Assembly (NCBI RefSeq): GCF_014200495.1
Contig: NZ_JACHBY010000003.1
Location: forward strand, 1 to 64,000
Direction of reading: 5' to 3'
Length of the DNA stretch: 64,000 nucleotides
Origin: Mucilaginibacter geliditolerans
Lineage (GTDB): Bacteria; Bacteroidota; Bacteroidia; Sphingobacteriales; Sphingobacteriaceae
Both the position numbers and the translations under genes were made by a program. Each line of letters begins with the position of its first letter. Positions within the stretch are counted from its first letter, which is position 1. The notes beneath the pieces were generated by a model. It saw only the letters and a list, made by a program, of their open reading frames with translations, ran no database searches and was not told the DNA's origin. Below are positions 1-64,000 of this stretch, piece after piece.

Positions 1-218
1 GTTAATGCCGCACCATGTTTTTTAAAAACATCCGCCAAAATAGAAAAGCCATTGTTATCTGTTTCTTCCCATTTATAATGATAGGACTCCAATGCGCCTG
101 CGGCGTTTTTGCGGTGTTCATCGTTAAAATAGGAATCGAGTGTTACCAGTTTCGACTGCGCTTTAGCCGTCATATTAAAAACCAGTAGAATGATGATTGC
201 TGTTGTTATTTTTTTCAA
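1..218 (-). CDS. Exported DUF4350-type protein, N-terminal fragment (cut by window edge)
   Basis: The reading frame runs off the left edge, so only about 72 N-terminal residues are visible. From a TTG codon at 218 it encodes a good signal peptide (two lysines, an Ile/Leu-rich core, then an AKAQ-like cleavage site). The mature start SKLVTLDSYFNDEH followed by YHYKWEETDNNGFSILAD resembles the N-terminus of DUF4350 proteins, which in Bacteroidota are often fused or adjacent to GH105 unsaturated rhamnogalacturonyl hydrolases. I chose TTG 218 because the first ATG (173) would remove most of the signal peptide. It is the last visible gene of the minus-strand GH51-GH31-GH43 group, and a rhamnogalacturonan role would fit the rhamnose operon next door. 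The family call rests on a short stretch and the catalytic part is not visible. Confidence 0.6.
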   Translation of the reverse strand, partial: MKKITTAIIILLVFNMTAKAQSKLVTLDSYFNDEHRKNAAGALESYHYKWEETDNNGFSILADVFKKHGAAL

Positions 219-437
219 TTTATTATTTATTAAGATTTACAATTTATCTGTGGCTAGTTCTCGTTCAGTGAAAACAGCAGGGTGCCATATATCCATAGCC
301 TGATAACTATATTAATCTTTATAACAATCTCTTTTTTAATTGGTGATGGTCCCTTAGCTGATTTTTCATCGGCGGGGATCATATTTTAAATAAAGAAGAT
401 AGTTATTCAAATTTAGATCGTATAAACCATATTGATG

Positions 438-1478
438 TTATTTGCCGTCTGCAATTATTTTGGCTTCGCCTGTTTTAATGTTTAAGGTCCAGGGTTGTGG
501 CTTAGGGAGCCACAACCTGCCCTCACCTATCTCTAAAGGCATCCACAAATAACGGGAGTCCCACTGCGTTTTGGGTTTCCATATATCGCCCATAAAAATC
601 ACGGTGGTTTGCTTAGTCCCAGTTACTTTTATCAGCATGGTTGATTGTGCGCCGTACGTATTCGTTTCAGGCGGTGCAATATCCTTAAAATCACTCCAGG
701 GGCCAGACAATGACGGCGCAGTAGCATATTTATTAGGGTTGGGCGACCAGCCTGTTAACGCCGAGCCTATGGCATAATAAAGGCCTTTATAATGAACAAT
801 GGCCCCACCTTCCATATGAGCAGGTATAAGGCTCATTTCTTTTTCTACACTTAAATAGTCATCAGATAATTTTGCGATTCGAAATCCAAACGGGCGATCT
901 TCAAAAACCAGGTATGCTGTGCCGTCGTCATCAATAAATTGCCCAATGTCGCGGCTCTCGTGCCCGAGTGGACGAAAAGTTTTGATAAGCTTAAAGGGGC
1001 CTGTTGGTTTATTGCTGGTTGCTACGCCAACCCTGGCATAAGCGTAACCACCGGCTATTTTTCCGGTTACAAGGTCTTTCATACCACCGTCGACATGCAG
1101 GTACATTACATACTTTTTTGTTTGCTTGTTGTAATATACTTTAGGCCGCTCAATCACCCAATGTACCAATACAGAATCCGGCTTTGCTATCTGAACATCA
1201 TTTTTAAATGTCCAGTTAACCAAATCCTTTGAAGTATAACAACTAACATACCGGTAGTTAGTATCTAAACCTTTTTTACGCTCCTCACCATACCAATAAT
1301 AATTATTTCCAACTTTTATTATACCGCCCCCATGCGCTTGTATGTGATTACCCTGTTCATCGGGCCATACCTGCGTTGGCTTTATGGTATCATTTTGGGA
1401 TTGACCAAAGCTTAATTTAGGACCCAGCAGAATTGCCAGCAAAACTACTACCCTGTGGATTCTTGATGAATATTTCAT
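438..1478 (-). CDS. GH43 family glycoside hydrolase (subfamily 24/34-like), exported
   Basis: A 346-residue exported five-bladed beta-propeller glycosidase. The signal peptide covers about residues 1-25 and ends near SFGQ. The N-terminal motif NHIQAHGGGIIKVGNNYYW and the mid-protein motif ESRDIGQFIDDDGTAYLVFED are characteristic of GH43 enzymes close to the exo-beta-1,3-galactanase (GH43_24) and GH43_34 groups. Those groups act on galactan, galactofuranose or arabinose side chains. The protein probably works in the periplasm or at the cell surface on oligosaccharides. It lies 131 bp downstream of the GH31 gene on the same strand and is likely cotranscribed with GH31 and GH51. The exact substrate cannot be read from the sequence; an arabinogalactan or rhamnogalacturonan side chain is the inference from its neighbours. 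Confidence 0.85.
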   Translation of the reverse strand: MKYSSRIHRVVVLLAILLGPKLSFGQSQNDTIKPTQVWPDEQGNHIQAHGGGIIKVGNNYYWYGEERKKGLDTNYRYVSCYTSKDLVNWTFKNDVQIAKPDSVLVHWVIERPKVYYNKQTKKYVMYLHVDGGMKDLVTGKIAGGYAYARVGVATSNKPTGPFKLIKTFRPLGHESRDIGQFIDDDGTAYLVFEDRPFGFRIAKLSDDYLSVEKEMSLIPAHMEGGAIVHYKGLYYAIGSALTGWSPNPNKYATAPSLSGPWSDFKDIAPPETNTYGAQSTMLIKVTGTKQTTVIFMGDIWKPKTQWDSRYLWMPLEIGEGRLWLPKPQPWTLNIKTGEAKIIADGK

Positions 1479-1609
1479 TTATAATTAAGGCTAATTTGAT
1501 TTAATCGCTAATTAATAAATAATAATTCAAACACACGGGGGAGCAACAAGTCAAATCAGGGGGTAAATCTTAACTTATCATTATTGTTACATTCTAATTA
1601 TATCAACAA

Positions 1610-3940
1610 TTATAGCTGCACAATTTTTCCCTTTCCGTTATAGCTAATAGTTTTATCGGGAGTGGGAACAGTTAAACCGTTACCGTGGCCCGGTGCGACC
1701 AGAACAATATCAAACGATCGTTTCTTAATCATTCCTGCAAATTCACCTTGCTGATCAGTAATAGTTAATGTTCTGGCCTTATCGTTCCAAATAAAATCTA
1801 TTGTGGCATACATGCCCTTTTCATAATTGTAATTGTCGTTTTGATCTTCGTACAAAGTAAATTTACCATTGGCACCGGGATAAATACGGATCGTTAAATG
1901 ATCCCATTTCTTTTCAGTAGCATACTGCACTTTAGGCCCCCATGGAACAATGGATCCCGCTTGTACATAAAGCGGTATAATGTCCATTGGCGTAGCTTTT
2001 TCAATGCTCTTCCCCCCGCTGGTTGATTCGCCCGTCCAAAAATCGAACCATTGGGTACCGGCAGGCAGATAAACGCTTTGGCTTTTAACACCTTTTTCAG
2101 TAACGGGTATAACAAGGAATGATTTGCCGAACATAAACTCACTGTTATTTTCATAACCCTGCTTATCCTGCCCGAATTCTGAATATAAAGACCGGATAAT
2201 AGAGCCGGAATTATGGGTAACATTCCAGGCGGTTGCATATAAATACGGCAATAGATGATAGCGCAGGTTTATAAATTTTTCCTGTGCATCAAATGCCCAG
2301 TCGCCACGGTTACCAAATTGGTAAATTTCGCGGGGGATATCTGTTCCGTGTGAGCGCATCATTGGCGTAAAAGTTGCAAATTGCATCCAGCGTACGTACA
2401 GTTCCTGAAAATCAGGGTTCTTTGCGCCACCACCGCGTACGAAAGCACCTGCAAAAAATCCGCCGATATCGCCATTCCAATAAGGAAGGCCGGTAAGCGA
2501 AAAGTTTACGGCCGCCGGTATTTGCCTTTTTAATGTAGGCCAGGCTGATACTACATCACCGCTCCAGGTGTTTGCACTATAGCGCTGCTGGCCTGCAAAC
2601 GCCGACCTGGTAAGCAAGATCACCCGTTTTGCATCCGTTGTTTGGCGCTGATGTTCATATACACCTTTGGTATGTTCCAGCGGAAAGGCATTCTCAACAC
2701 TTCTGAAAGTGCCCAGGTAGGTTGGTTGGTCAAAATCCCTTTCCTGCACATTAATATGATCCGGTTCGGTAGAATCCAGCCACCAGGCATCAATGCCCAA
2801 TGAAAAAATGCCTTTGTTAAGATACTTCCAGTAAATATCCCTGGCTTCCGGGTTATATACATCATAGGGTCTGGTATTCGCGCCCGGCGGCCAGGTATCA
2901 AAATTAATGAGCATGTTTTTTTGTTTGAATTCCTGGTATTGCGGTGTTTTAGGAGCGAAACCGGGCCATGAAACAATAAACAGATGTGCATTTAACTGGT
3001 GTATACTGTCTATCATCAACTGGGGTTTAGGGTAAGTAGAAGCATCAAAACTCATCGCATTCCAATTATCATCCTTACCCCAATATTGCCAATCCTGTAC
3101 AATGCCATCCAGTGGTACTTTAAGTGCCCGGTATTTTTTAACCACATCTACAAGCTCAAATTGTGTTTTATAGCGCTCACGAGATTGTACGAAACCATAA
3201 ACCCATAATGGCATCATAGGCGCCTGGCCGGTAAGATCCCGCATCCGGGCAACAACGCCATCAGCGCCGGGGCCATACATAAAATAATAATCGGAACAGT
3301 CGCCAACTTCAGAGTCAAACGAGGTTTCCTGGGCATTATCAGTGAATGTGGTCGGTGAATAATTATCCCAGAAAACACCATATCCCTTCACAGAATTAAA
3401 GAATGGGATACAAACTTTCATATTTTCCTGGCGCAGATATATCTTTTGCCCGCGCTGATTGAGCTTGCCATTTTGTTGCTGGCCAAGGCCATAGATAACC
3501 TCATCCTTATCTAATAAAAAGGCCTGCCGCACGCTGTAAGTCGCTTTATCTGCATCCTTAACCGGGGTAAACTGCGTACCGTAATCTTTCTCAGTAAATA
3601 ATGGCGCACCGCTGATTGTCTCAAAACTAATACTGCCTGTTTTTAAATTAAGTTTAGTTTGAATTGATTCGCTTTTTATGGTAACGATATTATCCTGATC
3701 GCTAATGTCCAAATGGGTTTCCTGCGGCTTTTTGATCACCGAAAGACTTTCTTTCTTCAATACGGTTCCTTCCGGCTGTTTAAGTACCCGAACTATATCA
3801 GGAGAAAAGAACTGCACTTCAACATCCATAGATTGAATATTGGCTTTAACACCAAGGGCGGTACGCTGGTAGGATTGGGCCAGCGCATTTTCGGCAAAAG
3901 CGCAAACGATCAGCAGACAAAGGCTAATTCTGTAATTCAT
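1610..3940 (-). CDS. GH31 alpha-glycosidase (alpha-xylosidase/alpha-glucosidase type), exported
   Basis: A 776-residue exported retaining alpha-glycosidase. A signal peptide ends around residue 21 (ENALAQ). An N-terminal GH31 beta-sandwich is followed by the (beta/alpha)8 barrel. The nucleophile is predicted to be Asp389 in WWLDSTEPD and the acid/base Asp462 in WSGDVVSAW, both intact. The C-terminal part (about residues 620-776) resembles the DUF5110 beta-domain found in alpha-xylosidases. The gene begins 22 bp after the stop of the GH51 gene, which argues for cotranscription. Substrates in this family include alpha-xylosides, alpha-glucosides and alpha-galactosides, and I cannot choose between them. 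There is no PA14 insert such as some xyloglucan-acting members carry. Confidence 0.9.
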   Translation of the reverse strand: MNYRISLCLLIVCAFAENALAQSYQRTALGVKANIQSMDVEVQFFSPDIVRVLKQPEGTVLKKESLSVIKKPQETHLDISDQDNIVTIKSESIQTKLNLKTGSISFETISGAPLFTEKDYGTQFTPVKDADKATYSVRQAFLLDKDEVIYGLGQQQNGKLNQRGQKIYLRQENMKVCIPFFNSVKGYGVFWDNYSPTTFTDNAQETSFDSEVGDCSDYYFMYGPGADGVVARMRDLTGQAPMMPLWVYGFVQSRERYKTQFELVDVVKKYRALKVPLDGIVQDWQYWGKDDNWNAMSFDASTYPKPQLMIDSIHQLNAHLFIVSWPGFAPKTPQYQEFKQKNMLINFDTWPPGANTRPYDVYNPEARDIYWKYLNKGIFSLGIDAWWLDSTEPDHINVQERDFDQPTYLGTFRSVENAFPLEHTKGVYEHQRQTTDAKRVILLTRSAFAGQQRYSANTWSGDVVSAWPTLKRQIPAAVNFSLTGLPYWNGDIGGFFAGAFVRGGGAKNPDFQELYVRWMQFATFTPMMRSHGTDIPREIYQFGNRGDWAFDAQEKFINLRYHLLPYLYATAWNVTHNSGSIIRSLYSEFGQDKQGYENNSEFMFGKSFLVIPVTEKGVKSQSVYLPAGTQWFDFWTGESTSGGKSIEKATPMDIIPLYVQAGSIVPWGPKVQYATEKKWDHLTIRIYPGANGKFTLYEDQNDNYNYEKGMYATIDFIWNDKARTLTITDQQGEFAGMIKKRSFDIVLVAPGHGNGLTVPTPDKTISYNGKGKIVQL

Positions 3941-3962
3941 TTTTATCAGTTTTAATACTTAC

Positions 3963-5990
3963 TTAGTATGTACTCAATTCAATTATATTAATGGAGTAAG
4001 GTGCGAAATTTCTGGTAAATTCTTTGCTGATACCCGAAATATTTGTAACAACCGGCACTATATTTTGAGGGTTATCAATGGAGTTGGTATCCTCAGGTCC
4101 GTTGCCTTTTAAAACTACCAGCGTGCCCTTGCCCGAAAGCTTAACTGCACCATTAAGGATTATAGTAACCGGCTGCGATGTTCCTGAAGTATTTACTACC
4201 TTCAAAAAGATCTTGTTTTTTTTAGTATCCCTGGTAGCAACATAAAACAATGCGGGAATAGCCTTTGGCAGCGTACCGGCTGCAATCTCTTTCTTATTTG
4301 GGCTGCGTGTTTGAGTTGGTATATTTTCACCACCGATTGATATCACCTTATTACCCAAATAATTGTTAAACATTTTTTGCGCATAATACGATGGCGAACC
4401 AAAGCTACTTATGGCATTATATCCAATCAGATCTGAATCCCACTGCCAGGCCCGCGGACTATTATCCGTCCCCTTGTTTACATTTACAAATAGAGGAGCA
4501 TAGCATGACCGTTGAACTATATCGGCATTCCGCTCCATTCCCGTCATCCATGCCGCATCGCCCAGGGCTGCATTCATATTGGTAGTCGGCGCACCTTCGC
4601 GTGTGGCCCATTCACCTACAAATATCTTTGGACTGGTTAAACGGTCATAATGATCATAGTGACCAGCATCTTCCTCCATTTCCCAGGCTGTGCGATAAAA
4701 ATGCTCATCAACCATTTCGGGCTTTGAGCTCACAACCTTTCCCTTGTGAAATTCTTCAACGGTTGAAATACACCTCAGCTGCGGATATTTTTCCTGGATT
4801 GCTTTTCGGAATTGATTGAAACGACCATCATAACTAAGTGATCTGTCAAACCAATCCTCATTGCCGATCTCAATATCTGTAAGTTTAAAAGGTGCCGGAT
4901 GACCATCTTTCGCACGCTTTGCCCCCCATTTGCTTGTAACCGGGCCTGTAACATATTCTATTTCGTCTAAAGCATCCGCAACATAGGGCTCCAGCAACGG
5001 CCCCGGTTCAACATGATCACCACGGAGTGAGTATCCCGCATAAACTGCCAGCAGCGGTTCAATTTTCAGATCTTCACACCATTCCAAAAACTCAAGCAAT
5101 CCCAATCCGTCAGAGGCCCGGTAACCCCAGCAGCCCGGGTGGCCCGGGCGTTCTTCAAGCGGACCTAAAGTAGTTTTCCATGGAAAGCGGCTTGCAAAAT
5201 AATCTCCTTCCAAAAAATTACCACCAGGGAACCTCAGGAATGTAGGTTTCATATCTGCCATCAACTGCATCAGGTCGATACGGTTACCATTGGCCCGGTT
5301 ATTATAAGTTGGAGGAAATAAAGACACCAGGTTAAACCAGTATGACCCAACCGTGTTGGTTGAAATCACAAAATGCGCCGACGTGGTAGGTTTGACATCT
5401 CCGTTTGTACTTAATTGCACAGCATATTTTGTCCACCCTTTTTTACTTAGCACCACTTGTGATGAGGCATAGGTGACAGTTCCGTCATTACTTTCAATGC
5501 TTACGGTCAATGGAGCACCAATGGTATCTGTTTTTAAATAAAAAGATGCTTTATAAGTTGTATTAGGTTTTACCGGAATTCCCCAGAAACCTTCATTTGC
5601 CACACCTGTTCTGCCATCTCCACTGGAAACCGTTAGCTTTAAGCAGGTGGTAAGCGCATCATTAATGGCATTACGGGATTGCTCCCTGGGCACATTTAAC
5701 GGATCGGCACCAATTAAGTCGATTGAACCCTTGCCCCCACGATCCTGCACCAGAGACCACCCATCGGGCGAATGAGGATTATCTTTAAAAATGCGGTTAC
5801 GGATCAGCTCTGCATACAGACCGCCATCATAGGAATGATTGATCTCTTCTGTCATTAACCCATAAAGCCTTGGACTAACGTCAACTCCTGGTTTATTGAA
5901 ATCTAAAGTTAATTTTGGGGTTTGCCCCTTCAAATTACTGATGGCAAATAGCGGCAATAAGGCAGCTATGATGCAGGATACTTTTCTCAT
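3963..5990 (-). CDS. GH51 alpha-L-arabinofuranosidase, exported
   Basis: A 675-residue exported alpha-L-arabinofuranosidase. The frame is open to 6074, but I start at ATG 5990 because this gives MRKVSCIIAALLPLFA, a proper signal peptide ending at LKGQ. A jelly-roll carbohydrate-binding-like domain sits at about residues 95-230, followed by the GH51 barrel. The predicted acid/base is Glu378 in IEIGNEDW and the nucleophile is Glu460 in FVGEWATREG. A C-terminal beta-domain follows. It is the first gene of the minus-strand group GH51-GH31-GH43-DUF4350 and is divergent from rhaT, so the two operons share a 550-bp control region. It likely removes arabinofuranose from pectic arabinan or arabinogalactan. 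Confidence 0.92.
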   Translation of the reverse strand: MRKVSCIIAALLPLFAISNLKGQTPKLTLDFNKPGVDVSPRLYGLMTEEINHSYDGGLYAELIRNRIFKDNPHSPDGWSLVQDRGGKGSIDLIGADPLNVPREQSRNAINDALTTCLKLTVSSGDGRTGVANEGFWGIPVKPNTTYKASFYLKTDTIGAPLTVSIESNDGTVTYASSQVVLSKKGWTKYAVQLSTNGDVKPTTSAHFVISTNTVGSYWFNLVSLFPPTYNNRANGNRIDLMQLMADMKPTFLRFPGGNFLEGDYFASRFPWKTTLGPLEERPGHPGCWGYRASDGLGLLEFLEWCEDLKIEPLLAVYAGYSLRGDHVEPGPLLEPYVADALDEIEYVTGPVTSKWGAKRAKDGHPAPFKLTDIEIGNEDWFDRSLSYDGRFNQFRKAIQEKYPQLRCISTVEEFHKGKVVSSKPEMVDEHFYRTAWEMEEDAGHYDHYDRLTSPKIFVGEWATREGAPTTNMNAALGDAAWMTGMERNADIVQRSCYAPLFVNVNKGTDNSPRAWQWDSDLIGYNAISSFGSPSYYAQKMFNNYLGNKVISIGGENIPTQTRSPNKKEIAAGTLPKAIPALFYVATRDTKKNKIFLKVVNTSGTSQPVTIILNGAVKLSGKGTLVVLKGNGPEDTNSIDNPQNIVPVVTNISGISKEFTRNFAPYSINIIELSTY

Positions 5991-6171
5991 TAGAATCTTA
6001 AAATGGTTTATAGTTGTTATCTTAACGATTATGGTATAAAACGAACTTATGTGAATTATTTCAAACACAGCCATTCTGAACTACTAAAGCGACCCTATAC
6101 AAGCGCATTAAAACGCACTAAGTTTGCATCGTTTTTCAGTATTTCTATGGCCGGATAAAAAATGAAGTCAG

Positions 6172-6179
6172 GTTATAAC
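6172..6179. promoter_or_regulatory. Candidate operator GTTATAAC (GH51 side)
   Basis: This perfect 8-bp palindrome lies about 180 bp upstream of the GH51 start. The same core recurs at 6417-6426 on the rhaT side of the region. The GntR-type regulator at the end of the rhamnose operon is the obvious candidate binder. An 8-mer in AT-rich DNA can recur by chance. Confidence 0.3.
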
Positions 6180-6237
6180 GAAAGGCAAGCTACTAATTTT
6201 TTTATATTTTCAAAAAAATAATTGTTTAAATAACAAT

Positions 6238-6293
6238 AATAATTATTCCGTATTAAAAATACAGCTATTGGTTTTTAATACGGAATAATTATT
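6238..6293. repeat. Perfect 22-bp inverted repeat with 12-base loop
   Basis: The left arm (6238-6259) and right arm (6272-6293) are exact reverse complements around the central CCGTATT/AATACGG. The loop is TACAGCTATTGG-like. The repeat lies between two divergent genes, so it does not end a visible transcript. It could be an operator, a structured leader of either operon, or a small dispersed element. No downstream T-run of the intrinsic-terminator type is seen on the plus strand. Confidence 0.85.
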
Positions 6294-6416
6294 TTATTAA
6301 AGCATTATCATCCATCACCTGCAAATACATTTTGGTGTTTATAACACAATTATTACAATGAAAGGAATTTGCACATTTTTCAACTACGTTATGTGTAAAA
6401 TTGAATCTTTGAGGAT

Positions 6417-6426
6417 TGTTATAACA
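6417..6426. promoter_or_regulatory. Candidate operator TGTTATAACA (rhaT side)
   Basis: A perfect 10-bp palindrome 115 bp upstream of rhaT. A looser copy (GTGTT, three bases, AACAC) sits at 6335-6347. A GTTATAAT variant occurs about 25 bp upstream of the GntR-type regulator gene. Binding by that regulator is an inference. Confidence 0.35.
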
Positions 6427-6540
6427 TTTGACATTGCCTTAATAACCATAAAAGAATAGCTAACTACCATTACAGTACATAACAGTTATCATTAACCTGT
6501 TGCTTAGTTTAGCAGTCAATAACCAATTAACCTAATATTT

Positions 6541-7656
6541 ATGCAAGTTATATTTGGAGTTATCTTCCATTTTATCGGGGGTTTTGCCTCGGGTAGTTTT
6601 TATATTCCGTACAAAAAGGTAAAGGGCTGGGCCTGGGAAAGCTACTGGATAGTTGGCGGATTATTTTCGTGGCTTGTAGTTCCTCCACTGGCAGCATGGC
6701 TCACCATACCGCATTTTACCGAGATCATAGCCGATACCAACGGCAGCATTTTACTCCTAACCTATTTCTTTGGCCTGCTATGGGGTATTGGCGGCTTAAC
6801 TTATGGCTTAGGCGTACGCTATTTGGGCGTATCATTAGGCAGTACCATTATACTGGGTCTTTGCGCTGTATTCGGCTCGCTAATCCCATCGGTGTATTAT
6901 AACTTCTTCCCGCAAGATGGCAAGGATACCATCACCATGCTGGCCACCACCCATTGGGGGCAACTCGTGTTGTTAGGCATCGGGCTTACGGTTGTAGGTA
7001 TCATCATTTGTGGTAAAGCCGGTATGATGAAGGAAAAAGAGCTTTCAGCAGGCAAGGCCGATGTGGAAGATAATAAAGATTACCGCTTTGGTTTAGGTAT
7101 AGCCGTAGCCATTGTATCAGGTGTATTGAGCGCTTGTTTCAATTTTGGTATAGAAGCCGGTAAAACTATGGCCGATAGCGCCAATACCATTTGGATGGCA
7201 GCACATCACGGGCAGGGTAATTTCCTTTTTCAAAACAACGTGGTGTATATTATTATCCTATGGGGAGGTTTAACAACCAACTTTATCTGGTGTATGATCC
7301 TCAATGCCCGCAATAAAACCTTTGGCGATTATACCAATGAAAAAACGCCGCTGTTAAAGAACTATATATTTTCGGCATTAGCCGGTACCACCTGGTTTTT
7401 ACAGTTCTTTTTTTATGGCATGGGCGAAAGCCGCTTAGGCAATGGCGCCAGTTCATGGATCTTACACATGGCCTTCATCATCCTGATTGCCAATGCCTGG
7501 GGATTGGTGTTAAAAGAATGGAAAGGCGTAAGCAAAAAGGCATTGATAACTGTTATTGCAGGTATTGCGGTTATTATCATTTCAGTATTGGTAGTAGGTA
7601 AGGGAAACTCAATAAAAGATAAGGAAACTGCTGTTGCGGTGAGCAGTAAACAGTAG
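6541..7656 (+). CDS. rhaT: L-rhamnose:H+ symporter
   Basis: A 371-residue inner-membrane transporter of the RhaT family that imports L-rhamnose with protons. About ten hydrophobic segments are visible, starting with FGVIFHFIGGFASGSFYIPY, and the conserved YKKVKGWAWE loop follows the first helix. The length is near the 340-370 residues usual for the family. It is the first gene of the plus-strand rhamnose operon, 79 bp before the fused aldolase/dehydrogenase. The first ATG sits directly at the start of the first membrane segment. The 3' end (VAVSSKQ) runs into a small CAGTA-type repeat, so the last residues may derive from repeat DNA. Confidence 0.95.
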   Translation: MQVIFGVIFHFIGGFASGSFYIPYKKVKGWAWESYWIVGGLFSWLVVPPLAAWLTIPHFTEIIADTNGSILLLTYFFGLLWGIGGLTYGLGVRYLGVSLGSTIILGLCAVFGSLIPSVYYNFFPQDGKDTITMLATTHWGQLVLLGIGLTVVGIIICGKAGMMKEKELSAGKADVEDNKDYRFGLGIAVAIVSGVLSACFNFGIEAGKTMADSANTIWMAAHHGQGNFLFQNNVVYIIILWGGLTTNFIWCMILNARNKTFGDYTNEKTPLLKNYIFSALAGTTWFLQFFFYGMGESRLGNGASSWILHMAFIILIANAWGLVLKEWKGVSKKALITVIAGIAVIIISVLVVGKGNSIKDKETAVAVSSKQ

Positions 7657-7679
7657 GCGGTTAGCAGTACGCAGTAGGC
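7642..7679 (+). repeat. Short degenerate CAGTA repeat at the rhaT 3' end
   Basis: Four imperfect copies of an (A/G)CAGTA unit (AGCAGTAA, ACAGTAGG, AGCAGTAC, GCAGTAGG) span the rhaT stop codon. A similar pair, read on the opposite strand, lies at the 3' end of the DUF4249-type gene near 30270-30284. Such units are low-complexity dispersed DNA rather than a coding feature. Confidence 0.6.
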
Positions 7680-7735
7680 AAAAAAGCAATTAATAATTCA
7701 ATAAATCACTAACTCAATAATTACAAAATAAACAT

Positions 7736-9856
7736 ATGTCTGTCAGCACAAAACAATTTAAACATGTAAGCTATTTATGGGATGACACCAAAGCCGCGGA
7801 ATTAGCGGGCGATGAAGTAGCTTTACTCATTTATCGTTCCAACCTTTTAGGCGCCGATCTCAGGCTCACTAATTATGGTGGCGGTAATACTTCCTGCAAA
7901 GTGATGGATAAGGACCCGCTAACAGGTAAAGAGGTGGAAGTAATGTGGATCAAAGGATCGGGCGGCGATATCGGCACGCTGAAAAAAAGCGGTCTGGCAG
8001 CTTTATATGTAGATCGCCTGCGGAGCCTGAAAAACGTTTACCGTGGTATTGCGTTTGAAGACGAAATGGTGGAACTGTTCAACCACTCTATCTTCGATTT
8101 AAACTCAAAAGCACCATCAATTGATACGCCATTACACGGCTTTTTACCATTTAAACATATCGACCACCTGCACCCCGACGCAGCTATTGCTATCGCGGCA
8201 GCAAAAGATGGTGAAAAGATAACTAAAGAATTATTTGGTGGTACTATAGGCTGGGTACACTGGCAGCGCCCTGGCTTCGACCTAGGTTTGCAGCTAAAGG
8301 AATGTTTGGATAATAATCCCGGTATCCGCGGTATTATGCTGGGCTCGCATGGCCTGTTCACCTGGGGCGATACCGCTTATGAAAGCTATATCAACACCCT
8401 TGAAGTAATTGAAAAATGTGCCGAATACCTGGAAGAGAAATATAAGAAAAAAGGCCCTGCATTTGGAGGTAAAAAGATTGCTAGCCTGCCTGAGGCTGAC
8501 CGTAAAAAACAGGCGGTCGCGTTAGCTCCTGTCCTGCGCGGTTTCTGCTCGTCAAAAACACAGATGATCGGTCATTTTACAGATGATGCCAGGGTATTGG
8601 AATACATCAACTCCAATGATCTGGAACGTTTGGCACCAATGGGAACCAGCTGCCCGGATCACTTCCTAAGAACTAAAATCAGTCCGCTGGTATTGGAGTT
8701 AGGTGCAGGTGATGACCTTTCAGATGTTACTGCTATAAAAGAAAAACTTACCCCTGCATTTGAGGCTTACCGCAAGATGTACGAGGATTATTATAACACC
8801 TGTAAACACCCGAATAGCCCTGCTATCCGTGATGCTAACCCGGTGGTAATTCTTTACCCGGGTGTTGGTATGTTCACCTTTGCCAAGGATAAACAAACTG
8901 CAAGGGTAGCGGCTGAATTCTATATCAATGCTATCAATGTAATGAAAGGTGCTGAGGCTATCTCTGAGTACACCTCACTGCCACGCCAGGAAGCTTTTGA
9001 TATTGAATACTGGTTACTGGAAGAAGCCAAATTATCACGCATGCCTAAGCCAAAAGCATTATCAGGAAGAATAGCCCTGATCACTGGCAGCGCGGGCGGT
9101 ATTGGTAAAGCTATTGCCAAAAAGTTGGTTGAGGAGGGCGCGGTAGTGATCCTTAACGACATGAATGCCGAACGTTTAGCAGGTGCAGGTGATGAGTTTA
9201 AGGCATCATATGGTAAAGATGCCTATACCACCGCTATACTTGATGTAACCAATGAAGAGCAGATACAGGAAGCAATTGCTACTGCTATATTAGCTTTTGG
9301 TGGTGTTGATTTGATTGTTAATAATGCGGGGTTATCCATCTCTAAAACCATTGCCGATCATACCGAAAAAGACTGGGACCTTTTATACGATGTATTGGTT
9401 AAGGGGCAGTTCTTTGTTACACAGGCAGCAGTTGCGGTAATGAAAAAACAGGCTATTGGTGGTGATATCATCAACATAGTTAGCAAAAACGCGCTGGTAA
9501 GCGGACCAAACAATGCCGGTTACGGCAGCGCAAAAGCTGCGCAGCTACACCTAAGCAGGCTGAATGCCGCTGAACTTGGTCCGGATCATATCCGCGTGAA
9601 TGTGATCAACCCGGACGCGGTGATCAGCGACAGCAATATATGGGCAGGCGGCTGGGCCGAGGGCCGTGCCAAAGCTTACGGCATTACCGTTGCGGAGTTA
9701 CCTGCTTATTATGCAAAAAGAACGTTATTAAACGAGATCATCCTTCCTGTCGATATTGCTAATGCCTGCTTTGCTATAACCGGCGGCCTGCTAAACAAAT
9801 CAACCGGTAATGTTATTAATGTAGATGGTGGTGTAGCTGCCGGGTTTGTAAGGTAA
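7736..9856 (+). CDS. rhaEW: Bifunctional rhamnulose-1-phosphate aldolase / L-lactaldehyde dehydrogenase
   Basis: A 706-residue fusion. Residues 1 to about 420 form a class II aldolase/adducin-type domain that splits L-rhamnulose 1-phosphate into DHAP and L-lactaldehyde. The metal-binding histidines are probably those in DTPLHGFLPFKHIDHLHPD. Residues from about 440 form a short-chain dehydrogenase with the NAD motif TGSAGGIGKA, the NNAG motif and the catalytic YGSAK, which oxidises the lactaldehyde to L-lactate. This fused form (RhaEW/YuxG type) is known from many rhamnose pathways. The gene follows rhaT by 79 bp and precedes rhaM by 10 bp. The lactate it produces explains the lutABC genes downstream. 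Both active sites appear complete. Confidence 0.95.
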   Translation: MSVSTKQFKHVSYLWDDTKAAELAGDEVALLIYRSNLLGADLRLTNYGGGNTSCKVMDKDPLTGKEVEVMWIKGSGGDIGTLKKSGLAALYVDRLRSLKNVYRGIAFEDEMVELFNHSIFDLNSKAPSIDTPLHGFLPFKHIDHLHPDAAIAIAAAKDGEKITKELFGGTIGWVHWQRPGFDLGLQLKECLDNNPGIRGIMLGSHGLFTWGDTAYESYINTLEVIEKCAEYLEEKYKKKGPAFGGKKIASLPEADRKKQAVALAPVLRGFCSSKTQMIGHFTDDARVLEYINSNDLERLAPMGTSCPDHFLRTKISPLVLELGAGDDLSDVTAIKEKLTPAFEAYRKMYEDYYNTCKHPNSPAIRDANPVVILYPGVGMFTFAKDKQTARVAAEFYINAINVMKGAEAISEYTSLPRQEAFDIEYWLLEEAKLSRMPKPKALSGRIALITGSAGGIGKAIAKKLVEEGAVVILNDMNAERLAGAGDEFKASYGKDAYTTAILDVTNEEQIQEAIATAILAFGGVDLIVNNAGLSISKTIADHTEKDWDLLYDVLVKGQFFVTQAAVAVMKKQAIGGDIINIVSKNALVSGPNNAGYGSAKAAQLHLSRLNAAELGPDHIRVNVINPDAVISDSNIWAGGWAEGRAKAYGITVAELPAYYAKRTLLNEIILPVDIANACFAITGGLLNKSTGNVINVDGGVAAGFVR

Positions 9857-9866
9857 TCAAGCTAAT

Positions 9867-10181
9867 ATGGAACGTGTCGCCTTTAAAATGAAATTAAAAC
9901 CTGGTTGTGAACTGGAGTACAAAAGGCGTCACGACCAAATATGGCCTGAACTTAAAGCATTATTAAAAAAGGTAGGGATAAGTGATTATTCCATATTTTT
10001 AGATAACGAGACAAATATCCTGTTTGGCACCCTTAAGGTGAAAAATATGGAGTTATACAGCAGACTATCGTCGATTGAAGTAATGCGCAAATGGTGGGAC
10101 TATATGAGTGACATCTCAGAAACAAACGCAGACAATTCGCCGGTTACTCAATCGTTGGAAGAGGTCTTTTATTTATTATAG
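9867..10181 (+). CDS. rhaM: L-rhamnose mutarotase
   Basis: A 104-residue cytoplasmic mutarotase that interconverts the alpha and beta anomers of L-rhamnose before isomerisation. The family hallmarks are visible along its whole length: the RRHDQIWPEL motif with the catalytic histidine, a DNETNILFG strand, RKWWDYMSDI, and the C-terminal NSPVTQSLEEVFYLL. The size is exactly that of E. coli RhaM. It starts 10 bp after the aldolase/dehydrogenase stop and ends 18 bp before rhaI, so all three are probably translated from one mRNA. Confidence 0.95.
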   Translation: MERVAFKMKLKPGCELEYKRRHDQIWPELKALLKKVGISDYSIFLDNETNILFGTLKVKNMELYSRLSSIEVMRKWWDYMSDISETNADNSPVTQSLEEVFYLL

Positions 10182-10199
10182 ATAATTTTTATATCAAAT

Positions 10200-11474
10200 A
10201 TGAAAATAGAAAAATACACGGTTGATGAGCTTAATCATCAGCAACACAGTAAACATCAGCACAGGTTTGAAGGCGTAGCTGCTGATATAAATAACCTTGA
10301 TGAGGTCTTAAAAAAGTTAAGCGTGTTCAACATTGCCATCCCTAGCTGGGCTTTGGGTACGGGCGGTACACGCTTTGGCCGTTTTTCGGGCGGTGGCGAG
10401 CCACGCAGCCTGGAGGAAAAGATAGAGGATGTGGGCATTATCCACGCACTCAACAAATCAAGTAATTCTATCTCCCTGCATATACCATGGGATATCCCGG
10501 AGAATGCTGCATCTATCAAAGCTTTGGCAGCACAATTAGGTTTGCATTTTGATGCCGTAAACTCTAATACTTTCCAGGATCAGAAGGATCAAAAGCTGAG
10601 CTATAAATTTGGCTCCCTGCACCATGTAGACAAGGCAGTTAGAAAACAAGCTGTCGAGCACAATATTGAGGTAATAAAATATGGCAAGGAACTGGATTCA
10701 AAAGCCTTATCGGTTTGGCTGTCGGATGGATCAAATTTCCCGGGGCAACTGAACTTCCGTAAAGCGTTCCAAAACACTTTGGAAAGCCTGCAAGAGATCT
10801 ACGCAGCTTTGCCGGATGACTGGAAAGTTTGGGTGGAGTACAAACCTTACGAACCGAACTTTTATTCAACTACTATCGCCGATTGGGGGCAGTCTTACCT
10901 ACTATCATCCAAACTTGGTCCGAAAGCGCAGACATTGGTTGATCTGGGTCATCACTTACAAGGCACCAACATTGAGCAGATCGTATCCTTATTACTAATG
11001 GAGGGTAAACTGGCCGGGTTCCATTTTAATGATTCCAAATATGGTGATGATGACCTGACCGTCGGCAGTATCAACCCATATCAACTCTTCCTGATATTTA
11101 ATGAACTGGTAGAGGGGATGGATGCCCGAGGTATGAATCACGCAACAGCGATTGGCTGGATGATAGATGCTTCACACAATGTAAAGGACCCGATTGAAGA
11201 TCTTTTACAATCTGTACAGGCTATCAAAATAGCTTATGCACAAGCTTTACTGGTAGATAAAACTGCCTTACAAGTTGCCCAAAATAATAACGATGTAGCG
11301 CTTGCGCAGGAGATTTTACAACAGGCTTACCGTACCGATGTACGCCCACTGGTTGCTGAAGCAAGCTTGCGCAATGGCGGCGCGTTGAACCCTATTGAGG
11401 CTTATCGCAAACTGCAGGTAAGGGAGCATCTGATCAACGAACGTGGGTTAAAAACAGTTGCTACCGGCTTATAA
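10200..11474 (+). CDS. rhaI: L-rhamnose isomerase (RhaI type)
   Basis: A 424-residue TIM-barrel isomerase converting L-rhamnose to L-rhamnulose. It matches the Pseudomonas stutzeri-type RhaI family rather than the E. coli RhaA family. Recognisable elements are WALGTGGTRFGRF near residue 50, the metal-site strands VEYKPYEPNFY and LVDLGHHLQG, and GFHFNDSKYGDDDL. The metal-ligand residues E, D and H in these strands appear to be present. It lies between rhaM and the FGGY kinase in the same direction. A 14-bp C/G-rich palindrome (11484-11497) separates it from the kinase. Confidence 0.93.
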   Translation: MKIEKYTVDELNHQQHSKHQHRFEGVAADINNLDEVLKKLSVFNIAIPSWALGTGGTRFGRFSGGGEPRSLEEKIEDVGIIHALNKSSNSISLHIPWDIPENAASIKALAAQLGLHFDAVNSNTFQDQKDQKLSYKFGSLHHVDKAVRKQAVEHNIEVIKYGKELDSKALSVWLSDGSNFPGQLNFRKAFQNTLESLQEIYAALPDDWKVWVEYKPYEPNFYSTTIADWGQSYLLSSKLGPKAQTLVDLGHHLQGTNIEQIVSLLLMEGKLAGFHFNDSKYGDDDLTVGSINPYQLFLIFNELVEGMDARGMNHATAIGWMIDASHNVKDPIEDLLQSVQAIKIAYAQALLVDKTALQVAQNNNDVALAQEILQQAYRTDVRPLVAEASLRNGGALNPIEAYRKLQVREHLINERGLKTVATGL

Positions 11475-11483
11475 ACCCCATAG

Positions 11484-11497
11484 CCCCCTAAAGGGGG
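11484..11497. repeat. CCCCCT-AA-AGGGGG palindrome between rhaI and the kinase
   Basis: A 6-bp C/G arm, a two-base centre and the mirror arm, in the 36-bp gap between the two genes. Similar CCCCCTAAAGGGGG units are scattered between genes in many Bacteroidota genomes. It could weaken read-through into the kinase, but no T-run follows it. Confidence 0.65.
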
Positions 11498-11510
11498 AAT
11501 AAGAACAAAA

Positions 11511-12896
11511 ATGAGTGTAATACCAGTTATAGCGATTTTTGATGTGGGCAAAACGAACAAGAAATTATTCCTGTTTGATGAGAACTACCACATCGTTTAT
11601 GAGAAATCAGCCAGATTTATTGAAACAGTGGATGAGGATGGTTTTCCTTGCGAAAATATTGAGAGTTTAAGATTATCGGTATTTGATTCGCTGAGTGAGG
11701 TGTTCCGGTTAAAGCAGTTTGAAATAAAGGCGGTCAATTTTTCTGCTTATGGCGCCAGCTTTGTTTATATTGATGCAGACGGCAACCCGGTAACCCCGCT
11801 TTATAATTATCTGAAGCCATATCCCGAAGAAATAAGCAATGGCTTTTATGCAAAATATGGTGGTGAAGAGCAATTCAGTGTTGAAACTGCATCCCCGGTT
11901 TTGGGTAATTTAAACTCGGGTTTACAGCTGTATCGACTAAAAAAAGAAAAGCCGGACGTATTTAAAAGCATAAAATTTGCATTGCATCTTCCGCAATACA
12001 TGAGTTTTTTACTATCGGGCAAAGCCTATTCAGATATTACAAGCATTGGCTGCCATACCGGCTTATGGAACTTTGAGAAAAACGAATATCATGATTGGGT
12101 AGCACAGGAAGGCATTACCGAAAAACTTGCCCCGATAGAACAGGCCGACAAAGTTTTTGAACCGCTGTTTCCCGGTAATAGTTACAAGATCGGCATAGGG
12201 TTGCATGATAGTTCAGCGGCGCTTGTCCCTTACCTGGTAAACTTTACCGAGCCATTTATATTGATATCAACAGGAACCTGGTGCATCAGCTTAAATCCGT
12301 TTAACCAGCAGCCGTTAACTGCGGATCAGCTTAAAGATGATTGCTTGTGTTATTTGCAATACGAAGGAAAGCCTGTTAAAGCATCAAGGGTATTTTCAGG
12401 TTTTGAACATGAGCAGCAGGTAAAAAGGATTGCGAATCATTTTGATACCGATATCATAAAATATAGGAATGTGACCTTCAATCCGGAGATCATAGCAGCT
12501 TTGAAGCCAAAGAATTCTACTGTCGGCTCATCTGCTGCCGAAAAAAAATCAGTTTTTGAATCGAGAGATCTTGCTGATTTTAAAGATGATATAGAAGCCT
12601 ATCACCAACTGATGATAGACCTTGTTCATTTGCAGTTAAATTCAACCAATCTGGTGCTTAAAGGAAGCCATGTAAAACGTATATTTGTTGACGGAGGGTT
12701 TAGTAAAAACAATGTTTATATGAATTTACTGGCTATTTCTTACCCGGAAATAGAAGTTTTTGCTGCATCAATGGCGCAATCTACGGCATTGGGAGCAGCT
12801 ATTACGCTTCACAAAAGCTGGAACAGTAAGCCATTGCCATCCAACCTTATTGAGTTAAATTATTATGTAAGTACCCCTTACATATCGTCTAAATAG
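11511..12896 (+). CDS. rhaB: FGGY-family carbohydrate kinase, probably L-rhamnulokinase
   Basis: A 461-residue FGGY kinase predicted to phosphorylate L-rhamnulose at C1 with ATP. The N-terminal phosphate-1 loop reads IFDVGKTNKKLFLFD, the phosphate-2 region STGTWCISLNPF lies near residue 255, and the C-terminal adenosine motif is VDGGFSKNNVYMNLL. The family also holds fuculokinases and others, so the substrate assignment rests on the position between rhaI and lutABC and on the absence of another kinase in the operon. The downstream lutA start is 4 bp beyond the stop. Confidence 0.85.
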   Translation: MSVIPVIAIFDVGKTNKKLFLFDENYHIVYEKSARFIETVDEDGFPCENIESLRLSVFDSLSEVFRLKQFEIKAVNFSAYGASFVYIDADGNPVTPLYNYLKPYPEEISNGFYAKYGGEEQFSVETASPVLGNLNSGLQLYRLKKEKPDVFKSIKFALHLPQYMSFLLSGKAYSDITSIGCHTGLWNFEKNEYHDWVAQEGITEKLAPIEQADKVFEPLFPGNSYKIGIGLHDSSAALVPYLVNFTEPFILISTGTWCISLNPFNQQPLTADQLKDDCLCYLQYEGKPVKASRVFSGFEHEQQVKRIANHFDTDIIKYRNVTFNPEIIAALKPKNSTVGSSAAEKKSVFESRDLADFKDDIEAYHQLMIDLVHLQLNSTNLVLKGSHVKRIFVDGGFSKNNVYMNLLAISYPEIEVFAASMAQSTALGAAITLHKSWNSKPLPSNLIELNYYVSTPYISSK

Positions 12897-12900
12897 AAAC

Positions 12901-13635
12901 ATGAAAGTTGGCTTATTTATACCCTGTTACGTTGATCAGTTTTATCCCGGTGCAGCTATTGCAACCTTACGCTTATTGGAAAAATTAGGGGTAGAAGTTG
13001 CTTATCCACCTAAACAAACCTGCTGCGGTCAGCCCATGGCCAACTCGGGATTTGAACACCTTACGGGCGACTGTAATGAATTATTTGTAAAGAACTTTGC
13101 CGAGTTTGATTATATAGTTGCCCCATCAGGGAGTTGCGTATTACATATACGTGATCATTTGCATGATGATAAACATCCTGAAGCCGCAAAAAGCATCAGC
13201 CATAAAATATACGAGCTTACTTCATTTTTAACAGATGTTTTGAAAGTAAAAAGTCTGCCCGCGAAATTCCCCCACCGGGTGGGTTTACATCAGAGTTGTC
13301 ACGGGCAGCGCGGCCTGCATATCAGCTCAATGACGGAGTTGGTAACCCCCGAATTTTCCAAACCTGGCAGCCTGCTGAAAATGGTAGCGGATATTGACCT
13401 TGTTGACCTTACCCGTAAAGATGAATGCTGTGGCTTTGGCGGTACGTTTTGTGTAACAGAAGAAGCTGTATCGGTAAAAATGGGAAAGGACCGGGTTGCT
13501 GATCACCTGAAACATGATGTATCGTATATTACTGGGGTTGATATGTCATGCCTGATGCATATGGAAGGCATATTGAAAAGGCAGGGCAGCAAGGTAAAAG
13601 TGATTCATATAGCGGAAATATTAAACGCGGGATAA
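12901..13635 (+). CDS. lutA: Lactate utilisation protein A (Fe-S oxidoreductase subunit)
   Basis: A 244-residue subunit of the LutABC (YkgEFG) L-lactate dehydrogenase complex, which oxidises lactate to pyruvate. It carries the two cysteine-rich CCG motifs of this family: CCGQPMANSGF near residue 41 and CCGFGGTFCVTEE near residue 177, with further cysteines near residues 80 and 140. These bind an Fe-S cluster. It is tightly packed between the kinase and lutB, with 4-bp and 1-bp gaps. In this operon it would consume the L-lactate released by the bifunctional aldolase/dehydrogenase. Confidence 0.93.
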   Translation: MKVGLFIPCYVDQFYPGAAIATLRLLEKLGVEVAYPPKQTCCGQPMANSGFEHLTGDCNELFVKNFAEFDYIVAPSGSCVLHIRDHLHDDKHPEAAKSISHKIYELTSFLTDVLKVKSLPAKFPHRVGLHQSCHGQRGLHISSMTELVTPEFSKPGSLLKMVADIDLVDLTRKDECCGFGGTFCVTEEAVSVKMGKDRVADHLKHDVSYITGVDMSCLMHMEGILKRQGSKVKVIHIAEILNAG

Positions 13636-13636
13636 A

Positions 13637-15016
13637 ATGATGGAGCATTCAACAAAAGACCACGCGGAACTTGCACTGGATTTTAACAAGGATGAAGACA
13701 GGGTAGACTGGCACGATGAAACCTTATGGTTCATCCGCCAGAAACGTGATAAGGCAGCACACCAATTACCCGAATGGGAGGCTTTAAGAGAAGCTGCATC
13801 GCAAATAAAAAATAATGTACTCGCTAACCTGCATGATTATTTGCTGCAATTTGAAAGAAATGCGGTTGCCAACGGCATTGAGGTGCATTGGGCAGCAGAT
13901 GCGGCTGAGCACAACCAAATAGTACGCCGGTTACTTAATGAGGCCAATGTGATACGCATGGTAAAAAGCAAATCCATGCTTACCGAAGAATGCGGCCTTA
14001 ACGAATACCTTGCCAACCATGGCATTGAAGTAATTGACTCCGACCTGGGTGAACGTATAGTACAATTAGCCGAGGAGCCGCCAAGCCATATTGTATTGCC
14101 CTGTATCCACAAAAAGAAAGAAGAAATAGGCGAAATATTTCATCAGCATTTAGGCATAGAGGCGGGTATCTCCGATCCTCAATTTTTAACAGAAACCGCA
14201 CGCCAGCATTTGCGCGAAATTTTCCTGACCCGAAGGGCAGCCCTCACAGGCGTAAACTTTGCCGTAGCGGAAACCGGCGAGTTTGTAGTATGTACCAACG
14301 AAGGTAATGCCGATATGGGCGCCCACCTGGCCGATATACATATAGCCAGCATGGGGATCGAAAAACTTATCCCGGAGAAGAAGCATTTGGGTGTCTTTTT
14401 GCGTTTGCTAACGCGAAGCGCAACTGGCCAGCCCATCACCACTTATAGCAGTCACTTTAAAACACCGCGTGAAGGCACGAAAATCCATGTTATTTTGGTG
14501 GATAACGGACGGACGGTACAATTGGGGCGTAAAGATTTTAGAAACTCACTTAAATGTATACGTTGTGCGGCTTGCATGAATACCTGCCCGGTATATCGCC
14601 GTAGTGGTGGGCATAGTTACCACACAGCAGTTGCAGGCCCCATCGGCTCCATACTGGCGCCAAACCTCGATATGGAAAAATATGCCGATCTGCCGTTTGC
14701 ATCAACGCTTTGTGGCTCCTGTTCAAATGTGTGCCCGGTAAAGATTGATATTCATGAACAGCTCTATAAATGGCGGCAGGTATTGGTTAAAAACGGCTAC
14801 ACCCCAAAGGCCAAGAAAGCAGGCATGCAGGTAATGACATGGACACTTTCATCGCCAAGCTTGTATCACACTGCAGGCAAAGTTGGCCGCTGGGTAATAA
14901 AGTATGCACCTTTTGCCGTAAATAACAAACTAAACCCCTGGTATAAGCAAAGGGATATGCCGGCATCGCCCGAGTGGTCATTCAGTGAATGGTATAAGCA
15001 AAACAGGCAGCCGTAA
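13637..15016 (+). CDS. lutB: Lactate utilisation protein B (LUD domain, 4Fe-4S)
   Basis: A 459-residue LutB/YkgF subunit. The N-terminal LUD domain occupies about residues 60-300 and includes AVAETGEFVVCTNEGNADM. A dicluster ferredoxin-like region follows with CIRCAACMNTCPVY (about residue 312) and CGSCSNVCPVKID (about residue 360), enough cysteines for two 4Fe-4S clusters. The C-terminal tail is typical of the family. The gene begins with two consecutive ATG codons one base after lutA stops, which indicates translational coupling. Electrons from lactate probably pass through this subunit to the respiratory chain. Confidence 0.94.
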   Translation: MMEHSTKDHAELALDFNKDEDRVDWHDETLWFIRQKRDKAAHQLPEWEALREAASQIKNNVLANLHDYLLQFERNAVANGIEVHWAADAAEHNQIVRRLLNEANVIRMVKSKSMLTEECGLNEYLANHGIEVIDSDLGERIVQLAEEPPSHIVLPCIHKKKEEIGEIFHQHLGIEAGISDPQFLTETARQHLREIFLTRRAALTGVNFAVAETGEFVVCTNEGNADMGAHLADIHIASMGIEKLIPEKKHLGVFLRLLTRSATGQPITTYSSHFKTPREGTKIHVILVDNGRTVQLGRKDFRNSLKCIRCAACMNTCPVYRRSGGHSYHTAVAGPIGSILAPNLDMEKYADLPFASTLCGSCSNVCPVKIDIHEQLYKWRQVLVKNGYTPKAKKAGMQVMTWTLSSPSLYHTAGKVGRWVIKYAPFAVNNKLNPWYKQRDMPASPEWSFSEWYKQNRQP

Positions 15017-15034
15017 ATAATTTAAAATAACCAT

Positions 15035-15652
15035 ATGACCAGCAGGGAAAGCATATTAGCAGCAGTAAAGGCAAACCAGCCCGAAACGGTAAAGTTGCCG
15101 GATATTGATGTGTTTGAAACGAAAGAGAAAGGCTCACTTGAAAAATTTGCAAGCGTTTTACAAGGTGTGGGCGGTAAGGTTGCCTATGTTTCGGGCTATC
15201 CGGAAATTGCACGCACAATTTTAGCTCAATATGGCAGTGATGTAAGAATTGTGAGCCCGGTAAAAGAGCTAAAAGACCTAAGCGATGAAAATTTAGAAGA
15301 TATTGCTTCCATACATGATTTGCGTAATGTTGAGGTAGCTGTATTAAATGCTCATTTCGGTGTAGCCGAAAACGGAGCAGTTTGGATCACAGAAAATGAA
15401 ATGCAACACCGGGTATTGCCTTTTGTAACGCAACATTTAGCGGTAGTTATAAATGCAGCGGCAATAGTGCCCACCATGCACCATGCTTATGATTTAATCG
15501 GCAAAAGCACCTATGGCTTCGGCACTTTTATAGCTGGGCCATCAAAAACAGCTGATATTGAACAATCACTGGTTATTGGCGCGCATGGCCCGAGGAGCAT
15601 GACGGTTTTTATTATCGGCAATGACAATCAATCCGGGCAAGGTCAGGTGTGA
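15035..15652 (+). CDS. lutC: Lactate utilisation protein C (LUD domain)
   Basis: A 205-residue LutC/YkgG subunit, the third member of the lactate-oxidising complex. It consists of a single LUD domain. The C-terminal motifs AENGAVWITENE, the MHHAYDLIG segment and the GPSKTADIEQSLVIGAHGPR signature are clear. It follows lutB by 18 bp and is the last metabolic gene of the rhamnose operon. The GntR-type regulator begins 93 bp further on. Confidence 0.93.
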   Translation: MTSRESILAAVKANQPETVKLPDIDVFETKEKGSLEKFASVLQGVGGKVAYVSGYPEIARTILAQYGSDVRIVSPVKELKDLSDENLEDIASIHDLRNVEVAVLNAHFGVAENGAVWITENEMQHRVLPFVTQHLAVVINAAAIVPTMHHAYDLIGKSTYGFGTFIAGPSKTADIEQSLVIGAHGPRSMTVFIIGNDNQSGQGQV

Positions 15653-15745
15653 GCATAACCCTGCCGTATATCTTATTTGCCGTGTAAAAGAAAAATAGTC
15701 GTATAATTACTTTATTACCCGTTATAATAGTCAGTTATAGATTAA

Positions 15746-16777
15746 ATGAAGCCTTTAAATTTTTTTGATTTCATAAAAATTGATGAATACTCTGCAACTC
15801 CTAAATATTTGCAGTTAGCCAACTCAATTGTTAATGCCGTTGAGGCTGCTGTTATTCAAAAAGGTTATCTGCTTCCTTCTATTAATGAACTTAGCTACCA
15901 GTTTGATATCTCCCGGGATACGATCCAAAAAAGTTATCGTCACCTCAAAAAAATAGGTGTGGTAAATTCATTTCCGGGGAAGGGCTACTGTATTTCCAAT
16001 ATGGATTTCCGCCAAAAACTAAGGGTCTTTTTATTGTTCAATAAGCTAAGCGCGCATAAAAAAATCATATATGATGCACTGGTAGCTGCTTTGGATGATG
16101 ACGTAGCGATTGATTTTTATATTTATAATAACGACTTTAAACTATTCAAAAAACTGCTGCAATCAAAAAAACAGGAATACTCTCATTATGTTATCATTCC
16201 TCATTTTATTGAAGGTGGTGAAAACGCGCATGAAATTATAAACACCATTCCCAAAGACAAATTAATATTGCTGGATAAAAATATTGCCGGTATTGAAGGT
16301 GACTATAGTGTAGTTTATGAAAACTTCGAAAAAGATATTTTTGAAGCGCTTTACCAGGCAAAATCACAATTAAGCAAATACCATACACTAAAGTTGATCT
16401 TCCCCGATCAAAGTTATTTCCCGGTTGAAATTGTTAATGGATTTCAGCGATTTTGCCAGCAATATGCATTTAACTATGAGGTTATCAACAACGTAAGCGC
16501 GACACCTATTAATAAGGGCGAAGTTTTTATTAATTTGATGGAGGATGACCTGGTTATATTATTGGAACGTATAATGGAGCATCAATTTAAAGTTGGGAAG
16601 GACGTGGGGGTTATTTCATATAATGAGACTCCCATAAAAAAAGTAATATTAAATGGTATCACCACCATATCAACTGATTTTAATTATATGGGTACCGTTG
16701 CGGCAAGTATGATATTAGAAAGTTCAAAAAGGCATGTCGAGGTACCTTTTTACTATACCCGGCGATCGTCTCTTTAG
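15746..16777 (+). CDS. GntR-family transcriptional regulator with sugar-binding-protein-like effector domain
   Basis: A 343-residue regulator. The N-terminal winged helix-turn-helix covers about residues 15-85, with GYLLPSINELSYQFDISRD and the SFPGKGYCI wing. The rest resembles the periplasmic-binding/LacI-type sugar-sensing domain found in some Bacteroidota GntR regulators. The first ATG gives a family-like N-terminus. It lies 93 bp after lutC on the same strand and is the most likely regulator of the rhamnose operon. A GTTATAAT sequence about 25 bp upstream resembles the palindromes before rhaT and GH51, which would fit autoregulation. The ligand, L-rhamnose or a derivative, is inferred from context only. 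Confidence 0.85.
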   Translation: MKPLNFFDFIKIDEYSATPKYLQLANSIVNAVEAAVIQKGYLLPSINELSYQFDISRDTIQKSYRHLKKIGVVNSFPGKGYCISNMDFRQKLRVFLLFNKLSAHKKIIYDALVAALDDDVAIDFYIYNNDFKLFKKLLQSKKQEYSHYVIIPHFIEGGENAHEIINTIPKDKLILLDKNIAGIEGDYSVVYENFEKDIFEALYQAKSQLSKYHTLKLIFPDQSYFPVEIVNGFQRFCQQYAFNYEVINNVSATPINKGEVFINLMEDDLVILLERIMEHQFKVGKDVGVISYNETPIKKVILNGITTISTDFNYMGTVAASMILESSKRHVEVPFYYTRRSSL

Positions 16778-16790
16778 TACTGTATTTACG

Positions 16791-17612
16791 CTACCGGTAC
16801 TGATTATATCGTGTATCCAATAGATCTTTCATGTAGCAGTTTACAGCAAACTGGTCTGCCAATGGTATTTTTGTAAAAGGAACAGCGGGCATGTAAGGAA
16901 CCGGTCCAAATTCGGTGGTGATTGGGAATATTTCGACGCCTGCCTTTATATTTACTGCTATTATCTTATCCCACCATTCCAGAAATTGATCCAGCGCATA
17001 TTTATACTCCGGGGCCGCCGGATCAGCTACCTGAGGGCCTTCTTCAAACCCAACACGGGCATGGATGTGCCTGCTGCGGCTGATGGCCTTATTAACAGTA
17101 GGGGTAAAGTTTTCCAGCATGCTTTCTGTAACACATACCCAATGCGAAAAGTCGGCCGTTATGCAAAATTCGCTTCGGCTTTCAAAAAACTGATTGATCA
17201 TCTGCGGCGAATAGCCCAACCGTCCTCTGTGTGTTTCATGGGCTACGGTGATTCCTGTTTTTTCTGAGAATTCCTGCGCCGCATCCACCAATTCAAGGTT
17301 TTGTTCAAATGAAAAATAGTCTCTGCCAGTGTGCGAGTTGATCAGCAAGGGAGTCGGCTCTGCACATTGATAAAGATTTTTTATAAATGATTCCATGAAT
17401 TTTTTAAAAGTACTCCCGTTAGCGCGGTGCTGATGAGTTACTATATAGAATTCATGTTGCTGTAAATAATCAAATAAGATATGCTTGTCGGCTTTGTTAT
17501 CAGGTATCCAGGTATCTATACCATCATAACCTGCCTCTCTTATTTTTTTAAGAAAAACATCCAACTCAAGGTGCTCATGCCCCCATAACGGGCTAAGTAT
17601 TTTAATTTTCAT
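16791..17612 (-). CDS. Sugar phosphate isomerase/epimerase family TIM-barrel protein
   Basis: A 273-residue protein of the xylose-isomerase-like TIM-barrel (AP endonuclease 2) superfamily. Candidate metal ligands are visible in order: Glu in VAHETHRGR, Asp and His in TADFSHW, His in RHIHARVGFEEG, and Glu in KAGVEIFPITTEFGP. No signal peptide is seen, so it is cytoplasmic. It overlaps the end of the upstream glycosidase gene by 11 bp, which indicates coupled expression, and converges with the GntR gene with only 13 bp between the stops. The substrate is unknown; a sugar released by the neighbouring glycosidase is a reasonable guess. Confidence 0.8.
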   Translation of the reverse strand: MKIKILSPLWGHEHLELDVFLKKIREAGYDGIDTWIPDNKADKHILFDYLQQHEFYIVTHQHRANGSTFKKFMESFIKNLYQCAEPTPLLINSHTGRDYFSFEQNLELVDAAQEFSEKTGITVAHETHRGRLGYSPQMINQFFESRSEFCITADFSHWVCVTESMLENFTPTVNKAISRSRHIHARVGFEEGPQVADPAAPEYKYALDQFLEWWDKIIAVNIKAGVEIFPITTEFGPVPYMPAVPFTKIPLADQFAVNCYMKDLLDTRYNQYR

Positions 17613-20088
17613 TACTTATACTAATTTGTTCAGCAACAGACTTCGGATGATAACTTATTATCAACTCGCCTCTATTATTACTTCTGAGCTTTTTTACAGG
17701 CTTGCCGTCAACAAAAAACGAGTAATCCGTATTAGGTTTTAACTGGTATATAAGATAATTAAGGAGCGAAGGAGCTGACTTACCAATGCTTTGTATCCAT
17801 ACCATTTTGCCCGGACTCCAGTTTTGGATAGCTATAGTTAATGGTGTGATAGATTTTACCTGTAATGAAACAGCAGCACTGCTCCCATTAAAATAAGACA
17901 ATTGATCTTTAATTGTATTAAAGCCAAAACTTGTGTTGGCGGCTACCTTAAATATTTTATCAGATACCGAATAACTGCCGCTATCCAAACTTATAATTAA
18001 ACGTTTGCCTCTGAAATTATAATTGAGCCTGGTGCCGGCAAGTTCGGGGGTAATATGGGGATCAAGATAAAAGCGGTTATATAAAGGATTTATACCATAA
18101 ACAGCCTGATATAAGCCCACAATTGCCAGGCTATTTCCTGATAATATATCATCACCAAGCCCATCCTGCTTTATCCTGCCATAACGCTGAAAGGCAAGAC
18201 CATCTTTACTGTATTGCTCAAGCACGTTCTTCACATATTTAACGGCGAGTGCCGGTTTATAATCAGCATAAGCTTTAACTGCAATTGATCCCCATGATAA
18301 AAACAGGTCGCCGTTTTCATATGACGGAAAAGGATATTGCGATTGTTTTGCCTCTCCGGGCGCATATCCGTACATAGCTAAAGGCCAAAAGAACAGATTT
18401 TCCTTTTTCATTTGTGCCTCGATATTATCCAGTATGATTTTTTTTCGCGCATCATCATCACAAATGCCGTAGGCTATCGCCATAAAATTTACAGGGGTAA
18501 CCATATTGCGGCCGTGTATGGTTTGGTCTTTATCGCGCCAATAATCATAGCAACCATTTTCCGCGTCCCAAAAGCCTCCGTTTTCAATAGGTTTGTTAAA
18601 GCTTGCTTTTAGTTTAGCGGCAAAACCTGCATAATAAGTTGCTTTGGTTTCATTGTTTAACTGATGTTCTATTGCAGCCCATTTTATTAAAGCGTGATAT
18701 AGTTTAGCGTTTACAAATGCATTTTCATAAGATGCCCAAACAATATCAATCCAATCGCTACTTCTTTTTTGTGCGGAGTTATCGGTCATCATCTCAACGA
18801 GCCCATTGTTATTGCTGTCCCTTTTCAAAATCCAGTCTAAAGCTTTTTCACAGGATTGCTGTTTACCCTTTACCCAATTTTTATCGCCCGTCATATCATA
18901 CATTTCTGTAATATTGGTTACCAGGTCGGGGTTTGAATCCATTAAAATACCCCATTGTGCCTCATAAAATCCATATTGATTAAATTTACCGGGCATCGCG
19001 TCTTCGTTAGTATAAGCCCATCTTGGGTAAACCCTGCCATCAGGTTTAATGGCATGGTCGCAATAATAATCAAGGCAGCTTTGATCCCCTTTTAAATAAT
19101 CCGGATCATTAATGGCAAGACCCAACTGGGCAATGTATTGTTCATGCAGGCAAATAGGGCCATAAGGGGTAGCCCAACTGTTTCCACCAAAATGCAAGGA
19201 ATCAATTACACCAATCCTGGCTATGGTATTTAACACTGCGCTAACTTTTGCACCGTCGACCCCTTTAAACTTGCCTCGTCCATACTTTTCATTAAAATTA
19301 AAGTAGCTTAACGTAATACTCTCACTGCTGGCACCTGCTATGTTAAAAGGTGCCCATACATCTGTTCGTCCTCTTAAAAATCTCCGGCGGTTTGTTCCGC
19401 TATCCAATTTAAAACCTAGTTCCTTGTCAGATACCGTGATGGCATAGGCAAGTTTATCTTCATTTGTACGGGTGTACTTCATAGCCACGTTTTTACCGGC
19501 GGCATTTACGCTAATGTTTAGGCCGTTACCAGTTTTACTGTTCCAAAAGTTTGATGATGTGGTGTGTATCCCATAAGTACATAGTTTTTCATTAAACAAA
19601 TAAAACCATGCCAATCCGCCATAACCCTGGTAAGCACCATCCCAGGTATTAATACTATCGAAATTAAACTCGGGTAATGCAGCTTCATCAATCTTTATAT
19701 TTTTTGCCGTGCTTCTTTCTATGCTCCATTTTATGGATTGGCCGGAGATCGTAAATATCCAGTTTTCAGCAATTACCCCATAGTGAATGCCGCTTAGCTT
19801 AATGATATTCCCTGTTTTTATCAATACCGGGCTACCGGTTAAATGCAATGATGAATAAACAGTACCGTCAATGGTTACAGAGGTAAAAATTCCATCGGCA
19901 CTATTAATTACCTTTTGGCCGCCAACAATAAGGGATGTAATACTGGCTTTTTTATCATAATTAAGTACCATATCTATTTTAGCATTATGAATGTCAATTA
20001 CCTTGAGGACAGGTTTGGACATTGATACAACAGATAAAAAACAACTTAAGTAACCAATGATAGCGCCGATGATTTTTCTGTAATGCAT
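17602..20088 (-). CDS. Exported six-hairpin (alpha/alpha) glycosidase-like protein
   Basis: An 828-residue protein. The frame is open from 20178, but ATG 20088 gives a clean signal peptide (MHYRKIIGAIIGYLSCFLS). The N-terminal 300 residues look like a beta-sandwich. From about residue 320 the pattern of an (alpha/alpha)6 barrel appears, with DSNNNGLVEM, SSDWIDIVWASYENAFVNAK and NGGFWDAENGCYDYW. This is similar to GH63/GH37/GH78-type enzymes. I cannot assign a family number or identify the catalytic acids with confidence. Its stop overlaps the isomerase start, and an AraC regulator follows upstream on the same strand. A role in freeing sugar from plant polysaccharide is inferred from context. 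Confidence 0.7.
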   Translation of the reverse strand: MHYRKIIGAIIGYLSCFLSVVSMSKPVLKVIDIHNAKIDMVLNYDKKASITSLIVGGQKVINSADGIFTSVTIDGTVYSSLHLTGSPVLIKTGNIIKLSGIHYGVIAENWIFTISGQSIKWSIERSTAKNIKIDEAALPEFNFDSINTWDGAYQGYGGLAWFYLFNEKLCTYGIHTTSSNFWNSKTGNGLNISVNAAGKNVAMKYTRTNEDKLAYAITVSDKELGFKLDSGTNRRRFLRGRTDVWAPFNIAGASSESITLSYFNFNEKYGRGKFKGVDGAKVSAVLNTIARIGVIDSLHFGGNSWATPYGPICLHEQYIAQLGLAINDPDYLKGDQSCLDYYCDHAIKPDGRVYPRWAYTNEDAMPGKFNQYGFYEAQWGILMDSNPDLVTNITEMYDMTGDKNWVKGKQQSCEKALDWILKRDSNNNGLVEMMTDNSAQKRSSDWIDIVWASYENAFVNAKLYHALIKWAAIEHQLNNETKATYYAGFAAKLKASFNKPIENGGFWDAENGCYDYWRDKDQTIHGRNMVTPVNFMAIAYGICDDDARKKIILDNIEAQMKKENLFFWPLAMYGYAPGEAKQSQYPFPSYENGDLFLSWGSIAVKAYADYKPALAVKYVKNVLEQYSKDGLAFQRYGRIKQDGLGDDILSGNSLAIVGLYQAVYGINPLYNRFYLDPHITPELAGTRLNYNFRGKRLIISLDSGSYSVSDKIFKVAANTSFGFNTIKDQLSYFNGSSAAVSLQVKSITPLTIAIQNWSPGKMVWIQSIGKSAPSLLNYLIYQLKPNTDYSFFVDGKPVKKLRSNNRGELIISYHPKSVAEQISISNEN

Positions 20089-20266
20089 AGGATGAGTTAA
20101 AAAGCTAAATCTAAGATTATCAAAAGCAGTTCGTATACCAAATATCAAAATGCACATCTCAAATGTCAAAAAGTACAAAGAATAGCAGGTTTACAGCAAT
20201 AATATTTTAAGCTGAAGGCATACGTTGAACTAGTTTTAGGTAAAAAATAAAGCTTTGCCATAGGAG

Positions 20267-21145
20267 TCATTTTAATTGGCTCCTGTGTTCTTTTGGAGCG
20301 ATGCCATTCTTTTTCTTAAACATACGGGAGAAGTAAAAGATTGACTCAAATCCGGTTTGATAAGCAACCTCATTAACGGTTAAATTAGTGGAAATTAATA
20401 GCTTTTTCGCTTTGTCCAACCGGAGTTCAAGATGATACTGATTAGGAGAAAGTCCTGTGATCTCTTTGAAAACCTTTCTGAAATTTGAATAACCCATGGG
20501 TAGCTCATTAGCAATTTCTTCCAGGCTTACCGGGTTTTCAATAGACTCCTGCAGCAGGAATTTCGCTTTAGAAACAAGTTTCTCATTTTTGCTCCCGGTT
20601 TGATCCTGAAATTTTGAGACAGCATTTAGCAAACCCAGCATTTGCAACGTAATACCGGCAATGATTTGACGATAACCAATTTTAGCCGTTTCAACGGTGG
20701 TAATAAGTGTATGGAAAAGTTGAAGCAGTTCTTCATTAAGGCCAACGTCAATAAAAGGCTTCTCCGCATTAAATATACCTTTATGCATCAGCTCATCGGG
20801 ATATTTCCCGTTAAACCCTACCCAATATTCTTCCCAACCCGAAAGCGGGTGCGGTTTGTATCTGTGCCAAACACCGGGGAATAGCAAAAAGCAGGTTCCT
20901 GCCTTTATATCAAACGCTTTGGTTTTTGCAGATTCAAGTACCCCCTCGCCCCTGGTTATAAAAACAATATAATAGCCGTTAAGGATCCTGCCTTTATTCC
21001 AGCTAAAGGAATGATCTATCGGATGCTCCCGATTATTTGGATAGTTTTTATTGGGCCCAACTTTCGCAAAGCCAACAGTATTAACATAAAAGCCCCAGTT
21101 TTCTTCGGTGGTGCCTACATTAAGATATTTTTGATAATTCTGCAT
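20267..21145 (-). CDS. AraC-family transcriptional regulator
   Basis: A 292-residue regulator with an N-terminal cupin-like sensing domain (FDIKAGTCFLLFPGVWHRYKP) and a C-terminal pair of helix-turn-helix motifs (LEEIANELPMGYSNFRKVF and VNEVAYQTGFESIFYFSRMF). It lies 178 bp upstream of the six-hairpin glycosidase in the same direction and is divergent from the PhyH-family gene. Either could be its target. A GC-rich inverted repeat, ATGACC-N5-GGTCAT, sits 12 bp before its start codon and may be an operator. No ligand can be named. Confidence 0.9.
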   Translation of the reverse strand: MQNYQKYLNVGTTEENWGFYVNTVGFAKVGPNKNYPNNREHPIDHSFSWNKGRILNGYYIVFITRGEGVLESAKTKAFDIKAGTCFLLFPGVWHRYKPHPLSGWEEYWVGFNGKYPDELMHKGIFNAEKPFIDVGLNEELLQLFHTLITTVETAKIGYRQIIAGITLQMLGLLNAVSKFQDQTGSKNEKLVSKAKFLLQESIENPVSLEEIANELPMGYSNFRKVFKEITGLSPNQYHLELRLDKAKKLLISTNLTVNEVAYQTGFESIFYFSRMFKKKNGIAPKEHRSQLK

Positions 21146-21156
21146 AATTCTATAAC

Positions 21157-21173
21157 ATGACCTCCCCGGTCAT
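21157..21173. promoter_or_regulatory. Inverted repeat ATGACC-N5-GGTCAT upstream of the AraC gene
   Basis: Perfect 6-bp arms (21157-21162, 21168-21173) surround TCCCC, 12 bp before the AraC start codon and about 180 bp before the divergent PhyH gene. It stands out because the surrounding DNA is strongly AT-rich. It could be an operator or part of the leader. Confidence 0.4.
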
Positions 21174-21353
21174 AATCAAAAAATACAAGGATTGCTATCC
21201 TATAAATAACTTCCTAACTTATTTAACTGCAAAATAAAAAGATAATTTATCATAAAATGCAAATAAAAGTACTTTTTAGTAAAATAGAAATAATGGTGCA
21301 TTGTTTAAGTTTGTTATGCCAATTAACAAATTACTAACTAAGCATATAATTTC

Positions 21354-22172
21354 ATGAATACAGTAATTACTCAACAGCAAGTCGACTTTTATCAAAGCAA
21401 TGGTTATATCGTAATAGAAGATTTTCTAAATGCCGATGAACTCGAAACCTGGAGGGAGACGGTTAAAACAGCGATCCAGGAAAGGAACGGACAGAAAATT
21501 CCGGGAAAGGCTGGCGCAATTGGTGAGGATGACGGCATTAATAAGGAGGCGGATTATTTCAGTAAAGTATTTGACCAGCTGATTAATCTTTGGCAAACCA
21601 ATGAAAAGGTTAAAGAGCTGATGTTTAACCCCCAAATAGGTGAAATGGCCGCTAAACTTTCGGGCGTTGATGGTATCCGGATCTGGCATGATCAGGCTTT
21701 ATTTAAAAGACCGTGGGCCAATCCCACCTCCTGGCATTTGGATACGCCTTTCTGGTCGTTTACAGATCGCAGGGCACTATCAATATGGGTGGCGCTGGAT
21801 GACGCTACTTTAGAAAATGGCTGCCTCTTTTTTATACCGGGTTCGCACAAAGAAACCGGTTTTGAAAATCCCGGAATCGGTAAAAACATGGACTCGGTGT
21901 TCGATTTCTACCCTGTTTTTAGAACAGCCAAATCTGTTGCAGCCCCGATGAAGGCCGGGAGTTGCTCGTTTCATAATGGGTTCACCATTCATGGCGCACA
22001 TGCCAACATGACACCGGGTTCGCGCAGGGCAATGACCTGTGCCTACATGCCCGACGGTAATGTTTATAACGGAATACCGAATGTTTTACCCCAAAGCTAT
22101 TTAGAAACGCTGAAGATAGGCGACGAGTTAAACAATGACTCACAAAATCCACTCATTTACAAACGGGTTTAA
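21354..22172 (+). CDS. Phytanoyl-CoA dioxygenase (PhyH) family protein
   Basis: A 272-residue Fe(II)/2-oxoglutarate-dependent oxygenase of the PhyH family. The HxD iron motif is WHLDTPFW near residue 127 and the distal histidine lies in SFHNGFTIHGAHANM near residue 205-215. An arginine for 2-oxoglutarate binding is probably in the TPGSRRAMTC segment. The core WVALDDATLENGCLFFIPGSH is strongly conserved in the family. It is divergent from the AraC regulator with a 208-bp gap. Bacterial members hydroxylate diverse small molecules, and nothing here identifies the substrate. Confidence 0.9.
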   Translation: MNTVITQQQVDFYQSNGYIVIEDFLNADELETWRETVKTAIQERNGQKIPGKAGAIGEDDGINKEADYFSKVFDQLINLWQTNEKVKELMFNPQIGEMAAKLSGVDGIRIWHDQALFKRPWANPTSWHLDTPFWSFTDRRALSIWVALDDATLENGCLFFIPGSHKETGFENPGIGKNMDSVFDFYPVFRTAKSVAAPMKAGSCSFHNGFTIHGAHANMTPGSRRAMTCAYMPDGNVYNGIPNVLPQSYLETLKIGDELNNDSQNPLIYKRV

Positions 22173-22181
22173 CAAAGTTAA

Positions 22182-22330
22182 AAGATACTGGTTGTCGAGA
22201 ATAGTAAAGCAATATCCTCTTCAATGCCAGCTATGGTAGTATAAATGACAGGAAGTATAACCCTGTAAAAGATTACATTTTGCGTAGCCGAAAGCTATTT
22301 TTCAAGATCTTCCATATCACATCAAATTAA
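22182..22330 (+). pseudogene. Possible remnant of a LytTR-type response regulator
   Basis: Just after the PhyH stop, a short frame from 22182 reads KILVVENSKAISSSMP before a stop, like the start of a receiver domain. A second frame from 22271 reads DYILRSRKLFFKIFHITSN, which recalls the start of a LytTR DNA-binding domain. Neither is a functional gene. The similarity is short and could be chance. The remaining DNA up to 22432 shows nothing I can name. Confidence 0.25.
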
Positions 22331-22432
22331 CATTCTAAAAAAAGTAACCAGGGACCATTCATTTTCTCATAAATAATATTTCAGGTGTGATTATTCATAG
22401 TCTATCATACACACATAAGTTGGCTATAAATG

Positions 22433-23557
22433 CTAAAATAATTTTGCTTGTGTGTTTCTTTTGCGAATAGCTTCTTCGGTTCTTGGAATAAAATTTTCTC
22501 TTACATTTAATTCGGCGGTGGCTTGAACTTCTTCAATAAACGGACGCAACTTTTTGTTGTAATCCTGAAACGCTAATTCAAAATTTCCGTTGTGTTTTTG
22601 TAAAGCATCAGCTAATGCGGTAGCACCATTTATTGCCAGCGATGCACCCATTCCAGCAGCAGGCGAAGCGCAATAGGCTGCATCGCCTACCAATGCCACT
22701 CTGCCTTTTGTCCACGATGGCATTTTTATTTGACAGAATTTATCGAAGTAAAAAGTTTTCGAACGCTGCACTTCTTTCAGTAATTCTGAGGTTCGCCAGT
22801 TTAGCCCCTCAAACTGTTCCAAAATAATTTTTCTTTGTCGCTCCTCATCACGGTAATCGTAAGGAATTTCTTTTTCTGAATTGAAACAAAAAACTATATC
22901 GGTCTTATTGTTGTAAGCATTAAGCATAATAGCCTTGTCTGGCACACCATACATTTGCATTGTTTTTTGTTTGACCAGCAATTTGCTGACGATGGTGATA
23001 GAAAAATAAGCTTTCAAAAAATGTGTGTATTCAGTTTCGTGGCCAAACCTAATTCTTCTAACAGCCGAATGGATACCGTCGCAGCCAAACAGCAGGTCAA
23101 ACTCGCTTTGCTTACCATCTTTAAAAGTAACTAAGATATTGTCTTTTGTTTCATTTAATGCTGTGATGCTACCACCGAAAATAAATTCAACATCATTTTT
23201 TAGCTTATCAAATAAAATATGCACAAATTTATCCCGTTCAATTTCGATATGGTCATCGGGAAGTTCCGCACCCTCATTTTTTAACAATATCGAGCCTTCG
23301 GTAATATCATCTGCATTTTTAAATTCTATCATTTCCAAATTCAGCCGGTTTGATTCTAATTGCTTAAAAATCCCCATACGCTTAGCGGCATCTGAGGCAA
23401 TCCCCTCTATATCAATAGCCCCGCCAGCAGTTCTAGGTTCGTTTGCAATTTCAACAACAGTTACTTTGTAACCCAGCTTGTCCATCCAATAGGCTGTTGA
23501 AAGTCCCGCAATACTTGCACCTGAAACAAGCACTTTTTTTTCTTTTAATGATTCCAT
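22433..23557 (-). CDS. FAD-dependent monooxygenase (PHBH/TetX-like)
   Basis: A 374-residue flavoprotein of the aromatic-ring hydroxylase/TetX-like class. The N-terminal dinucleotide motif is VLVSGASIAGLSTAYWMDKLG. The DG motif is LLFGCDGIHSAVRRIRFG, and the second FAD motif is GRVALVGDAAYCASPAAGMGASLAI. I start at ATG 23557 because the first residues upstream have no family character. An AraC regulator lies 80 bp upstream on the same strand and probably controls it. The substrate could be an aromatic compound or an antibiotic; the sequence does not decide. Confidence 0.9.
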   Translation of the reverse strand: MESLKEKKVLVSGASIAGLSTAYWMDKLGYKVTVVEIANEPRTAGGAIDIEGIASDAAKRMGIFKQLESNRLNLEMIEFKNADDITEGSILLKNEGAELPDDHIEIERDKFVHILFDKLKNDVEFIFGGSITALNETKDNILVTFKDGKQSEFDLLFGCDGIHSAVRRIRFGHETEYTHFLKAYFSITIVSKLLVKQKTMQMYGVPDKAIMLNAYNNKTDIVFCFNSEKEIPYDYRDEERQRKIILEQFEGLNWRTSELLKEVQRSKTFYFDKFCQIKMPSWTKGRVALVGDAAYCASPAAGMGASLAINGATALADALQKHNGNFELAFQDYNKKLRPFIEEVQATAELNVRENFIPRTEEAIRKRNTQAKLF

Positions 23558-23637
23558 TTTTATACGATTTAATTTGACGGGGCAAAGGAACATCGTATAA
23601 CAAGCGCAAACAATGACAATACAAAGCAGATATTGGA

Positions 23638-24495
23638 CTAATCGTGGTTTTTGTTTCGGAAAGCTAAAGCAGTCAATCCTGTAACTTTAGTAAATAACCG
23701 TGAAAAATAAGGATAATCATCATAGCCTAATGCTGCTGCAATTTCTTTTACCGATTTATCGGAATGATGCAGCAAGCGTTTTGCTTCTAAAATTACACGT
23801 TGCTGTATGTGATGTGAAACGGAATAGCCTGTTGTGTTTTTGACACATTCGTTTAGGTAAGCTGTAGATATATTTAATTTTAGGGCATATGCTGCGGGGC
23901 GTTTTAGTGTGGTGTAATTACGCTCCAATGTTTCCTTGAATGCTTTGGTGATAATCTCAAATCGTGAAAGTTTGTCCATTGATTTAGATTGCGCTAAATA
24001 TTGCGAAACCACTAATGCGATCAATGCGTTACAGCTGTCTTTTAATAAGGAATGATATAGTTTATCCTGTTTCCTTTCAGCAAATTTTAAGCAAAGTGAT
24101 ACCGCTTCGGAGATAATGGAAAACATTTCTTGCTGTAACACTAACGGCTTTGCGGGTGTGATGCCTTCCAACAGTTTTAGATATTCAGGATTCAGATTTT
24201 CATTATTAGTTGCCCAACTGCTGACTGTAAATTTTTTAAATGCTATTATACGATGTACCTGATTAGGGTGCATGTAGATGACAGACGGTGACTCAATTTT
24301 ATACTTTTGAAAATCAATTTCGATAGTAATAATTCCTTTTTCAAGCAGGTGAAATGAATGCCAGTTATGACGCTCTGATTGCTCCAATATTTCGAAAACA
24401 GATAAATCTTTAACCGATATTTTTTCAATGGAAATACCTGAGTTATACTCGTCACCAAAATGATTTATAGGTATTGATTCGTTTTTTTTGCGCAT
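23638..24495 (-). CDS. AraC-family transcriptional regulator
   Basis: A 285-residue regulator. The N-terminal cupin-like part includes SPSVIYMHPNQVHRI. The C-terminal HTH_18 domain includes AAYALKLNISTAYLNECVKN and VKEIAAALGYDDYPYFSRLF. It sits 80 bp upstream of the FAD monooxygenase gene on the same strand and is the likely regulator or cotranscribed partner of that gene. It is divergent from the surface-repeat protein gene at 24703 but is not obviously linked to it. No ligand can be inferred. Confidence 0.9.
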   Translation of the reverse strand: MRKKNESIPINHFGDEYNSGISIEKISVKDLSVFEILEQSERHNWHSFHLLEKGIITIEIDFQKYKIESPSVIYMHPNQVHRIIAFKKFTVSSWATNNENLNPEYLKLLEGITPAKPLVLQQEMFSIISEAVSLCLKFAERKQDKLYHSLLKDSCNALIALVVSQYLAQSKSMDKLSRFEIITKAFKETLERNYTTLKRPAAYALKLNISTAYLNECVKNTTGYSVSHHIQQRVILEAKRLLHHSDKSVKEIAAALGYDDYPYFSRLFTKVTGLTALAFRNKNHD

Positions 24496-24649
24496 CGTTT
24501 TTCGATTCTCTATGTAAAGATAGCTTGTCTGGTTGATCTGTCGCAGGTGACAAGGTTAATTGTCTAATTCTTCGCCTATTATACCTGCAGACCATGTGTA
24601 TGGCCAACTATAGCACATTGGGCAGCTATAATTATTTTTTAAAGACGAG

Positions 24650-24675
24650 TCAGGGTAAGGTATCCATTGTGTGTC
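24650..24675 (+). promoter_or_regulatory. Predicted ECF-sigma promoter, copy A (TCAGGGTAA-N12-GTGTC)
   Basis: The minus-35 element TCAGGGTAA is at 24650-24658 and the minus-10 element GTGTC at 24671-24675, followed by ATT. The start codon of the surface-repeat gene is 27 bp further on. The same two blocks with the same 12-base spacing occur upstream of the STN repeat protein (29891-29916) and the TonB receptor (33440-33465). A GGGTAA/GTC pair is the usual form of ECF-sigma promoters, and an ECF sigma gene lies 1.8 kb away. Confidence 0.75.
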
Positions 24676-24702
24676 ATTGCTGTAAATAAACAAAAAACAG
24701 AC

Positions 24703-25725
24703 ATGGAACGCGAATCGTACAACTACAACATTACATCAGCAATTATAAAAGTAGCTGCGCTGATGCTCCTGTTATTTACTGCAAATAGCATTTATGCGCA
24801 AAAAAATAACAATGACCGCCGGAACAACATTGGATTGATCTATCCTTTAAGCAGCAACTACACCAGCGCCCCCAGAGATACCAATAATTTTTCATTAAAC
24901 CTGTTAGCAGGGGTTTCTGCCGGGGAACGTGGTTTTTCACTTGCGGGTTTATCAAACGTTGTCCACGGGGATGCCACGGGGGTACAGATAGCTGGTTTCT
25001 CAAACCACATTGGTAAAAACGCAAATGGCGTTATGGTCGCGGGCTTTATAAATACTTATACGCAGGGAAAAGGAACAGCAGTAGCGGGTTTCGCCAATAT
25101 TGCCCGTAATAATACCGGCACACAGGTAGCCGGATTCCTGAATACAGGCGGCGATATGTCAGGGCTGCAATTAGCAGGTTTTATGAACGTTGCTAAAAAA
25201 CTGAAAGGCACCCAGGTTGGCTTTATAAACATTGCCGATAGCGCGGGTACCCAGATAGGCATTATCAATATCGCAAAAAATAACGATAAGAGCATCGGGA
25301 TATCTATTGACGAAAATGAAACTACGATGTTAAGTTTCCGCTCAGGCGGCAAACTCTTTTATGGCATTATAGGCATTGGCGGCAATCTTAAAAATACAAA
25401 GGAAAAATACGCTTATGAGGCCGGCCTTGGTATTAATATATTAAGGGAAAAAGCATTCAGCCTAAAAACAGAACTTATTACCAGTGGACTGGAAAGTTTT
25501 AAAGGCGATGAATACTTCAAATCGTCGTCATACCTGATGCCCGCCTTTAAAATTACCCGTTCCATCGAAATATTTGGCGGGCCATCCTTCAATTATGTTG
25601 AAACAGATAATGCTGAGGGAAGAAATTTAGTAAAGAAATACGTAACCAGCTGGACACGAAACAACGGCAGCGATTTGTATGGGTTATATTTTGGCTATAC
25701 GGCCGGAGTTCAGTTTCACTTTTAA
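24703..25725 (+). CDS. Surface-repeat barrel protein (LA_2272-like)
   Basis: A 340-residue exported protein started at ATG 24703, which gives a signal peptide ending at NSIYAQ. Residues 65 to about 190 hold roughly eight degenerate repeats of about 14-18 residues built on AGF-N, for example VAGFANIARNNTGTQ and LAGFMNVAKKLKGTQ. The C-terminal part looks like outer-membrane beta-strands ending in the aromatic GVQFHF, a typical barrel end signal. It resembles the LA_2272 family of surface-repeat proteins, whose function I do not know. It is paralogous to the C-terminal part of the STN protein at 28054-29829, with nearly the same repeat block. A predicted ECF promoter precedes it. Confidence 0.7.
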   Translation: MERESYNYNITSAIIKVAALMLLLFTANSIYAQKNNNDRRNNIGLIYPLSSNYTSAPRDTNNFSLNLLAGVSAGERGFSLAGLSNVVHGDATGVQIAGFSNHIGKNANGVMVAGFINTYTQGKGTAVAGFANIARNNTGTQVAGFLNTGGDMSGLQLAGFMNVAKKLKGTQVGFINIADSAGTQIGIINIAKNNDKSIGISIDENETTMLSFRSGGKLFYGIIGIGGNLKNTKEKYAYEAGLGINILREKAFSLKTELITSGLESFKGDEYFKSSSYLMPAFKITRSIEIFGGPSFNYVETDNAEGRNLVKKYVTSWTRNNGSDLYGLYFGYTAGVQFHF

Positions 25726-25818
25726 ATAACCCTGTTAAATCATTTATAAAACGCAAACCGCGTGTCATTAACAAGCATCATATACATTATCAAATACAAT
25801 TTAACAAAAACCAAGAAA

Positions 25819-26391
25819 ATGAAATCATTTAAATTACTTGCTACGGCTAGCTTAATTATACTGGGCATCAGTTCGGTAAAAGCGCAATCTACTACAGAGA
25901 TTGATTTTGGAATAAAAGCGGGTGCTAACTTCTCAACTTTAAAAACCGGCCTGGATGCCGTTACCGACAAATCGGGTAAAGTTGGGTTTAATGCAGGGGT
26001 ATTTGCCCGGATAGGTAAGGATTTTTACTTTCAGCCAGAAATTAACTATGTTACTTTTAGTGATAAATACAGCTTTAACGCTATTTCATATGACGCCAAA
26101 TTCAAACAATTAAATGTGCCATTAATGGCGGGATATAAGATAGTGAACACTTCGGCACTGATCTTCCGGGTATCAGCGGGCCCCGATTTTTATTACAACT
26201 TAAAAGATCCAGTTGCCCCAGCTGGTTTTAAATATAAAGACCTTACTGCCGGAGCGGTTTTAAACGCAGGTGTTGACATAGGGAGTTTGACACTGGATGC
26301 ACGTTACAGCATGGGCTTAAGTAAATTCAATGAGGGGCTTGGCCAAAAAGCAAATATCTTTAGTGTGGGTGTTGGTTTTAAATTTCAATAA
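25819..26391 (+). CDS. Small outer-membrane beta-barrel protein (porin/PorT-like)
   Basis: A 190-residue exported protein started at ATG 25819, giving the signal peptide MKSFKLLATASLIILGISS with cleavage after VKAQ. The mature part alternates hydrophobic residues with glycines (IDFGIKAGANFSTL, FNAGVFARIGKDFYFQPEINY) and ends in VGVGFKFQ, as in eight-stranded barrels of the PorT/OmpA-barrel type. It follows the surface-repeat gene by 93 bp. A GTGTCATT box at 25762 resembles the minus-10 of the ECF promoters, but the matching minus-35 is poor. A hairpin terminator follows its stop. The specific role is unknown. Confidence 0.75.
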   Translation: MKSFKLLATASLIILGISSVKAQSTTEIDFGIKAGANFSTLKTGLDAVTDKSGKVGFNAGVFARIGKDFYFQPEINYVTFSDKYSFNAISYDAKFKQLNVPLMAGYKIVNTSALIFRVSAGPDFYYNLKDPVAPAGFKYKDLTAGAVLNAGVDIGSLTLDARYSMGLSKFNEGLGQKANIFSVGVGFKFQ

Positions 26392-26394
26392 AGA

Positions 26395-26435
26395 AATAAA
26401 CCGGGCGGTTACATTTTTTAACTGTCCGGTTTATT
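26395..26435 (+). terminator. Hairpin terminator after the beta-barrel gene
   Basis: Arms of 17 bases (26395-26411 and 26419-26435) pair completely in plus-strand RNA if two G-U pairs are allowed; the loop is CATTTTT. It starts 4 bp after the barrel stop codon. The tail is TAAAT rather than a pure T-run, so it may be only partly efficient. It separates the barrel gene from the sigma gene. Confidence 0.7.
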
Positions 26436-26471
26436 TAAATAAGGTTAATTTGCCGAACATAATAGTTACTA

Positions 26472-27047
26472 ATGGATAGTACCGAAATAACGGCCGGTTT
26501 AACAGATAAAACCGAGGCCGCTTTTGAACATCTGTTTAAAAAACACTTCAGGGAACTGCATGCGTATGGTTTTTCATTACTGAAGGATTGGGATGCGGCT
26601 GAAGAAGTTGTGCAGGCCATATTTCTTAAACTTTGGGAAAAAAATGAATGGGTGCATATACAGATCTCCATAAAATCATACTTATACAAATCGGTTTATC
26701 ATGATTGCCTCAATTACATGAGGCGGCAGAAGATCCACTTAAAATACCAAACACATACTGTACATGCAATGGAGAACCGTGTTGATAATACTGACGGAAA
26801 AATAAAATTGAACGAGATGGAACAGCACCTGAGTAAGGCTCTGGATAAACTCCCTGAAAAGTGCCGTGCCATTTTTCATTTAAGTCGTTTTGAATATCTT
26901 AAATACCACGAGATAGCCAACCAGCTTGAAATCTCCATAAAAACAGTAGAAACACATATGGGTAAAGCATTACGGATATTGAGAAAGGAAATGAAAGAAT
27001 TTTTACCACTAATTGCACTAATGATATTTAATATATTCAGATCATGA
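26472..27047 (+). CDS. ECF-family RNA polymerase sigma factor (Bacteroidetes FecI-like)
   Basis: A 191-residue extracytoplasmic-function sigma factor. Region 2 (about residues 15-85) includes FKKHFRELHAYGFSLLKDWD and AEEVVQAIFLKLWEKNEW. Region 4 (about residues 120-175) includes LPEKCRAIFHLSRFEYLKY and IANQLEISIKTVETHMGKAL. Its stop overlaps the FecR start by the ATGA arrangement, so the two are translationally coupled. Three copies of a matching promoter lie within 7 kb, upstream of genes with surface functions. Its own upstream region lacks that promoter, so it is probably transcribed by the main sigma factor. Confidence 0.93.
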   Translation: MDSTEITAGLTDKTEAAFEHLFKKHFRELHAYGFSLLKDWDAAEEVVQAIFLKLWEKNEWVHIQISIKSYLYKSVYHDCLNYMRRQKIHLKYQTHTVHAMENRVDNTDGKIKLNEMEQHLSKALDKLPEKCRAIFHLSRFEYLKYHEIANQLEISIKTVETHMGKALRILRKEMKEFLPLIALMIFNIFRS

Positions 27048-28033
27048 AAGAGGATATGAGTGAAGATATATTGATCAAGTATATACTTGGGGAAACCACG
27101 GCAGTCGAGGCCCGGGAAGTTAAAGCCTGGACAGCTGTTAGCAGTGCAAATGCCCAAAAATTAGAAGAAATAAAGATCATACTTGAAGCCAGCAGCCGGC
27201 TGGCACAGGTGAGCCCATTGGGGGAAACTGAGGCATGGGAAAAGTTCAAACAAAACAGGGAATTGGCAAACAGGGAACCGAATAAGGTAATACCCATTAG
27301 AACCGGCAGCAATTGGTTGCGTATTGCTGCGGCTATACTGCTTTTGATTGGTGGCGGATGGGGGGCTTTTTATTTGTATAACGGACAAAAAGGCACAACG
27401 CAGGAATGGGTAAATCTAAAGGCAACAGATAAGGTATTGACAGATACCCTGCCCGACGGATCAATAGTACATGTGAATAAAAATTCAAGCATCGCCTATA
27501 ACAATGATTTTAAAGCACGAAGAATTGTGAAACTTACAGGAGAGGCGTTCTTCAATATTAAGCATAATGCAGCGGTACCTTTTACCGTGCATGTAAATGG
27601 CATTAATATAGCTGATGTAGGTACGGCATTTAATGTAAAAAGTAAATTGCACAATACCGAAATTATAGTTGAAAGCGGCATAGTAAGCGTAAGTAATAAT
27701 AATAATAACGCGGTGCAGTTACATGCCCGGCAGATGATCAGCATAAAGCCTGGCGACAAGGTATTTAAAGTAGAACGAAGCGACGACCTGCTATACAACT
27801 ATTATGTAAGTAATACCTTTATAGCTAACAAAACCCCTCTTTGGCGCCTGGTTGATGTATTGAACGAAGCTTATAATGCTGATATTAAAATTGAAAACAG
27901 CACGCTACGCAATACGCCAATAACCGTTACAATCAGGCTGCAGGATTCCCTAACGAACATATTAGCTTTAATAAAGGAAACAACACCCGGAATGCAGGTT
28001 GATGAAGCAGGTAAAACAACGATCATTAAATAA
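27044..28033 (+). CDS. FecR-family anti-sigma factor
   Basis: A 329-residue inner-membrane anti-sigma factor. The N-terminal 85 residues are cytoplasmic and would bind the sigma factor. One membrane segment lies at about residues 90-110 (WLRIAAAILLLIGGGWGAFY). The periplasmic FecR domain follows (DTLPDGSIVHVNKNSSIAY, ARRIVKLTGEAFFNIKHN), then a DUF4974-type C-terminus ending in QVDEAGKTTIIK. It overlaps the sigma gene by 4 bp. In known systems the FecR periplasmic part contacts the STN domain of a TonB receptor. Here the nearest STN domain sits in the convergent surface-repeat gene, whose stop is only 20 bp away. Confidence 0.93.
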   Translation: MKEDMSEDILIKYILGETTAVEAREVKAWTAVSSANAQKLEEIKIILEASSRLAQVSPLGETEAWEKFKQNRELANREPNKVIPIRTGSNWLRIAAAILLLIGGGWGAFYLYNGQKGTTQEWVNLKATDKVLTDTLPDGSIVHVNKNSSIAYNNDFKARRIVKLTGEAFFNIKHNAAVPFTVHVNGINIADVGTAFNVKSKLHNTEIIVESGIVSVSNNNNNAVQLHARQMISIKPGDKVFKVERSDDLLYNYYVSNTFIANKTPLWRLVDVLNEAYNADIKIENSTLRNTPITVTIRLQDSLTNILALIKETTPGMQVDEAGKTTIIK

Positions 28034-28053
28034 AGAAAGCAGGAGATATAATA

Positions 28054-29829
28054 CTACCACATGAACTGCAAACCACCTGTTATGCCAATAGAGGTAGTAT
28101 TTATGTGATTATTATTTATAGAATTTTCAATAACCCATCCATGAACTTTAGCCGCATCGCCTGCTTGCAGTGAAGTTAAATTTATAGACGGGCCGGCAAA
28201 CAATCCAAGGTGTTTACTTATTTTATATCTTGGTAAAACCTTCAATGAATTTGTGTGATACACGTCCTTTTTAGGATCTGTATTTAACGATGAAGAATTG
28301 ACGTATTCTCCGTCTAAAAAGAACCTCTTATTATTGACGATATGTGCCCCAAGGCCAACATCAAGCAAATACTTGTCCTTATCTGAGCCAAATCTATAAC
28401 CTATTCCCAGTAAGCTATATAATACCTTCCCCCCTGAGCGAAAGTCAATATGCGCATACAGGTTTTCATCTGTACTTACTGCAATGCTTTTGCCGCCATT
28501 TTTAATAAAATTGAAGATACCTATAGGGTAATCACTACTATCGGCAATATTTATAAAGCCGATCTGTGTTCCTTTAACCTTTTTTGCGACATTCATAAAA
28601 CCAGCCACTTGCAACGCTCCAACATCACCGCCTATATTCAGGAATCCGGCTATCTGTGTGCCGCTGCTATCGCGGGCTATATTGGTAAGGCCGGCAATAG
28701 TAGCCCCTTTATCAGTATTATATTTATTCATAACACCGGCCACCTGCAGCCCTTTGGCTGTTTTATCAAAGTTTGCTAACCCAGCCATTTGTATACCATT
28801 GCTAAAATTGCGTGTTTGATTTACCGCTCCCCCAATTTGTATTCCCCAGGCGTTGTTCAGCACATTATTATAAATACCGGCCATTTGTATACCCCTGGTA
28901 CTGTCGCCCACCACATTAAATATACCGGCCACTTGCAAAAAGCGCATGCTTTTACGGTTAATATTAAATACCCCGGCTAACTCAACTCCATCTATCCCTG
29001 CGGTGTATCCCCCTAACAGGTTCAGGGAAAAATGATCAATTACCTGGCTGCTATACATACCGTGTGTGCTTAAGCCCGGTGTAAGTGAAATTTGGTATGG
29101 GCTTGCAGCAAAAAAATTACCGAGGTTTAAATCCTGCACTAATTGTTTCGAACTGATAAAAAATCTGGCAAAACGGCTGTGCTCAATTCCCTTATTCGAT
29201 CCATTGTCGGGATAATAGCTATAACTTTTGTTGATCTGCTTATCATTCACAACAACATCAGCCAGCATGAACAGGGAGGTATCGCGATAATTTTCTTTAC
29301 TTGCCGTAAGTTTTACTGATCCGTTATAGTTCCTTAATTTAAGCTCAAAATATCCTTTATCGTTAGTGAGCGTTGATACCAGCAGATCCTTTTCATAAAC
29401 GCTGGCATGTGCGATTGCCTTACTATCGGCAATATCACGCACATACCCCTTCACCAAAGTTTGCGTTCCCTGGTCTTTACCTATTTCAGCAGTAAGGGTC
29501 AGTTTGTCTGGTGCAAATGTTAATACAATATATCCGGGGACTTCTTTAAATTCGTAATTTTCTCCCAGTAATTGTTCTAAAAGACTAAAAATTGTTCCAC
29601 GGAAGCCCGAAACTGATACTAAGCTGTCAGCGGGGATAATCCTATTGTTATAGGCAAAATAAAAATCTTGTTTGCTGGAAATTTTATTTAATATGCTTGC
29701 TATGGGCTGTTGTTTTATTTCCTTAATGGATACTTCCTTCATCAAATAGCTTTGGGCCGATAGCTTAATGCTAAAAATTAATAAAAACAATAACAGGGTT
29801 TGAGATAGTCGTTTTGGATTTAAAGTCAT
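28054..29829 (-). CDS. STN-domain surface-repeat barrel protein (no TonB receptor)
   Basis: A 591-residue exported protein started at ATG 29829. The signal peptide ends near KLSAQ. Residues about 30-95 form an STN (secretin/TonB short) domain (ASILNKISSKQDFYFAYNN ... FSLLEQLLGENYEF). Residues about 125-200 form a carboxypeptidase-regulatory-like fold (VKGYVRDIADSKAIAHASV). Residues about 270-460 hold about twelve AGxxN repeats such as IQMAGLANFDKTAKGLQ, and the C-terminus ends in GLQFMW like a barrel. No plug or TonB receptor barrel is present. The repeat block is nearly the same as that of the protein at 24703-25725. STN domains normally signal to FecR from TonB receptors, so this arrangement is unusual. 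A predicted ECF promoter lies about 60 bp upstream. Confidence 0.8.
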   Translation of the reverse strand: MTLNPKRLSQTLLLFLLIFSIKLSAQSYLMKEVSIKEIKQQPIASILNKISSKQDFYFAYNNRIIPADSLVSVSGFRGTIFSLLEQLLGENYEFKEVPGYIVLTFAPDKLTLTAEIGKDQGTQTLVKGYVRDIADSKAIAHASVYEKDLLVSTLTNDKGYFELKLRNYNGSVKLTASKENYRDTSLFMLADVVVNDKQINKSYSYYPDNGSNKGIEHSRFARFFISSKQLVQDLNLGNFFAASPYQISLTPGLSTHGMYSSQVIDHFSLNLLGGYTAGIDGVELAGVFNINRKSMRFLQVAGIFNVVGDSTRGIQMAGIYNNVLNNAWGIQIGGAVNQTRNFSNGIQMAGLANFDKTAKGLQVAGVMNKYNTDKGATIAGLTNIARDSSGTQIAGFLNIGGDVGALQVAGFMNVAKKVKGTQIGFINIADSSDYPIGIFNFIKNGGKSIAVSTDENLYAHIDFRSGGKVLYSLLGIGYRFGSDKDKYLLDVGLGAHIVNNKRFFLDGEYVNSSSLNTDPKKDVYHTNSLKVLPRYKISKHLGLFAGPSINLTSLQAGDAAKVHGWVIENSINNNHINTTSIGITGGLQFMW

Positions 29830-29890
29830 CAAGCTTATATATTATAATTTAACCCCGCAAAACTGATTAATATAATCGGGCGAACATAAA

Positions 29891-29916
29891 GACACCTATC
29901 TCCTGCTTTACCCTGA
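29891..29916 (-). promoter_or_regulatory. Predicted ECF-sigma promoter, copy B (TCAGGGTAA-N12-GTGTC)
   Basis: Read on the minus strand, TCAGGGTAA is at 29916-29908 and GTGTC at 29895-29891, with exactly 12 bases between. The start codon of the STN surface-repeat protein is about 60 bp downstream. The spacer sequence differs from the other two copies, so the conservation is limited to the two promoter boxes. Confidence 0.75.
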
Positions 29917-30029
29917 CCCTGTTTTTAAAATTAATTAGTTTAATATAAGAATGCTTGCTTATTATTGGATTGCGGCTATTTATATTCCGGCTAATCTACG
30001 GAATAGTTGAATTATAGACAGTCATATAT

Positions 30030-30081
30030 AACAACAGGTCAACAAAGATTCTGCATAAAGAACTTCTGTTGACCTGCTGTT
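30030..30081 (-). terminator. 15-bp hairpin, probable RNA structure on the minus strand
   Basis: Arms 30030-30044 and 30067-30081 around a 22-base loop. The one mismatch is a G-U pair only in minus-strand RNA, which favours a transcript reading from the TonB/DUF4249 genes. It lies 170 bp beyond the DUF4249-type stop. No T-run follows, so it may stabilise or process the 3' end rather than terminate. Confidence 0.5.
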
Positions 30082-30247
30082 TGCTGTAAAAATTTGATCT
30101 TTACTGTTTTTTGATAGGTTTCTTTGCGATTATATCTTCAGGCGACACAATAACGAAGGGTATATATCCTGAATTATTCAATGAAACGTCTATTTAAAAG
30201 CATTCCCTTTAAGACCTCAAAAAACGGCATCATATTTTTCGACCTCA

Positions 30248-31036
30248 CTACTTCACTATTTTTGACTTACTGCTTACTGTTTGTGCGCTGAAATACCCCA
30301 GGCAGCCGCCTGATATATTAGCAGTTGGTGTTGCGGGTGTTGCCAGATTGTCGTTATAAAAAGCAATATTTTCAGCTTCCTGTAAAAAGTTATATGCGCC
30401 CTTGTCTATCCCGTCAAGATTCACCAATACCAAATCATTCTTCTTAATAGCTCCTGTATCGGTTACCAGGTCCTCATTTATATATTTGCCGTTCATTAGC
30501 CGGTCTTCATCCGATTGAAACCGGTTAAGTTTTACGCCATTCACCGTAATATTGTATTTATAATAATTGACAAACGCAGCCGGATCCTGGTAGTGGACAA
30601 CCGGTTGAATCATGTTTTTTACAGAGGTGTAATCAAAAGTGATCGAATCAAGCACTACCGGAAGAGGCATTGTAGAAACAGCGATATAATTTTTCCCGTT
30701 AAGTACAACTTGAAGTTGGTAAGTATGTCCGGGCGTGCCTACGATGCTATGCGTGGTATAAATTCCTGCTGATGCCTCCGTTAGCATATCAATAACGCCA
30801 GCTGTTTGATCAGTTATTGTTACCGACGCGCCGGATACGTTAGGATAGGTATTGTCTGCGTAAAAGTTGACCGACTTTGAGATATTAATGTGATAAGGGC
30901 CGGTGGTATCACTTACCACGCCTTCAATAACAAGCTGCGGAGCCGAATTGGATAAAGGCGGTGTTATTACTTTTTGGCAGGATGAATAAAACAAAATGGA
31001 CGCAACTAAAGCTATGATGAGTGTTTGAATTTTCAT
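30248..31036 (-). CDS. DUF4249-type outer-membrane lipoprotein
   Basis: A 262-residue lipoprotein started at ATG 31036. The signal MKIQTLIIALVASILFYSSC ends in a lipobox cysteine. The mature part has the DUF4249 pattern: LVIEGVVSDTTGPYHINISKS, then a strand-rich domain with GHTYQLQVVLNGKNYIAVSTMP, and a C-terminal GGCLGYFSA motif. DUF4249 proteins are usually encoded directly after a TonB receptor, as here, where the receptor stop is 4 bp upstream. They probably act as the SusD-like surface partner, but their ligand is unknown. The last residues (VSSKSKIVK) overlap short CAGTA-type repeat DNA. Confidence 0.85.
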   Translation of the reverse strand: MKIQTLIIALVASILFYSSCQKVITPPLSNSAPQLVIEGVVSDTTGPYHINISKSVNFYADNTYPNVSGASVTITDQTAGVIDMLTEASAGIYTTHSIVGTPGHTYQLQVVLNGKNYIAVSTMPLPVVLDSITFDYTSVKNMIQPVVHYQDPAAFVNYYKYNITVNGVKLNRFQSDEDRLMNGKYINEDLVTDTGAIKKNDLVLVNLDGIDKGAYNFLQEAENIAFYNDNLATPATPTANISGGCLGYFSAQTVSSKSKIVK

Positions 31037-31040
31037 GTTT

Positions 31041-33377
31041 TTAGAATTTAAAGTTATAAGTAACTGATGGAACCATTTTAAACAGTGTAGTCTGCAACAC
31101 CTGTGTTTTGTTGGCATTTTTGGGGTCGGCCTGAAAAACTATATTATAAGGATTGGATTGGCCGTAAACATTGTAGATGGAAAAATTCCAGCTGCTTTCA
31201 TATTTGGCAGTTTTTTTAGCCAGGAGCGTTGCTCCAATATCGAGGCGGTTATAAGCTGGCAAACGGTTACTGTTCCTTGATCCGTAATAATAGACAGGGG
31301 CACCATCAACAGAAAATTTACCCGATGGCCAGGTGACCGCGTCACCTGTATTATAAACGAAATCAGCTGAAAATGTCCACTTCTTAGTGGCTTGGTACAT
31401 GCCTACCAATGAGATGTGATTAGTTTGATCTTGTGTTGCCGGATAATAATCTCCATTATTTATCCCAGGTATCTTCAGTTCCGTTTTTGATAGCGTATAA
31501 CTTAGCCAGCCGGTAAACTTTCCGGTTTTCTTTTTGATATAGGTTTCCCACCCATATGCCCTTCCTGAACCATACAACAGGTCACCTTCAATATTTTCGT
31601 TACCTACCAGGTCAGCCCCGTTTCTGTAGTCTATCTGGTTCTGAAGTTTTTTGTAATATAGTTCTGATGAAAACTCAAACCCAGCCTGCTGAAAAGTATG
31701 ATAATAACCCAGAGCCACCTGATCGGCTATTTCCGGCTTAATATTATTACTACTGGGTAAATAAACATTCGTAGTAGATAAATAAGCCGAGTTATTTAGA
31801 AGATGTATGTTCTGTGCATTTCTATCGTAAGATAATTTAACTGAACTGTTTGGATTAAGCTGATAGCTGGCGGCGAAACGTGGCTCCGGCGTGATATAGC
31901 TTTTAACAATTTTGCCGCTTTGATAATAGGTACTGTCCGTTTTATTGCCATCTTTATCATAGGTATAAAAGTTGCCCGGCCCCAGTACACTTAAATCGCT
32001 TAATCTTATTCCATAAGTGATTTTCAATTTGTCTGACGCATTCCATTCATCAGAAAGATATACTGCGCTTTCCAATGCATATTTCTTCTCTAAAAAAACA
32101 TCATTATAACTGGAAGATGCGCTTGCTATTGCGGTACCTGGCTGAGTAATATGGTAGGTTGATTCAAGGCCAAACCCGATCTTATTGGTTGCATTCAGGT
32201 AATAAGTAAAATCCTGTTTAAAATGGTAATCGGTTATAGCTGAAGATACTTTGATATTATCTGTATTATCGTCAATATTAACATCATAAGTATAATTGCT
32301 ATAAATAAGCGAAGTATTAGAGAATAGCTTGCTGCTGAAAATATGGTTCCATCTCAGAGTTCCTGTTGAATTCCCATAATCAAGCCCAAAGCTATTCCTG
32401 AAACTCATAACATCTTTCCCAAAATAACCGGATAAAAAGATCCGGTTATTAGCATCGATCTGGTAATTGCCTTTCAGGTTGATATCGTAAAAATATATTT
32501 TACTGTGTTTCGTAGTGGTATCAGATGCAAAGCCGGTAAAGAGATCAGCATAGCTGCGCCTTGCACTTACAATAAAGGATCCCTTACCATCAAATAGTGG
32601 CCCATCCACGGTAAGCCGGGAAGCTATTAATCCAATCCCTCCACTGGCACCAAATTTCTGGTTGTTACCATCATTCATCTGGATGTCTTCTACCGAGGAG
32701 AGCCGCCCGCCATAATTAGCCGGCATCCCCCCTTTATAAATTGAAATATCTTTTATAGCATCAGAATTGAACACAGAGAAAAATCCCAAAACGTGCGAGG
32801 GATTATAAACTGTGGCCTCATCTAGTAAGATAAGATTTTGGTCGGCCCCACCCCCACGTACGAAAAACCCTGCATTTCCATCTCCGGCAGATACGATGCC
32901 CGGCAGCAGCTGTATGGTCTTTAACACGTCCCTTTCTCCTAATAACACTGGCACATTATTAATATCTTTGATATTAAGGCGCTGAACACCAGGAGGTAGC
33001 GTTAAAATATTCTTGCTTTTGGATGAATTGGCGCCGATGACAACTTCTTTGAGCTGACTTTGGCCGGAACTAAGGCTAATGTTATTCAGCATATTTTTAG
33101 TTAATCGAATCCTTAAAGTATCTGTACGGTAACCTGTGTAAGTCGTCAGCATCGTATAACTGCCTTCAGGAACGGCAATGGAATAAAAGCCGTAATTATT
33201 TGTACTGACCCCCTTTCCGGGTAATTCCAAAAAGCTTACTGTTGCTGCGGGTAGCGTTTCGCCCGTTGTTTTATCCTTAATAGTTCCCGAAACGGTAAAC
33301 GTTTTTTTTGATTGTGCCTGTAAAAATCCAGGAACGATCATGATTAGAAATAAAATAAATTGTTTTAATTTTTTCAT
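31041..33377 (-). CDS. TonB-dependent receptor with carboxypeptidase-like N-terminal domain
   Basis: A 778-residue outer-membrane receptor started at ATG 33377, giving the signal MKKLKQFILFLIMIVPGFLQAQ. A CarboxypepD_reg-like domain (about residues 28-110) precedes the plug, which carries IQLLPGIVSAGDGNAGFFVRGGGADQ-type sequence near residue 175. A 22-strand barrel ends in PSVTYNFKF. It has no STN domain. It is cotranscribed with the DUF4249-type lipoprotein. A predicted ECF promoter lies about 63 bp upstream, linking it to the sigma/anti-sigma pair although it lacks the STN domain used by classical FecIR-regulated receptors. The imported ligand is unknown. Confidence 0.92.
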   Translation of the reverse strand: MKKLKQFILFLIMIVPGFLQAQSKKTFTVSGTIKDKTTGETLPAATVSFLELPGKGVSTNNYGFYSIAVPEGSYTMLTTYTGYRTDTLRIRLTKNMLNNISLSSGQSQLKEVVIGANSSKSKNILTLPPGVQRLNIKDINNVPVLLGERDVLKTIQLLPGIVSAGDGNAGFFVRGGGADQNLILLDEATVYNPSHVLGFFSVFNSDAIKDISIYKGGMPANYGGRLSSVEDIQMNDGNNQKFGASGGIGLIASRLTVDGPLFDGKGSFIVSARRSYADLFTGFASDTTTKHSKIYFYDINLKGNYQIDANNRIFLSGYFGKDVMSFRNSFGLDYGNSTGTLRWNHIFSSKLFSNTSLIYSNYTYDVNIDDNTDNIKVSSAITDYHFKQDFTYYLNATNKIGFGLESTYHITQPGTAIASASSSYNDVFLEKKYALESAVYLSDEWNASDKLKITYGIRLSDLSVLGPGNFYTYDKDGNKTDSTYYQSGKIVKSYITPEPRFAASYQLNPNSSVKLSYDRNAQNIHLLNNSAYLSTTNVYLPSSNNIKPEIADQVALGYYHTFQQAGFEFSSELYYKKLQNQIDYRNGADLVGNENIEGDLLYGSGRAYGWETYIKKKTGKFTGWLSYTLSKTELKIPGINNGDYYPATQDQTNHISLVGMYQATKKWTFSADFVYNTGDAVTWPSGKFSVDGAPVYYYGSRNSNRLPAYNRLDIGATLLAKKTAKYESSWNFSIYNVYGQSNPYNIVFQADPKNANKTQVLQTTLFKMVPSVTYNFKF

Positions 33378-33878
33378 AGCCGGTTGTGGTAACCTGATGG
33401 GGTTTGGGTGTAAGTGAAATATGTCATTTTGTATAGCATGACACACTCTTTGAGGTTTACCCTGATGGCTGATGATTTTTTACCTGTTTTAGGTATAAAT
33501 GATATCTTTTAATGGGCTTTCATCACTTTTGATGGAATGTGAATTGTGAAGAAATTGCATTATTAGCAGATACGGGAAAAACTCATCTTACCAAATAATT
33601 GGCTATTGCCTATGAAAAACTGGTAGTTGAAGGCGATGATACTTTCGAAACTTCCGGTAGCTGGTGAAAAATATGACGCCTTATCCACCCTATTCTCCAA
33701 TGCCAGGCTGGTTAATTCCATAACACTTTAACCACATTTATGGTGCGAAGAGGCAATGTTGTTATAATCTTTTATGCGCTTCTATTGTATATCCCGTTAC
33801 TGAGCATGGGATTACCAATTATACAGTTAACAACGTTCCCTGCAAATCATGATTACAAAACTACTTTTTCGTAAACGA
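33378..33878. other. Gap upstream of the TonB receptor, with possible gene debris
   Basis: This 501-bp stretch contains the ECF promoter at 33440-33465. Beyond it, short plus-strand pieces look protein-like but are interrupted. One reads KLPVAGEKYDALSTLFSNAR near 33645-33710. Another reads VYPVTEHGITNYTVNN near 33788-33835, which recalls the tail of HxlR-type regulators. I read this as a decayed gene, but no family is secure. Confidence 0.35.
33440..33465 (-). promoter_or_regulatory. Predicted ECF-sigma promoter, copy C (TCAGGGTAA-N12-GTGTC)
   Basis: On the minus strand TCAGGGTAA is at 33465-33457 and GTGTC at 33444-33440, with a 12-base spacer. The TonB receptor start codon is about 63 bp downstream. 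Together with copies A and B it defines a three-member local regulon. Confidence 0.75.
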
Positions 33879-34916
33879 TCAGCCCTTTGAAGATCCTCTG
33901 ATATTTAAGCTTGTACTAAGGGTTATAAATTGAGGCTGTTGATTTAGCAATGGCGTATTTAATTTATTCAACAGTACATTGATCACACTTTCAGCAATTT
34001 TTTCAATAGGTTGAGCAATAGCTGTTATCGGCGGCGAGTGCAGCTTAAATACATCATAATCATCAAATGAGATAATGGCCAGTTGTGATGGAACCTGTAT
34101 ACCCATTTCTTTTATCACCTTTAAACCGCATGAGCCAATATGGTCCGTTCCAAAAAGTATAGCATCCAGGTCGGGATGTTTAGTTAAGAAATCAGTTATA
34201 GGCTTAATTATAAGGTCTTCATTCTGGTTAAATACAATTTCTTTTACCAAAGGTTCAAGTCCGCTTTCTTTCATCGCGTTCTTATAGCCTTTAAGCCTGT
34301 CCTGCATTTGAGTTTGCGGCGAAGTAAATGTAATAAACGCGATATTCTTTTTGCCTTCACCAATTAAATGGCTGGTGGCGTTATATGTGCTGAACCTGTT
34401 ATTAATTTCAACATAGTCGGTAATTACTTTTGGCAAATGCCTGTCAAAAAACACGACCGGCAGGTTATCTTTCAATAAAGATTCAACATCCTCTTCAATG
34501 CCTTCGGGTGGTGCAATAATGTACCCATCCACATGCCTTTCACGAAACATGGTGATCAGGTCCTTGGTTTTTTTGGTATCGTTGTTAGTACTGCAATAAA
34601 TTATCTTATAGCCATTTTGATAGGCCCTATCCTCAATAAGCCTGGCTATTTTTGCAAAAAACGGGTTCGAAATATCCTCAACCATCAATCCTATAGTATT
34701 TGATTTACCCGTACGCAGGCTTTGGGCGATAGAGTTTGGCTTGAACCCAACTTCGTTTACATATTTCAGTACGCGGTCAACCAGTTCTTCCCCAATACGC
34801 ATTTCCTGGGCTTTCCCGTTAAGGATAAAGGAAATGGTAGTTTTAGATACGTTTAGGCTTTTAGCAATGTCGTTTATTGAAAGTTTCTTTTTCACTGAAG
34901 ATATTTTTCTTATCAA
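33879..34916 (-). CDS. LacI-family transcriptional regulator of the mannan locus
   Basis: A 345-residue LacI/PurR-type repressor. The helix-turn-helix SINDIAKSLNVSKTTISFIL is at about residues 13-32, and the hinge reads PNSIAQSLRTGKSNTIG. The sugar-binding domain follows (VEDISNPFFAKIARLIED, DGYIIAPPEG). There is no ATG before the HTH, so the start is TTG 34916 or GTG 34895. A TATATTTG sequence overlapping the TTG resembles a Bacteroidota minus-7 box, which would favour the GTG. It follows the FucP-like transporter by 24 bp. A shared motif with core CGGTTTAGC upstream of four units of the locus has LacI-operator form (central CG), and a palindromic version lies just before this gene. I infer it controls the mannan locus. 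Confidence 0.9.
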   Translation of the reverse strand: MIRKISSVKKKLSINDIAKSLNVSKTTISFILNGKAQEMRIGEELVDRVLKYVNEVGFKPNSIAQSLRTGKSNTIGLMVEDISNPFFAKIARLIEDRAYQNGYKIIYCSTNNDTKKTKDLITMFRERHVDGYIIAPPEGIEEDVESLLKDNLPVVFFDRHLPKVITDYVEINNRFSTYNATSHLIGEGKKNIAFITFTSPQTQMQDRLKGYKNAMKESGLEPLVKEIVFNQNEDLIIKPITDFLTKHPDLDAILFGTDHIGSCGLKVIKEMGIQVPSQLAIISFDDYDVFKLHSPPITAIAQPIEKIAESVINVLLNKLNTPLLNQQPQFITLSTSLNIRGSSKG

Positions 34917-34940
34917 ATATAGTTAAAACTTAAATAGGTA

Positions 34941-36173
34941 TTAATTCGGTTTAGCTAAACGCGGATACCCATAACCGAATAAAAATATAACTATATAACA
35001 TATAATAGGTAAATAATAAGCTGCAGCAATATCATGGTTAGCAATAAGGCCCATTAAAGGAGGAAATAAACCACCACCAATTACCCCCATAACGATAAAC
35101 GAAGAACCCTGCTGTGTTTTTCCTCCCAGATTTTTTAAGCCCAGACTAAATATAGTAGGGAACATTATGCTGAAAAAGAAATTAATGAATAGCAAAGCTA
35201 TAAATGACACCCATCCTGCGCCCTGGGCAACTATTAAACACATAACAATGTTTGCTGCTGCAAATATGCTAAGCAATCTATATGGCGCTATATATCGCAT
35301 TAAAAAGGTGCCGGTAAACCGCCCTACTATCAGCATAATCATGCTTAATGAAAAAAAGTAGCCCGCCTTTTCATCGCTGAGGTGCATAATTTCATGCCCG
35401 TAGTTTATAAAGTAGGCCCATGTACCACCTTGCGCGGCAACATTAAAAAACTGGGCTATAACTGCAAAAATAAAATGTTTATGATGGATCAGCTTTTTTT
35501 CAACCTGCTTCTTCTCTGCTGTACCTTCGTAATCTATCTGCTCATTATGCGCATGGGTTAAATGCGGCACTTTTACAAACAAAAAAAGGATACCAATAAG
35601 TGCGATCACCGAACCTATTACAACGTACAGGTTTTTCACTCCAATTAGATCATTAGAATGTATCTGCCCCTCCTTTAAAATAAAATAACTGCCTATAGCA
35701 GGCCCGATAACCCCTCCCAAACCATTAAAAGCTTGCGAGAAGTTTATACGCTGATCACTGGTGCGCTGATCACCCAGGGCTGCTACAAAAGGGTGTGCTA
35801 CGGTCTCGAGCGTTGCCAAACCACAGGCTAAAATAAATAATGCTATCCTGAAAAAGTCGAATGAAACAGCATCCGCAGCAGGGACAAACAGGAAAGCACC
35901 GAAAGCATACAGGAACAAGCCTAACAGTATTCCTTTTTTATAGCCAAATTTTTTCATGAATAAACCGGCCGGTATGCCCATTACGGCATAAGCTCCGAAA
36001 ATTGATAGTTGCACCAGGCCCGAGTGGGATTTTGAAATATGCAATACGTTTTGAAAATGCCTGTTTAAAACATCGCCAAGGGTAATGGCAATTCCCCAAA
36101 GCATAAAAAGAGCAGTAACAAAGAATAAGATCAGCCTGTACTTAGGTTCTGTAAAAGCCGGTTTCTGATCCAT
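34941..36173 (-). CDS. MFS sugar transporter, FucP/GluP-like
   Basis: A 410-residue inner-membrane sugar:H+ symporter of the FucP family. Twelve hydrophobic segments are visible, beginning with ILFFVTALFMLWGIAITLGD. The motif NRHFQNVLHISKSHSGLVQ and the ATLETVAHPFVAALG segment are characteristic of the family. It probably imports the monosaccharide released by the locus, likely mannose. It lies between the GH130 gene and the LacI gene on the same strand. Its last codons contain the palindrome GTTTAGCTAAAC, which may be an operator for lacI. The 133-bp gap upstream holds a 7-bp inverted repeat (36267-36288). Confidence 0.9.
   Translation of the reverse strand: MDQKPAFTEPKYRLILFFVTALFMLWGIAITLGDVLNRHFQNVLHISKSHSGLVQLSIFGAYAVMGIPAGLFMKKFGYKKGILLGLFLYAFGAFLFVPAADAVSFDFFRIALFILACGLATLETVAHPFVAALGDQRTSDQRINFSQAFNGLGGVIGPAIGSYFILKEGQIHSNDLIGVKNLYVVIGSVIALIGILFLFVKVPHLTHAHNEQIDYEGTAEKKQVEKKLIHHKHFIFAVIAQFFNVAAQGGTWAYFINYGHEIMHLSDEKAGYFFSLSMIMLIVGRFTGTFLMRYIAPYRLLSIFAAANIVMCLIVAQGAGWVSFIALLFINFFFSIMFPTIFSLGLKNLGGKTQQGSSFIVMGVIGGGLFPPLMGLIANHDIAAAYYLPIICYIVIFLFGYGYPRLAKPN
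34947..34962. promoter_or_regulatory. Candidate LacI operator overlapping the transporter 3' end
   Basis: The sequence CGGTTTAGCTAAACGC contains the perfect 12-bp palindrome GTTTAGCTAAAC at 34949-34960 and shares CGGTTTAGC with the operators listed elsewhere. It lies about 30 bp upstream of the LacI start and could mediate autoregulation. It is also inside coding sequence, so chance conservation cannot be ruled out. Confidence 0.45.
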
Positions 36174-36266
36174 TCCGCAGTTTAATCAATTTATAAATGG
36201 TGCTGTAAATTAATTAAATCTTATTCACATTTCCACACATTGTAAATTAATTATTGGTTTTTGTGC

Positions 36267-36288
36267 GATAAGCGCCTATCGGCTTATC
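36267..36288. repeat. 7-bp inverted repeat GATAAGC/GCTTATC between GH130 and the transporter
   Basis: Arms 36267-36273 and 36282-36288 around an 8-base loop, 19 bp after the GH130 stop. In minus-strand RNA it would form a hairpin without a T-run. It may be a weak attenuator or a processing site. Confidence 0.45.
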
Positions 36289-36306
36289 TACCACGCCGTA
36301 CCATCT

Positions 36307-37470
36307 TTATTTATTCTTTGCCGGATCATATATAGCTACGGCTACTCTTGAATCGGCGCAGCCATAATACAGGAACCATTTGGCATTGAAATACACCAAT
36401 CCTTCGGTAAAAACAGTACCTGCGGGATATTGGCCGCTTTTTTCAAACGGCGCTTCGGGTATAAAATAAGGCTTATCCAATCGTGCTACTACCTTTGTCG
36501 GGTCATTTAGCGAGAACAAGGCCTGGCCACCGCAATAGGTATTTGATGCGTAGTTTTTGTCGCCATTGGTATCGCTGTTTTTGCCATTGTAGAACAATAA
36601 GATCCCTTTATCAGTAATGATAGATGGCGGCCCGCATTCAGTGTAGATACTATCAAAATAGCCGTTTCTGGGTGAAAATAATATTTTCAATGTCCCATCG
36701 GTATTAATCAATGGTTCCCAATTAACCAAGTCGGTTGATGTGGCGGCGTAAACATTTTTCTCGCCCCAATATATCCAGTATTTGCTCTGTACTTTGGCTA
36801 TTACCTGTTTGCCGTTCACCAGTTTGGTAACAATTGAGGCTGATTTTGATTGGATATCAAAGAACCTCCCGTTATAAGCCTGTTTAAAAACTGGTCCATA
36901 CTTTTTCCATTTGAACAGATCACGCGATGTTGCTGCGGCTAAACGGGGAACTTTGCCATTCCATTCGGTGTAAAGAATAAGATATGTACCATCAGCAGTT
37001 ACTGCCACACGCGGATCTTCACAGCCGCCGCGCCATTCATATTCTTTCATGTTATCATCTGCCGGAAACAGCACTGGCTTGGAGAACCTTTTCAGGGTAG
37101 TTCCATCTGGAGTTTCGGCAATGCCCAGGCGCGAGGTGCGCTGACTGATTCCCTTGCCTGAATTATCTTCAGAGCGATAGATCACATATATCTTGCCATT
37201 CTTAACTGTAGCCGCGGGGTTAAATGTATCGTTTGATTCCCAGTGCCATATTTTTTGGTTCATGGGATCAAAGAACTGGCTTGCAGTATCAGGTGAAATG
37301 ATCGGGTTAACATTTGCAGGCCTAACAAATGGGCCGAATGCCCATGTGGGTAATTTGGCAGTTACCTGTTGAGCATTTACCACACTGGCTGTTACTAAAG
37401 CAATCATTATTATAGCGATGGGTTTAAAACCCATCGCTACGGTTGGTAAATATTTATATCCCTTTTGCAT
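36307..37470 (-). CDS. GH130 family beta-mannoside hydrolase/phosphorylase, exported
   Basis: A 387-residue five-bladed propeller of the GH130 type. Family motifs are FNPAATVKNGKIYVIYR, GGCEDPRVAVTADGTYLILYT, CGPPSIITDKGILLFYNG and YPAGTVFTEGLVYF followed by YYGCADSRVAVA. GH130 enzymes act on beta-mannosides, either by phosphorolysis or by hydrolysis (beta-1,2-mannosidases of the BT3780 type). An export signal suggests the hydrolytic kind, because phosphate-dependent enzymes are usually cytoplasmic. The N-terminus is odd: residues about 11-19 (VAMGFKPIA) are the translation of a 27-bp palindrome inserted in the signal-peptide region. ATG 37470 keeps it; ATG 37434 is an alternative start. The gene follows the GH92 gene by 6 bp. 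Confidence 0.88.
   Translation of the reverse strand: MQKGYKYLPTVAMGFKPIAIIMIALVTASVVNAQQVTAKLPTWAFGPFVRPANVNPIISPDTASQFFDPMNQKIWHWESNDTFNPAATVKNGKIYVIYRSEDNSGKGISQRTSRLGIAETPDGTTLKRFSKPVLFPADDNMKEYEWRGGCEDPRVAVTADGTYLILYTEWNGKVPRLAAATSRDLFKWKKYGPVFKQAYNGRFFDIQSKSASIVTKLVNGKQVIAKVQSKYWIYWGEKNVYAATSTDLVNWEPLINTDGTLKILFSPRNGYFDSIYTECGPPSIITDKGILLFYNGKNSDTNGDKNYASNTYCGGQALFSLNDPTKVVARLDKPYFIPEAPFEKSGQYPAGTVFTEGLVYFNAKWFLYYGCADSRVAVAIYDPAKNK
37413..37439. repeat. 27-bp palindromic repeat inside the GH130 signal peptide
   Basis: Arms of 13 bp (TAGCGATGGGTTT and its complement) flank one central base at 37426. The form matches a dispersed GCGATGGGTTT-type palindrome that I recall from other Bacteroidota genomes. 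Here it lies inside the open frame and adds about nine residues to the N-terminus. Confidence 0.8.
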
Positions 37471-37476
37471 AATTTA

Positions 37477-39693
37477 TTAATTAAATGACGGCGGCGATAT
37501 GCTTGTTCCCCAGGTTTTGTTTGGCTCGGCCGATAGGCTATAATTGATGGTACCGCCATTCTTTACAACGCTGTAAGGTATCCATGTGCTGTTCCATGGT
37601 TTGCCATTTACTTTGAGCGTTGTTACGTAGGGTTTGGTTTCTGAACCACCGGTAATGGTGAGCGTTTTGCCTGTGCCCATGTGGATCCTGATTATCGGGA
37701 ACGAGGGGCTGTTCACCGTAAAGCCACCAAGGCCTGGGACCATGGGGTACATACCTATACCGGCGAACACATACCACGCGCCCATTGCGCCGAGATCATC
37801 ATTGCCCGGCAAACCGTTATTGCGGTTGCTGTATGACTCCTTCATGATGCGGCGGATAAGTGCCTGTGTTTTGTATGGCGCGCCTGCCCAGTTATAAGCC
37901 CATGGCACCTGGAAATCGGGCTCATTGCCTGCCGCGAACCACTCCTGGCTGTAATCGGCATTCAGCTTTATGAAAAACTCATCCAGTCGCTTTTCAGCAA
38001 TTTCTTTACCACCTATAGTATCGATCAAGCCCTTTAAATTAAAGGGTACCATCCAGAAATAGCTTTTATAACTGGCCTCACGCATGTCATCGGTATTATG
38101 TCGCCAGCTGCCATCTGCGTTGCGCGATTGCAGCCACGTTGTTTCAGGGTTATAAATATTCTTCCATTTTTGCGCGCTTTGCAGGTATTTGTTGTATAGG
38201 GTTTTATTATTGATAGTTTGACGGGCAAATTCGCCTATGGCAAAATCTGCTGAGTTATATTCCAGGCTCATAGATGCCTGCGCGTAGCCTTTAGTGAGGT
38301 ATTGATCAAGCTGCGGTCGGGTTAATTCCTGTTGTGATTTGGTGCCCGGCACTTCCGCTCCTTTACGCATAATGGCAAGGGCGGCTTTGGTATCAAAATT
38401 AGTAGCGCCGAAAGCGTAGGCATTGGCTACTACTATTGATGTTGGGTCGCCCTGCATAATACCTGTTTCCACATTCACCATAACCCAACGCGGGAAACCA
38501 CCACCTGATTGCTGAGCAAATTTCACGGTGGATTGCATCATATCGCTGGTTTCCTTTGGCGCCAGCATAGCCAATAGGGGGATGGTTGTACGGTAGGTAT
38601 CCCAATTGCTGAATTCAGTATAATCATTAAAGCCAACTGCCTTTTTAACCTTATTATCGGCGCCGATATATTCGCCGTTTACATCATTTGAGATGCTGGG
38701 GTGCACAAGCGCATGGTATAAATGCGTGTAGAACTGCGTGGTAAGATCGTTACTGCCGCCTATGGCTTCTATTTTACCTAACTGGTGGTTCCAGGCGTTT
38801 ATGGCGTTATCTTTAACTGCTGCAAAATCCCAACCAGCGTTTTCAGCGGCAAGGTTTTCCTTCGCGTTAGCTAATGAAACGTAGGATAAGGCAAATTTGT
38901 AATGAATGATCTTGTTTGCTGATACATCAAAAGTAAAATAAGCGCCGGAATTTTTGCCGGTATCCGCCTTGGATGATACATTAATCAGGTTATCCTTCCA
39001 GGTACCTGAAACAATTGGCGTAGCATCAAATTCAGCCACAAAATAAACTTTGAAATGTGTGTTGATCCCGCAAAATGAACCGCCATCAGCGTAACCTTCG
39101 CATTTCCCCGGACCAGTTATCTTAACTGATGCTTCATTGATTTTGGTAGCATTTATACCTGAACCGATAATAATAGTGGCATGTTTGGCGGTATCTGCAA
39201 ATTTGTACTGTGCCATACCGGTTCTTTTGGTTACCGTTAACTCCGCGCTAATATTGCTGCTGGCTAAGTTCACTTTATAATAGCCAGCCATAGCTTTTTG
39301 CATATGATATTGCGGTTTATAGCCTTTCATATCATTAGGTGATGCCTGCAGATCTCCATTCAAAGGCAGTGTTGGGAAATTACCCATGTGCGGGCAACCT
39401 GCCCCGCTCAATTGGTTTACTACAAATCCTTTATTTTCATCAAAAAATGTGGTGGTGAATTGTACCATACCAAAGGGATAGGTAGCTCCCGGAAAGGTGA
39501 AGCCTGCCTCTAAATACATTTCCTGCGGACTTTTCCCTTTGCCTGCGGTGCCTATTAGCGTGTTTACTTTTTCGGCGTAATTAACAGGTTTTATTTTTTG
39601 CTGCGCAGATGCGGATGATACGATGATTATGCTGAGAAATAATGCCAGAAAAAAGGGCATATTACAGGCTTTGGGTATGGTAGGTATTTTCAT
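37477..39693 (-). CDS. GH92 alpha-mannosidase, exported (variant active-site loop)
   Basis: A 738-residue exported GH92 enzyme. The signal peptide ends near SSASAQ. GH92 enzymes are calcium-dependent inverting exo-alpha-mannosidases. Motifs include NTLIGTAGKGKSPQEMYLEAG near the start, FSNWDTYRTTIPLLAML near residue 360, and PGNDDLGAMGAWYVF near residue 645. The loop that normally reads NEPxHHxxYLY is GNEPDFQVPWAYNW here: the glutamate is kept but the two histidines are replaced. This suggests a specificity different from the other two GH92 proteins in the window. A candidate LacI operator lies about 37 bp upstream. The gene heads the unit GH92-GH130-transporter-LacI. Confidence 0.93.
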   Translation of the reverse strand: MKIPTIPKACNMPFFLALFLSIIIVSSASAQQKIKPVNYAEKVNTLIGTAGKGKSPQEMYLEAGFTFPGATYPFGMVQFTTTFFDENKGFVVNQLSGAGCPHMGNFPTLPLNGDLQASPNDMKGYKPQYHMQKAMAGYYKVNLASSNISAELTVTKRTGMAQYKFADTAKHATIIIGSGINATKINEASVKITGPGKCEGYADGGSFCGINTHFKVYFVAEFDATPIVSGTWKDNLINVSSKADTGKNSGAYFTFDVSANKIIHYKFALSYVSLANAKENLAAENAGWDFAAVKDNAINAWNHQLGKIEAIGGSNDLTTQFYTHLYHALVHPSISNDVNGEYIGADNKVKKAVGFNDYTEFSNWDTYRTTIPLLAMLAPKETSDMMQSTVKFAQQSGGGFPRWVMVNVETGIMQGDPTSIVVANAYAFGATNFDTKAALAIMRKGAEVPGTKSQQELTRPQLDQYLTKGYAQASMSLEYNSADFAIGEFARQTINNKTLYNKYLQSAQKWKNIYNPETTWLQSRNADGSWRHNTDDMREASYKSYFWMVPFNLKGLIDTIGGKEIAEKRLDEFFIKLNADYSQEWFAAGNEPDFQVPWAYNWAGAPYKTQALIRRIMKESYSNRNNGLPGNDDLGAMGAWYVFAGIGMYPMVPGLGGFTVNSPSFPIIRIHMGTGKTLTITGGSETKPYVTTLKVNGKPWNSTWIPYSVVKNGGTINYSLSAEPNKTWGTSISPPSFN

Positions 39694-39720
39694 TTGCAGG
39701 TTGTATGTATCGTTGTTTGT

Positions 39721-39740
39721 TTATTAAAACGGTTTAGAAG
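39721..39740. promoter_or_regulatory. Candidate LacI operator upstream of GH92 (37477-39693)
   Basis: Centred on CG at 39730-39731, with AAAA on the left and GTTTAGAAG on the right. It matches the other operators at all but one or two positions of the right half. It lies about 37 bp before the GH92 start, between the gene and an inverted-repeat element. Confidence 0.6.
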
Positions 39741-39750
39741 ATTCCCTCAC

Positions 39751-39900
39751 CACGCGTCATTGCGAGGAACGAAGCAATCCCCAAACTGTACAGGGCGGAC
39801 CTGCTTATCGGGGATTATTAATACTACTATTTGTTTTTCAATGGTATTAATGAGCTCCCTCTGGTCGGTTGTCTTCGTTCCTCGCAATGGCGCGCGGTGG
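39751..39900. repeat. MITE-like inverted-repeat element between two GH92 genes
   Basis: A 150-bp element with near-terminal inverted arms. CATTGCGAGGAACGAAG at 39758-39774 is repeated exactly in reverse at 39873-39889, and CCAC/GGTGG ends surround them. Inside are further pairs, AATCCCC/GGGGATT and ATTAATAC/GTATTAAT, so it can fold into several stems. The GTCATTGCGAGG sequence is known as a widely dispersed bacterial repeat. It contains no credible gene. Confidence 0.8.
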
Positions 39901-39922
39901 TTAGCGGGTGAGCGAGTAGTAA

Positions 39923-42208
39923 TTACTCCGCCGCTGTTAATGAAAAAGGCTTATCCTCCTTAGTTAATCCCCTTTGCATATTAGGCTGAGCTCCCATTTC
40001 AAAATGAAGAGTGCCGCCATTAACTATATCACTGTATTTAATCCAATTGTGGGTATATGGTGTGCCATTTAGCGCGCCCGACTGGATATATACATTCTGC
40101 TTGCTGTTGTTATTTGCCTCAATAATAAACTTTTTGCCATCCTCCATAGTAATGGTGATCTTGTTAAACTCAGGGCTGCCGATTACATATTGGTCCGTGC
40201 CCGGGCAAACGCTGTAGATGCCCATAGCGCTTAGTACGTACCATGATGACATCTGACCTTCATCCTCATCGCCGGGGTAACCGTTTTCGGTAGAGTTGTA
40301 GAGCTTATCCATTACCTCACGTATATGCTGCTGTGCTTTCCAGGGCTGGCCTGCATAATCATACAGATAGATCATGTGATGCACCGGCTCGTTGCCCTGT
40401 GCATACTGGCCCATATTGCCGAGCTTCATCTCTGTCATTTCGTGGATCACCTGACCGTATGCGCCTACTTTAATGGTATTGGGTTCACTGAATACCGAAT
40501 CGAGTTTGGCCGTGAAATTCTTGTCGCCGCCGAATAGATTGATTAGCCCCTGCTCGTCGTGAAAAACCGACCATACCCAGTGCCAGGCATTGCCTTCGGT
40601 GTACGGACCGCCCCAATCCAACGGGTCGAAATTAGGTGTAAACTTACCATCCTCGCCCCTGCCGCGCATAAAGCGGGTTGATGGGTCCCACAGGTTTTTG
40701 TAATTATACATCTGTTTGGCAAATATCCCTTCGTAGAAAGAATTGCCGGTTAGTTTAGCCAATCGGTATCCGCAGAAATCATCATAAGCAGACTCCAGCG
40801 TTTGCCCTACAGAACCCTGCGATTGCGGGAAAGGGATATAACCGATCTGCCAGTATTGTTTCCATAATGGTCGGCCATTTGCACCGCCCCATGGCCCTTT
40901 ATTGCTCGCCTCATGAAAGTAAGCTTCCAAAGCCCGTTGCGGATCGAACGTGCGGATACCTTTTACCCAGGCATCAGTTAATAAGGAGATAGCGTGGTTA
41001 CCCAGCATCCCACCAGTTTCAGACGGGAATGACCAGGCCGGCAGCCAGCCGCATTGCTGCTGGGCATCAAGCAAAGCCTCTACATATTGGCCCTGCATTT
41101 TTGGGTGCAGTATGCAGTTCAGGGGGAATTGTGCGCGGAAGGTATCCCAGAAACCATTATCGGTATACATGTAACCATCGTGCAGCTGCCCATCATACGG
41201 ACTATAATAATATGGTTTACCCGTTTTATCATACTCAAAAAACTCATGTGAAAACAGGTTTGCCCTATACAGGCAGGAGTAAAAAGTAGCACGTTCCTCT
41301 TCCGTACCGCCTTCAACCAATACCCGGTTAAATAGATCGTTCCATACTTTAAAGGCAGCAGCTTTGGTATCGTCGAATGATTTTTTGTTGCCCAGCTCGG
41401 CCTGTAAAGTAACTTCGGCCTGCTCCAGGCTGATGTATGATGATGCTACCTTAGCCTGCACCACCGCGCCATCCTTAAATTTGACATATGCGCCGACGCC
41501 TTGTCCTTCGCCGTTGGTTTTTTTGTTAAAGATGCTGTCATGCTTATTTTCCCATGTACCGTAATCCTCAAAAGGCTTATCGAATATGATCACAAAGTAA
41601 TTCTTAAATCCTTTTGGCGCCCAACGTACATTATCCACATAACCGGTTATTTTACGTTCCGCCGGGAAGATCTTTATCATGCTCATTTTGGTGTAGCCAT
41701 CCAACACAATATATGAACCCGCTTTAGGGAAAGTGAATCTCAAATGTGCTCCGCGCGATGTTGGGGAGATCTCGGTAGTGATATTATTATCCAGCTTTAC
41801 CTTGTAATAGTTGGGTTTGCCGATCTCGTTGTTATGGTCGAATGTAGCGGCTCTCGCATCTTCATTCACTACCAGCTTGCCCGTTACCGGCATCATGGAA
41901 AAAACTGCATAATCATTTACCCATGGGCTGCACTGGTGTGTTTGCTGAAAGCCACGGATAGAGTGAACAAAGTACTGGTATTTAAAACCTTCGCCGTCTT
42001 TGTTGGTCTGCGCAGTCCAGCCATTCATACCAAAAGGCAATGAGGTAACCGGATTTACATTTCCCCATGATATTTCATACTTTGAGTTAGTACCCTGCAA
42101 GGTATTGGCATATTGTACCAGGTCGGGCTTTTGGGCGAATAAATTGCTGCCTATAAACAATAAGCCTAACGTAAACAGCTTGTATTTGGATATTTTCTTA
42201 AATTTCAT
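39923..42208 (-). CDS. GH92 alpha-mannosidase, exported
   Basis: A 761-residue exported GH92 alpha-mannosidase with signal peptide ending at SNLFAQ. It carries NGWTAQTNKDGEGFKYQYFV near residue 62, the GFWDTFRAQFPLNCI region near residue 355, the catalytic loop GNEPVHHMIYLYDYAG near residue 610 and the PGDEDEGQMSSWYVL motif near residue 655. All these elements match canonical exo-acting members. It follows the Lgt-like gene by 18 bp and is probably cotranscribed with it. It should trim alpha-linked mannose from mannan or N-glycan oligosaccharides in the periplasm. Confidence 0.95.
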   Translation of the reverse strand: MKFKKISKYKLFTLGLLFIGSNLFAQKPDLVQYANTLQGTNSKYEISWGNVNPVTSLPFGMNGWTAQTNKDGEGFKYQYFVHSIRGFQQTHQCSPWVNDYAVFSMMPVTGKLVVNEDARAATFDHNNEIGKPNYYKVKLDNNITTEISPTSRGAHLRFTFPKAGSYIVLDGYTKMSMIKIFPAERKITGYVDNVRWAPKGFKNYFVIIFDKPFEDYGTWENKHDSIFNKKTNGEGQGVGAYVKFKDGAVVQAKVASSYISLEQAEVTLQAELGNKKSFDDTKAAAFKVWNDLFNRVLVEGGTEEERATFYSCLYRANLFSHEFFEYDKTGKPYYYSPYDGQLHDGYMYTDNGFWDTFRAQFPLNCILHPKMQGQYVEALLDAQQQCGWLPAWSFPSETGGMLGNHAISLLTDAWVKGIRTFDPQRALEAYFHEASNKGPWGGANGRPLWKQYWQIGYIPFPQSQGSVGQTLESAYDDFCGYRLAKLTGNSFYEGIFAKQMYNYKNLWDPSTRFMRGRGEDGKFTPNFDPLDWGGPYTEGNAWHWVWSVFHDEQGLINLFGGDKNFTAKLDSVFSEPNTIKVGAYGQVIHEMTEMKLGNMGQYAQGNEPVHHMIYLYDYAGQPWKAQQHIREVMDKLYNSTENGYPGDEDEGQMSSWYVLSAMGIYSVCPGTDQYVIGSPEFNKITITMEDGKKFIIEANNNSKQNVYIQSGALNGTPYTHNWIKYSDIVNGGTLHFEMGAQPNMQRGLTKEDKPFSLTAAE

Positions 42209-42226
42209 AATCGTTATTAAATGATT

Positions 42227-43396
42227 TCAGATAAGGGTATACCGTTTGGGTTTTATCAGATATAAATACACAATGCCGCCAATACCAACCAGTACCATAC
42301 CGATACTTATAATTTGCGCCTGTGATAAACTAATGCTCCCTAAATGATATCTTGGATTGATGCGGATATTCTCAATAAAATATCGTTCAGTGCCACTGAG
42401 TATTAAGTAGATGTAGGACATTGTCGCGGGCACTGTCAGGCGCTTGCGTATCATCCACAGAAAAATGAATAGCAGCATACAAATTACTGTTTCATAAAAT
42501 GAAGTTGGATAAACGCCCCTGCTTAGTTGGTAACAATAACTGCCATAGCAATCGGATATACGGGTATCCTGATTGATAATATTATGCGGAAAATTGAATG
42601 CCCACATCCAATCCGGCAACCAGTTTAGCCAATTGGGTTTAACGTGTGTATTTACAATTCCCCAATCGCCATCGCCCGAGAGCTGGCAGCCTATCCGCCC
42701 TATCGCGTAAGCAAGCATAATACCCGGCGCGCCCATATCAGCTATAAAAGGCAATTTCATATTATTGCGCAGGCCCACATAAAAATAGGCCAGCATCCCA
42801 AATAAAAAACCGCCGTAATAAGTTACCCCGCTTGAAAATACCAGGTCGTGGATAGAGGTAAAGCCGTGCTGATACACGTAGTCGATCATATCGAACAACT
42901 TAGCGCCTACAAAGCCCCAGAAACCTGCATAAAAAACGATCTTTCCCATTAATTGGTAAGGATGCACTGTTTCGGCAGTTACGGTATTGCTTTTCGACGA
43001 GCTTTTTTTCCTGTCCTTATAGATCCAATACATATAAGCCAAAGCACAAAGCAGGCCTGCTATAATACTGCCCTGTAGAGAGAATATATATTTGGCAGGA
43101 TCAATTTTAAAGGCTTCGTAATTGAGTAACGCGCCTATTATTTTAAAGCCAAGTAAGAAGCCTAGCAGGCCATTCAGGCATAATTCAATTAGCAGTGATG
43201 AGCGGTTAATGACCACTTCCCGTTTAATGGCGTGGATATCGCCATCGCGTTCTTTTCTTTTTAATTCGGATCTGAATGCCTGGTAAGCCAGTATAAATGC
43301 CATCGCCACAAAAAAGCCAAATGTTTGAATTGGAATGGCTATGTGAATATGAAACAGATATTCAAAAAAGTCGGATATGGTTGGAAAGCATCTCAT
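42227..43396 (-). CDS. Prolipoprotein diacylglyceryl transferase (Lgt) family protein
   Basis: A 389-residue polytopic inner-membrane protein of the Lgt family, which transfers diacylglycerol to lipobox cysteines. The characteristic segments are VTYYGGFLFGMLAYFYVG, AYAIGRIGCQLSGDGDWG and, near the C-terminus, ILSGTERYFIENIRINPRY. The histidine found in the HGG motif of E. coli Lgt is tyrosine here, as in some other Lgt homologs. The protein is longer than typical Lgt (about 260-290 residues) because of an N-terminal extension and inserted loops. It is placed inside the mannan locus, right after an intrinsic terminator and 18 bp before a GH92 gene. It may be a dedicated paralog that lipidates the many SusD-type lipoproteins, but this is inference. 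Confidence 0.85.
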   Translation of the reverse strand: MRCFPTISDFFEYLFHIHIAIPIQTFGFFVAMAFILAYQAFRSELKRKERDGDIHAIKREVVINRSSLLIELCLNGLLGFLLGFKIIGALLNYEAFKIDPAKYIFSLQGSIIAGLLCALAYMYWIYKDRKKSSSKSNTVTAETVHPYQLMGKIVFYAGFWGFVGAKLFDMIDYVYQHGFTSIHDLVFSSGVTYYGGFLFGMLAYFYVGLRNNMKLPFIADMGAPGIMLAYAIGRIGCQLSGDGDWGIVNTHVKPNWLNWLPDWMWAFNFPHNIINQDTRISDCYGSYCYQLSRGVYPTSFYETVICMLLFIFLWMIRKRLTVPATMSYIYLILSGTERYFIENIRINPRYHLGSISLSQAQIISIGMVLVGIGGIVYLYLIKPKRYTLI

Positions 43397-43401
43397 TAAA
43401 C

Positions 43402-43452
43402 AAAAAAAGCTTGCATATAAGCCGTATAATAAATGTACGGCTTATATGCAAG
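43402..43452 (-). terminator. Strong intrinsic terminator after SusC
   Basis: A perfect 17-bp stem (arms 43410-43426 and 43436-43452, loop of 9) begins 5 bp after the SusC stop. On the minus strand it is followed by GC and then seven T residues (43408-43402). It lies between SusC and the Lgt-like gene. It would end or attenuate the SusD-SusC transcript. Confidence 0.92.
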
Positions 43453-43457
43453 TAATA

Positions 43458-46400
43458 TTAAAATCCTAACTGAATCCCCATGTTAACTACACGTGCATTG
43501 ATATATTGGTCGCCGGCTGTATTTGAGGCAACTTCCGGATCCTGCTGATATTTGTTGCTGAAATTATCCCATGTGAACAAGTTGTATGCGCTAAAGTAGA
43601 TACGTGCATTACTAACATGAAAAGGCAACAGCTTGGTAGGCAACTGGTAGCCGATATCAATTGTTTTTACACGCAGGTACCATGCGTTTATGTACCAGTA
43701 ATCTGAAGGATATCCCGACGGACTATCAACCGTACCTGCAAAATTGGTGCTCAGGCGCGGGAATTGCGCTGTAGCGGCAGTTGCTGGAGTCCAGGCCTTG
43801 AGGTCAATAGGTTGAAACTGACTTTCAAACGGTTCTATACCGTTACCGGTGATAATTACGCTATAATTCCATGAACCCTGGAACAGCACACTTATGCTGA
43901 AACCTTTATAAGCAGCCCCAAGCGTTAAGCCTGCAGATGTATTAGGAAGATTTGGATAGCCTATCGCTTTTTGATCGTTTGCATCTATTACACCGTCGCC
44001 ATTTAAATCAGCATAACGCAGATCACCTGCATGCAGGGTAGTTATACCGTTCTGGCTGTCAGCATAAGCAGGTACTCCAATCGGATCAGAGGCTATTACT
44101 TTACCATTTTGAATCACCGGCGCATTGCTACCATATTTGTTGATATAAGCCGTTGCCTGGTTAATTTGCGCTTGTGTATAGTAGTTCAGGAAATGATAGC
44201 CAAATGGCTGGTTAATAGGGTTACCTGTACGGGCCAGGTTTGGATAAGCCGGTTGTGTTTCGGCCTCATATAATATCTTGTTTTTGGCATAAGAAACCAC
44301 CAAACTGGCATTATACTGAACCTTGCCTATATTGTCATGATAACTTATCTGCCCGTCATAACCATGGTTGGATACCCTACCCGCGTTTATATAAGGAACG
44401 CCTACGCCAAGCACCTCAGGAATAGCACCCGGGACAACAAACTCATCGTAACGGATATCATGGAATACATCAAAGGTTACAGAAAGTTTATCATGCAGCA
44501 AGTTCATATCAACACCCAGATCGGCTTTTCTGTCTCTTTCCCAAACTACATCAGGGTTGCCTAAAGTTCCTTCATAAATGCCTGTGATAGGTGTTTGCGG
44601 CGCGGTTTCGCCAAAGCCATAAAGGCCGCCCTGGTTATAGGTTTGCTGATAGATATACTGATTACCCGGCGCGCCATCAGAACCAACCACACCATAAGAG
44701 AACCTTAATTTAAATAAACTGAAAGTGGGCAGCGCGTCTTTAAAAAACTTCTCTCTCGATAGCACATACCCTGCACCGAACGCAGGGAAAAACCCAAACT
44801 GATGGCCGGCAGCAAACCTGTCGGTACCATTATAAGCGCTGTTTATCTCTAATAGATATTTCTGCTTATAATCATAACCGACTTTAAGTGATAGCCCCCT
44901 GTAATTTTGCGGCGCTGAAGCCTGGTCATTTATTTCCTGCTGATTAATTAAGAATAAGCCAGTAAAATGATTATCGCCAAATGTGCGGTCGTAATTTGTA
45001 AAGAGTTGAATATTGGTGTTATTGGTATAAAGATCTGTTCCTCCAAAAATATCGAATACCTGGGCTACATATGGCGCAGCTGGGTTTTTTGTATAGGTTT
45101 TTGTGGCTGAGTTATAATAATAAGTTGGAAAAGTTGTGTTGGGATTTCCTGCAAGATAAGTTGTATTTATCCCATAATCTTCACTACTGGCAAATGCTAC
45201 CCTTGCCGTTAAGGTAAGGCCGTCTGTTATTGAACTCAGATTCTGCACACCGCCAATTAACACGTTAAAATCTGTTCTGCGGTTATGCTGGTAACCACCA
45301 TTTGCCAATTGGGCATTAAGTGTAGGCTCTTTGGATATATTAAAAACGGAGTTGTTGTAAGCATAGGTGCCGTTAGGATTGATAAACGGGGCTGAAAACG
45401 GGTTCTCTGTTCTGAAATCATAAATGGTACTTATGGGTGAATTAAGGCCCGGAGCATTAAGGTCACCAAAACGGGTGGTGACGTCTAATCTCAAGTCTAA
45501 TGTTTTATTAGCTTTCAGATCGAGGTTTGATCTGAAATCATAACGGGTGAAATAATAGTTGGTATTTACCAGGTCCTGCGGATCGTTAAAGTTTTTGGTA
45601 TTACCATTTTGCGTAAACGCACCGCCCGATATAAAATATTTTACGCGGTCGTTACCACCCGATATATCAAGGTTGGTATTGGCCTGGTAAGTATATTTTC
45701 TGAAGATATCATCATACCAATCCGTATTCGGATGGCCATAAGGATCGGTATTATTTTTAAACGCTGCCAGATCTGAAGGCTGAAAAGTTAAGGCATCCGG
45801 AGCTGTACCGTCATTAGTTTCGGCCTGATCAACAAGCAATGCCGACTGGTAGGAATTCAGAAACTTAGGCACTTTGGTTGGGCTTTGCAAACCACCCTCA
45901 ACACGCAAATTGAATTGAGGGGCGCCTTTTTTACCGCGCCTGGTAGTTACTATCAATACGCCATTTGCACCTTTTATCCCGTATATAGCGGTTGAGGATG
46001 CATCTTTTAATATACTGATGCTTTCAATTTCGTTTACGTTTATCTGCTGTAACTGGTCATAAGTATATTCAATATCATCAACCAAAATCAACGGCTGATT
46101 AGATGCATTTAATGAACTTACCCCCCTGATGAAAAAATCAGATGCATCTTTTCCAGGCTGACCGGAAGTTTGCTGTGAGAAGAAACCTGGTAATCTACCG
46201 GCAAGCGCGTTCTGCACGTTTGCTGTTGGTACTGTACGTATCTCGGCTGCCTGTATGGAGCTCACAGCGCCTGTAGATGTAACACGTTTGGTTTTGGTAA
46301 AGCCAACTACAGCTACTTCGTCCAAGCCTTCGGCATTGGGCTGTAATATAATATCGAGGTCGTTCTTTTTTATGCCAACATGAAATTCCTGTGTGGAATA

Positions 46401-46631
46401 ACCAATGAACTTTACAACAAGTGTATTTGATGTGCCTTTTAAGGTTAATTTAAATTTACCTGTTGACCCTGTTATAACCAGGTTTGAGGGTATTCCTTTT
46501 TCATAAATTGTAGCACCCGGCAACACCCCCTCAATATCTTTTATGGTACCTGTAACCGTAATACCCTGTGCATACAAAGCAGCCGGCAGCATGGTAATTA
46601 TAACTAGAAAGAAAAGTATTATTTTTCTCAT
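43458..46631 (-). CDS. SusC/RagA-family TonB-linked outer-membrane transporter
   Basis: A 1057-residue SusC-like receptor. A signal peptide (MRKIILFFLVIITMLPAALYAQ) precedes a carboxypeptidase-like domain (VTGTIKDIEGVLPGATIYEKG). The plug is canonical, with DFFIRGVSSLNASNQPLILVDD and STAIYGIKGANGVLIVTTRRGK. The long barrel ends in VVNMGIQLGF. It imports glycan fragments together with a SusD partner. It lies 42 bp downstream of a SusD gene, the reverse of the usual SusC-SusD order, and is followed by a strong terminator. No STN domain is present, so it is not of the sigma-signalling kind. Confidence 0.95.
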   Translation of the reverse strand: MRKIILFFLVIITMLPAALYAQGITVTGTIKDIEGVLPGATIYEKGIPSNLVITGSTGKFKLTLKGTSNTLVVKFIGYSTQEFHVGIKKNDLDIILQPNAEGLDEVAVVGFTKTKRVTSTGAVSSIQAAEIRTVPTANVQNALAGRLPGFFSQQTSGQPGKDASDFFIRGVSSLNASNQPLILVDDIEYTYDQLQQINVNEIESISILKDASSTAIYGIKGANGVLIVTTRRGKKGAPQFNLRVEGGLQSPTKVPKFLNSYQSALLVDQAETNDGTAPDALTFQPSDLAAFKNNTDPYGHPNTDWYDDIFRKYTYQANTNLDISGGNDRVKYFISGGAFTQNGNTKNFNDPQDLVNTNYYFTRYDFRSNLDLKANKTLDLRLDVTTRFGDLNAPGLNSPISTIYDFRTENPFSAPFINPNGTYAYNNSVFNISKEPTLNAQLANGGYQHNRRTDFNVLIGGVQNLSSITDGLTLTARVAFASSEDYGINTTYLAGNPNTTFPTYYYNSATKTYTKNPAAPYVAQVFDIFGGTDLYTNNTNIQLFTNYDRTFGDNHFTGLFLINQQEINDQASAPQNYRGLSLKVGYDYKQKYLLEINSAYNGTDRFAAGHQFGFFPAFGAGYVLSREKFFKDALPTFSLFKLRFSYGVVGSDGAPGNQYIYQQTYNQGGLYGFGETAPQTPITGIYEGTLGNPDVVWERDRKADLGVDMNLLHDKLSVTFDVFHDIRYDEFVVPGAIPEVLGVGVPYINAGRVSNHGYDGQISYHDNIGKVQYNASLVVSYAKNKILYEAETQPAYPNLARTGNPINQPFGYHFLNYYTQAQINQATAYINKYGSNAPVIQNGKVIASDPIGVPAYADSQNGITTLHAGDLRYADLNGDGVIDANDQKAIGYPNLPNTSAGLTLGAAYKGFSISVLFQGSWNYSVIITGNGIEPFESQFQPIDLKAWTPATAATAQFPRLSTNFAGTVDSPSGYPSDYWYINAWYLRVKTIDIGYQLPTKLLPFHVSNARIYFSAYNLFTWDNFSNKYQQDPEVASNTAGDQYINARVVNMGIQLGF

Positions 46632-46673
46632 AACCGTTTAATTAATGATTTAAATTGAAATATTTATTAATTA

Positions 46674-48452
46674 TTACCATCCTGGATTTTGCTGCATCTG
46701 TGGATTCTTAACAACTTCGCCATATGGTATAGGTTGTAAATATTGCTTTGGCGTAAAACTGTTTACCTTAAATATTGCAGGCAGTATTGGCACATAATTG
46801 TAGGTTAACTGGTTGTTTGATACCAACTGTAACCCCATGCGCGCCTGGTTCATATATGCTGCGGCTACTTTCCATCGGCGCAGGTCAAAAAATCTTTGTT
46901 CTTCAAATGCAAATTCAAGGCGCCTTTCATTATGGATGGCGCTGCGTAATGAATCCTGAGTTATGCTTCCTACAGGTTGAATGCCATAATTACCATCAGT
47001 ACCCGCTGCAATCCCTGCCCGGGCCCGAATGGTTTTCAGCACCTGGTAATCAGCCGCATTGGGGCCAGCAACCTCGTTTTCGGCCTCAGCATAATCGAGC
47101 AGTATTTCAGCATAACGAAAGATCACCCAATCCTCACTGTGCGCTGCAAAGCCGTTAAGCGTTTCGGAATGGCCCATAAACTTATGCAGATAGTAACCGC
47201 TTACTGTTTGCTGAACGCCACTGTTAGGTATACTCTGGCCGCCCTGGTATAATTGTAAATTTGTATTTAACCACAGCTGGCCATTTACAAACACGGTAAA
47301 TAAAAGCCGCGGATCTCTGCGTGCATAGGGTGAATCGGGGTTATAATGCCCGTTAGGATCGTTAATATTTAAACCGGATAGCATGGGGAAAGCATTAACC
47401 AGGTCCTGAGTTGGGCTTGTTACACCTTTTGCTACCGCGCTAGGGAAACCGATAGGGGCATTATTGTTTTCCACATTATTTCCATTATCACCCTGGCGTA
47501 TAAAAATAAGTTCGGGGTTATTTTGGGTAAGGAAAATATCCTGGAACCCGTTTTGGTCCAGGCTAAACACACCTAGATTTATCACATCCTGGGCGGCGTT
47601 TGCTGCCAGCTGCCACCTGTTAGGGTCGGCACTTGGATAACCTACTAGTGCAGCATTAGTTGTGTTTCGCGGTCCCTGGCCTGTTCCGGCATCTTTAACC
47701 AATGTGGTACCGTTAAATAAAGGGCTGGCGGCATACAACAAAGCTTTTGCCTTTAAAGCCAATACTGCAGCATTGGTAACCCGCCCGTAATTAGCTGTTG
47801 ACGCGTATGGAGCCTGCAATATGCTATCCCCTTTTATGGCATTACATTCGCTTACTATATAATTTATACAATCAGAAAAAGTATTGCGCGGCAATGCTAA
47901 ATTATCGGTTACGTTATAAACCTTATCGCCCAATAGCGGTACACCGCCATAACGCTTAACCAGTTCGAAATAGAAATAAGCCCTTAAAAAACGCGCTTCG
48001 TTTTTCCATGCATATTTCATGGATATTTCAGGATGATTTGGTAGGGTAGCCTCAACAGGGACTACGCCAATATTGGCTATGAATATGTTTGCCTGCCTGA
48101 TACCACTATAATAATTTGCCCATACATTATCGCCGGCGGCATCAGCAAATGTACCTGAGTTATAGGCATCTGTTGATAGCTGGGTAACCTGGTTTGAGTT
48201 TGAAGCTGCTGATGACACCGCATCATCTGTAGCCGCGTCGAGATAATCACCACCTACGCGGTTGTGGCCATTGAGCATGGTGGCATACACGTTTTGCAGA
48301 AACGCATAGGCATTTGTTCCCAATGAATCCCGGGAATCAAAAACACGGTCGATAGTGATTTGCGCGACAGGAAATGTTTCATATTTTTTGCAGGCTGTAA
48401 CCAGGGAAACGGCTCCTAATATCAGCAGTATGATTTTGTAATTCTTCATCAT
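46674..48452 (-). CDS. SusD/RagB-family surface glycan-binding lipoprotein
   Basis: A 592-residue SusD-like lipoprotein. I start at ATG 48452, giving MMKNYKIILLILGAVSLVTAC with a lipobox cysteine; ATG 48470 is an alternative. TPR-rich SusD segments are visible: KNEARFLRAYFYFELVKRYGGVPLLGD, ALKAKALLYAASPLFNGTT-like sequence, and the C-terminal RRLEFAFEEQRFFDLRRWK followed by PIPYGEVVKNPQMQQNPGW. It lies one base past the stop of an upstream SusC and 42 bp before another SusC. It could pair with either one. Confidence 0.93.
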   Translation of the reverse strand: MMKNYKIILLILGAVSLVTACKKYETFPVAQITIDRVFDSRDSLGTNAYAFLQNVYATMLNGHNRVGGDYLDAATDDAVSSAASNSNQVTQLSTDAYNSGTFADAAGDNVWANYYSGIRQANIFIANIGVVPVEATLPNHPEISMKYAWKNEARFLRAYFYFELVKRYGGVPLLGDKVYNVTDNLALPRNTFSDCINYIVSECNAIKGDSILQAPYASTANYGRVTNAAVLALKAKALLYAASPLFNGTTLVKDAGTGQGPRNTTNAALVGYPSADPNRWQLAANAAQDVINLGVFSLDQNGFQDIFLTQNNPELIFIRQGDNGNNVENNNAPIGFPSAVAKGVTSPTQDLVNAFPMLSGLNINDPNGHYNPDSPYARRDPRLLFTVFVNGQLWLNTNLQLYQGGQSIPNSGVQQTVSGYYLHKFMGHSETLNGFAAHSEDWVIFRYAEILLDYAEAENEVAGPNAADYQVLKTIRARAGIAAGTDGNYGIQPVGSITQDSLRSAIHNERRLEFAFEEQRFFDLRRWKVAAAYMNQARMGLQLVSNNQLTYNYVPILPAIFKVNSFTPKQYLQPIPYGEVVKNPQMQQNPGW

Positions 48453-48474
48453 CTTAAATTTTATAATCATCAAA

Positions 48475-51400
48475 TTATAGCTTCACAGTTAACCCGGCAT
48501 TAATAACTCTTTGAATTGGATACGCACCAACTCCGTTAACTTCCGGATCATACCCCGGGAAACCCTGGTAACCGGCTATGGTAAACAGATTTTCCCCATT
48601 TACAAATACCCTTATGCCCGATAACCTTAACCTTGTAGCCCATCTTAGTGGTAATTCATAACCGATCTCCGCATTTTTCACCCTGAAATAATCGCCTGAT
48701 TTAACATAGAAGGACGACATCTGTACGTTATTACCGTTCGCTTCATCCTGAATAATTGATAAGCGCGGTAATGTGGCCGTTGCAGCGGTTTCCGGTGTCC
48801 ACCGGCCTACTGCATTTGCATAAGCCTGACCGCTGGCCCCGGTACCCAGGGCACCAATGCCCTGTAATGGTGCGTCGTAAGAATTATCAACGCTAACCTG
48901 GCGGTTAAACACGCCTTGCAGTATTACACTGAAACTAAAGCCTTTGTAGTTAAAGCCTAAAGTACCACCATAAAACACTAATGGTTTTAAGCCGCCTATG
49001 GCTGTTTGATCGTACTGGTCAATAACGCCGTCGCCGTTAAGGTCGGCGTATTTAAGATCGCCCGGCTGAGCTGAGTAGCCTGCTATAGTTGCCGCATGTT
49101 TGGCAACATCCTCTACCGAATAAAATCCGATGTTTTTATAACCGAATATTGCAGTTACCGGTAAGCCCGTATGAGCGTTCCATGGATATTTTGGAGGCTC
49201 TTCATCAAAGTATAAAACCTTTGATGCTACCAGTGAACCGTTACCGGTAATAAAGTAGTTGAAATTATCGATGTTGTTTTTGTAGGTTAGGGTAAGCTCA
49301 CCACCTTTATAAAGGTTAATCCCTATATTTTCCGGCGGATAAGTGGTGCCTAATAATTCAATTGTAGCGCCCCTTGTTGTAACCAGGTTATAATATCTTT
49401 CATGGTAATAATCTGCTGCGATTTGCAAATGATCATGTAATAATGATATATCCGTCCCAAAATCCAGCTTATCTGCATTAGCCCAGCTCAGGTTGGGGTC
49501 GGCAATTGGTGTTACTTCCTGATAACCGCCGCCTGTTCCGTAATTTAAACCCTGCGGATATCCGCCGCCGCTTGTAAAGGTTTGTTTATAGGTATAATAT
49601 CCGGCGTTGGAGTTATCGCCTGTTTTACCGTAAGTAAGGCGCCATTTCCATGAGTCGATCCATTTTATGCTTTTCATAAAATCTTCCTTACCCATTTGCC
49701 AGCCAATACCCGCTGCATAAAACCAGCCTGCCTGGTGCCCCGGCGTATACCTGTTATAGCTACTGTTATTAATTGCGCCTTCAAACAAATATTTATCATC
49801 GTAGCCGTAATTCACCTTTAAGGCTTTATCGGTAGTAACAGAAGCCAGGTCATAACTTACTACCGACGATTTGGTATCATACAGCAATTGGCCGCCAAAC
49901 CTGTTTTTACCAAATTGCCTGTCGTAATTAAGGGCGGCCTGCGCAAATGAATAGCGGGCAGACAACTCAGTAGCAAAAACATTGGTTAACGGGGTTGTTG
50001 TACCTACAGGGGTAAGCCTGACAGCACTATCAACTATCGAATAACCATACGCATTATTTTGTTGGGTACGGGTGATATATACCTGTGATTCAATAGCCAG
50101 GTTACCTTTTGCTTTAAAGGATAGGCCTTGTGTAATATTGTCCAGTTTATACTTAAGATCGAGGTTTACCAATACATCCTTTATATTGGTTTGTGTATAG
50201 CCTGAATATTGGGCCTGCGATAATAAGTTGTTGGTGAAATTTGAAATAGTTGATGAACCACCAAATGAACCATCGGGATTATACACCGGATAAGCGTTGT
50301 TAGGTGTTGTAAAAATGTTTGTTAAGATACTTGCATAACCACTTCCCGGCTCAAACATTTGCTGTACGCGACCATACATTTGCAGATCAACATTCAGATT
50401 TTTATTTACATCTACGCTTATATTACTATTTAAGGTATAGCGGCTTATATTGGTGTTGGTACTATAATCCAGACCGGGGGCTTCATTAAAAATACCACCC
50501 TGATCCAAATAACCTAATGATACATAATAACGTGCGGTCTCCGTTCCACCACTAACATTCAATTTATCTGTTATTAGCGGGGAATACGTTTTAAGTAACA
50601 ATTTCGACCAGTTAACATCCGGGTGCCCGTATGGGTCGGTATGGTTGCGGTAGGCTTCTATATCGGCATTGGTGTAAAAGGTAGGTTTCCCATCGTTTTG
50701 CAAAGCTTCGTTATACAAATAAGCCCATTGGTAGGCCGGTAGCTGGTCAGTTGGCAAACCAAGCGATTGCTGTATACCTGCCTCGGTAGTAAATGTTATA
50801 CGAGGGTCGCCTAAATCAGGCTTTTTGGTAGTGATCAGCAATACTGGTTTAGAACTATTTACGCCAAGCAGTATTGTAGACAATGCATCCTTTAATATGG
50901 AGATTGACTCGATACTTGAAGGATCAATAGCCGTAATATCTTGCTGTATCCCATCGATAATAGTAGTTACATTTTGCCCGCGTGATGTGAGGGTAAACTC
51001 TGTATTATCGCTGGGTATAACATTATGCACCGGTGCAAAATTTGCCGTAGTACTTGTAAGGAAATGCTGTAATATGGCAACATTTTGTGCCGATGCGAAA
51101 CCACTGGTTTGTTGCGTATATAAACCTGCTAACTGACCTGGCAGCGCATAAACATAAGTTGGCCCCGGCGTGGTAGTAATTTGATTGTTATAAATGGTAG
51201 AAATTGAACCGAGCTCATTTGCCGGATTTATTGTACCATATAGTACATCTATCTTTTCGGGCGATTTCAGGTAATGGTCGAGCAGTCTTACGCTCAGTGT
51301 ATCGGCAGCATTATTAATAACTATATTATTTATATAATGATTGGGGTAGCTGAACTGCAGTTTATCGCCAGTTTTAGCGCGCACCAAAAAATGGCCGGCT

Positions 51401-51624
51401 AAATCGGTTTTTGAAGAATCGCCGCGACCGCTTACCACAATTTTCACCCCCTTTAAAGCGCGATTATCTTCATCAACTACTTTACCTGTAATTAATCCCG
51501 GCGGGTTAGTTGCCGTTTTAGCCGTTGTATCCTTTTGTATGGAGGCATAACTGCTTTTTGCCAGTATAAGCATCAGTATAATGATGATTCCTGTAAAGCA
51601 TTTTTTTGAGTAGCAATGAAGCAT
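48475..51624 (-). CDS. SusC-like TonB-linked transporter with divergent plug
   Basis: A 1049-residue SusC-like receptor with signal MLHCYSKKCFTGIIIILMLILAK and a carboxypeptidase-like domain (ITGKVVDEDNRALKGVKIVVSG). The plug is unusual. The region that normally reads as RG-rich and ends in YGxRGANGVI is SILKDALSTILLGVNSSKPV and then LLITTKKPD. About 40 residues near residue 170-210 (FASAQNVAILQHFLTSTTAN) also have no counterpart in the standard plug. The barrel is otherwise complete and ends in VINAGLTVKL. It follows a DUF4961-type lipoprotein by 109 bp and is followed after one base by SusD, so it most likely pairs with that SusD. Confidence 0.9.
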   Translation of the reverse strand: MLHCYSKKCFTGIIIILMLILAKSSYASIQKDTTAKTATNPPGLITGKVVDEDNRALKGVKIVVSGRGDSSKTDLAGHFLVRAKTGDKLQFSYPNHYINNIVINNAADTLSVRLLDHYLKSPEKIDVLYGTINPANELGSISTIYNNQITTTPGPTYVYALPGQLAGLYTQQTSGFASAQNVAILQHFLTSTTANFAPVHNVIPSDNTEFTLTSRGQNVTTIIDGIQQDITAIDPSSIESISILKDALSTILLGVNSSKPVLLITTKKPDLGDPRITFTTEAGIQQSLGLPTDQLPAYQWAYLYNEALQNDGKPTFYTNADIEAYRNHTDPYGHPDVNWSKLLLKTYSPLITDKLNVSGGTETARYYVSLGYLDQGGIFNEAPGLDYSTNTNISRYTLNSNISVDVNKNLNVDLQMYGRVQQMFEPGSGYASILTNIFTTPNNAYPVYNPDGSFGGSSTISNFTNNLLSQAQYSGYTQTNIKDVLVNLDLKYKLDNITQGLSFKAKGNLAIESQVYITRTQQNNAYGYSIVDSAVRLTPVGTTTPLTNVFATELSARYSFAQAALNYDRQFGKNRFGGQLLYDTKSSVVSYDLASVTTDKALKVNYGYDDKYLFEGAINNSSYNRYTPGHQAGWFYAAGIGWQMGKEDFMKSIKWIDSWKWRLTYGKTGDNSNAGYYTYKQTFTSGGGYPQGLNYGTGGGYQEVTPIADPNLSWANADKLDFGTDISLLHDHLQIAADYYHERYYNLVTTRGATIELLGTTYPPENIGINLYKGGELTLTYKNNIDNFNYFITGNGSLVASKVLYFDEEPPKYPWNAHTGLPVTAIFGYKNIGFYSVEDVAKHAATIAGYSAQPGDLKYADLNGDGVIDQYDQTAIGGLKPLVFYGGTLGFNYKGFSFSVILQGVFNRQVSVDNSYDAPLQGIGALGTGASGQAYANAVGRWTPETAATATLPRLSIIQDEANGNNVQMSSFYVKSGDYFRVKNAEIGYELPLRWATRLRLSGIRVFVNGENLFTIAGYQGFPGYDPEVNGVGAYPIQRVINAGLTVKL

Positions 51625-51733
51625 AGAATCAGATTTTAATAATTATTAATAAAAAATAAGTCTCCCATCCGTAAGTGATATGATCATAAAAAATACCATA
51701 AAGCCATACGGTTTTAAATCATGGTTTTATATA

Positions 51734-52753
51734 TTATTTACAGGTAAACCCATATACAATAGGCTCAGCTGTGGCGTTGGCGCCTACAACCGTATTACCT
51801 GTTACATCAGTAATCACGTATTTCATGGTGCTAAGTGTTTGCGTTTTAGGCACTCCAAAATAGGCCCTGGGCCAAATGGTTATTTGATATTTATTTGTAC
51901 TAACCTGCGCCATCAGCGATTTGGCGGGCACTGCAGGGCCATTATAGATATTACCTGATACGTCCTGAGCGGTAGCCTTGAGGTATACATTGGTGGCACC
52001 CAATAAATTGTTCTTTAATACGGTGGCATCAAAATTAACGGTCACAAAGTCGTCTGTCAGGGCCTTAAAAGGATCAACCGTGGTAAGCGGTGCATCACAA
52101 AAATCCTCAATACTGCCCGATGCCGATCCTGATACATCAAGGCATGGTGTTGAGTATAATTCATAGAACTCATAAGTATCAGGAGGGCTTGTCTCTATAT
52201 TACCGTCATTGGCCTTTAAGCCGTCATTAGTTTCGGCTACAACATAAGCCAAGGCTACGTTTGCGTTACCACCATCGGCACCCACTGTAAGCTTCATATT
52301 AACGGTTACTGTGGTAGTAGGGTTGGTATAGGCTTTGTCTGATATAAAAACAACCCATTCCATATCCTTTATGTAATTGTTAACAATACCAAACTTGTTC
52401 ATTAAAGCAGTTGGCCAGTTATATAAGCCGCCGCTTGCAGGTTCGGTAGTAGTGCTGGGCATTACACTAAATGTGCCATTACCAATTGGACTGGTGTAGG
52501 TCATGGTTAGGTTTTTAGCGCCATTCCAGCCTACGGGTAATAACACAGCTACTACCATGTTGGCAGTTACGTCGGTATTAGTATATAATACCTTCATGGT
52601 AATGGGGATGGTTTGCCCAACTGTTGCGGTAGATGGCTGGTCAACGCTTAAAATATCTGTGGAGCAGCAGGTCAATACAACAACCAGCACAATAACGGCA
52701 CAAATTTTCCAGAGATAACTACCCTTTATTTTTATATGTAATTTTGATTTCAT
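51734..52753 (-). CDS. DUF4961-type surface lipoprotein
   Basis: A 339-residue lipoprotein with signal and lipobox VVVLTCCSTD near residue 30. The mature part is rich in beta strands, with tandem immunoglobulin-like segments (VDQPSTATVGQTIPITMKV, TVNMKLTVGADGGNANVAL) and a C-terminal strand-rich domain. The pattern and its position next to a DUF5004-type gene match DUF4961 proteins, which occur in many SusC/SusD loci and probably bind glycan at the cell surface. It starts 17 bp after the DUF5004-type stop. Function is inferred from context only. Confidence 0.65.
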   Translation of the reverse strand: MKSKLHIKIKGSYLWKICAVIVLVVVLTCCSTDILSVDQPSTATVGQTIPITMKVLYTNTDVTANMVVAVLLPVGWNGAKNLTMTYTSPIGNGTFSVMPSTTTEPASGGLYNWPTALMNKFGIVNNYIKDMEWVVFISDKAYTNPTTTVTVNMKLTVGADGGNANVALAYVVAETNDGLKANDGNIETSPPDTYEFYELYSTPCLDVSGSASGSIEDFCDAPLTTVDPFKALTDDFVTVNFDATVLKNNLLGATNVYLKATAQDVSGNIYNGPAVPAKSLMAQVSTNKYQITIWPRAYFGVPKTQTLSTMKYVITDVTGNTVVGANATAEPIVYGFTCK

Positions 52754-52770
52754 ATATCAGCTCCTTTGTA

Positions 52771-53217
52771 TTAATTAACTTTTTGTAACGTGTAAATGTA
52801 TATGTTGGAGTTACAGCCTGGATTTGCAGAAAATGTGAGGTCGATATTTCTCACACCCGTAACAATAGGGTAAACAAAATCTGTTTTGATCACAGTTTCC
52901 CCTACGGGCGCAAATGTGATCTGCATAGGATATTGCGGGTCATTTAACGAATAAGTACCGCTGGTATCGGTAAGAAATGGCAACCGGTTATTTAGTGTAT
53001 AGGTACCAGATTTAAAAACAATGCTGAACTGGGAAAAGTCGACACCATTATAGGTTGTTATATCTGTGCCGTTCCTGGTAGCTTTAATAACTTTCCAAGT
53101 GCCCGAAATATCTTTTACTGATTCGGTAACCGGGCTCACTTTATCAACCTTACAGGAAGCCCACACCATTATCGTTAATAGGATACAGGGAATAAAAAAT
53201 CTACGAGTGAATTTCAT
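52771..53217 (-). CDS. DUF5004-type small lipoprotein
   Basis: A 148-residue lipoprotein. I start at ATG 53217, giving MKFTRRFFIPCILLTIMVWASC with a lipobox cysteine; ATG 53226 is possible. The mature part is a small lipocalin-like fold with ISGTWKVIKATRNGTDITTY and SGTYTLNNRLPFLTDTSGTY, typical of DUF5004. It lies between a SusD gene and the DUF4961-type gene with gaps of about 20 bp. Such small lipoproteins often travel with SusC/SusD pairs, but no biochemical role is established that I can cite. Confidence 0.65.
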   Translation of the reverse strand: MKFTRRFFIPCILLTIMVWASCKVDKVSPVTESVKDISGTWKVIKATRNGTDITTYNGVDFSQFSIVFKSGTYTLNNRLPFLTDTSGTYSLNDPQYPMQITFAPVGETVIKTDFVYPIVTGVRNIDLTFSANPGCNSNIYIYTLQKVN

Positions 53218-53245
53218 ATTGTGCATTAGCTTATAATAAGTGTGA

Positions 53246-55036
53246 TTAATAACCCGGATTTTGTACCAGGTCCTTTGATTTACCTATCTCTTGCTGTGGC
53301 AATGGCCACAGGTACATACGCGGTGAAAATGAATGCTGAGGCTGAATAGCGAATATATTATAAGTGACCGATGAGCTCGAACGGATCACTTTCATACCGT
53401 GAAACGTTTTGTTCTCTTCGGTACCGGCAATTTTCCAGCGCCGCACATCCCAAAAACGGAATCCTTCATACGCAAGCTCCAAACGACGCTCCAGTTGTAT
53501 AGCTGTGCGCATTTGCGTTTGCCCCATACCAACAGCAAGGCCATACATACCATCTGCCCCGGCCTGAATACCGGCCCTGGCTCTCAGGGCTTTTAATACC
53601 ACATATGCCGAGTCGGGACTTTTCGATTCATTATATGCTTCGGCATAATCCAACAACACTTCAGCATAGCGCATGAGTGGCTGGCAGCGCCTTGTGCGCT
53701 GTGTGATATCAGTTGAGCAGGCATTGGTATCAAGCATTTTGTTGATATAATACCCGGTTGTTGTGCCAAACGTAACCGCATCAGCGCCAGCTGTATTTGT
53801 GATAGATCCATCCGGATTTTGAGTGAGATAAATATTAACCGGGGTTCTATTAGGTGCTTTTAACCTTACAGGCAATACAGTTTGATCGTGTATAATGGTA
53901 TAACCGAGCCGCGGATCGCGGTTAGCATAAGGGTTTTGGCTATTATACTTGTATGCCGAGGTAAGGGTATCCTTGCCATCTATCATCGGAAATGCATCAA
54001 CCATTTCCTGATATGGCTGGGCACCATTTGCGCCACCCCGTGATGGCGGATCCCAGAAGGCTTCCAGTTGATGCCCGTAATCAATATCGCTTAACATTAA
54101 CTGTAAAATGTATTCCGGGTTAGACCTTTCACAAAACAGGCCTACAAAGCCAAGACCTGGCCTGCTTTTATTTGAGCTATCAACATTTAGTGCATAAGCC
54201 CCGGATCTGATCACGGCATAGGCCGCATTTTTGGCCAGCACCCATCTTTGCGGATCAGCAACAGGATAGCCAACTATTGAAGCATCGATAGAACCGCCTG
54301 CTTCGCCAACCAGCGTGGTGCCATTAAACAGTGGACTAGCGGCATACAACAACACCCGAGCTTTTAAAGCCTGGCACGCCCCGCCCGATGCCCTGCCATA
54401 ATTTGGGCCCGCCTGCGTGTATGGGAGCACCATAGTTGCCGAATCACATTCAGATGTTATATAGCTGACACAGGCCGCATAAGTAGCACGTTTTACCGGT
54501 ATAGGGTCGGTATAATTGTATATATTATTGCCAACCAGTGGTACACCGCCATAATGTTTTATCAGCAGAGCATAATACCATGCCCGCAGAAACCGGGCCT
54601 CAGCTTTCATTTGCGCCCTGCTCCCCGGCTGATTATCGGGCAGGGTTAACTTGGTTTTACTGATATTGGCCAGCAACTGGTTCACAGCCCGGATCTGTAT
54701 ATAACAGATCTTGTACACGCTGTCTGCAACATTTGCGGCATTTATAATACCCGAAGCCCAGTAAGTAGCCTGCGATGGCAGCAATGTACCCGGTGCACCT
54801 TCATCACCTGCTGCATCCAAACCACCATTAACCATACTGTTGGCAGCTTCACTTACCGCAATATTGCTGTAAATATTTGCTAAAAAAGCCATTGTATTGC
54901 TACTATCAGCAAAAACAGTGGTTTGATTAAGATTGGTGATTGTGGTTGCACCCAGAAAGTTTTTCTTACATGATAGCAAGCCCGAAGCAAAAACAAAAAG
55001 GGCAAATACAACAACACGAATGTAAATTTTCTTCAT
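53246..55036 (-). CDS. SusD/RagB-family surface glycan-binding lipoprotein
   Basis: A 596-residue SusD-like lipoprotein. The signal peptide ends at GLLSC with a lipobox cysteine. SusD elements include KAEARFLRAWYYALLIKHYGGV, LKARVLLYAASPLFNGTTLV and the C-terminal ERRLELAYEGFRFWDVRRWK and YLWPLPQQEIG. It is the first gene of its unit (355 bp separate it from the esterase gene upstream), and its SusC is not in the usual place upstream. It is followed by the DUF5004/DUF4961 pair and then a SusC. A candidate LacI operator lies about 210 bp upstream. Confidence 0.93.
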   Translation of the reverse strand: MKKIYIRVVVFALFVFASGLLSCKKNFLGATTITNLNQTTVFADSSNTMAFLANIYSNIAVSEAANSMVNGGLDAAGDEGAPGTLLPSQATYWASGIINAANVADSVYKICYIQIRAVNQLLANISKTKLTLPDNQPGSRAQMKAEARFLRAWYYALLIKHYGGVPLVGNNIYNYTDPIPVKRATYAACVSYITSECDSATMVLPYTQAGPNYGRASGGACQALKARVLLYAASPLFNGTTLVGEAGGSIDASIVGYPVADPQRWVLAKNAAYAVIRSGAYALNVDSSNKSRPGLGFVGLFCERSNPEYILQLMLSDIDYGHQLEAFWDPPSRGGANGAQPYQEMVDAFPMIDGKDTLTSAYKYNSQNPYANRDPRLGYTIIHDQTVLPVRLKAPNRTPVNIYLTQNPDGSITNTAGADAVTFGTTTGYYINKMLDTNACSTDITQRTRRCQPLMRYAEVLLDYAEAYNESKSPDSAYVVLKALRARAGIQAGADGMYGLAVGMGQTQMRTAIQLERRLELAYEGFRFWDVRRWKIAGTEENKTFHGMKVIRSSSSVTYNIFAIQPQHSFSPRMYLWPLPQQEIGKSKDLVQNPGY

Positions 55037-55391
55037 ATTAATTGGTTATAGAATACGACAAAGTACTTTTTTATTTCTTGTAAACAAGTAGTACATCAAA
55101 CAACATCCTTTTAGATAATTAGTGGCAAACAATCAAGCAACTACCCGTGGCTTATTATTACACTTTACTTATTTTTCAGGATGCAGCGGTTATAATATTT
55201 ATTAATTGGTTTATAATAGATTTTCAGAATCTACTACTAATGTAGTATTAAAAAACGGTTTAGCAAATTTTATTTGAAAAAATATCAAATAATTTTCAGC
55301 GGCATATTTATATTAAATGGTTCATTCATTTTATAATAATATATGGCGCTTACTGCTTATAAATACGTTATTAAAAAAAAGGATTTATTAC
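55037..55391. other. Control region upstream of the SusD-SusC unit
   Basis: This 355-bp AT-rich gap has no credible coding sequence. It holds the candidate LacI operator at 55247-55266. It is the probable promoter region for the SusD-DUF5004-DUF4961-SusC-SusD-SusC transcript. I could not identify a clear TAnnTTTG box. Confidence 0.65.
55247..55266. promoter_or_regulatory. Candidate LacI operator upstream of the SusD-SusC unit
   Basis: The sequence reads AAAAACGGTTTAGCAAA around a central CG at 55256-55257. The right half GTTTAGCAA is identical to the sites at 60059-60078 and 62751-62770. It lies about 210 bp upstream of the SusD start. Confidence 0.65.
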
Positions 55392-56225
55392 TTATTTTTT
55401 AAAAAAACGGCTAAAAAAAAGCATTTGATAATTTATTGAATTACCCCAGTATTCCCAGGTGTGGGCACCGGGGCGTACGGTAAAATCATGCGGAATATTA
55501 TGTTCCAGCAAAGCTTCATGCAAATTTTTGTTCACCTGGTAGAAAAAATCGCTGCTGCCGCAATCAAAAGTTATAGCCAGCTTATCGGGCGTTAATAAAT
55601 AGATCATATTTATCACGCTGTTTTCTTCCCACCTTTTTGGGTATTCGCTGTATTTTCCAAGTCGTTTCGCCAGGTCCCAATTATCCGGGAACGGCGTTAA
55701 ATCAACTCCCCCACTCATGCTCCCACAAGCGCCAAATACATCCTGGTGGCGGAAGGCCAGGTATAAAGCGCCATGGCCCCCCATGCTTAAACCCGTGATA
55801 GCTCTTTTTGAACGATCTTTTATAGTAGCATAATGACTATCGATATAACTAACCAGCTCCGATGAAATATAAGTTTCATACTTATAAGCCTGATCAACCG
55901 GGCTATCAAAATACCAGCTGGTTACGTTACCATCAGGGCAAACCACTATAATATCGTACAGATCAGCCAGTTTTTGAACCGTTTGTTTATCAGGCACATT
56001 GGTAACCCAATCTGAGTATTTACCGCCTGCGCCATGCAGCAAATAAACCGTGGGGAATTTTTTACTGGTTGAATAGTCATCAGGCTTAACAACAACTGCC
56101 TTAATATTTTTATGCATGGCAGCGCTGTAGGTTAGCGCAGTATCAACTGTAGCAGCATTAGATCGCAGCCCAAAAAACAGCAGCGCTACAATCAATGCTT
56201 TAGCAGGTATATTTTTTATACTCAT
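55392..56225 (-). CDS. Exported alpha/beta-hydrolase esterase (esterase D/CE1-like)
   Basis: A 277-residue exported esterase. After a signal peptide ending near SNAATV, the oxyanion-hole region is TVYLLHGAGGKYSDWVTNV and the nucleophile serine is in ITGLSMGGHGALYLAF near residue 146. The acid is probably in FDCGSSDFFY and the histidine in RPGAHTWEYW near the C-terminus. The family includes feruloyl and acetyl esterases and S-formylglutathione hydrolases. Here it likely removes an acyl group from the target glycan. It follows the GDSL hydrolase by 13 bp. Confidence 0.88.
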   Translation of the reverse strand: MSIKNIPAKALIVALLFFGLRSNAATVDTALTYSAAMHKNIKAVVVKPDDYSTSKKFPTVYLLHGAGGKYSDWVTNVPDKQTVQKLADLYDIIVVCPDGNVTSWYFDSPVDQAYKYETYISSELVSYIDSHYATIKDRSKRAITGLSMGGHGALYLAFRHQDVFGACGSMSGGVDLTPFPDNWDLAKRLGKYSEYPKRWEENSVINMIYLLTPDKLAITFDCGSSDFFYQVNKNLHEALLEHNIPHDFTVRPGAHTWEYWGNSINYQMLFFSRFFKK

Positions 56226-56238
56226 TGTGTAAGGTTTA

Positions 56239-57645
56239 TTATTTTACTAATTGTAAGGTTACTTTGTGCGTTTTAGGCTTGTTGGTTGCATATATTTCAT
56301 CAATCAATGCATCCTGCTCCTTTTGCCATGCATCACGTACCGGCTTATACTGCGCTCTGATGTAATTATCTTTGTTGCCATTAATAAATGGGTTCTTTTT
56401 TGATTCATGAATAACAGTATCCATAGCCGCCTTATTATCAGCATATAACAAGCCTTTTTGCTTTAATAAATCGAATTCTACATAAGCGTAGTTACGAAGC
56501 CTGCGTTCAATATCCCAGCGTTCCTCGTTCATGTGCATGATAGCCAATGCCTGCTGATATTCGGGCGTATAGGTTTGTTCGGCAAGATTTATACCTTCAC
56601 TTATCTCTTTTGCACTCCATTGCCCTATCTCCTGTCCATCCATTATCAGCTTATAATCCCCATCCTTTAACCCTTTAACGGCAAGCACTTCCTGGTTAAA
56701 CTCCTGTGTAAAAGGCACATACTTAGTTGCGCCGGATTGCCTGTTATGGTTTCCCCAGCCACCACCTACCGCAACAGTATCCATAGGATATGGCAATGAG
56801 TTAGCTAAATAATTAAAGGATATATTGTCATCGGTACCGGTAACATTGGTGATGCTGCAATTAACCGCTTTAGCAACCGCTTTACTTTTAGCGTTGATGC
56901 TGAAATCAGCTACCGGTTTGTTTGCCAGGCCCTGTGTTTTCAAAAATAGGTAAGCCATAACCATATGACCTTCATAATCAGGGTGAATGCGATCATTAGG
57001 GGTTAAGCTGAATAAGGAATCTTTTTGCTGCCATTTTGTGTTGATCTCCGTCATTGGATGATTAAAATCAACATAAGGCCATCCGTTCTTTTTAGCTGTT
57101 TCCTGCTGAAAATCGATCAGCTTTTGGAAAGCAACCCTTTTGCCCGGGTAGTAGCGGTTCTTATTGCTTTTAGTGCTTTCATCATAAGGCGAACCCAGTA
57201 TAAATATTTTTTTGATTTCAGGATGTTGTTTTAATTTGGCATCGAGCACTGCATACCTCGCTTTGGCTGTATCTACCGATGCTATGGCCCAATTAGTAGC
57301 GGCATCCGGCTTGAACCATTCAAAATAACCGCTATCATTCATACCCCAGGTAAGCGTCATCACGGTTGGTTTTTTACTGAGGATCTCATACTCAAACCTG
57401 TCGCTCATTTGCTTAACATTATCGCCGCCAATGCCTACGTTAAACATGGTCAGGCGCATATTAGGATAATGCGTCATGTAATATAACCAGATGTAGGCGT
57501 GATAATGGCCGCCATCGGTAATACTGTTCCCCATAAAAGCTACTCTGTCGCCAGCCTTAAAAGCCGGAACAGACTGCGCGTTTGCTGCGGTTAATGCCCC
57601 AAAAGAAATGGCTAAGCCAAGCAATAATTTTTTCCCTTTATTCAT
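56239..57645 (-). CDS. Exported SGNH/GDSL hydrolase
   Basis: A 468-residue exported hydrolase. The signal peptide ends at AANAQS. Block I is VAFMGNSITDGGHYH with the nucleophile serine near residue 41, block II glycine is in FNVGIGGDNVKQM, block III is TWGMNDSGYF, and the Asp-His pair is probably in NDRIHPDYEGHMVM near residue 230. A C-terminal domain of about 190 residues has no assignment from me. SGNH enzymes are often carbohydrate acetylesterases, which would suit an acetylated glycan. It lies 9 bp after the GH92 gene upstream and 13 bp before the esterase gene. Confidence 0.88.
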   Translation of the reverse strand: MNKGKKLLLGLAISFGALTAANAQSVPAFKAGDRVAFMGNSITDGGHYHAYIWLYYMTHYPNMRLTMFNVGIGGDNVKQMSDRFEYEILSKKPTVMTLTWGMNDSGYFEWFKPDAATNWAIASVDTAKARYAVLDAKLKQHPEIKKIFILGSPYDESTKSNKNRYYPGKRVAFQKLIDFQQETAKKNGWPYVDFNHPMTEINTKWQQKDSLFSLTPNDRIHPDYEGHMVMAYLFLKTQGLANKPVADFSINAKSKAVAKAVNCSITNVTGTDDNISFNYLANSLPYPMDTVAVGGGWGNHNRQSGATKYVPFTQEFNQEVLAVKGLKDGDYKLIMDGQEIGQWSAKEISEGINLAEQTYTPEYQQALAIMHMNEERWDIERRLRNYAYVEFDLLKQKGLLYADNKAAMDTVIHESKKNPFINGNKDNYIRAQYKPVRDAWQKEQDALIDEIYATNKPKTHKVTLQLVK

Positions 57646-57654
57646 TGTGATGTA

Positions 57655-59979
57655 TTAATTAATTCCCCAGTTTTTGTTTGGTTGCGGCCCCATGGTTAGT
57701 TCAAGCGTACCGCCGGCTGTTATATCTTTATAGTCGATATAGCAATGTTGATATGCTTTGCCATTTAGCTTAGCACTTTGTATGTAAATGTTTTTATCGG
57801 AGTTGTTATGGGCGATAACCGTAAAGGTTTTGCCTACTGCATATTTTGGATCAAGCTTAAAAGTGATCGCGCTAAACACCGGGCTGGTGATCTCCTGCCG
57901 TGTATCGCCAGGGCAAACCGGATGTATACCGCTGGCTGCCAATACATACCAGGCCGACATCTGCCCAACATCCTCATTACCACATAAACCTTCAACGCCA
58001 TTATGATAAGCACGGCGACAAACAGCGCGCGACCATTTTTGGGTCAGCCACGGAGCACCCAGCCTGTTGAACAGGAACGGCACATGATGCACAGGTTCGT
58101 TGGATTGATTAAAGTAATCGTTCCACATCATATTCTCGGGTGTTTTTTCGAACAGGTTTTGCAGATTGGCGATTACTTTTTCACGGCCTCCCATCAGTTT
58201 TACCATGCCGGGTACATCCTGCGGTACAAACCAGCCCTGCTGGTAAAGGTTACTTTCAATACAGCCGTACCAGGATTTAGTCATAGCTGAATCAACTGGC
58301 CATGGTATCCAGTTTCCGTCTTTATCCTTTGGCCTGAACCAGCCATGCTCCGGGTCAAAAATGTTTTTGAAACTTTCGCCCCGCCCGGCGTATTTTGCTT
58401 CGTCAGTTGTTTTACCCAATGATTTTGCTAAACGCGATACACACCATTCGGTGTAAGCGTATTCCAAAGTGTAGGATACGCCCAGTGGATCAGGGGTATA
58501 ACCTTTTTCACCATTGCCAAATTTTTCAACCGAGTTTACCGATAACTGATAAGCTTTAGGCACATCAAAATTGCGGATGCCCTTTTCATAGGCGTCAGTT
58601 ATAACCGAAACAGCCGGATTGCCGATCATGCAACCGCTATAGGCGTTCATCATTTCCCAGCGTTCAAGGTAATCTTTGTTCTTTTCATCGGCCAGCGTAA
58701 CCAATGAGTTGATCATATCATTAACCAGCGATGGATTGATAATGGTTTGTAAAGGCATCAGACTGCGGAAAACGTCCCAACCGCTAAAGATGGTGCGCTT
58801 AGTGAACTTAGTTGACCGATGAGCCTTACCATCGCCGCCGGGATAGTTGCCATCTACATCCTCAACAATGCGGGGATCTATCATGGTGTGATATAGGGCA
58901 GTATAAAAAACAGTTTTCTGTTCGCTTGTGCCGCCACCAACCGTTACTTTGGCCAACGCTTTATTCCATAATGCTTTTGCTTTAGTATGTACAGCATCAA
59001 AATCCCAATCTTTAATTTCGGATTGCAGGTTATTTTTGGCGCCATCCATGCTGATGAATGAGATGCCCGCTTTTAGTAGAACCTGTTCGTTGGGTTTGGT
59101 AGCAAATTCAGTGTAGAAACCTAAGTGTTTGCCTTCTTTTTCGTTTATTCCCTTTAATATCTGCGCGTTGGCAATAGCTTGCTGGTATTTGCCGCTTTCC
59201 ACATCTTCGAGTTTGCGGCTCCAGCTATCGGGAATATCGGCGCTCCAAACGCCATAATTTTTTAATGGCTTGCTAAATTCAGCGTAAAAATAAACGGTGT
59301 AATCGGCATGGCCTGCGCCATCACCCCAGCCACCGCCATCAGGGGTACATTTCATCCAGCCCTCAATAGTATGATCATTAACCACCTTAACATATTGCGA
59401 GGTTGATGTACCACCTACCCTGCGCGCCAGGTCAATTTGGATACGTGAGTGCCCGTTTTGCGGAAACGTAAAGCGCAGCATCCCGCTATGAGGGGCGGCT
59501 GTTGCTTCCGCTTTGATGTTGTAATCTGTTAGTAAGGCGGAATAATATCCTGCAGAGGCTTTTTCACTTGACTTCAGGTAATGCGAGCGGTAGCCATTTT
59601 TTTCTTTATCGGTATACCGGCCCGAGTTGGTGTACATTTTCCCGGTGGTTGGCATCACCAAAAAATTACCGAGATCGCCATACCATCCCACACCGCTCAT
59701 TTGGGTGAAGTCGAAACCCTCAATACTGGTAATTTCATAGCTATAGCCGGAGCCATTATCGCCGCCGGTCATGGTGTTTGGGCTTAGCTGTACCATGCCA
59801 TAAGGCGTAGCGGCACCCGGAAAGGTTTTACCCAGACCATGATAGATACCCGCATCAGCAGCACTGGTACTGGCGCCAATAAAGGGGTTTACATAATCAG
59901 CAGGCGTTTTTTGCTGCGCGCTTGCCGATAACATGAGCGAACAAAGCGCCGTAATACAGCATAAGTATCGTTTTATCAT
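57655..59979 (-). CDS. GH92 alpha-mannosidase, exported
   Basis: A 774-residue exported GH92 enzyme with signal peptide ending at SASAQ. It contains NPFIGASTSAADAGIYHGLGKTFPGA near the start, GWDVFRSLMPLQTII near residue 395, the catalytic loop SNEPVHHVPFLFNRLGA near residue 655, and CGNEDVGQMSAWYVLAASG near residue 700. The acid glutamate and the paired histidines are kept, unlike in the GH92 at 37477-39693. It heads the unit GH92-GDSL-esterase. A candidate LacI operator lies about 80-100 bp upstream. It should cleave terminal alpha-mannose. Confidence 0.95.
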   Translation of the reverse strand: MIKRYLCCITALCSLMLSASAQQKTPADYVNPFIGASTSAADAGIYHGLGKTFPGAATPYGMVQLSPNTMTGGDNGSGYSYEITSIEGFDFTQMSGVGWYGDLGNFLVMPTTGKMYTNSGRYTDKEKNGYRSHYLKSSEKASAGYYSALLTDYNIKAEATAAPHSGMLRFTFPQNGHSRIQIDLARRVGGTSTSQYVKVVNDHTIEGWMKCTPDGGGWGDGAGHADYTVYFYAEFSKPLKNYGVWSADIPDSWSRKLEDVESGKYQQAIANAQILKGINEKEGKHLGFYTEFATKPNEQVLLKAGISFISMDGAKNNLQSEIKDWDFDAVHTKAKALWNKALAKVTVGGGTSEQKTVFYTALYHTMIDPRIVEDVDGNYPGGDGKAHRSTKFTKRTIFSGWDVFRSLMPLQTIINPSLVNDMINSLVTLADEKNKDYLERWEMMNAYSGCMIGNPAVSVITDAYEKGIRNFDVPKAYQLSVNSVEKFGNGEKGYTPDPLGVSYTLEYAYTEWCVSRLAKSLGKTTDEAKYAGRGESFKNIFDPEHGWFRPKDKDGNWIPWPVDSAMTKSWYGCIESNLYQQGWFVPQDVPGMVKLMGGREKVIANLQNLFEKTPENMMWNDYFNQSNEPVHHVPFLFNRLGAPWLTQKWSRAVCRRAYHNGVEGLCGNEDVGQMSAWYVLAASGIHPVCPGDTRQEITSPVFSAITFKLDPKYAVGKTFTVIAHNNSDKNIYIQSAKLNGKAYQHCYIDYKDITAGGTLELTMGPQPNKNWGIN

Positions 59980-60058
59980 ATTTATGTTAATGCTCCCGGT
60001 TAGCAGAGCGTAAAAATCCCGTTGAGAAAATATAATTGGTTATAATCATCAATAATAC

Positions 60059-60078
60059 AAAAAATAACGGTTTAGCAA
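60059..60078. promoter_or_regulatory. Candidate LacI operator upstream of GH92 (57655-59979)
   Basis: The sequence AATAACGGTTTAGCAA is centred on CG at 60068-60069, with a right half identical to the sites at 55247 and 62751. It lies about 80 bp upstream of the GH92 start, between that gene and GH38. Confidence 0.65.
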
Positions 60079-60090
60079 CTATAATTTAAA

Positions 60091-62709
60091 TTATTTATCC
60101 TTATTACTTATAGCATATAATTTTATGGTGCGGATGCCGAAACGAGGCATGCTTACCATAACAGATGTTTTACCGGGAATATCCTTTTGGATAACCAGGT
60201 CTTCCCGCTTCTGCCCGTTCAATTCAATTAATTCGGCTCTTTTGGCAGTGCCGTCAAAAGCTATTTTTTGCGGCGAATTATCTCCCTCCGCATTAAAAAC
60301 ACGTATGGTAATGTTATTGCCGTCAGCATTAAGCGAGGTGATATCGTAACCTGTATGTTTCATGTTCAGCATAGAACGCGATAGGTCATTAGCAGCCGGG
60401 GCAGCATCCATTATTTTAGCGATCAAAGGCTCATTCCATTTAGTGCCTTCGGTCCAGATACCGCTTTTGTCCCATTTACCGGCATGCGGTACCAGGGCAT
60501 AATGCACATTGGTTGGCCCGGTGATGCTGTAATCCCTCCCCCATAAACCTACGCCTGAGTATTCAAGCGTAAGTCCTAATGGGAAATCTTCTCCATGTGT
60601 GTAGTTGGTAGTATGATCGGTTAACAGTGCCATTCCATAGCTATCATTACCATCAGTTACATCTACCCAGTTTAAGATAACGTTGTTCTTGATGCTATCC
60701 CAACGGGTGAAGAAGGTATTTTTCAGCCTGCTTTGCAGCACATCAAACGGGGCATTTTTATATACTTTTTGCGCTTTCAGATTTAGCGGGAACATGGCCA
60801 GCAGCTTTTCTTTATCGTTATAAAAAGCTTTTTTGTTATTGATAAACTTAAAAGTTCCAGGCTCGGTGTATTCGCCTATGCCGGAATTGCCTTTCCAGTC
60901 GATCTTCACCTGCATATCTATCCTGCGCTGGCCCTGTGCTACGGTTAGCCATTGGGTAAACGGACTACCATCTATCGTGCCCTTTATTTGCAGTTTAACA
61001 CGTTCAGGGCCTTTTTCAACAATGCTTATTACGGCAGGATTTTCGGCACTGGAATGAAAGCCGCCATCGTTATAAAAATTACCACGCAGCTCGTTAAAGC
61101 TTCTTGAATTTGCTTGGTCAACAAACTCTTTATTATTTAATGCTTTAGCGATCAGGCTTTTTATAGCGCCGCCCTTTTTGGGGTCGAGGATTATGGTATA
61201 CAGATCACTTTCAAGCTTGTAATCGCCGTTATTTAATATGAAGACAGTCAGGCTTTTTGCAGCAGGTGCTTTTTGCAATTTAAGCTGATAGGTATTGTAG
61301 CCCATTGCGGGAACATCAGCATTGAAAACTATTTGTGGGAGTGAGGATGTCGAATCGCTTACTATTTGCGAAGCGATCGACCTACCGGCATTGGTTAAAA
61401 CACTGATTGCTTTACTCTGCCATTCAACCGGGATAGTAACGGTAACCGGTTCTTTACGCGCAATACCCAAAGTATTATACACCCTGATGAATTTAGTATT
61501 AGCAACTGTTTTGCCTTTAGCAGATGCTGAAATATCCAGATTCACTACGCTATCGGCAATTCGGTTGGTGGTGCTGGTCCAGGTAACTACTTTATCGGCC
61601 CAGGTATTGCCTTTGCTGCCGTTGTAAGGCACTATCCAGCAATCATGGTGCTGTGAGAGCAGTAAGGGCCTCCATGCGGCATCAAAATCAGTTTGAGAAT
61701 ACGGAATACCCGAATATACTTTGGTTATCGTTGCAAGCTTCTCCGCGCTGATGAGCTTATTTTCTGAAACCCGCACCTCCTGCGCTATCTGCTGCAATAT
61801 CTGCGATCCCCAAACAAGGCTTACCAATACATCTTCTTGTGTAAATTTCCAGTTATCGGTAGTGCTTTTTATGGCGATGTTTTCAAAGTAATCGGCCCAT
61901 GTGGTAGATACTACGGATTGATTATTATCCTTTATTATCGGTCCCTGTTTCCAACCCGCGTCCTGCAAAGTCAGGCCTACCGGGTGCTTGATGCCCGCAG
62001 CAAAACAAGCCTTAACATATTCGGGTGTGCTATACGCGGCGATAGTTTGCCATGTGGAACCCGGTTGTAAAGCTTCAACGGCATAGCGTGGCGACGTGAT
62101 GATCTTTGTACCATCGGGACCAACCCAGTTTACCAGTTCGCCGCCATAAGCAGTTGTATAGCCGCCCCAGCAGGTGTTTGGATTTTTTAACGAAGCATAC
62201 TTAAACCCGTATGATGTTAATATTTGCGGTAAAGCGCTGGTAAAGCATGGTTCCTCTGATGAATAGGCCGGGAATACCGCCGTTGGGAAATGGCGCTTCA
62301 CCATCCTGATACCGTAATAAAACTGCCTGATGATACTTTCACCCTCTATATCAAATAAATAGCTTTGGGCATAATCGGGGTTAACATATTCTATGCGGGC
62401 TGTGGCTGAGTTCTGATCTGCAAATAGGGCCCTGAAATCGTTATAGGCTGCGGAATCCTTTACTTTTGCATTGTCCCATGTTTCGGGTTCAATTTCGAGG
62501 TTTATTTTCCAGTTGGGATGCAGTTTTAACTGATCTGCCATAAAGCGTGTATTCCAGTCGGGGTAATGCCCCCATATACCACCATGATAGCCGTCAATAA
62601 AATAAGACGTTTGGGCATATACCTGCTGTTTAAACCCGATCAATGCGAATATGATGATCCCAAAAAATCGAAACCATCCTTTAACAGCTATTTTTTTATC
62701 CCGGAACAT
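60091..62709 (-). CDS. GH38-like alpha-mannosidase, exported
   Basis: An 872-residue exported protein with the GH38 arrangement. An N-terminal (beta/alpha)7 catalytic domain starts with YFIDGYHGGIWGHYPDWNTR and includes EEPCFTSALPQILTSYGF. A helical mid-domain contains WRPLLLSQHHDCWIVPYNGS. The C-terminal beta-domains (about residues 420-870) match the GH38 C-terminal part, including SNKDK at the end. GH38 enzymes are retaining zinc-dependent alpha-mannosidases, but I could not place the nucleophile aspartate with certainty, so the sequence may be a divergent branch. A signal peptide ends near VYAQ. A candidate LacI operator lies about 50 bp upstream. Confidence 0.82.
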   Translation of the reverse strand: MFRDKKIAVKGWFRFFGIIIFALIGFKQQVYAQTSYFIDGYHGGIWGHYPDWNTRFMADQLKLHPNWKINLEIEPETWDNAKVKDSAAYNDFRALFADQNSATARIEYVNPDYAQSYLFDIEGESIIRQFYYGIRMVKRHFPTAVFPAYSSEEPCFTSALPQILTSYGFKYASLKNPNTCWGGYTTAYGGELVNWVGPDGTKIITSPRYAVEALQPGSTWQTIAAYSTPEYVKACFAAGIKHPVGLTLQDAGWKQGPIIKDNNQSVVSTTWADYFENIAIKSTTDNWKFTQEDVLVSLVWGSQILQQIAQEVRVSENKLISAEKLATITKVYSGIPYSQTDFDAAWRPLLLSQHHDCWIVPYNGSKGNTWADKVVTWTSTTNRIADSVVNLDISASAKGKTVANTKFIRVYNTLGIARKEPVTVTIPVEWQSKAISVLTNAGRSIASQIVSDSTSSLPQIVFNADVPAMGYNTYQLKLQKAPAAKSLTVFILNNGDYKLESDLYTIILDPKKGGAIKSLIAKALNNKEFVDQANSRSFNELRGNFYNDGGFHSSAENPAVISIVEKGPERVKLQIKGTIDGSPFTQWLTVAQGQRRIDMQVKIDWKGNSGIGEYTEPGTFKFINNKKAFYNDKEKLLAMFPLNLKAQKVYKNAPFDVLQSRLKNTFFTRWDSIKNNVILNWVDVTDGNDSYGMALLTDHTTNYTHGEDFPLGLTLEYSGVGLWGRDYSITGPTNVHYALVPHAGKWDKSGIWTEGTKWNEPLIAKIMDAAPAANDLSRSMLNMKHTGYDITSLNADGNNITIRVFNAEGDNSPQKIAFDGTAKRAELIELNGQKREDLVIQKDIPGKTSVMVSMPRFGIRTIKLYAISNKDK

Positions 62710-62750
62710 CTAATTAAAAAAGGTTTATAAGAATTATATGGTCTGTAAAG

Positions 62751-62770
62751 ATATAAAACCGGTTTAGCAA
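62751..62770. promoter_or_regulatory. Candidate LacI operator upstream of GH38
   Basis: The sequence AAAACCGGTTTAGCAAAA is the most symmetric of the set: AAACCGGTTT is a perfect palindrome centred on CG at 62760-62761. It lies about 45-60 bp upstream of the GH38 start. Confidence 0.7.
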
Positions 62771-62792
62771 AACAAGAATTATTTTAAAATTC

Positions 62793-64000
62793 TTATAGAC
62801 CTATAAGAGAATACGGCACGCGGATACCTTTTATACGGTAGTCGTTAGGGTCTTCAGAGCCATCAGCATTTGAGCAGGGCGTTAAACAGGTGGTGTTTTT
62901 AGCATCATTTCGGTTATAAAAGTTGATGCAGTAGGCAATCAGCAGCTCGTTATGCCCGTTTTTAAATTCGGCATGAATGGTTGGGTTATAATATACCGGG
63001 GCGTGGCCCTGCTTGTAATCGGGCAAGGTATAAATGGTTTTTTTGTTAATGAAAGGACCAATAGGACTTGCACTAACCGAAGAATACATGTTTCGGGTGG
63101 TGACATCGCAGGTAAAACCAAAATCCATATCTACCAGTAAAAACTTGCCGTTAACATACCCTACGGCAATATTATTGGTGGTTGCCTTTGCCACTGCCGC
63201 TTTTGCAGCAACGCTTGGCTTATCTGCCCAATATTTTCCATCCCAAAACGACCATTTAGTTGGCGCGGCTGCCGTAAACCGGGCAACGTAAACGCTAGCG
63301 CTCATAAAACCCCCGATCCCATAAGCATACATATAACCATCGCCGGGGTTTACCATGCCAACAGTATACACAATAGCGGTTTGGCCGGTCATGCCGGGTA
63401 CTGCAACCACTTTTACGGGCGAGATATTGTTAGTGCCCGTTTCGGCAATAACCCCCAGGTATTGGTTTACGGTATTCAGCGTACCGGTAATTACCTCAAT
63501 ATTATGCACATATATTCTATTCCCTACTTCAATACCTGCGCCCGGCCAGAAGAGGTTCTTTGGATCAGCAGGGTGGAAGATCTGCGGCCCGTCGCTTGAA
63601 ATAAGGTTCTTTGTTTTTTCCGGATCCCAGCTGTGGTCTGCAGGCTGCAGCAATGCGGAATTATGATAAGGGAAGAACAGATTACAGCCAAATTCGCCTT
63701 TGGCATCTACCTGGTTATAAAAAGTATCGCCGGTTACCCATAATACTTTGCCTTTGTTCAGGTTGTAATAAAGCGGGATGGACGAGCCCTCATCAAAGGC
63801 GCTGGATCCTGAATTACGCTGAAAAAAGCCGACCACCGCATCATCGCGATAGCTATCAGCCTCAATTGCGTTTAATTTCCAATGCTGACTGGCAGAATTA
63901 GTATAGGCAGATTGAGTTAAAGCACTGTCCTTTGGTAAAGAGTTATTACTGATAACCAGTCCGTTTCCTTTATTGATGACCTTATAATAATTGCCTTGTG
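62793..64000 (-). CDS. Ricin-lectin/beta-propeller protein, N-terminus beyond window edge
   Basis: The frame is open from the stop at 62793 to the right edge without interruption, so the gene is larger than the 403 residues seen. Read from the edge, the first part (YYKVINKGNGLVISNN, ASQHWKL) is a ricin-type beta-trefoil (CBM13-like) lectin repeat. From about 63830 the sequence turns into a five-bladed propeller-like domain with KVLWVTGDTFYNQVD, FPYHNSALLQ and FFWPGAGIEVGNRIYVHN-like blades. It resembles DUF4185/DUF5005 proteins that bind or cleave glycans. The signal peptide is not visible. It lies upstream of GH38 in the same direction, about 80 bp away, and may belong to the mannan locus. 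Confidence 0.65.
   Translation of the reverse strand, partial: QGNYYKVINKGNGLVISNNSLPKDSALTQSAYTNSASQHWKLNAIEADSYRDDAVVGFFQRNSGSSAFDEGSSIPLYYNLNKGKVLWVTGDTFYNQVDAKGEFGCNLFFPYHNSALLQPADHSWDPEKTKNLISSDGPQIFHPADPKNLFWPGAGIEVGNRIYVHNIEVITGTLNTVNQYLGVIAETGTNNISPVKVVAVPGMTGQTAIVYTVGMVNPGDGYMYAYGIGGFMSASVYVARFTAAAPTKWSFWDGKYWADKPSVAAKAAVAKATTNNIAVGYVNGKFLLVDMDFGFTCDVTTRNMYSSVSASPIGPFINKKTIYTLPDYKQGHAPVYYNPTIHAEFKNGHNELLIAYCINFYNRNDAKNTTCLTPCSNADGSEDPNDYRIKGIRVPYSLIGL

Follow-up and report, generated by a model that had tools for sequence, protein, structure and literature searches.

A predicted ECF sigma factor regulon with a two-part promoter and a candidate non-TonB transducer in Mucilaginibacter geliditolerans

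The locus and its genes

The window analyzed here, a stretch of 64,000 nucleotides of a Mucilaginibacter geliditolerans contig (NZ_JACHBY010000003.1), carries a locus of seven proteins that includes an ECF sigma factor (26472..27047, + strand). The sigma factor scores 168.9 bits on TIGR02985 (cut-off 126.4), contains sigma70 regions 2 and 4 (Sigma70_r2 and r4_2), and belongs to the group-4 (ECF) factors of the Bacteroidetes type. Adjoining its gene is that of a FecR-type anti-sigma factor (27044..28033, +; 329 aa), whose sole Pfam families are FecR (51.2 bits) and FecR_C (36.7 bits). On the same strand lie the genes of an LA_2272-family surface-repeat protein of 340 aa (24703..25725, +; 31.5 bits on NF047436, over the 25-bit cut-off), a probable outer-membrane protein referred to below as the LA2272 protein, and of an outer-membrane beta-barrel protein (OMP; PF13568; 25819..26391, +). 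The opposite strand encodes a 591-aa barrel protein with an STN domain, our proposed signal transducer (28054..29829, -), a DUF4249 protein (30248..31036, -), and, adjoining the latter, a TonB-dependent receptor with CarbopepD_reg and Plug domains, in which no STN domain was called (31041..33377, -). An AraC-family gene (23638-24495) is found just upstream of the first predicted promoter described below. Between the OMP and sigma genes there is a hairpin (26394..26436, +) that could terminate transcription; hairpins of differing sequence were present in 19 of 21 loci examined.

Three predicted promoters and their placement

The motif TCAGGGTAA-N12-GTGTC has three exact matches in the genome (6,500,845 bases), all within one 9 kb stretch, against about 0.05 expected per genome if even base frequencies are assumed. 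Predicted promoter 1 (24650..24675, +) lies 27 bp 5' of the ATG of the LA2272 gene, predicted promoter 2 (29891..29916, -) 61 bp 5' of that of the STN protein gene, and predicted promoter 3 (33440..33465, -) 62 bp 5' of that of the TonB receptor gene. A preliminary description of this DNA had reported three such copies, placed 27-63 bp from start codons and conserved in the two boxes only; positions, strands and distances all agree, the three spacers do differ in sequence, and the genome-wide search it had proposed returned no exact match outside the locus. Allowing up to two mismatches yielded 36 matches (3 exact, none with one mismatch and 33 with two), compared to 14, none of them exact, for the reversed pattern. 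A possible decayed promoter, with the GTGTC half retained and the -35 half gone, is located 5' of the OMP gene (25741..25766, +).

Aligned sites gave the fuller consensus TMAGGGTAAA-N11-GTGTYAT, and the spacing was rigid, with the 12-base spacer of the original pattern in 56 sites and spacers of 6-11 or 13-19 bases in none. In 22 sigma loci, 49 of the 50 full-consensus sites were positioned in sense orientation 5' of five gene types, and the fiftieth was 5' of a DUF6268 gene. That is, the sites combine two unlike boxes, constant spacing and a sense orientation close 5' of genes, as is typical of ECF-type promoters. Counted per gene (a site being at least 12 of 14 positions matched), sites preceded 21 of 22 LA2272 genes, all nine TonB receptor genes (the receptor was not found in most sigma loci), 24 of 29 STN protein genes (the split gene of locus L172 left out) and 8 of the 21 OMP genes compared. 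Among the five STN genes without a site, two (loci L053 and L085) could be transcribed by read-through from receptor genes, which could not serve the other three (L055, L094 and L095). The diverged locus L220 (sigma 41%) has the STN protein and no convincing site.

The preliminary description had also held that the sigma/FecR pair lacks the promoter. This is accurate, no site occurring in the 300 bp 5' of the sigma gene (best 8 of 14 positions). The site at 24650 does lie upstream and is codirectional, and promoter 1 probably also heads the run LA2272-OMP-sigma-fecR. Similarly, in 18 of the 22 loci the pair stands at the end of a codirectional run that starts with the site of the LA2272 gene, and in the remaining four a site is found 73-229 bp 5' of the sigma gene. 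Judging from this arrangement, sigma and FecR are probably autoregulated via the site at 24650.

Motif and sigma factor across genomes

Orthologues of the sigma factor were present in 21 of 149 congeneric genomes. The original exact pattern, searched in 69 congeneric genomes including the genome studied here, occurred in 7 of 10 sigma-positive vs. 1 of 59 sigma-negative genomes (Fisher p 9e-7), and the relaxed motif in 21 of 21 (79 matches) vs. 30 of 128 (38 matches; Fisher p 6e-12); the relaxed test is partly circular because its letters were derived from sigma loci, the exact-pattern test is not, and both p values are optimistic because the genomes compared share kinship. The 38 matches in the 128 sigma-negative genomes slightly exceed the reversed control (16 matches in 149 genomes). 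The same genes are preceded by the motif despite diverged spacers, a TonB receptor gene detached onto another contig (genome G305, locus L125) has kept its site, and the motif reaches Pedobacter and one Chitinophaga (Chitinophaga silvisoli). Since the motif tracks the sigma orthologue, precedes the same genes, stays with the detached receptor and extends to other genera, the link to the sigma factor at 26472, which the preliminary description had only inferred, is now supported, and it is very likely, based on genome comparison, that motif and sigma factor constitute a regulon. The sites would then be where this sigma factor binds and transcription begins.

The genome studied here has no full-consensus site off the locus, and its DUF6268 homologue is only 35% identical; in eight sigma-positive genomes, a distant DUF6268 gene does have a site. 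Six exact matches outside sigma loci were fetched, of which four (L056, L059, L060 and L061) fall within long reading frames and are probably chance matches. L058 lies before an OMP homologue, and L054 lies 254 bp 5' of an 899-aa frame that weakly resembles receptors. Relaxed sites away from sigma loci in sigma-positive genomes numbered 29; besides L054, 8 were in reading frames (a third desaturase site, L144, was counted as inside a short opposite frame) and 20 were intergenic, i.e., before genes for DUF6268 (8), DinB (3), desaturases (2), a TonB receptor (1), FecR (1, L139), and other or short frames (5). Regulation of the Mucilaginibacter DinB and desaturase genes is doubtful because the sites lie about 150-330 bp away. 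Finally, one genome that is 99% complete (G302) has a site before DUF6268 and neither a sigma relative at E<=1e-30 (46 candidates) nor an STN protein at E<=1e-15; either this site is a relic or another sigma factor uses the same promoter.

The latter option leads to the alternative that these are real ECF promoters read by several related sigma factors, the one at 26472 being one of the group. In addition to G302, which lacks the close sigma, it draws on a genome (G276; only 46% and 42% relatives) whose locus has two sites, one full-consensus and the other near-consensus, and on a genome with two sigma paralogues (G288) and these sites at both. We consider it unlikely, given that the genome studied here has 58 first-look sigma candidates (22 scored) but no full-consensus site off the locus, and that relaxed matches average 0.30 per sigma-negative vs. 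3.8 per sigma-positive genome. It is very unlikely that the boxes are instead the binding site of a separate activator or repressor: an operator could likewise consist of two conserved boxes separated by about two helical turns, and the AraC-family gene is close by, but the boxes are unlike one another and non-palindromic, all 50 full-consensus sites in sigma loci face a gene start, no other spacing among 6 to 19 occurs, the motif tracks an ECF sigma orthologue, and CGT or TGTT near -10 has been reported for Bacteroidota ECF-type promoters in the available parts of two studies (PMC9723704, PMC12596196). Chance repetition of a 14-base word, which a few sites in one genome and nothing more might have suggested, is rejected with near certainty by the low expectation given above and by the conservation of the motif before the same genes across species.

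The candidate transducer, a proposed mechanism and known systems

The 28054-29829 protein combines STN, CarbopepD_reg and an LA_2272-like beta-barrel, with no TonB plug found. The Pfam STN model was silent on it, even at E 10, and a profile comparison with 18 of the 20 STN sequences over cut-off of the same genome (two partial ones excluded) recovered the domain with a probability of 97% and a score of 57.8 vs. <=19.0 in 40 column-shuffled controls. The AlphaFold models are uncertain over that part: the full-length model is poor in its N-terminal part, and when the N-terminal piece was modeled separately, nearly all of its alignment to solved structures fell in the CarbopepD_reg-like part. A sequence search of the piece against solved structures gave eight rows at E<=10, none over STN; the top rows were SusC or TonB-receptor chains, matched in the CarbopepD region. 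For the barrel, the top Foldseek rows of the whole model were membrane barrels, weakly (best E 0.0095), the LA_2272 repeat scored 19.6 bits, below the NF047436 cut-off of 25 bits, and the C-terminal part is 39% identical to the LA2272 protein. No Plug or receptor family appeared in any of 12 homologues (E<=0.1). The STN domain is not on a recognizable TonB-dependent receptor with a plug, the arrangement of classical FecI/FecR systems, but on a probable outer-membrane protein encoded beside fecR. Of the seven gene types, it is the STN protein gene that comes next to fecR in every one of the 22 loci (<0.9 kb off), and in loci L218-L220 sigma, fecR and STN follow one another on one strand, which is the fecIRA order.

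We read the system as FecI/FecR cell-surface signaling with a non-TonB transducer, the new element being an STN domain on an LA_2272-like barrel instead of a receptor; that this barrel is the transducer for FecR is reasonably probable, and the sensor is likely an unusual surface protein, not the usual nutrient receptor. Alternatively, FecR could be controlled by the TonB receptor or by another STN receptor elsewhere, with the barrel merely a target. Classical transducers are TonB receptors, and 20 STN matches of this genome pass the Pfam cut-off on their own score, each within an open frame of 1,105-1,261 codons; however, the regulon's own receptor has no called STN domain and was not found in most sigma loci, whereas the barrel is consistently beside fecR, in L218-L220 at the position of fecA, and we regard control by a receptor as unlikely.

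Under the favored model, with the barrel as transducer, the three sites would be promoters of the sigma factor at 26472 (-35 TMAGGGTAAA, -10 GTGTYAT, 11 bases between) and FecR would keep sigma inactive. The STN domain would contact the periplasmic domain of FecR, as the FecA signaling domain meets FecR, and an external signal, or an altered outer membrane, would release sigma. Released sigma would then transcribe the LA2272 protein, OMP, sigma itself and FecR, with transcription presumably passing through the hairpin into the sigma gene, as well as the STN protein, and the TonB receptor with DUF4249. We hold this model of three promoters, FecR, STN-barrel transducer and sigma release with good confidence. 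Very probably, the locus is a self-contained switch of a soil bacterium in which a specialized sigma factor turns on a few outer-membrane genes via a distinctive two-part promoter, which related species keep before the same genes. More tentatively, and with slightly less than even expectation, the barrel may act independently of TonB and sense the state of the surface or outer membrane rather than nutrient import, the response being outer-membrane remodeling through barrels, DUF6268 and, perhaps in some relatives, a fatty-acid desaturase.

ECF sigma factors can number in the dozens in Bacteroidota (e.g., 50 in B. thetaiotaomicron; PMC12596196), and promoter prediction for them was termed challenging in a 2013 study (PMC3878776). 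The promoter here is defined by comparison, enough to list targets per genome and precise enough for testing with one reporter, and the STN domain carried by a non-TonB barrel provides a clear-cut case for asking if FecR surface signaling needs TonB-driven transport at all. A literature search on GGGTAA and ECF returned no Bacteroidota study, as judged at the level of its listing. The ECF promoters of Flavobacterium SM6 and B. thetaiotaomicron share CGT or TGTT near -10, but the portions of these sources available to us do not mention the -35 TMAGGGTAA (PMC9723704, PMC12596196), and the latter terms its own motif search non-significant.

Among known systems, FecI-FecR-FecA of E. coli and PupI-PupR-PupB of Pseudomonas share with this locus an ECF sigma factor plus a FecR protein with FecR and FecR_C, a probable outer-membrane protein that bears an STN domain and whose gene neighbors fecR, a sigma-dependent promoter (here predicted) 5' of this transducer gene and, in L218-L220, the gene order. 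They differ in that STN is here on a barrel without the TonB plug, while the regulon's TonB receptor has no called STN; further, sigma appears self-controlled here, whereas fecIR is described as transcribed by sigma70 in the available part of PMC9249621. The ECF/anti-sigma/SusC glycan systems of Bacteroides have the same class of parts, with a transducer that, like the one proposed here and the long STN proteins of the same genome, begins with STN followed by CarbopepD_reg; in contrast, none of the seven proteins encoded here matched a SusD family, and the promoters here were defined by comparison. The Dma/Das systems of Bacteroides, as far as the available part of the source describes (PMC13088901), likewise couple a beta-barrel domain to an ECF sigma factor of Bacteroidota, but in Dma the barrel and the anti-sigma factor form a single fusion protein and the sigma belongs to ECF21, whereas barrel and FecR are separate proteins here, proposed to be joined by the STN domain.

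Association of the predicted promoter motif with the sigma factor

The preliminary description had proposed three promoters with identical boxes, each shortly before a start codon, and a search of the whole genome for their pattern. All three sites in the window (24650-24675 on the forward strand, 29891-29916 and 33440-33465 on the reverse strand) carry the exact boxes and lie 27, 61 and 62 bp upstream of an ATG, and they are the only exact matches to the pattern (the -35 box, 12 bases and GTGTC) in the 6.5 Mb genome, where about 0.05 exact sites are expected. The same search returned no match with one mismatch and 33 with two, while the reversed pattern gave 14 matches with up to two mismatches.

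Orthologues of the sigma factor (E<=1e-60) were found in 21 of 149 congeneric genomes, including the own genome, at 22 loci in total. Among 69 congeneric genomes, the exact pattern matched in 7 of 10 sigma-positive vs. 1 of 59 sigma-negative genomes; outside the genus it matched in 4 of 232 genomes, and its reversed form gave 4 matches in 301 genomes. This test of the sigma link is not circular. The relaxed pattern TMAGGGTAA-N12-GTGTH matched in all 21 sigma-positive vs. 30 of 128 sigma-negative congeneric genomes (79 vs. 38 matches in total; 16 for the reversed pattern in the 149 genomes), a comparison that is partly circular because the letters M and H were drawn from sigma loci. The sigma-negative match rate is somewhat above this reversed control, and a few of these matches look real (genomes G276, G302 and G329); G276, although counted as sigma-negative, has a 46% relative of the sigma factor and a rearranged version of the locus. 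Loci of Pedobacter and Chitinophaga silvisoli have these sites too, unchanged or with small alterations. Judging from the comparative evidence, with the motif tracking the sigma factor across genomes, the proposed link holds and the predicted regulon is real. Counting against it are the five STN-protein genes that lack a site, the target site in G302 and the diverged locus L220 (see below).

Locus layout and site placement

The locus in the window comprises, in order, genes for an LA_2272-repeat protein (24703-25725, +), an outer-membrane barrel (OMP; 25819-26391, +), the ECF sigma factor (26472-27047, +), a FecR anti-sigma factor (27044-28033, +), an STN/LA_2272-like protein (STN protein; 28054-29829, -), a DUF4249 protein and a TonB-dependent receptor (31041-33377, -). 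The host most likely belongs to Mucilaginibacter, the genus of the close relatives, among which M. mallensis has a 95% identical STN protein. What looks like a mannoside-utilisation cluster adjoins the regulon (33879-42208; LacI regulator, MFS transporter, GH130 and GH92 genes, with frame 39923-42208 assigned by eye from resemblance to its neighbour), and at 20267-24495 AraC-family regulators (frame 20267-21145 judged by eye) lie beside a PhyH dioxygenase (21354-22172) and an FAD-binding oxidoreductase (22433-23593).

Across 31 loci, with a site defined as a match at 12 or more of 14 positions, sites lie upstream of 21/22 LA_2272 genes (the sole miss, in L097, has a 13/14 site near the aligned start), 9/9 TonB receptor genes, 24/29 STN-protein genes (the split gene of L172 was dropped) and 8/21 OMP genes, and directly upstream of 5/30 sigma genes, the 30 including one unrelated sigma (L089). 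Among the five STN-protein genes lacking a site, those of L055, L094 and L095 also lack upstream receptor genes to read through from. Upstream of the window OMP gene is a half-decayed site (25741-25766), its GTGTC box retained and its -35 box gone. In 573,871 bases from 29 of the 31 loci, a 12-base spacer separates the two boxes at 56 places, and spacers of 6-11 or 13-19 bases are absent. Of the 50 full-consensus sites in the 22 sigma loci, 49 are in sense orientation and no more than 300 bp in front of a gene belonging to one of five types; the fiftieth (L093) precedes a DUF6268 gene, a type also targeted elsewhere. The consensus of 64 distinct sites is TMAGGGTAAA-N11-GTGTYAT, preceded by an A/T-rich stretch and with a mostly weakly conserved spacer. 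No convincing site was found in the diverged locus L220.

The sigma/fecR pair is probably autoregulated. In 18 of 22 loci it lies downstream of an LA_2272 gene (and usually the OMP gene) on one strand, with a site heading the run (weak in L096, 12/14); the remaining four loci (L053, L055, L094, L095) have a site 73-229 bp upstream of sigma. The OMP-sigma gap holds a hairpin in 19/21 loci, differing in sequence between loci; compared with mononucleotide shuffles, the window hairpin (26394-26436) is strong, with a z of -6.4, and a few loci have weak ones (L096, -1.4; L089, -1.7). The hairpin is possibly an attenuator or processing element, which transcription coming from the LA_2272 site would have to read through to reach sigma.

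Predicted distant targets

Eight sigma-positive genomes have a site upstream of a DUF6268 gene that is either remote from the sigma locus or located on a different contig (DUF6268 was assigned by Pfam for L143, L138 and the in-locus L093, and by at least 60% identity for the others). G302 and G329 also have a site upstream of a DUF6268 gene; in G302, neither the sigma factor (E<=1e-30, 46 candidates) nor the STN protein (E<=1e-15) was found. In G305, a TonB receptor gene located on another contig (L125) has a site. A fatty-acid desaturase gene of Pedobacter sp. L105, which runs in the same direction as sigma, begins 20 bp downstream of one. Desaturase genes recur downstream of the motif, at 20 bp in Pedobacter L172 and about 270-330 bp in L130, L134 and L144 (Pfam was run on L130 and L172 only). 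In G093, a diverged relative, an OMP gene on another contig has an exact site (L058).

Proposed signal path and relation to FecI/FecR systems

The N-terminal region of the STN protein is homologous to the STN domains in the genome's own long SusC-type proteins (profile probability 97%, score 57.8 vs. 19.0 for the best of 40 column-shuffled controls); the Pfam STN model did not match it even at E 10. A CarbopepD_reg domain follows this region in 12/12 homologues, and from about residue 281 a beta-barrel is modelled (pLDDT 60-93), for which the top Foldseek matches were membrane barrels with weak E-values; no plug domain was found in the protein. Among the seven gene types, the one next to fecR is that of the STN protein in 22/22 loci. 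The window FecR has a hydrophobic stretch near residues 88-108 (read by eye from the sequence) and FecR and FecR_C regions, which may be likened, going by their position alone, to PupR's two periplasmic subdomains as outlined in PMC7186176. Three diverged loci (L218, L219 and L220) have sigma, fecR and the STN-protein gene in this sequence on a single strand, which is the fecIRA order. A defining feature of the FecI/FecR family, a TonB receptor serving as the STN-bearing transducer, was looked for in this system and not found. We read the system as a FecI/FecR-type switch: it would operate in the manner of that family, of which it is most fittingly called a variant.
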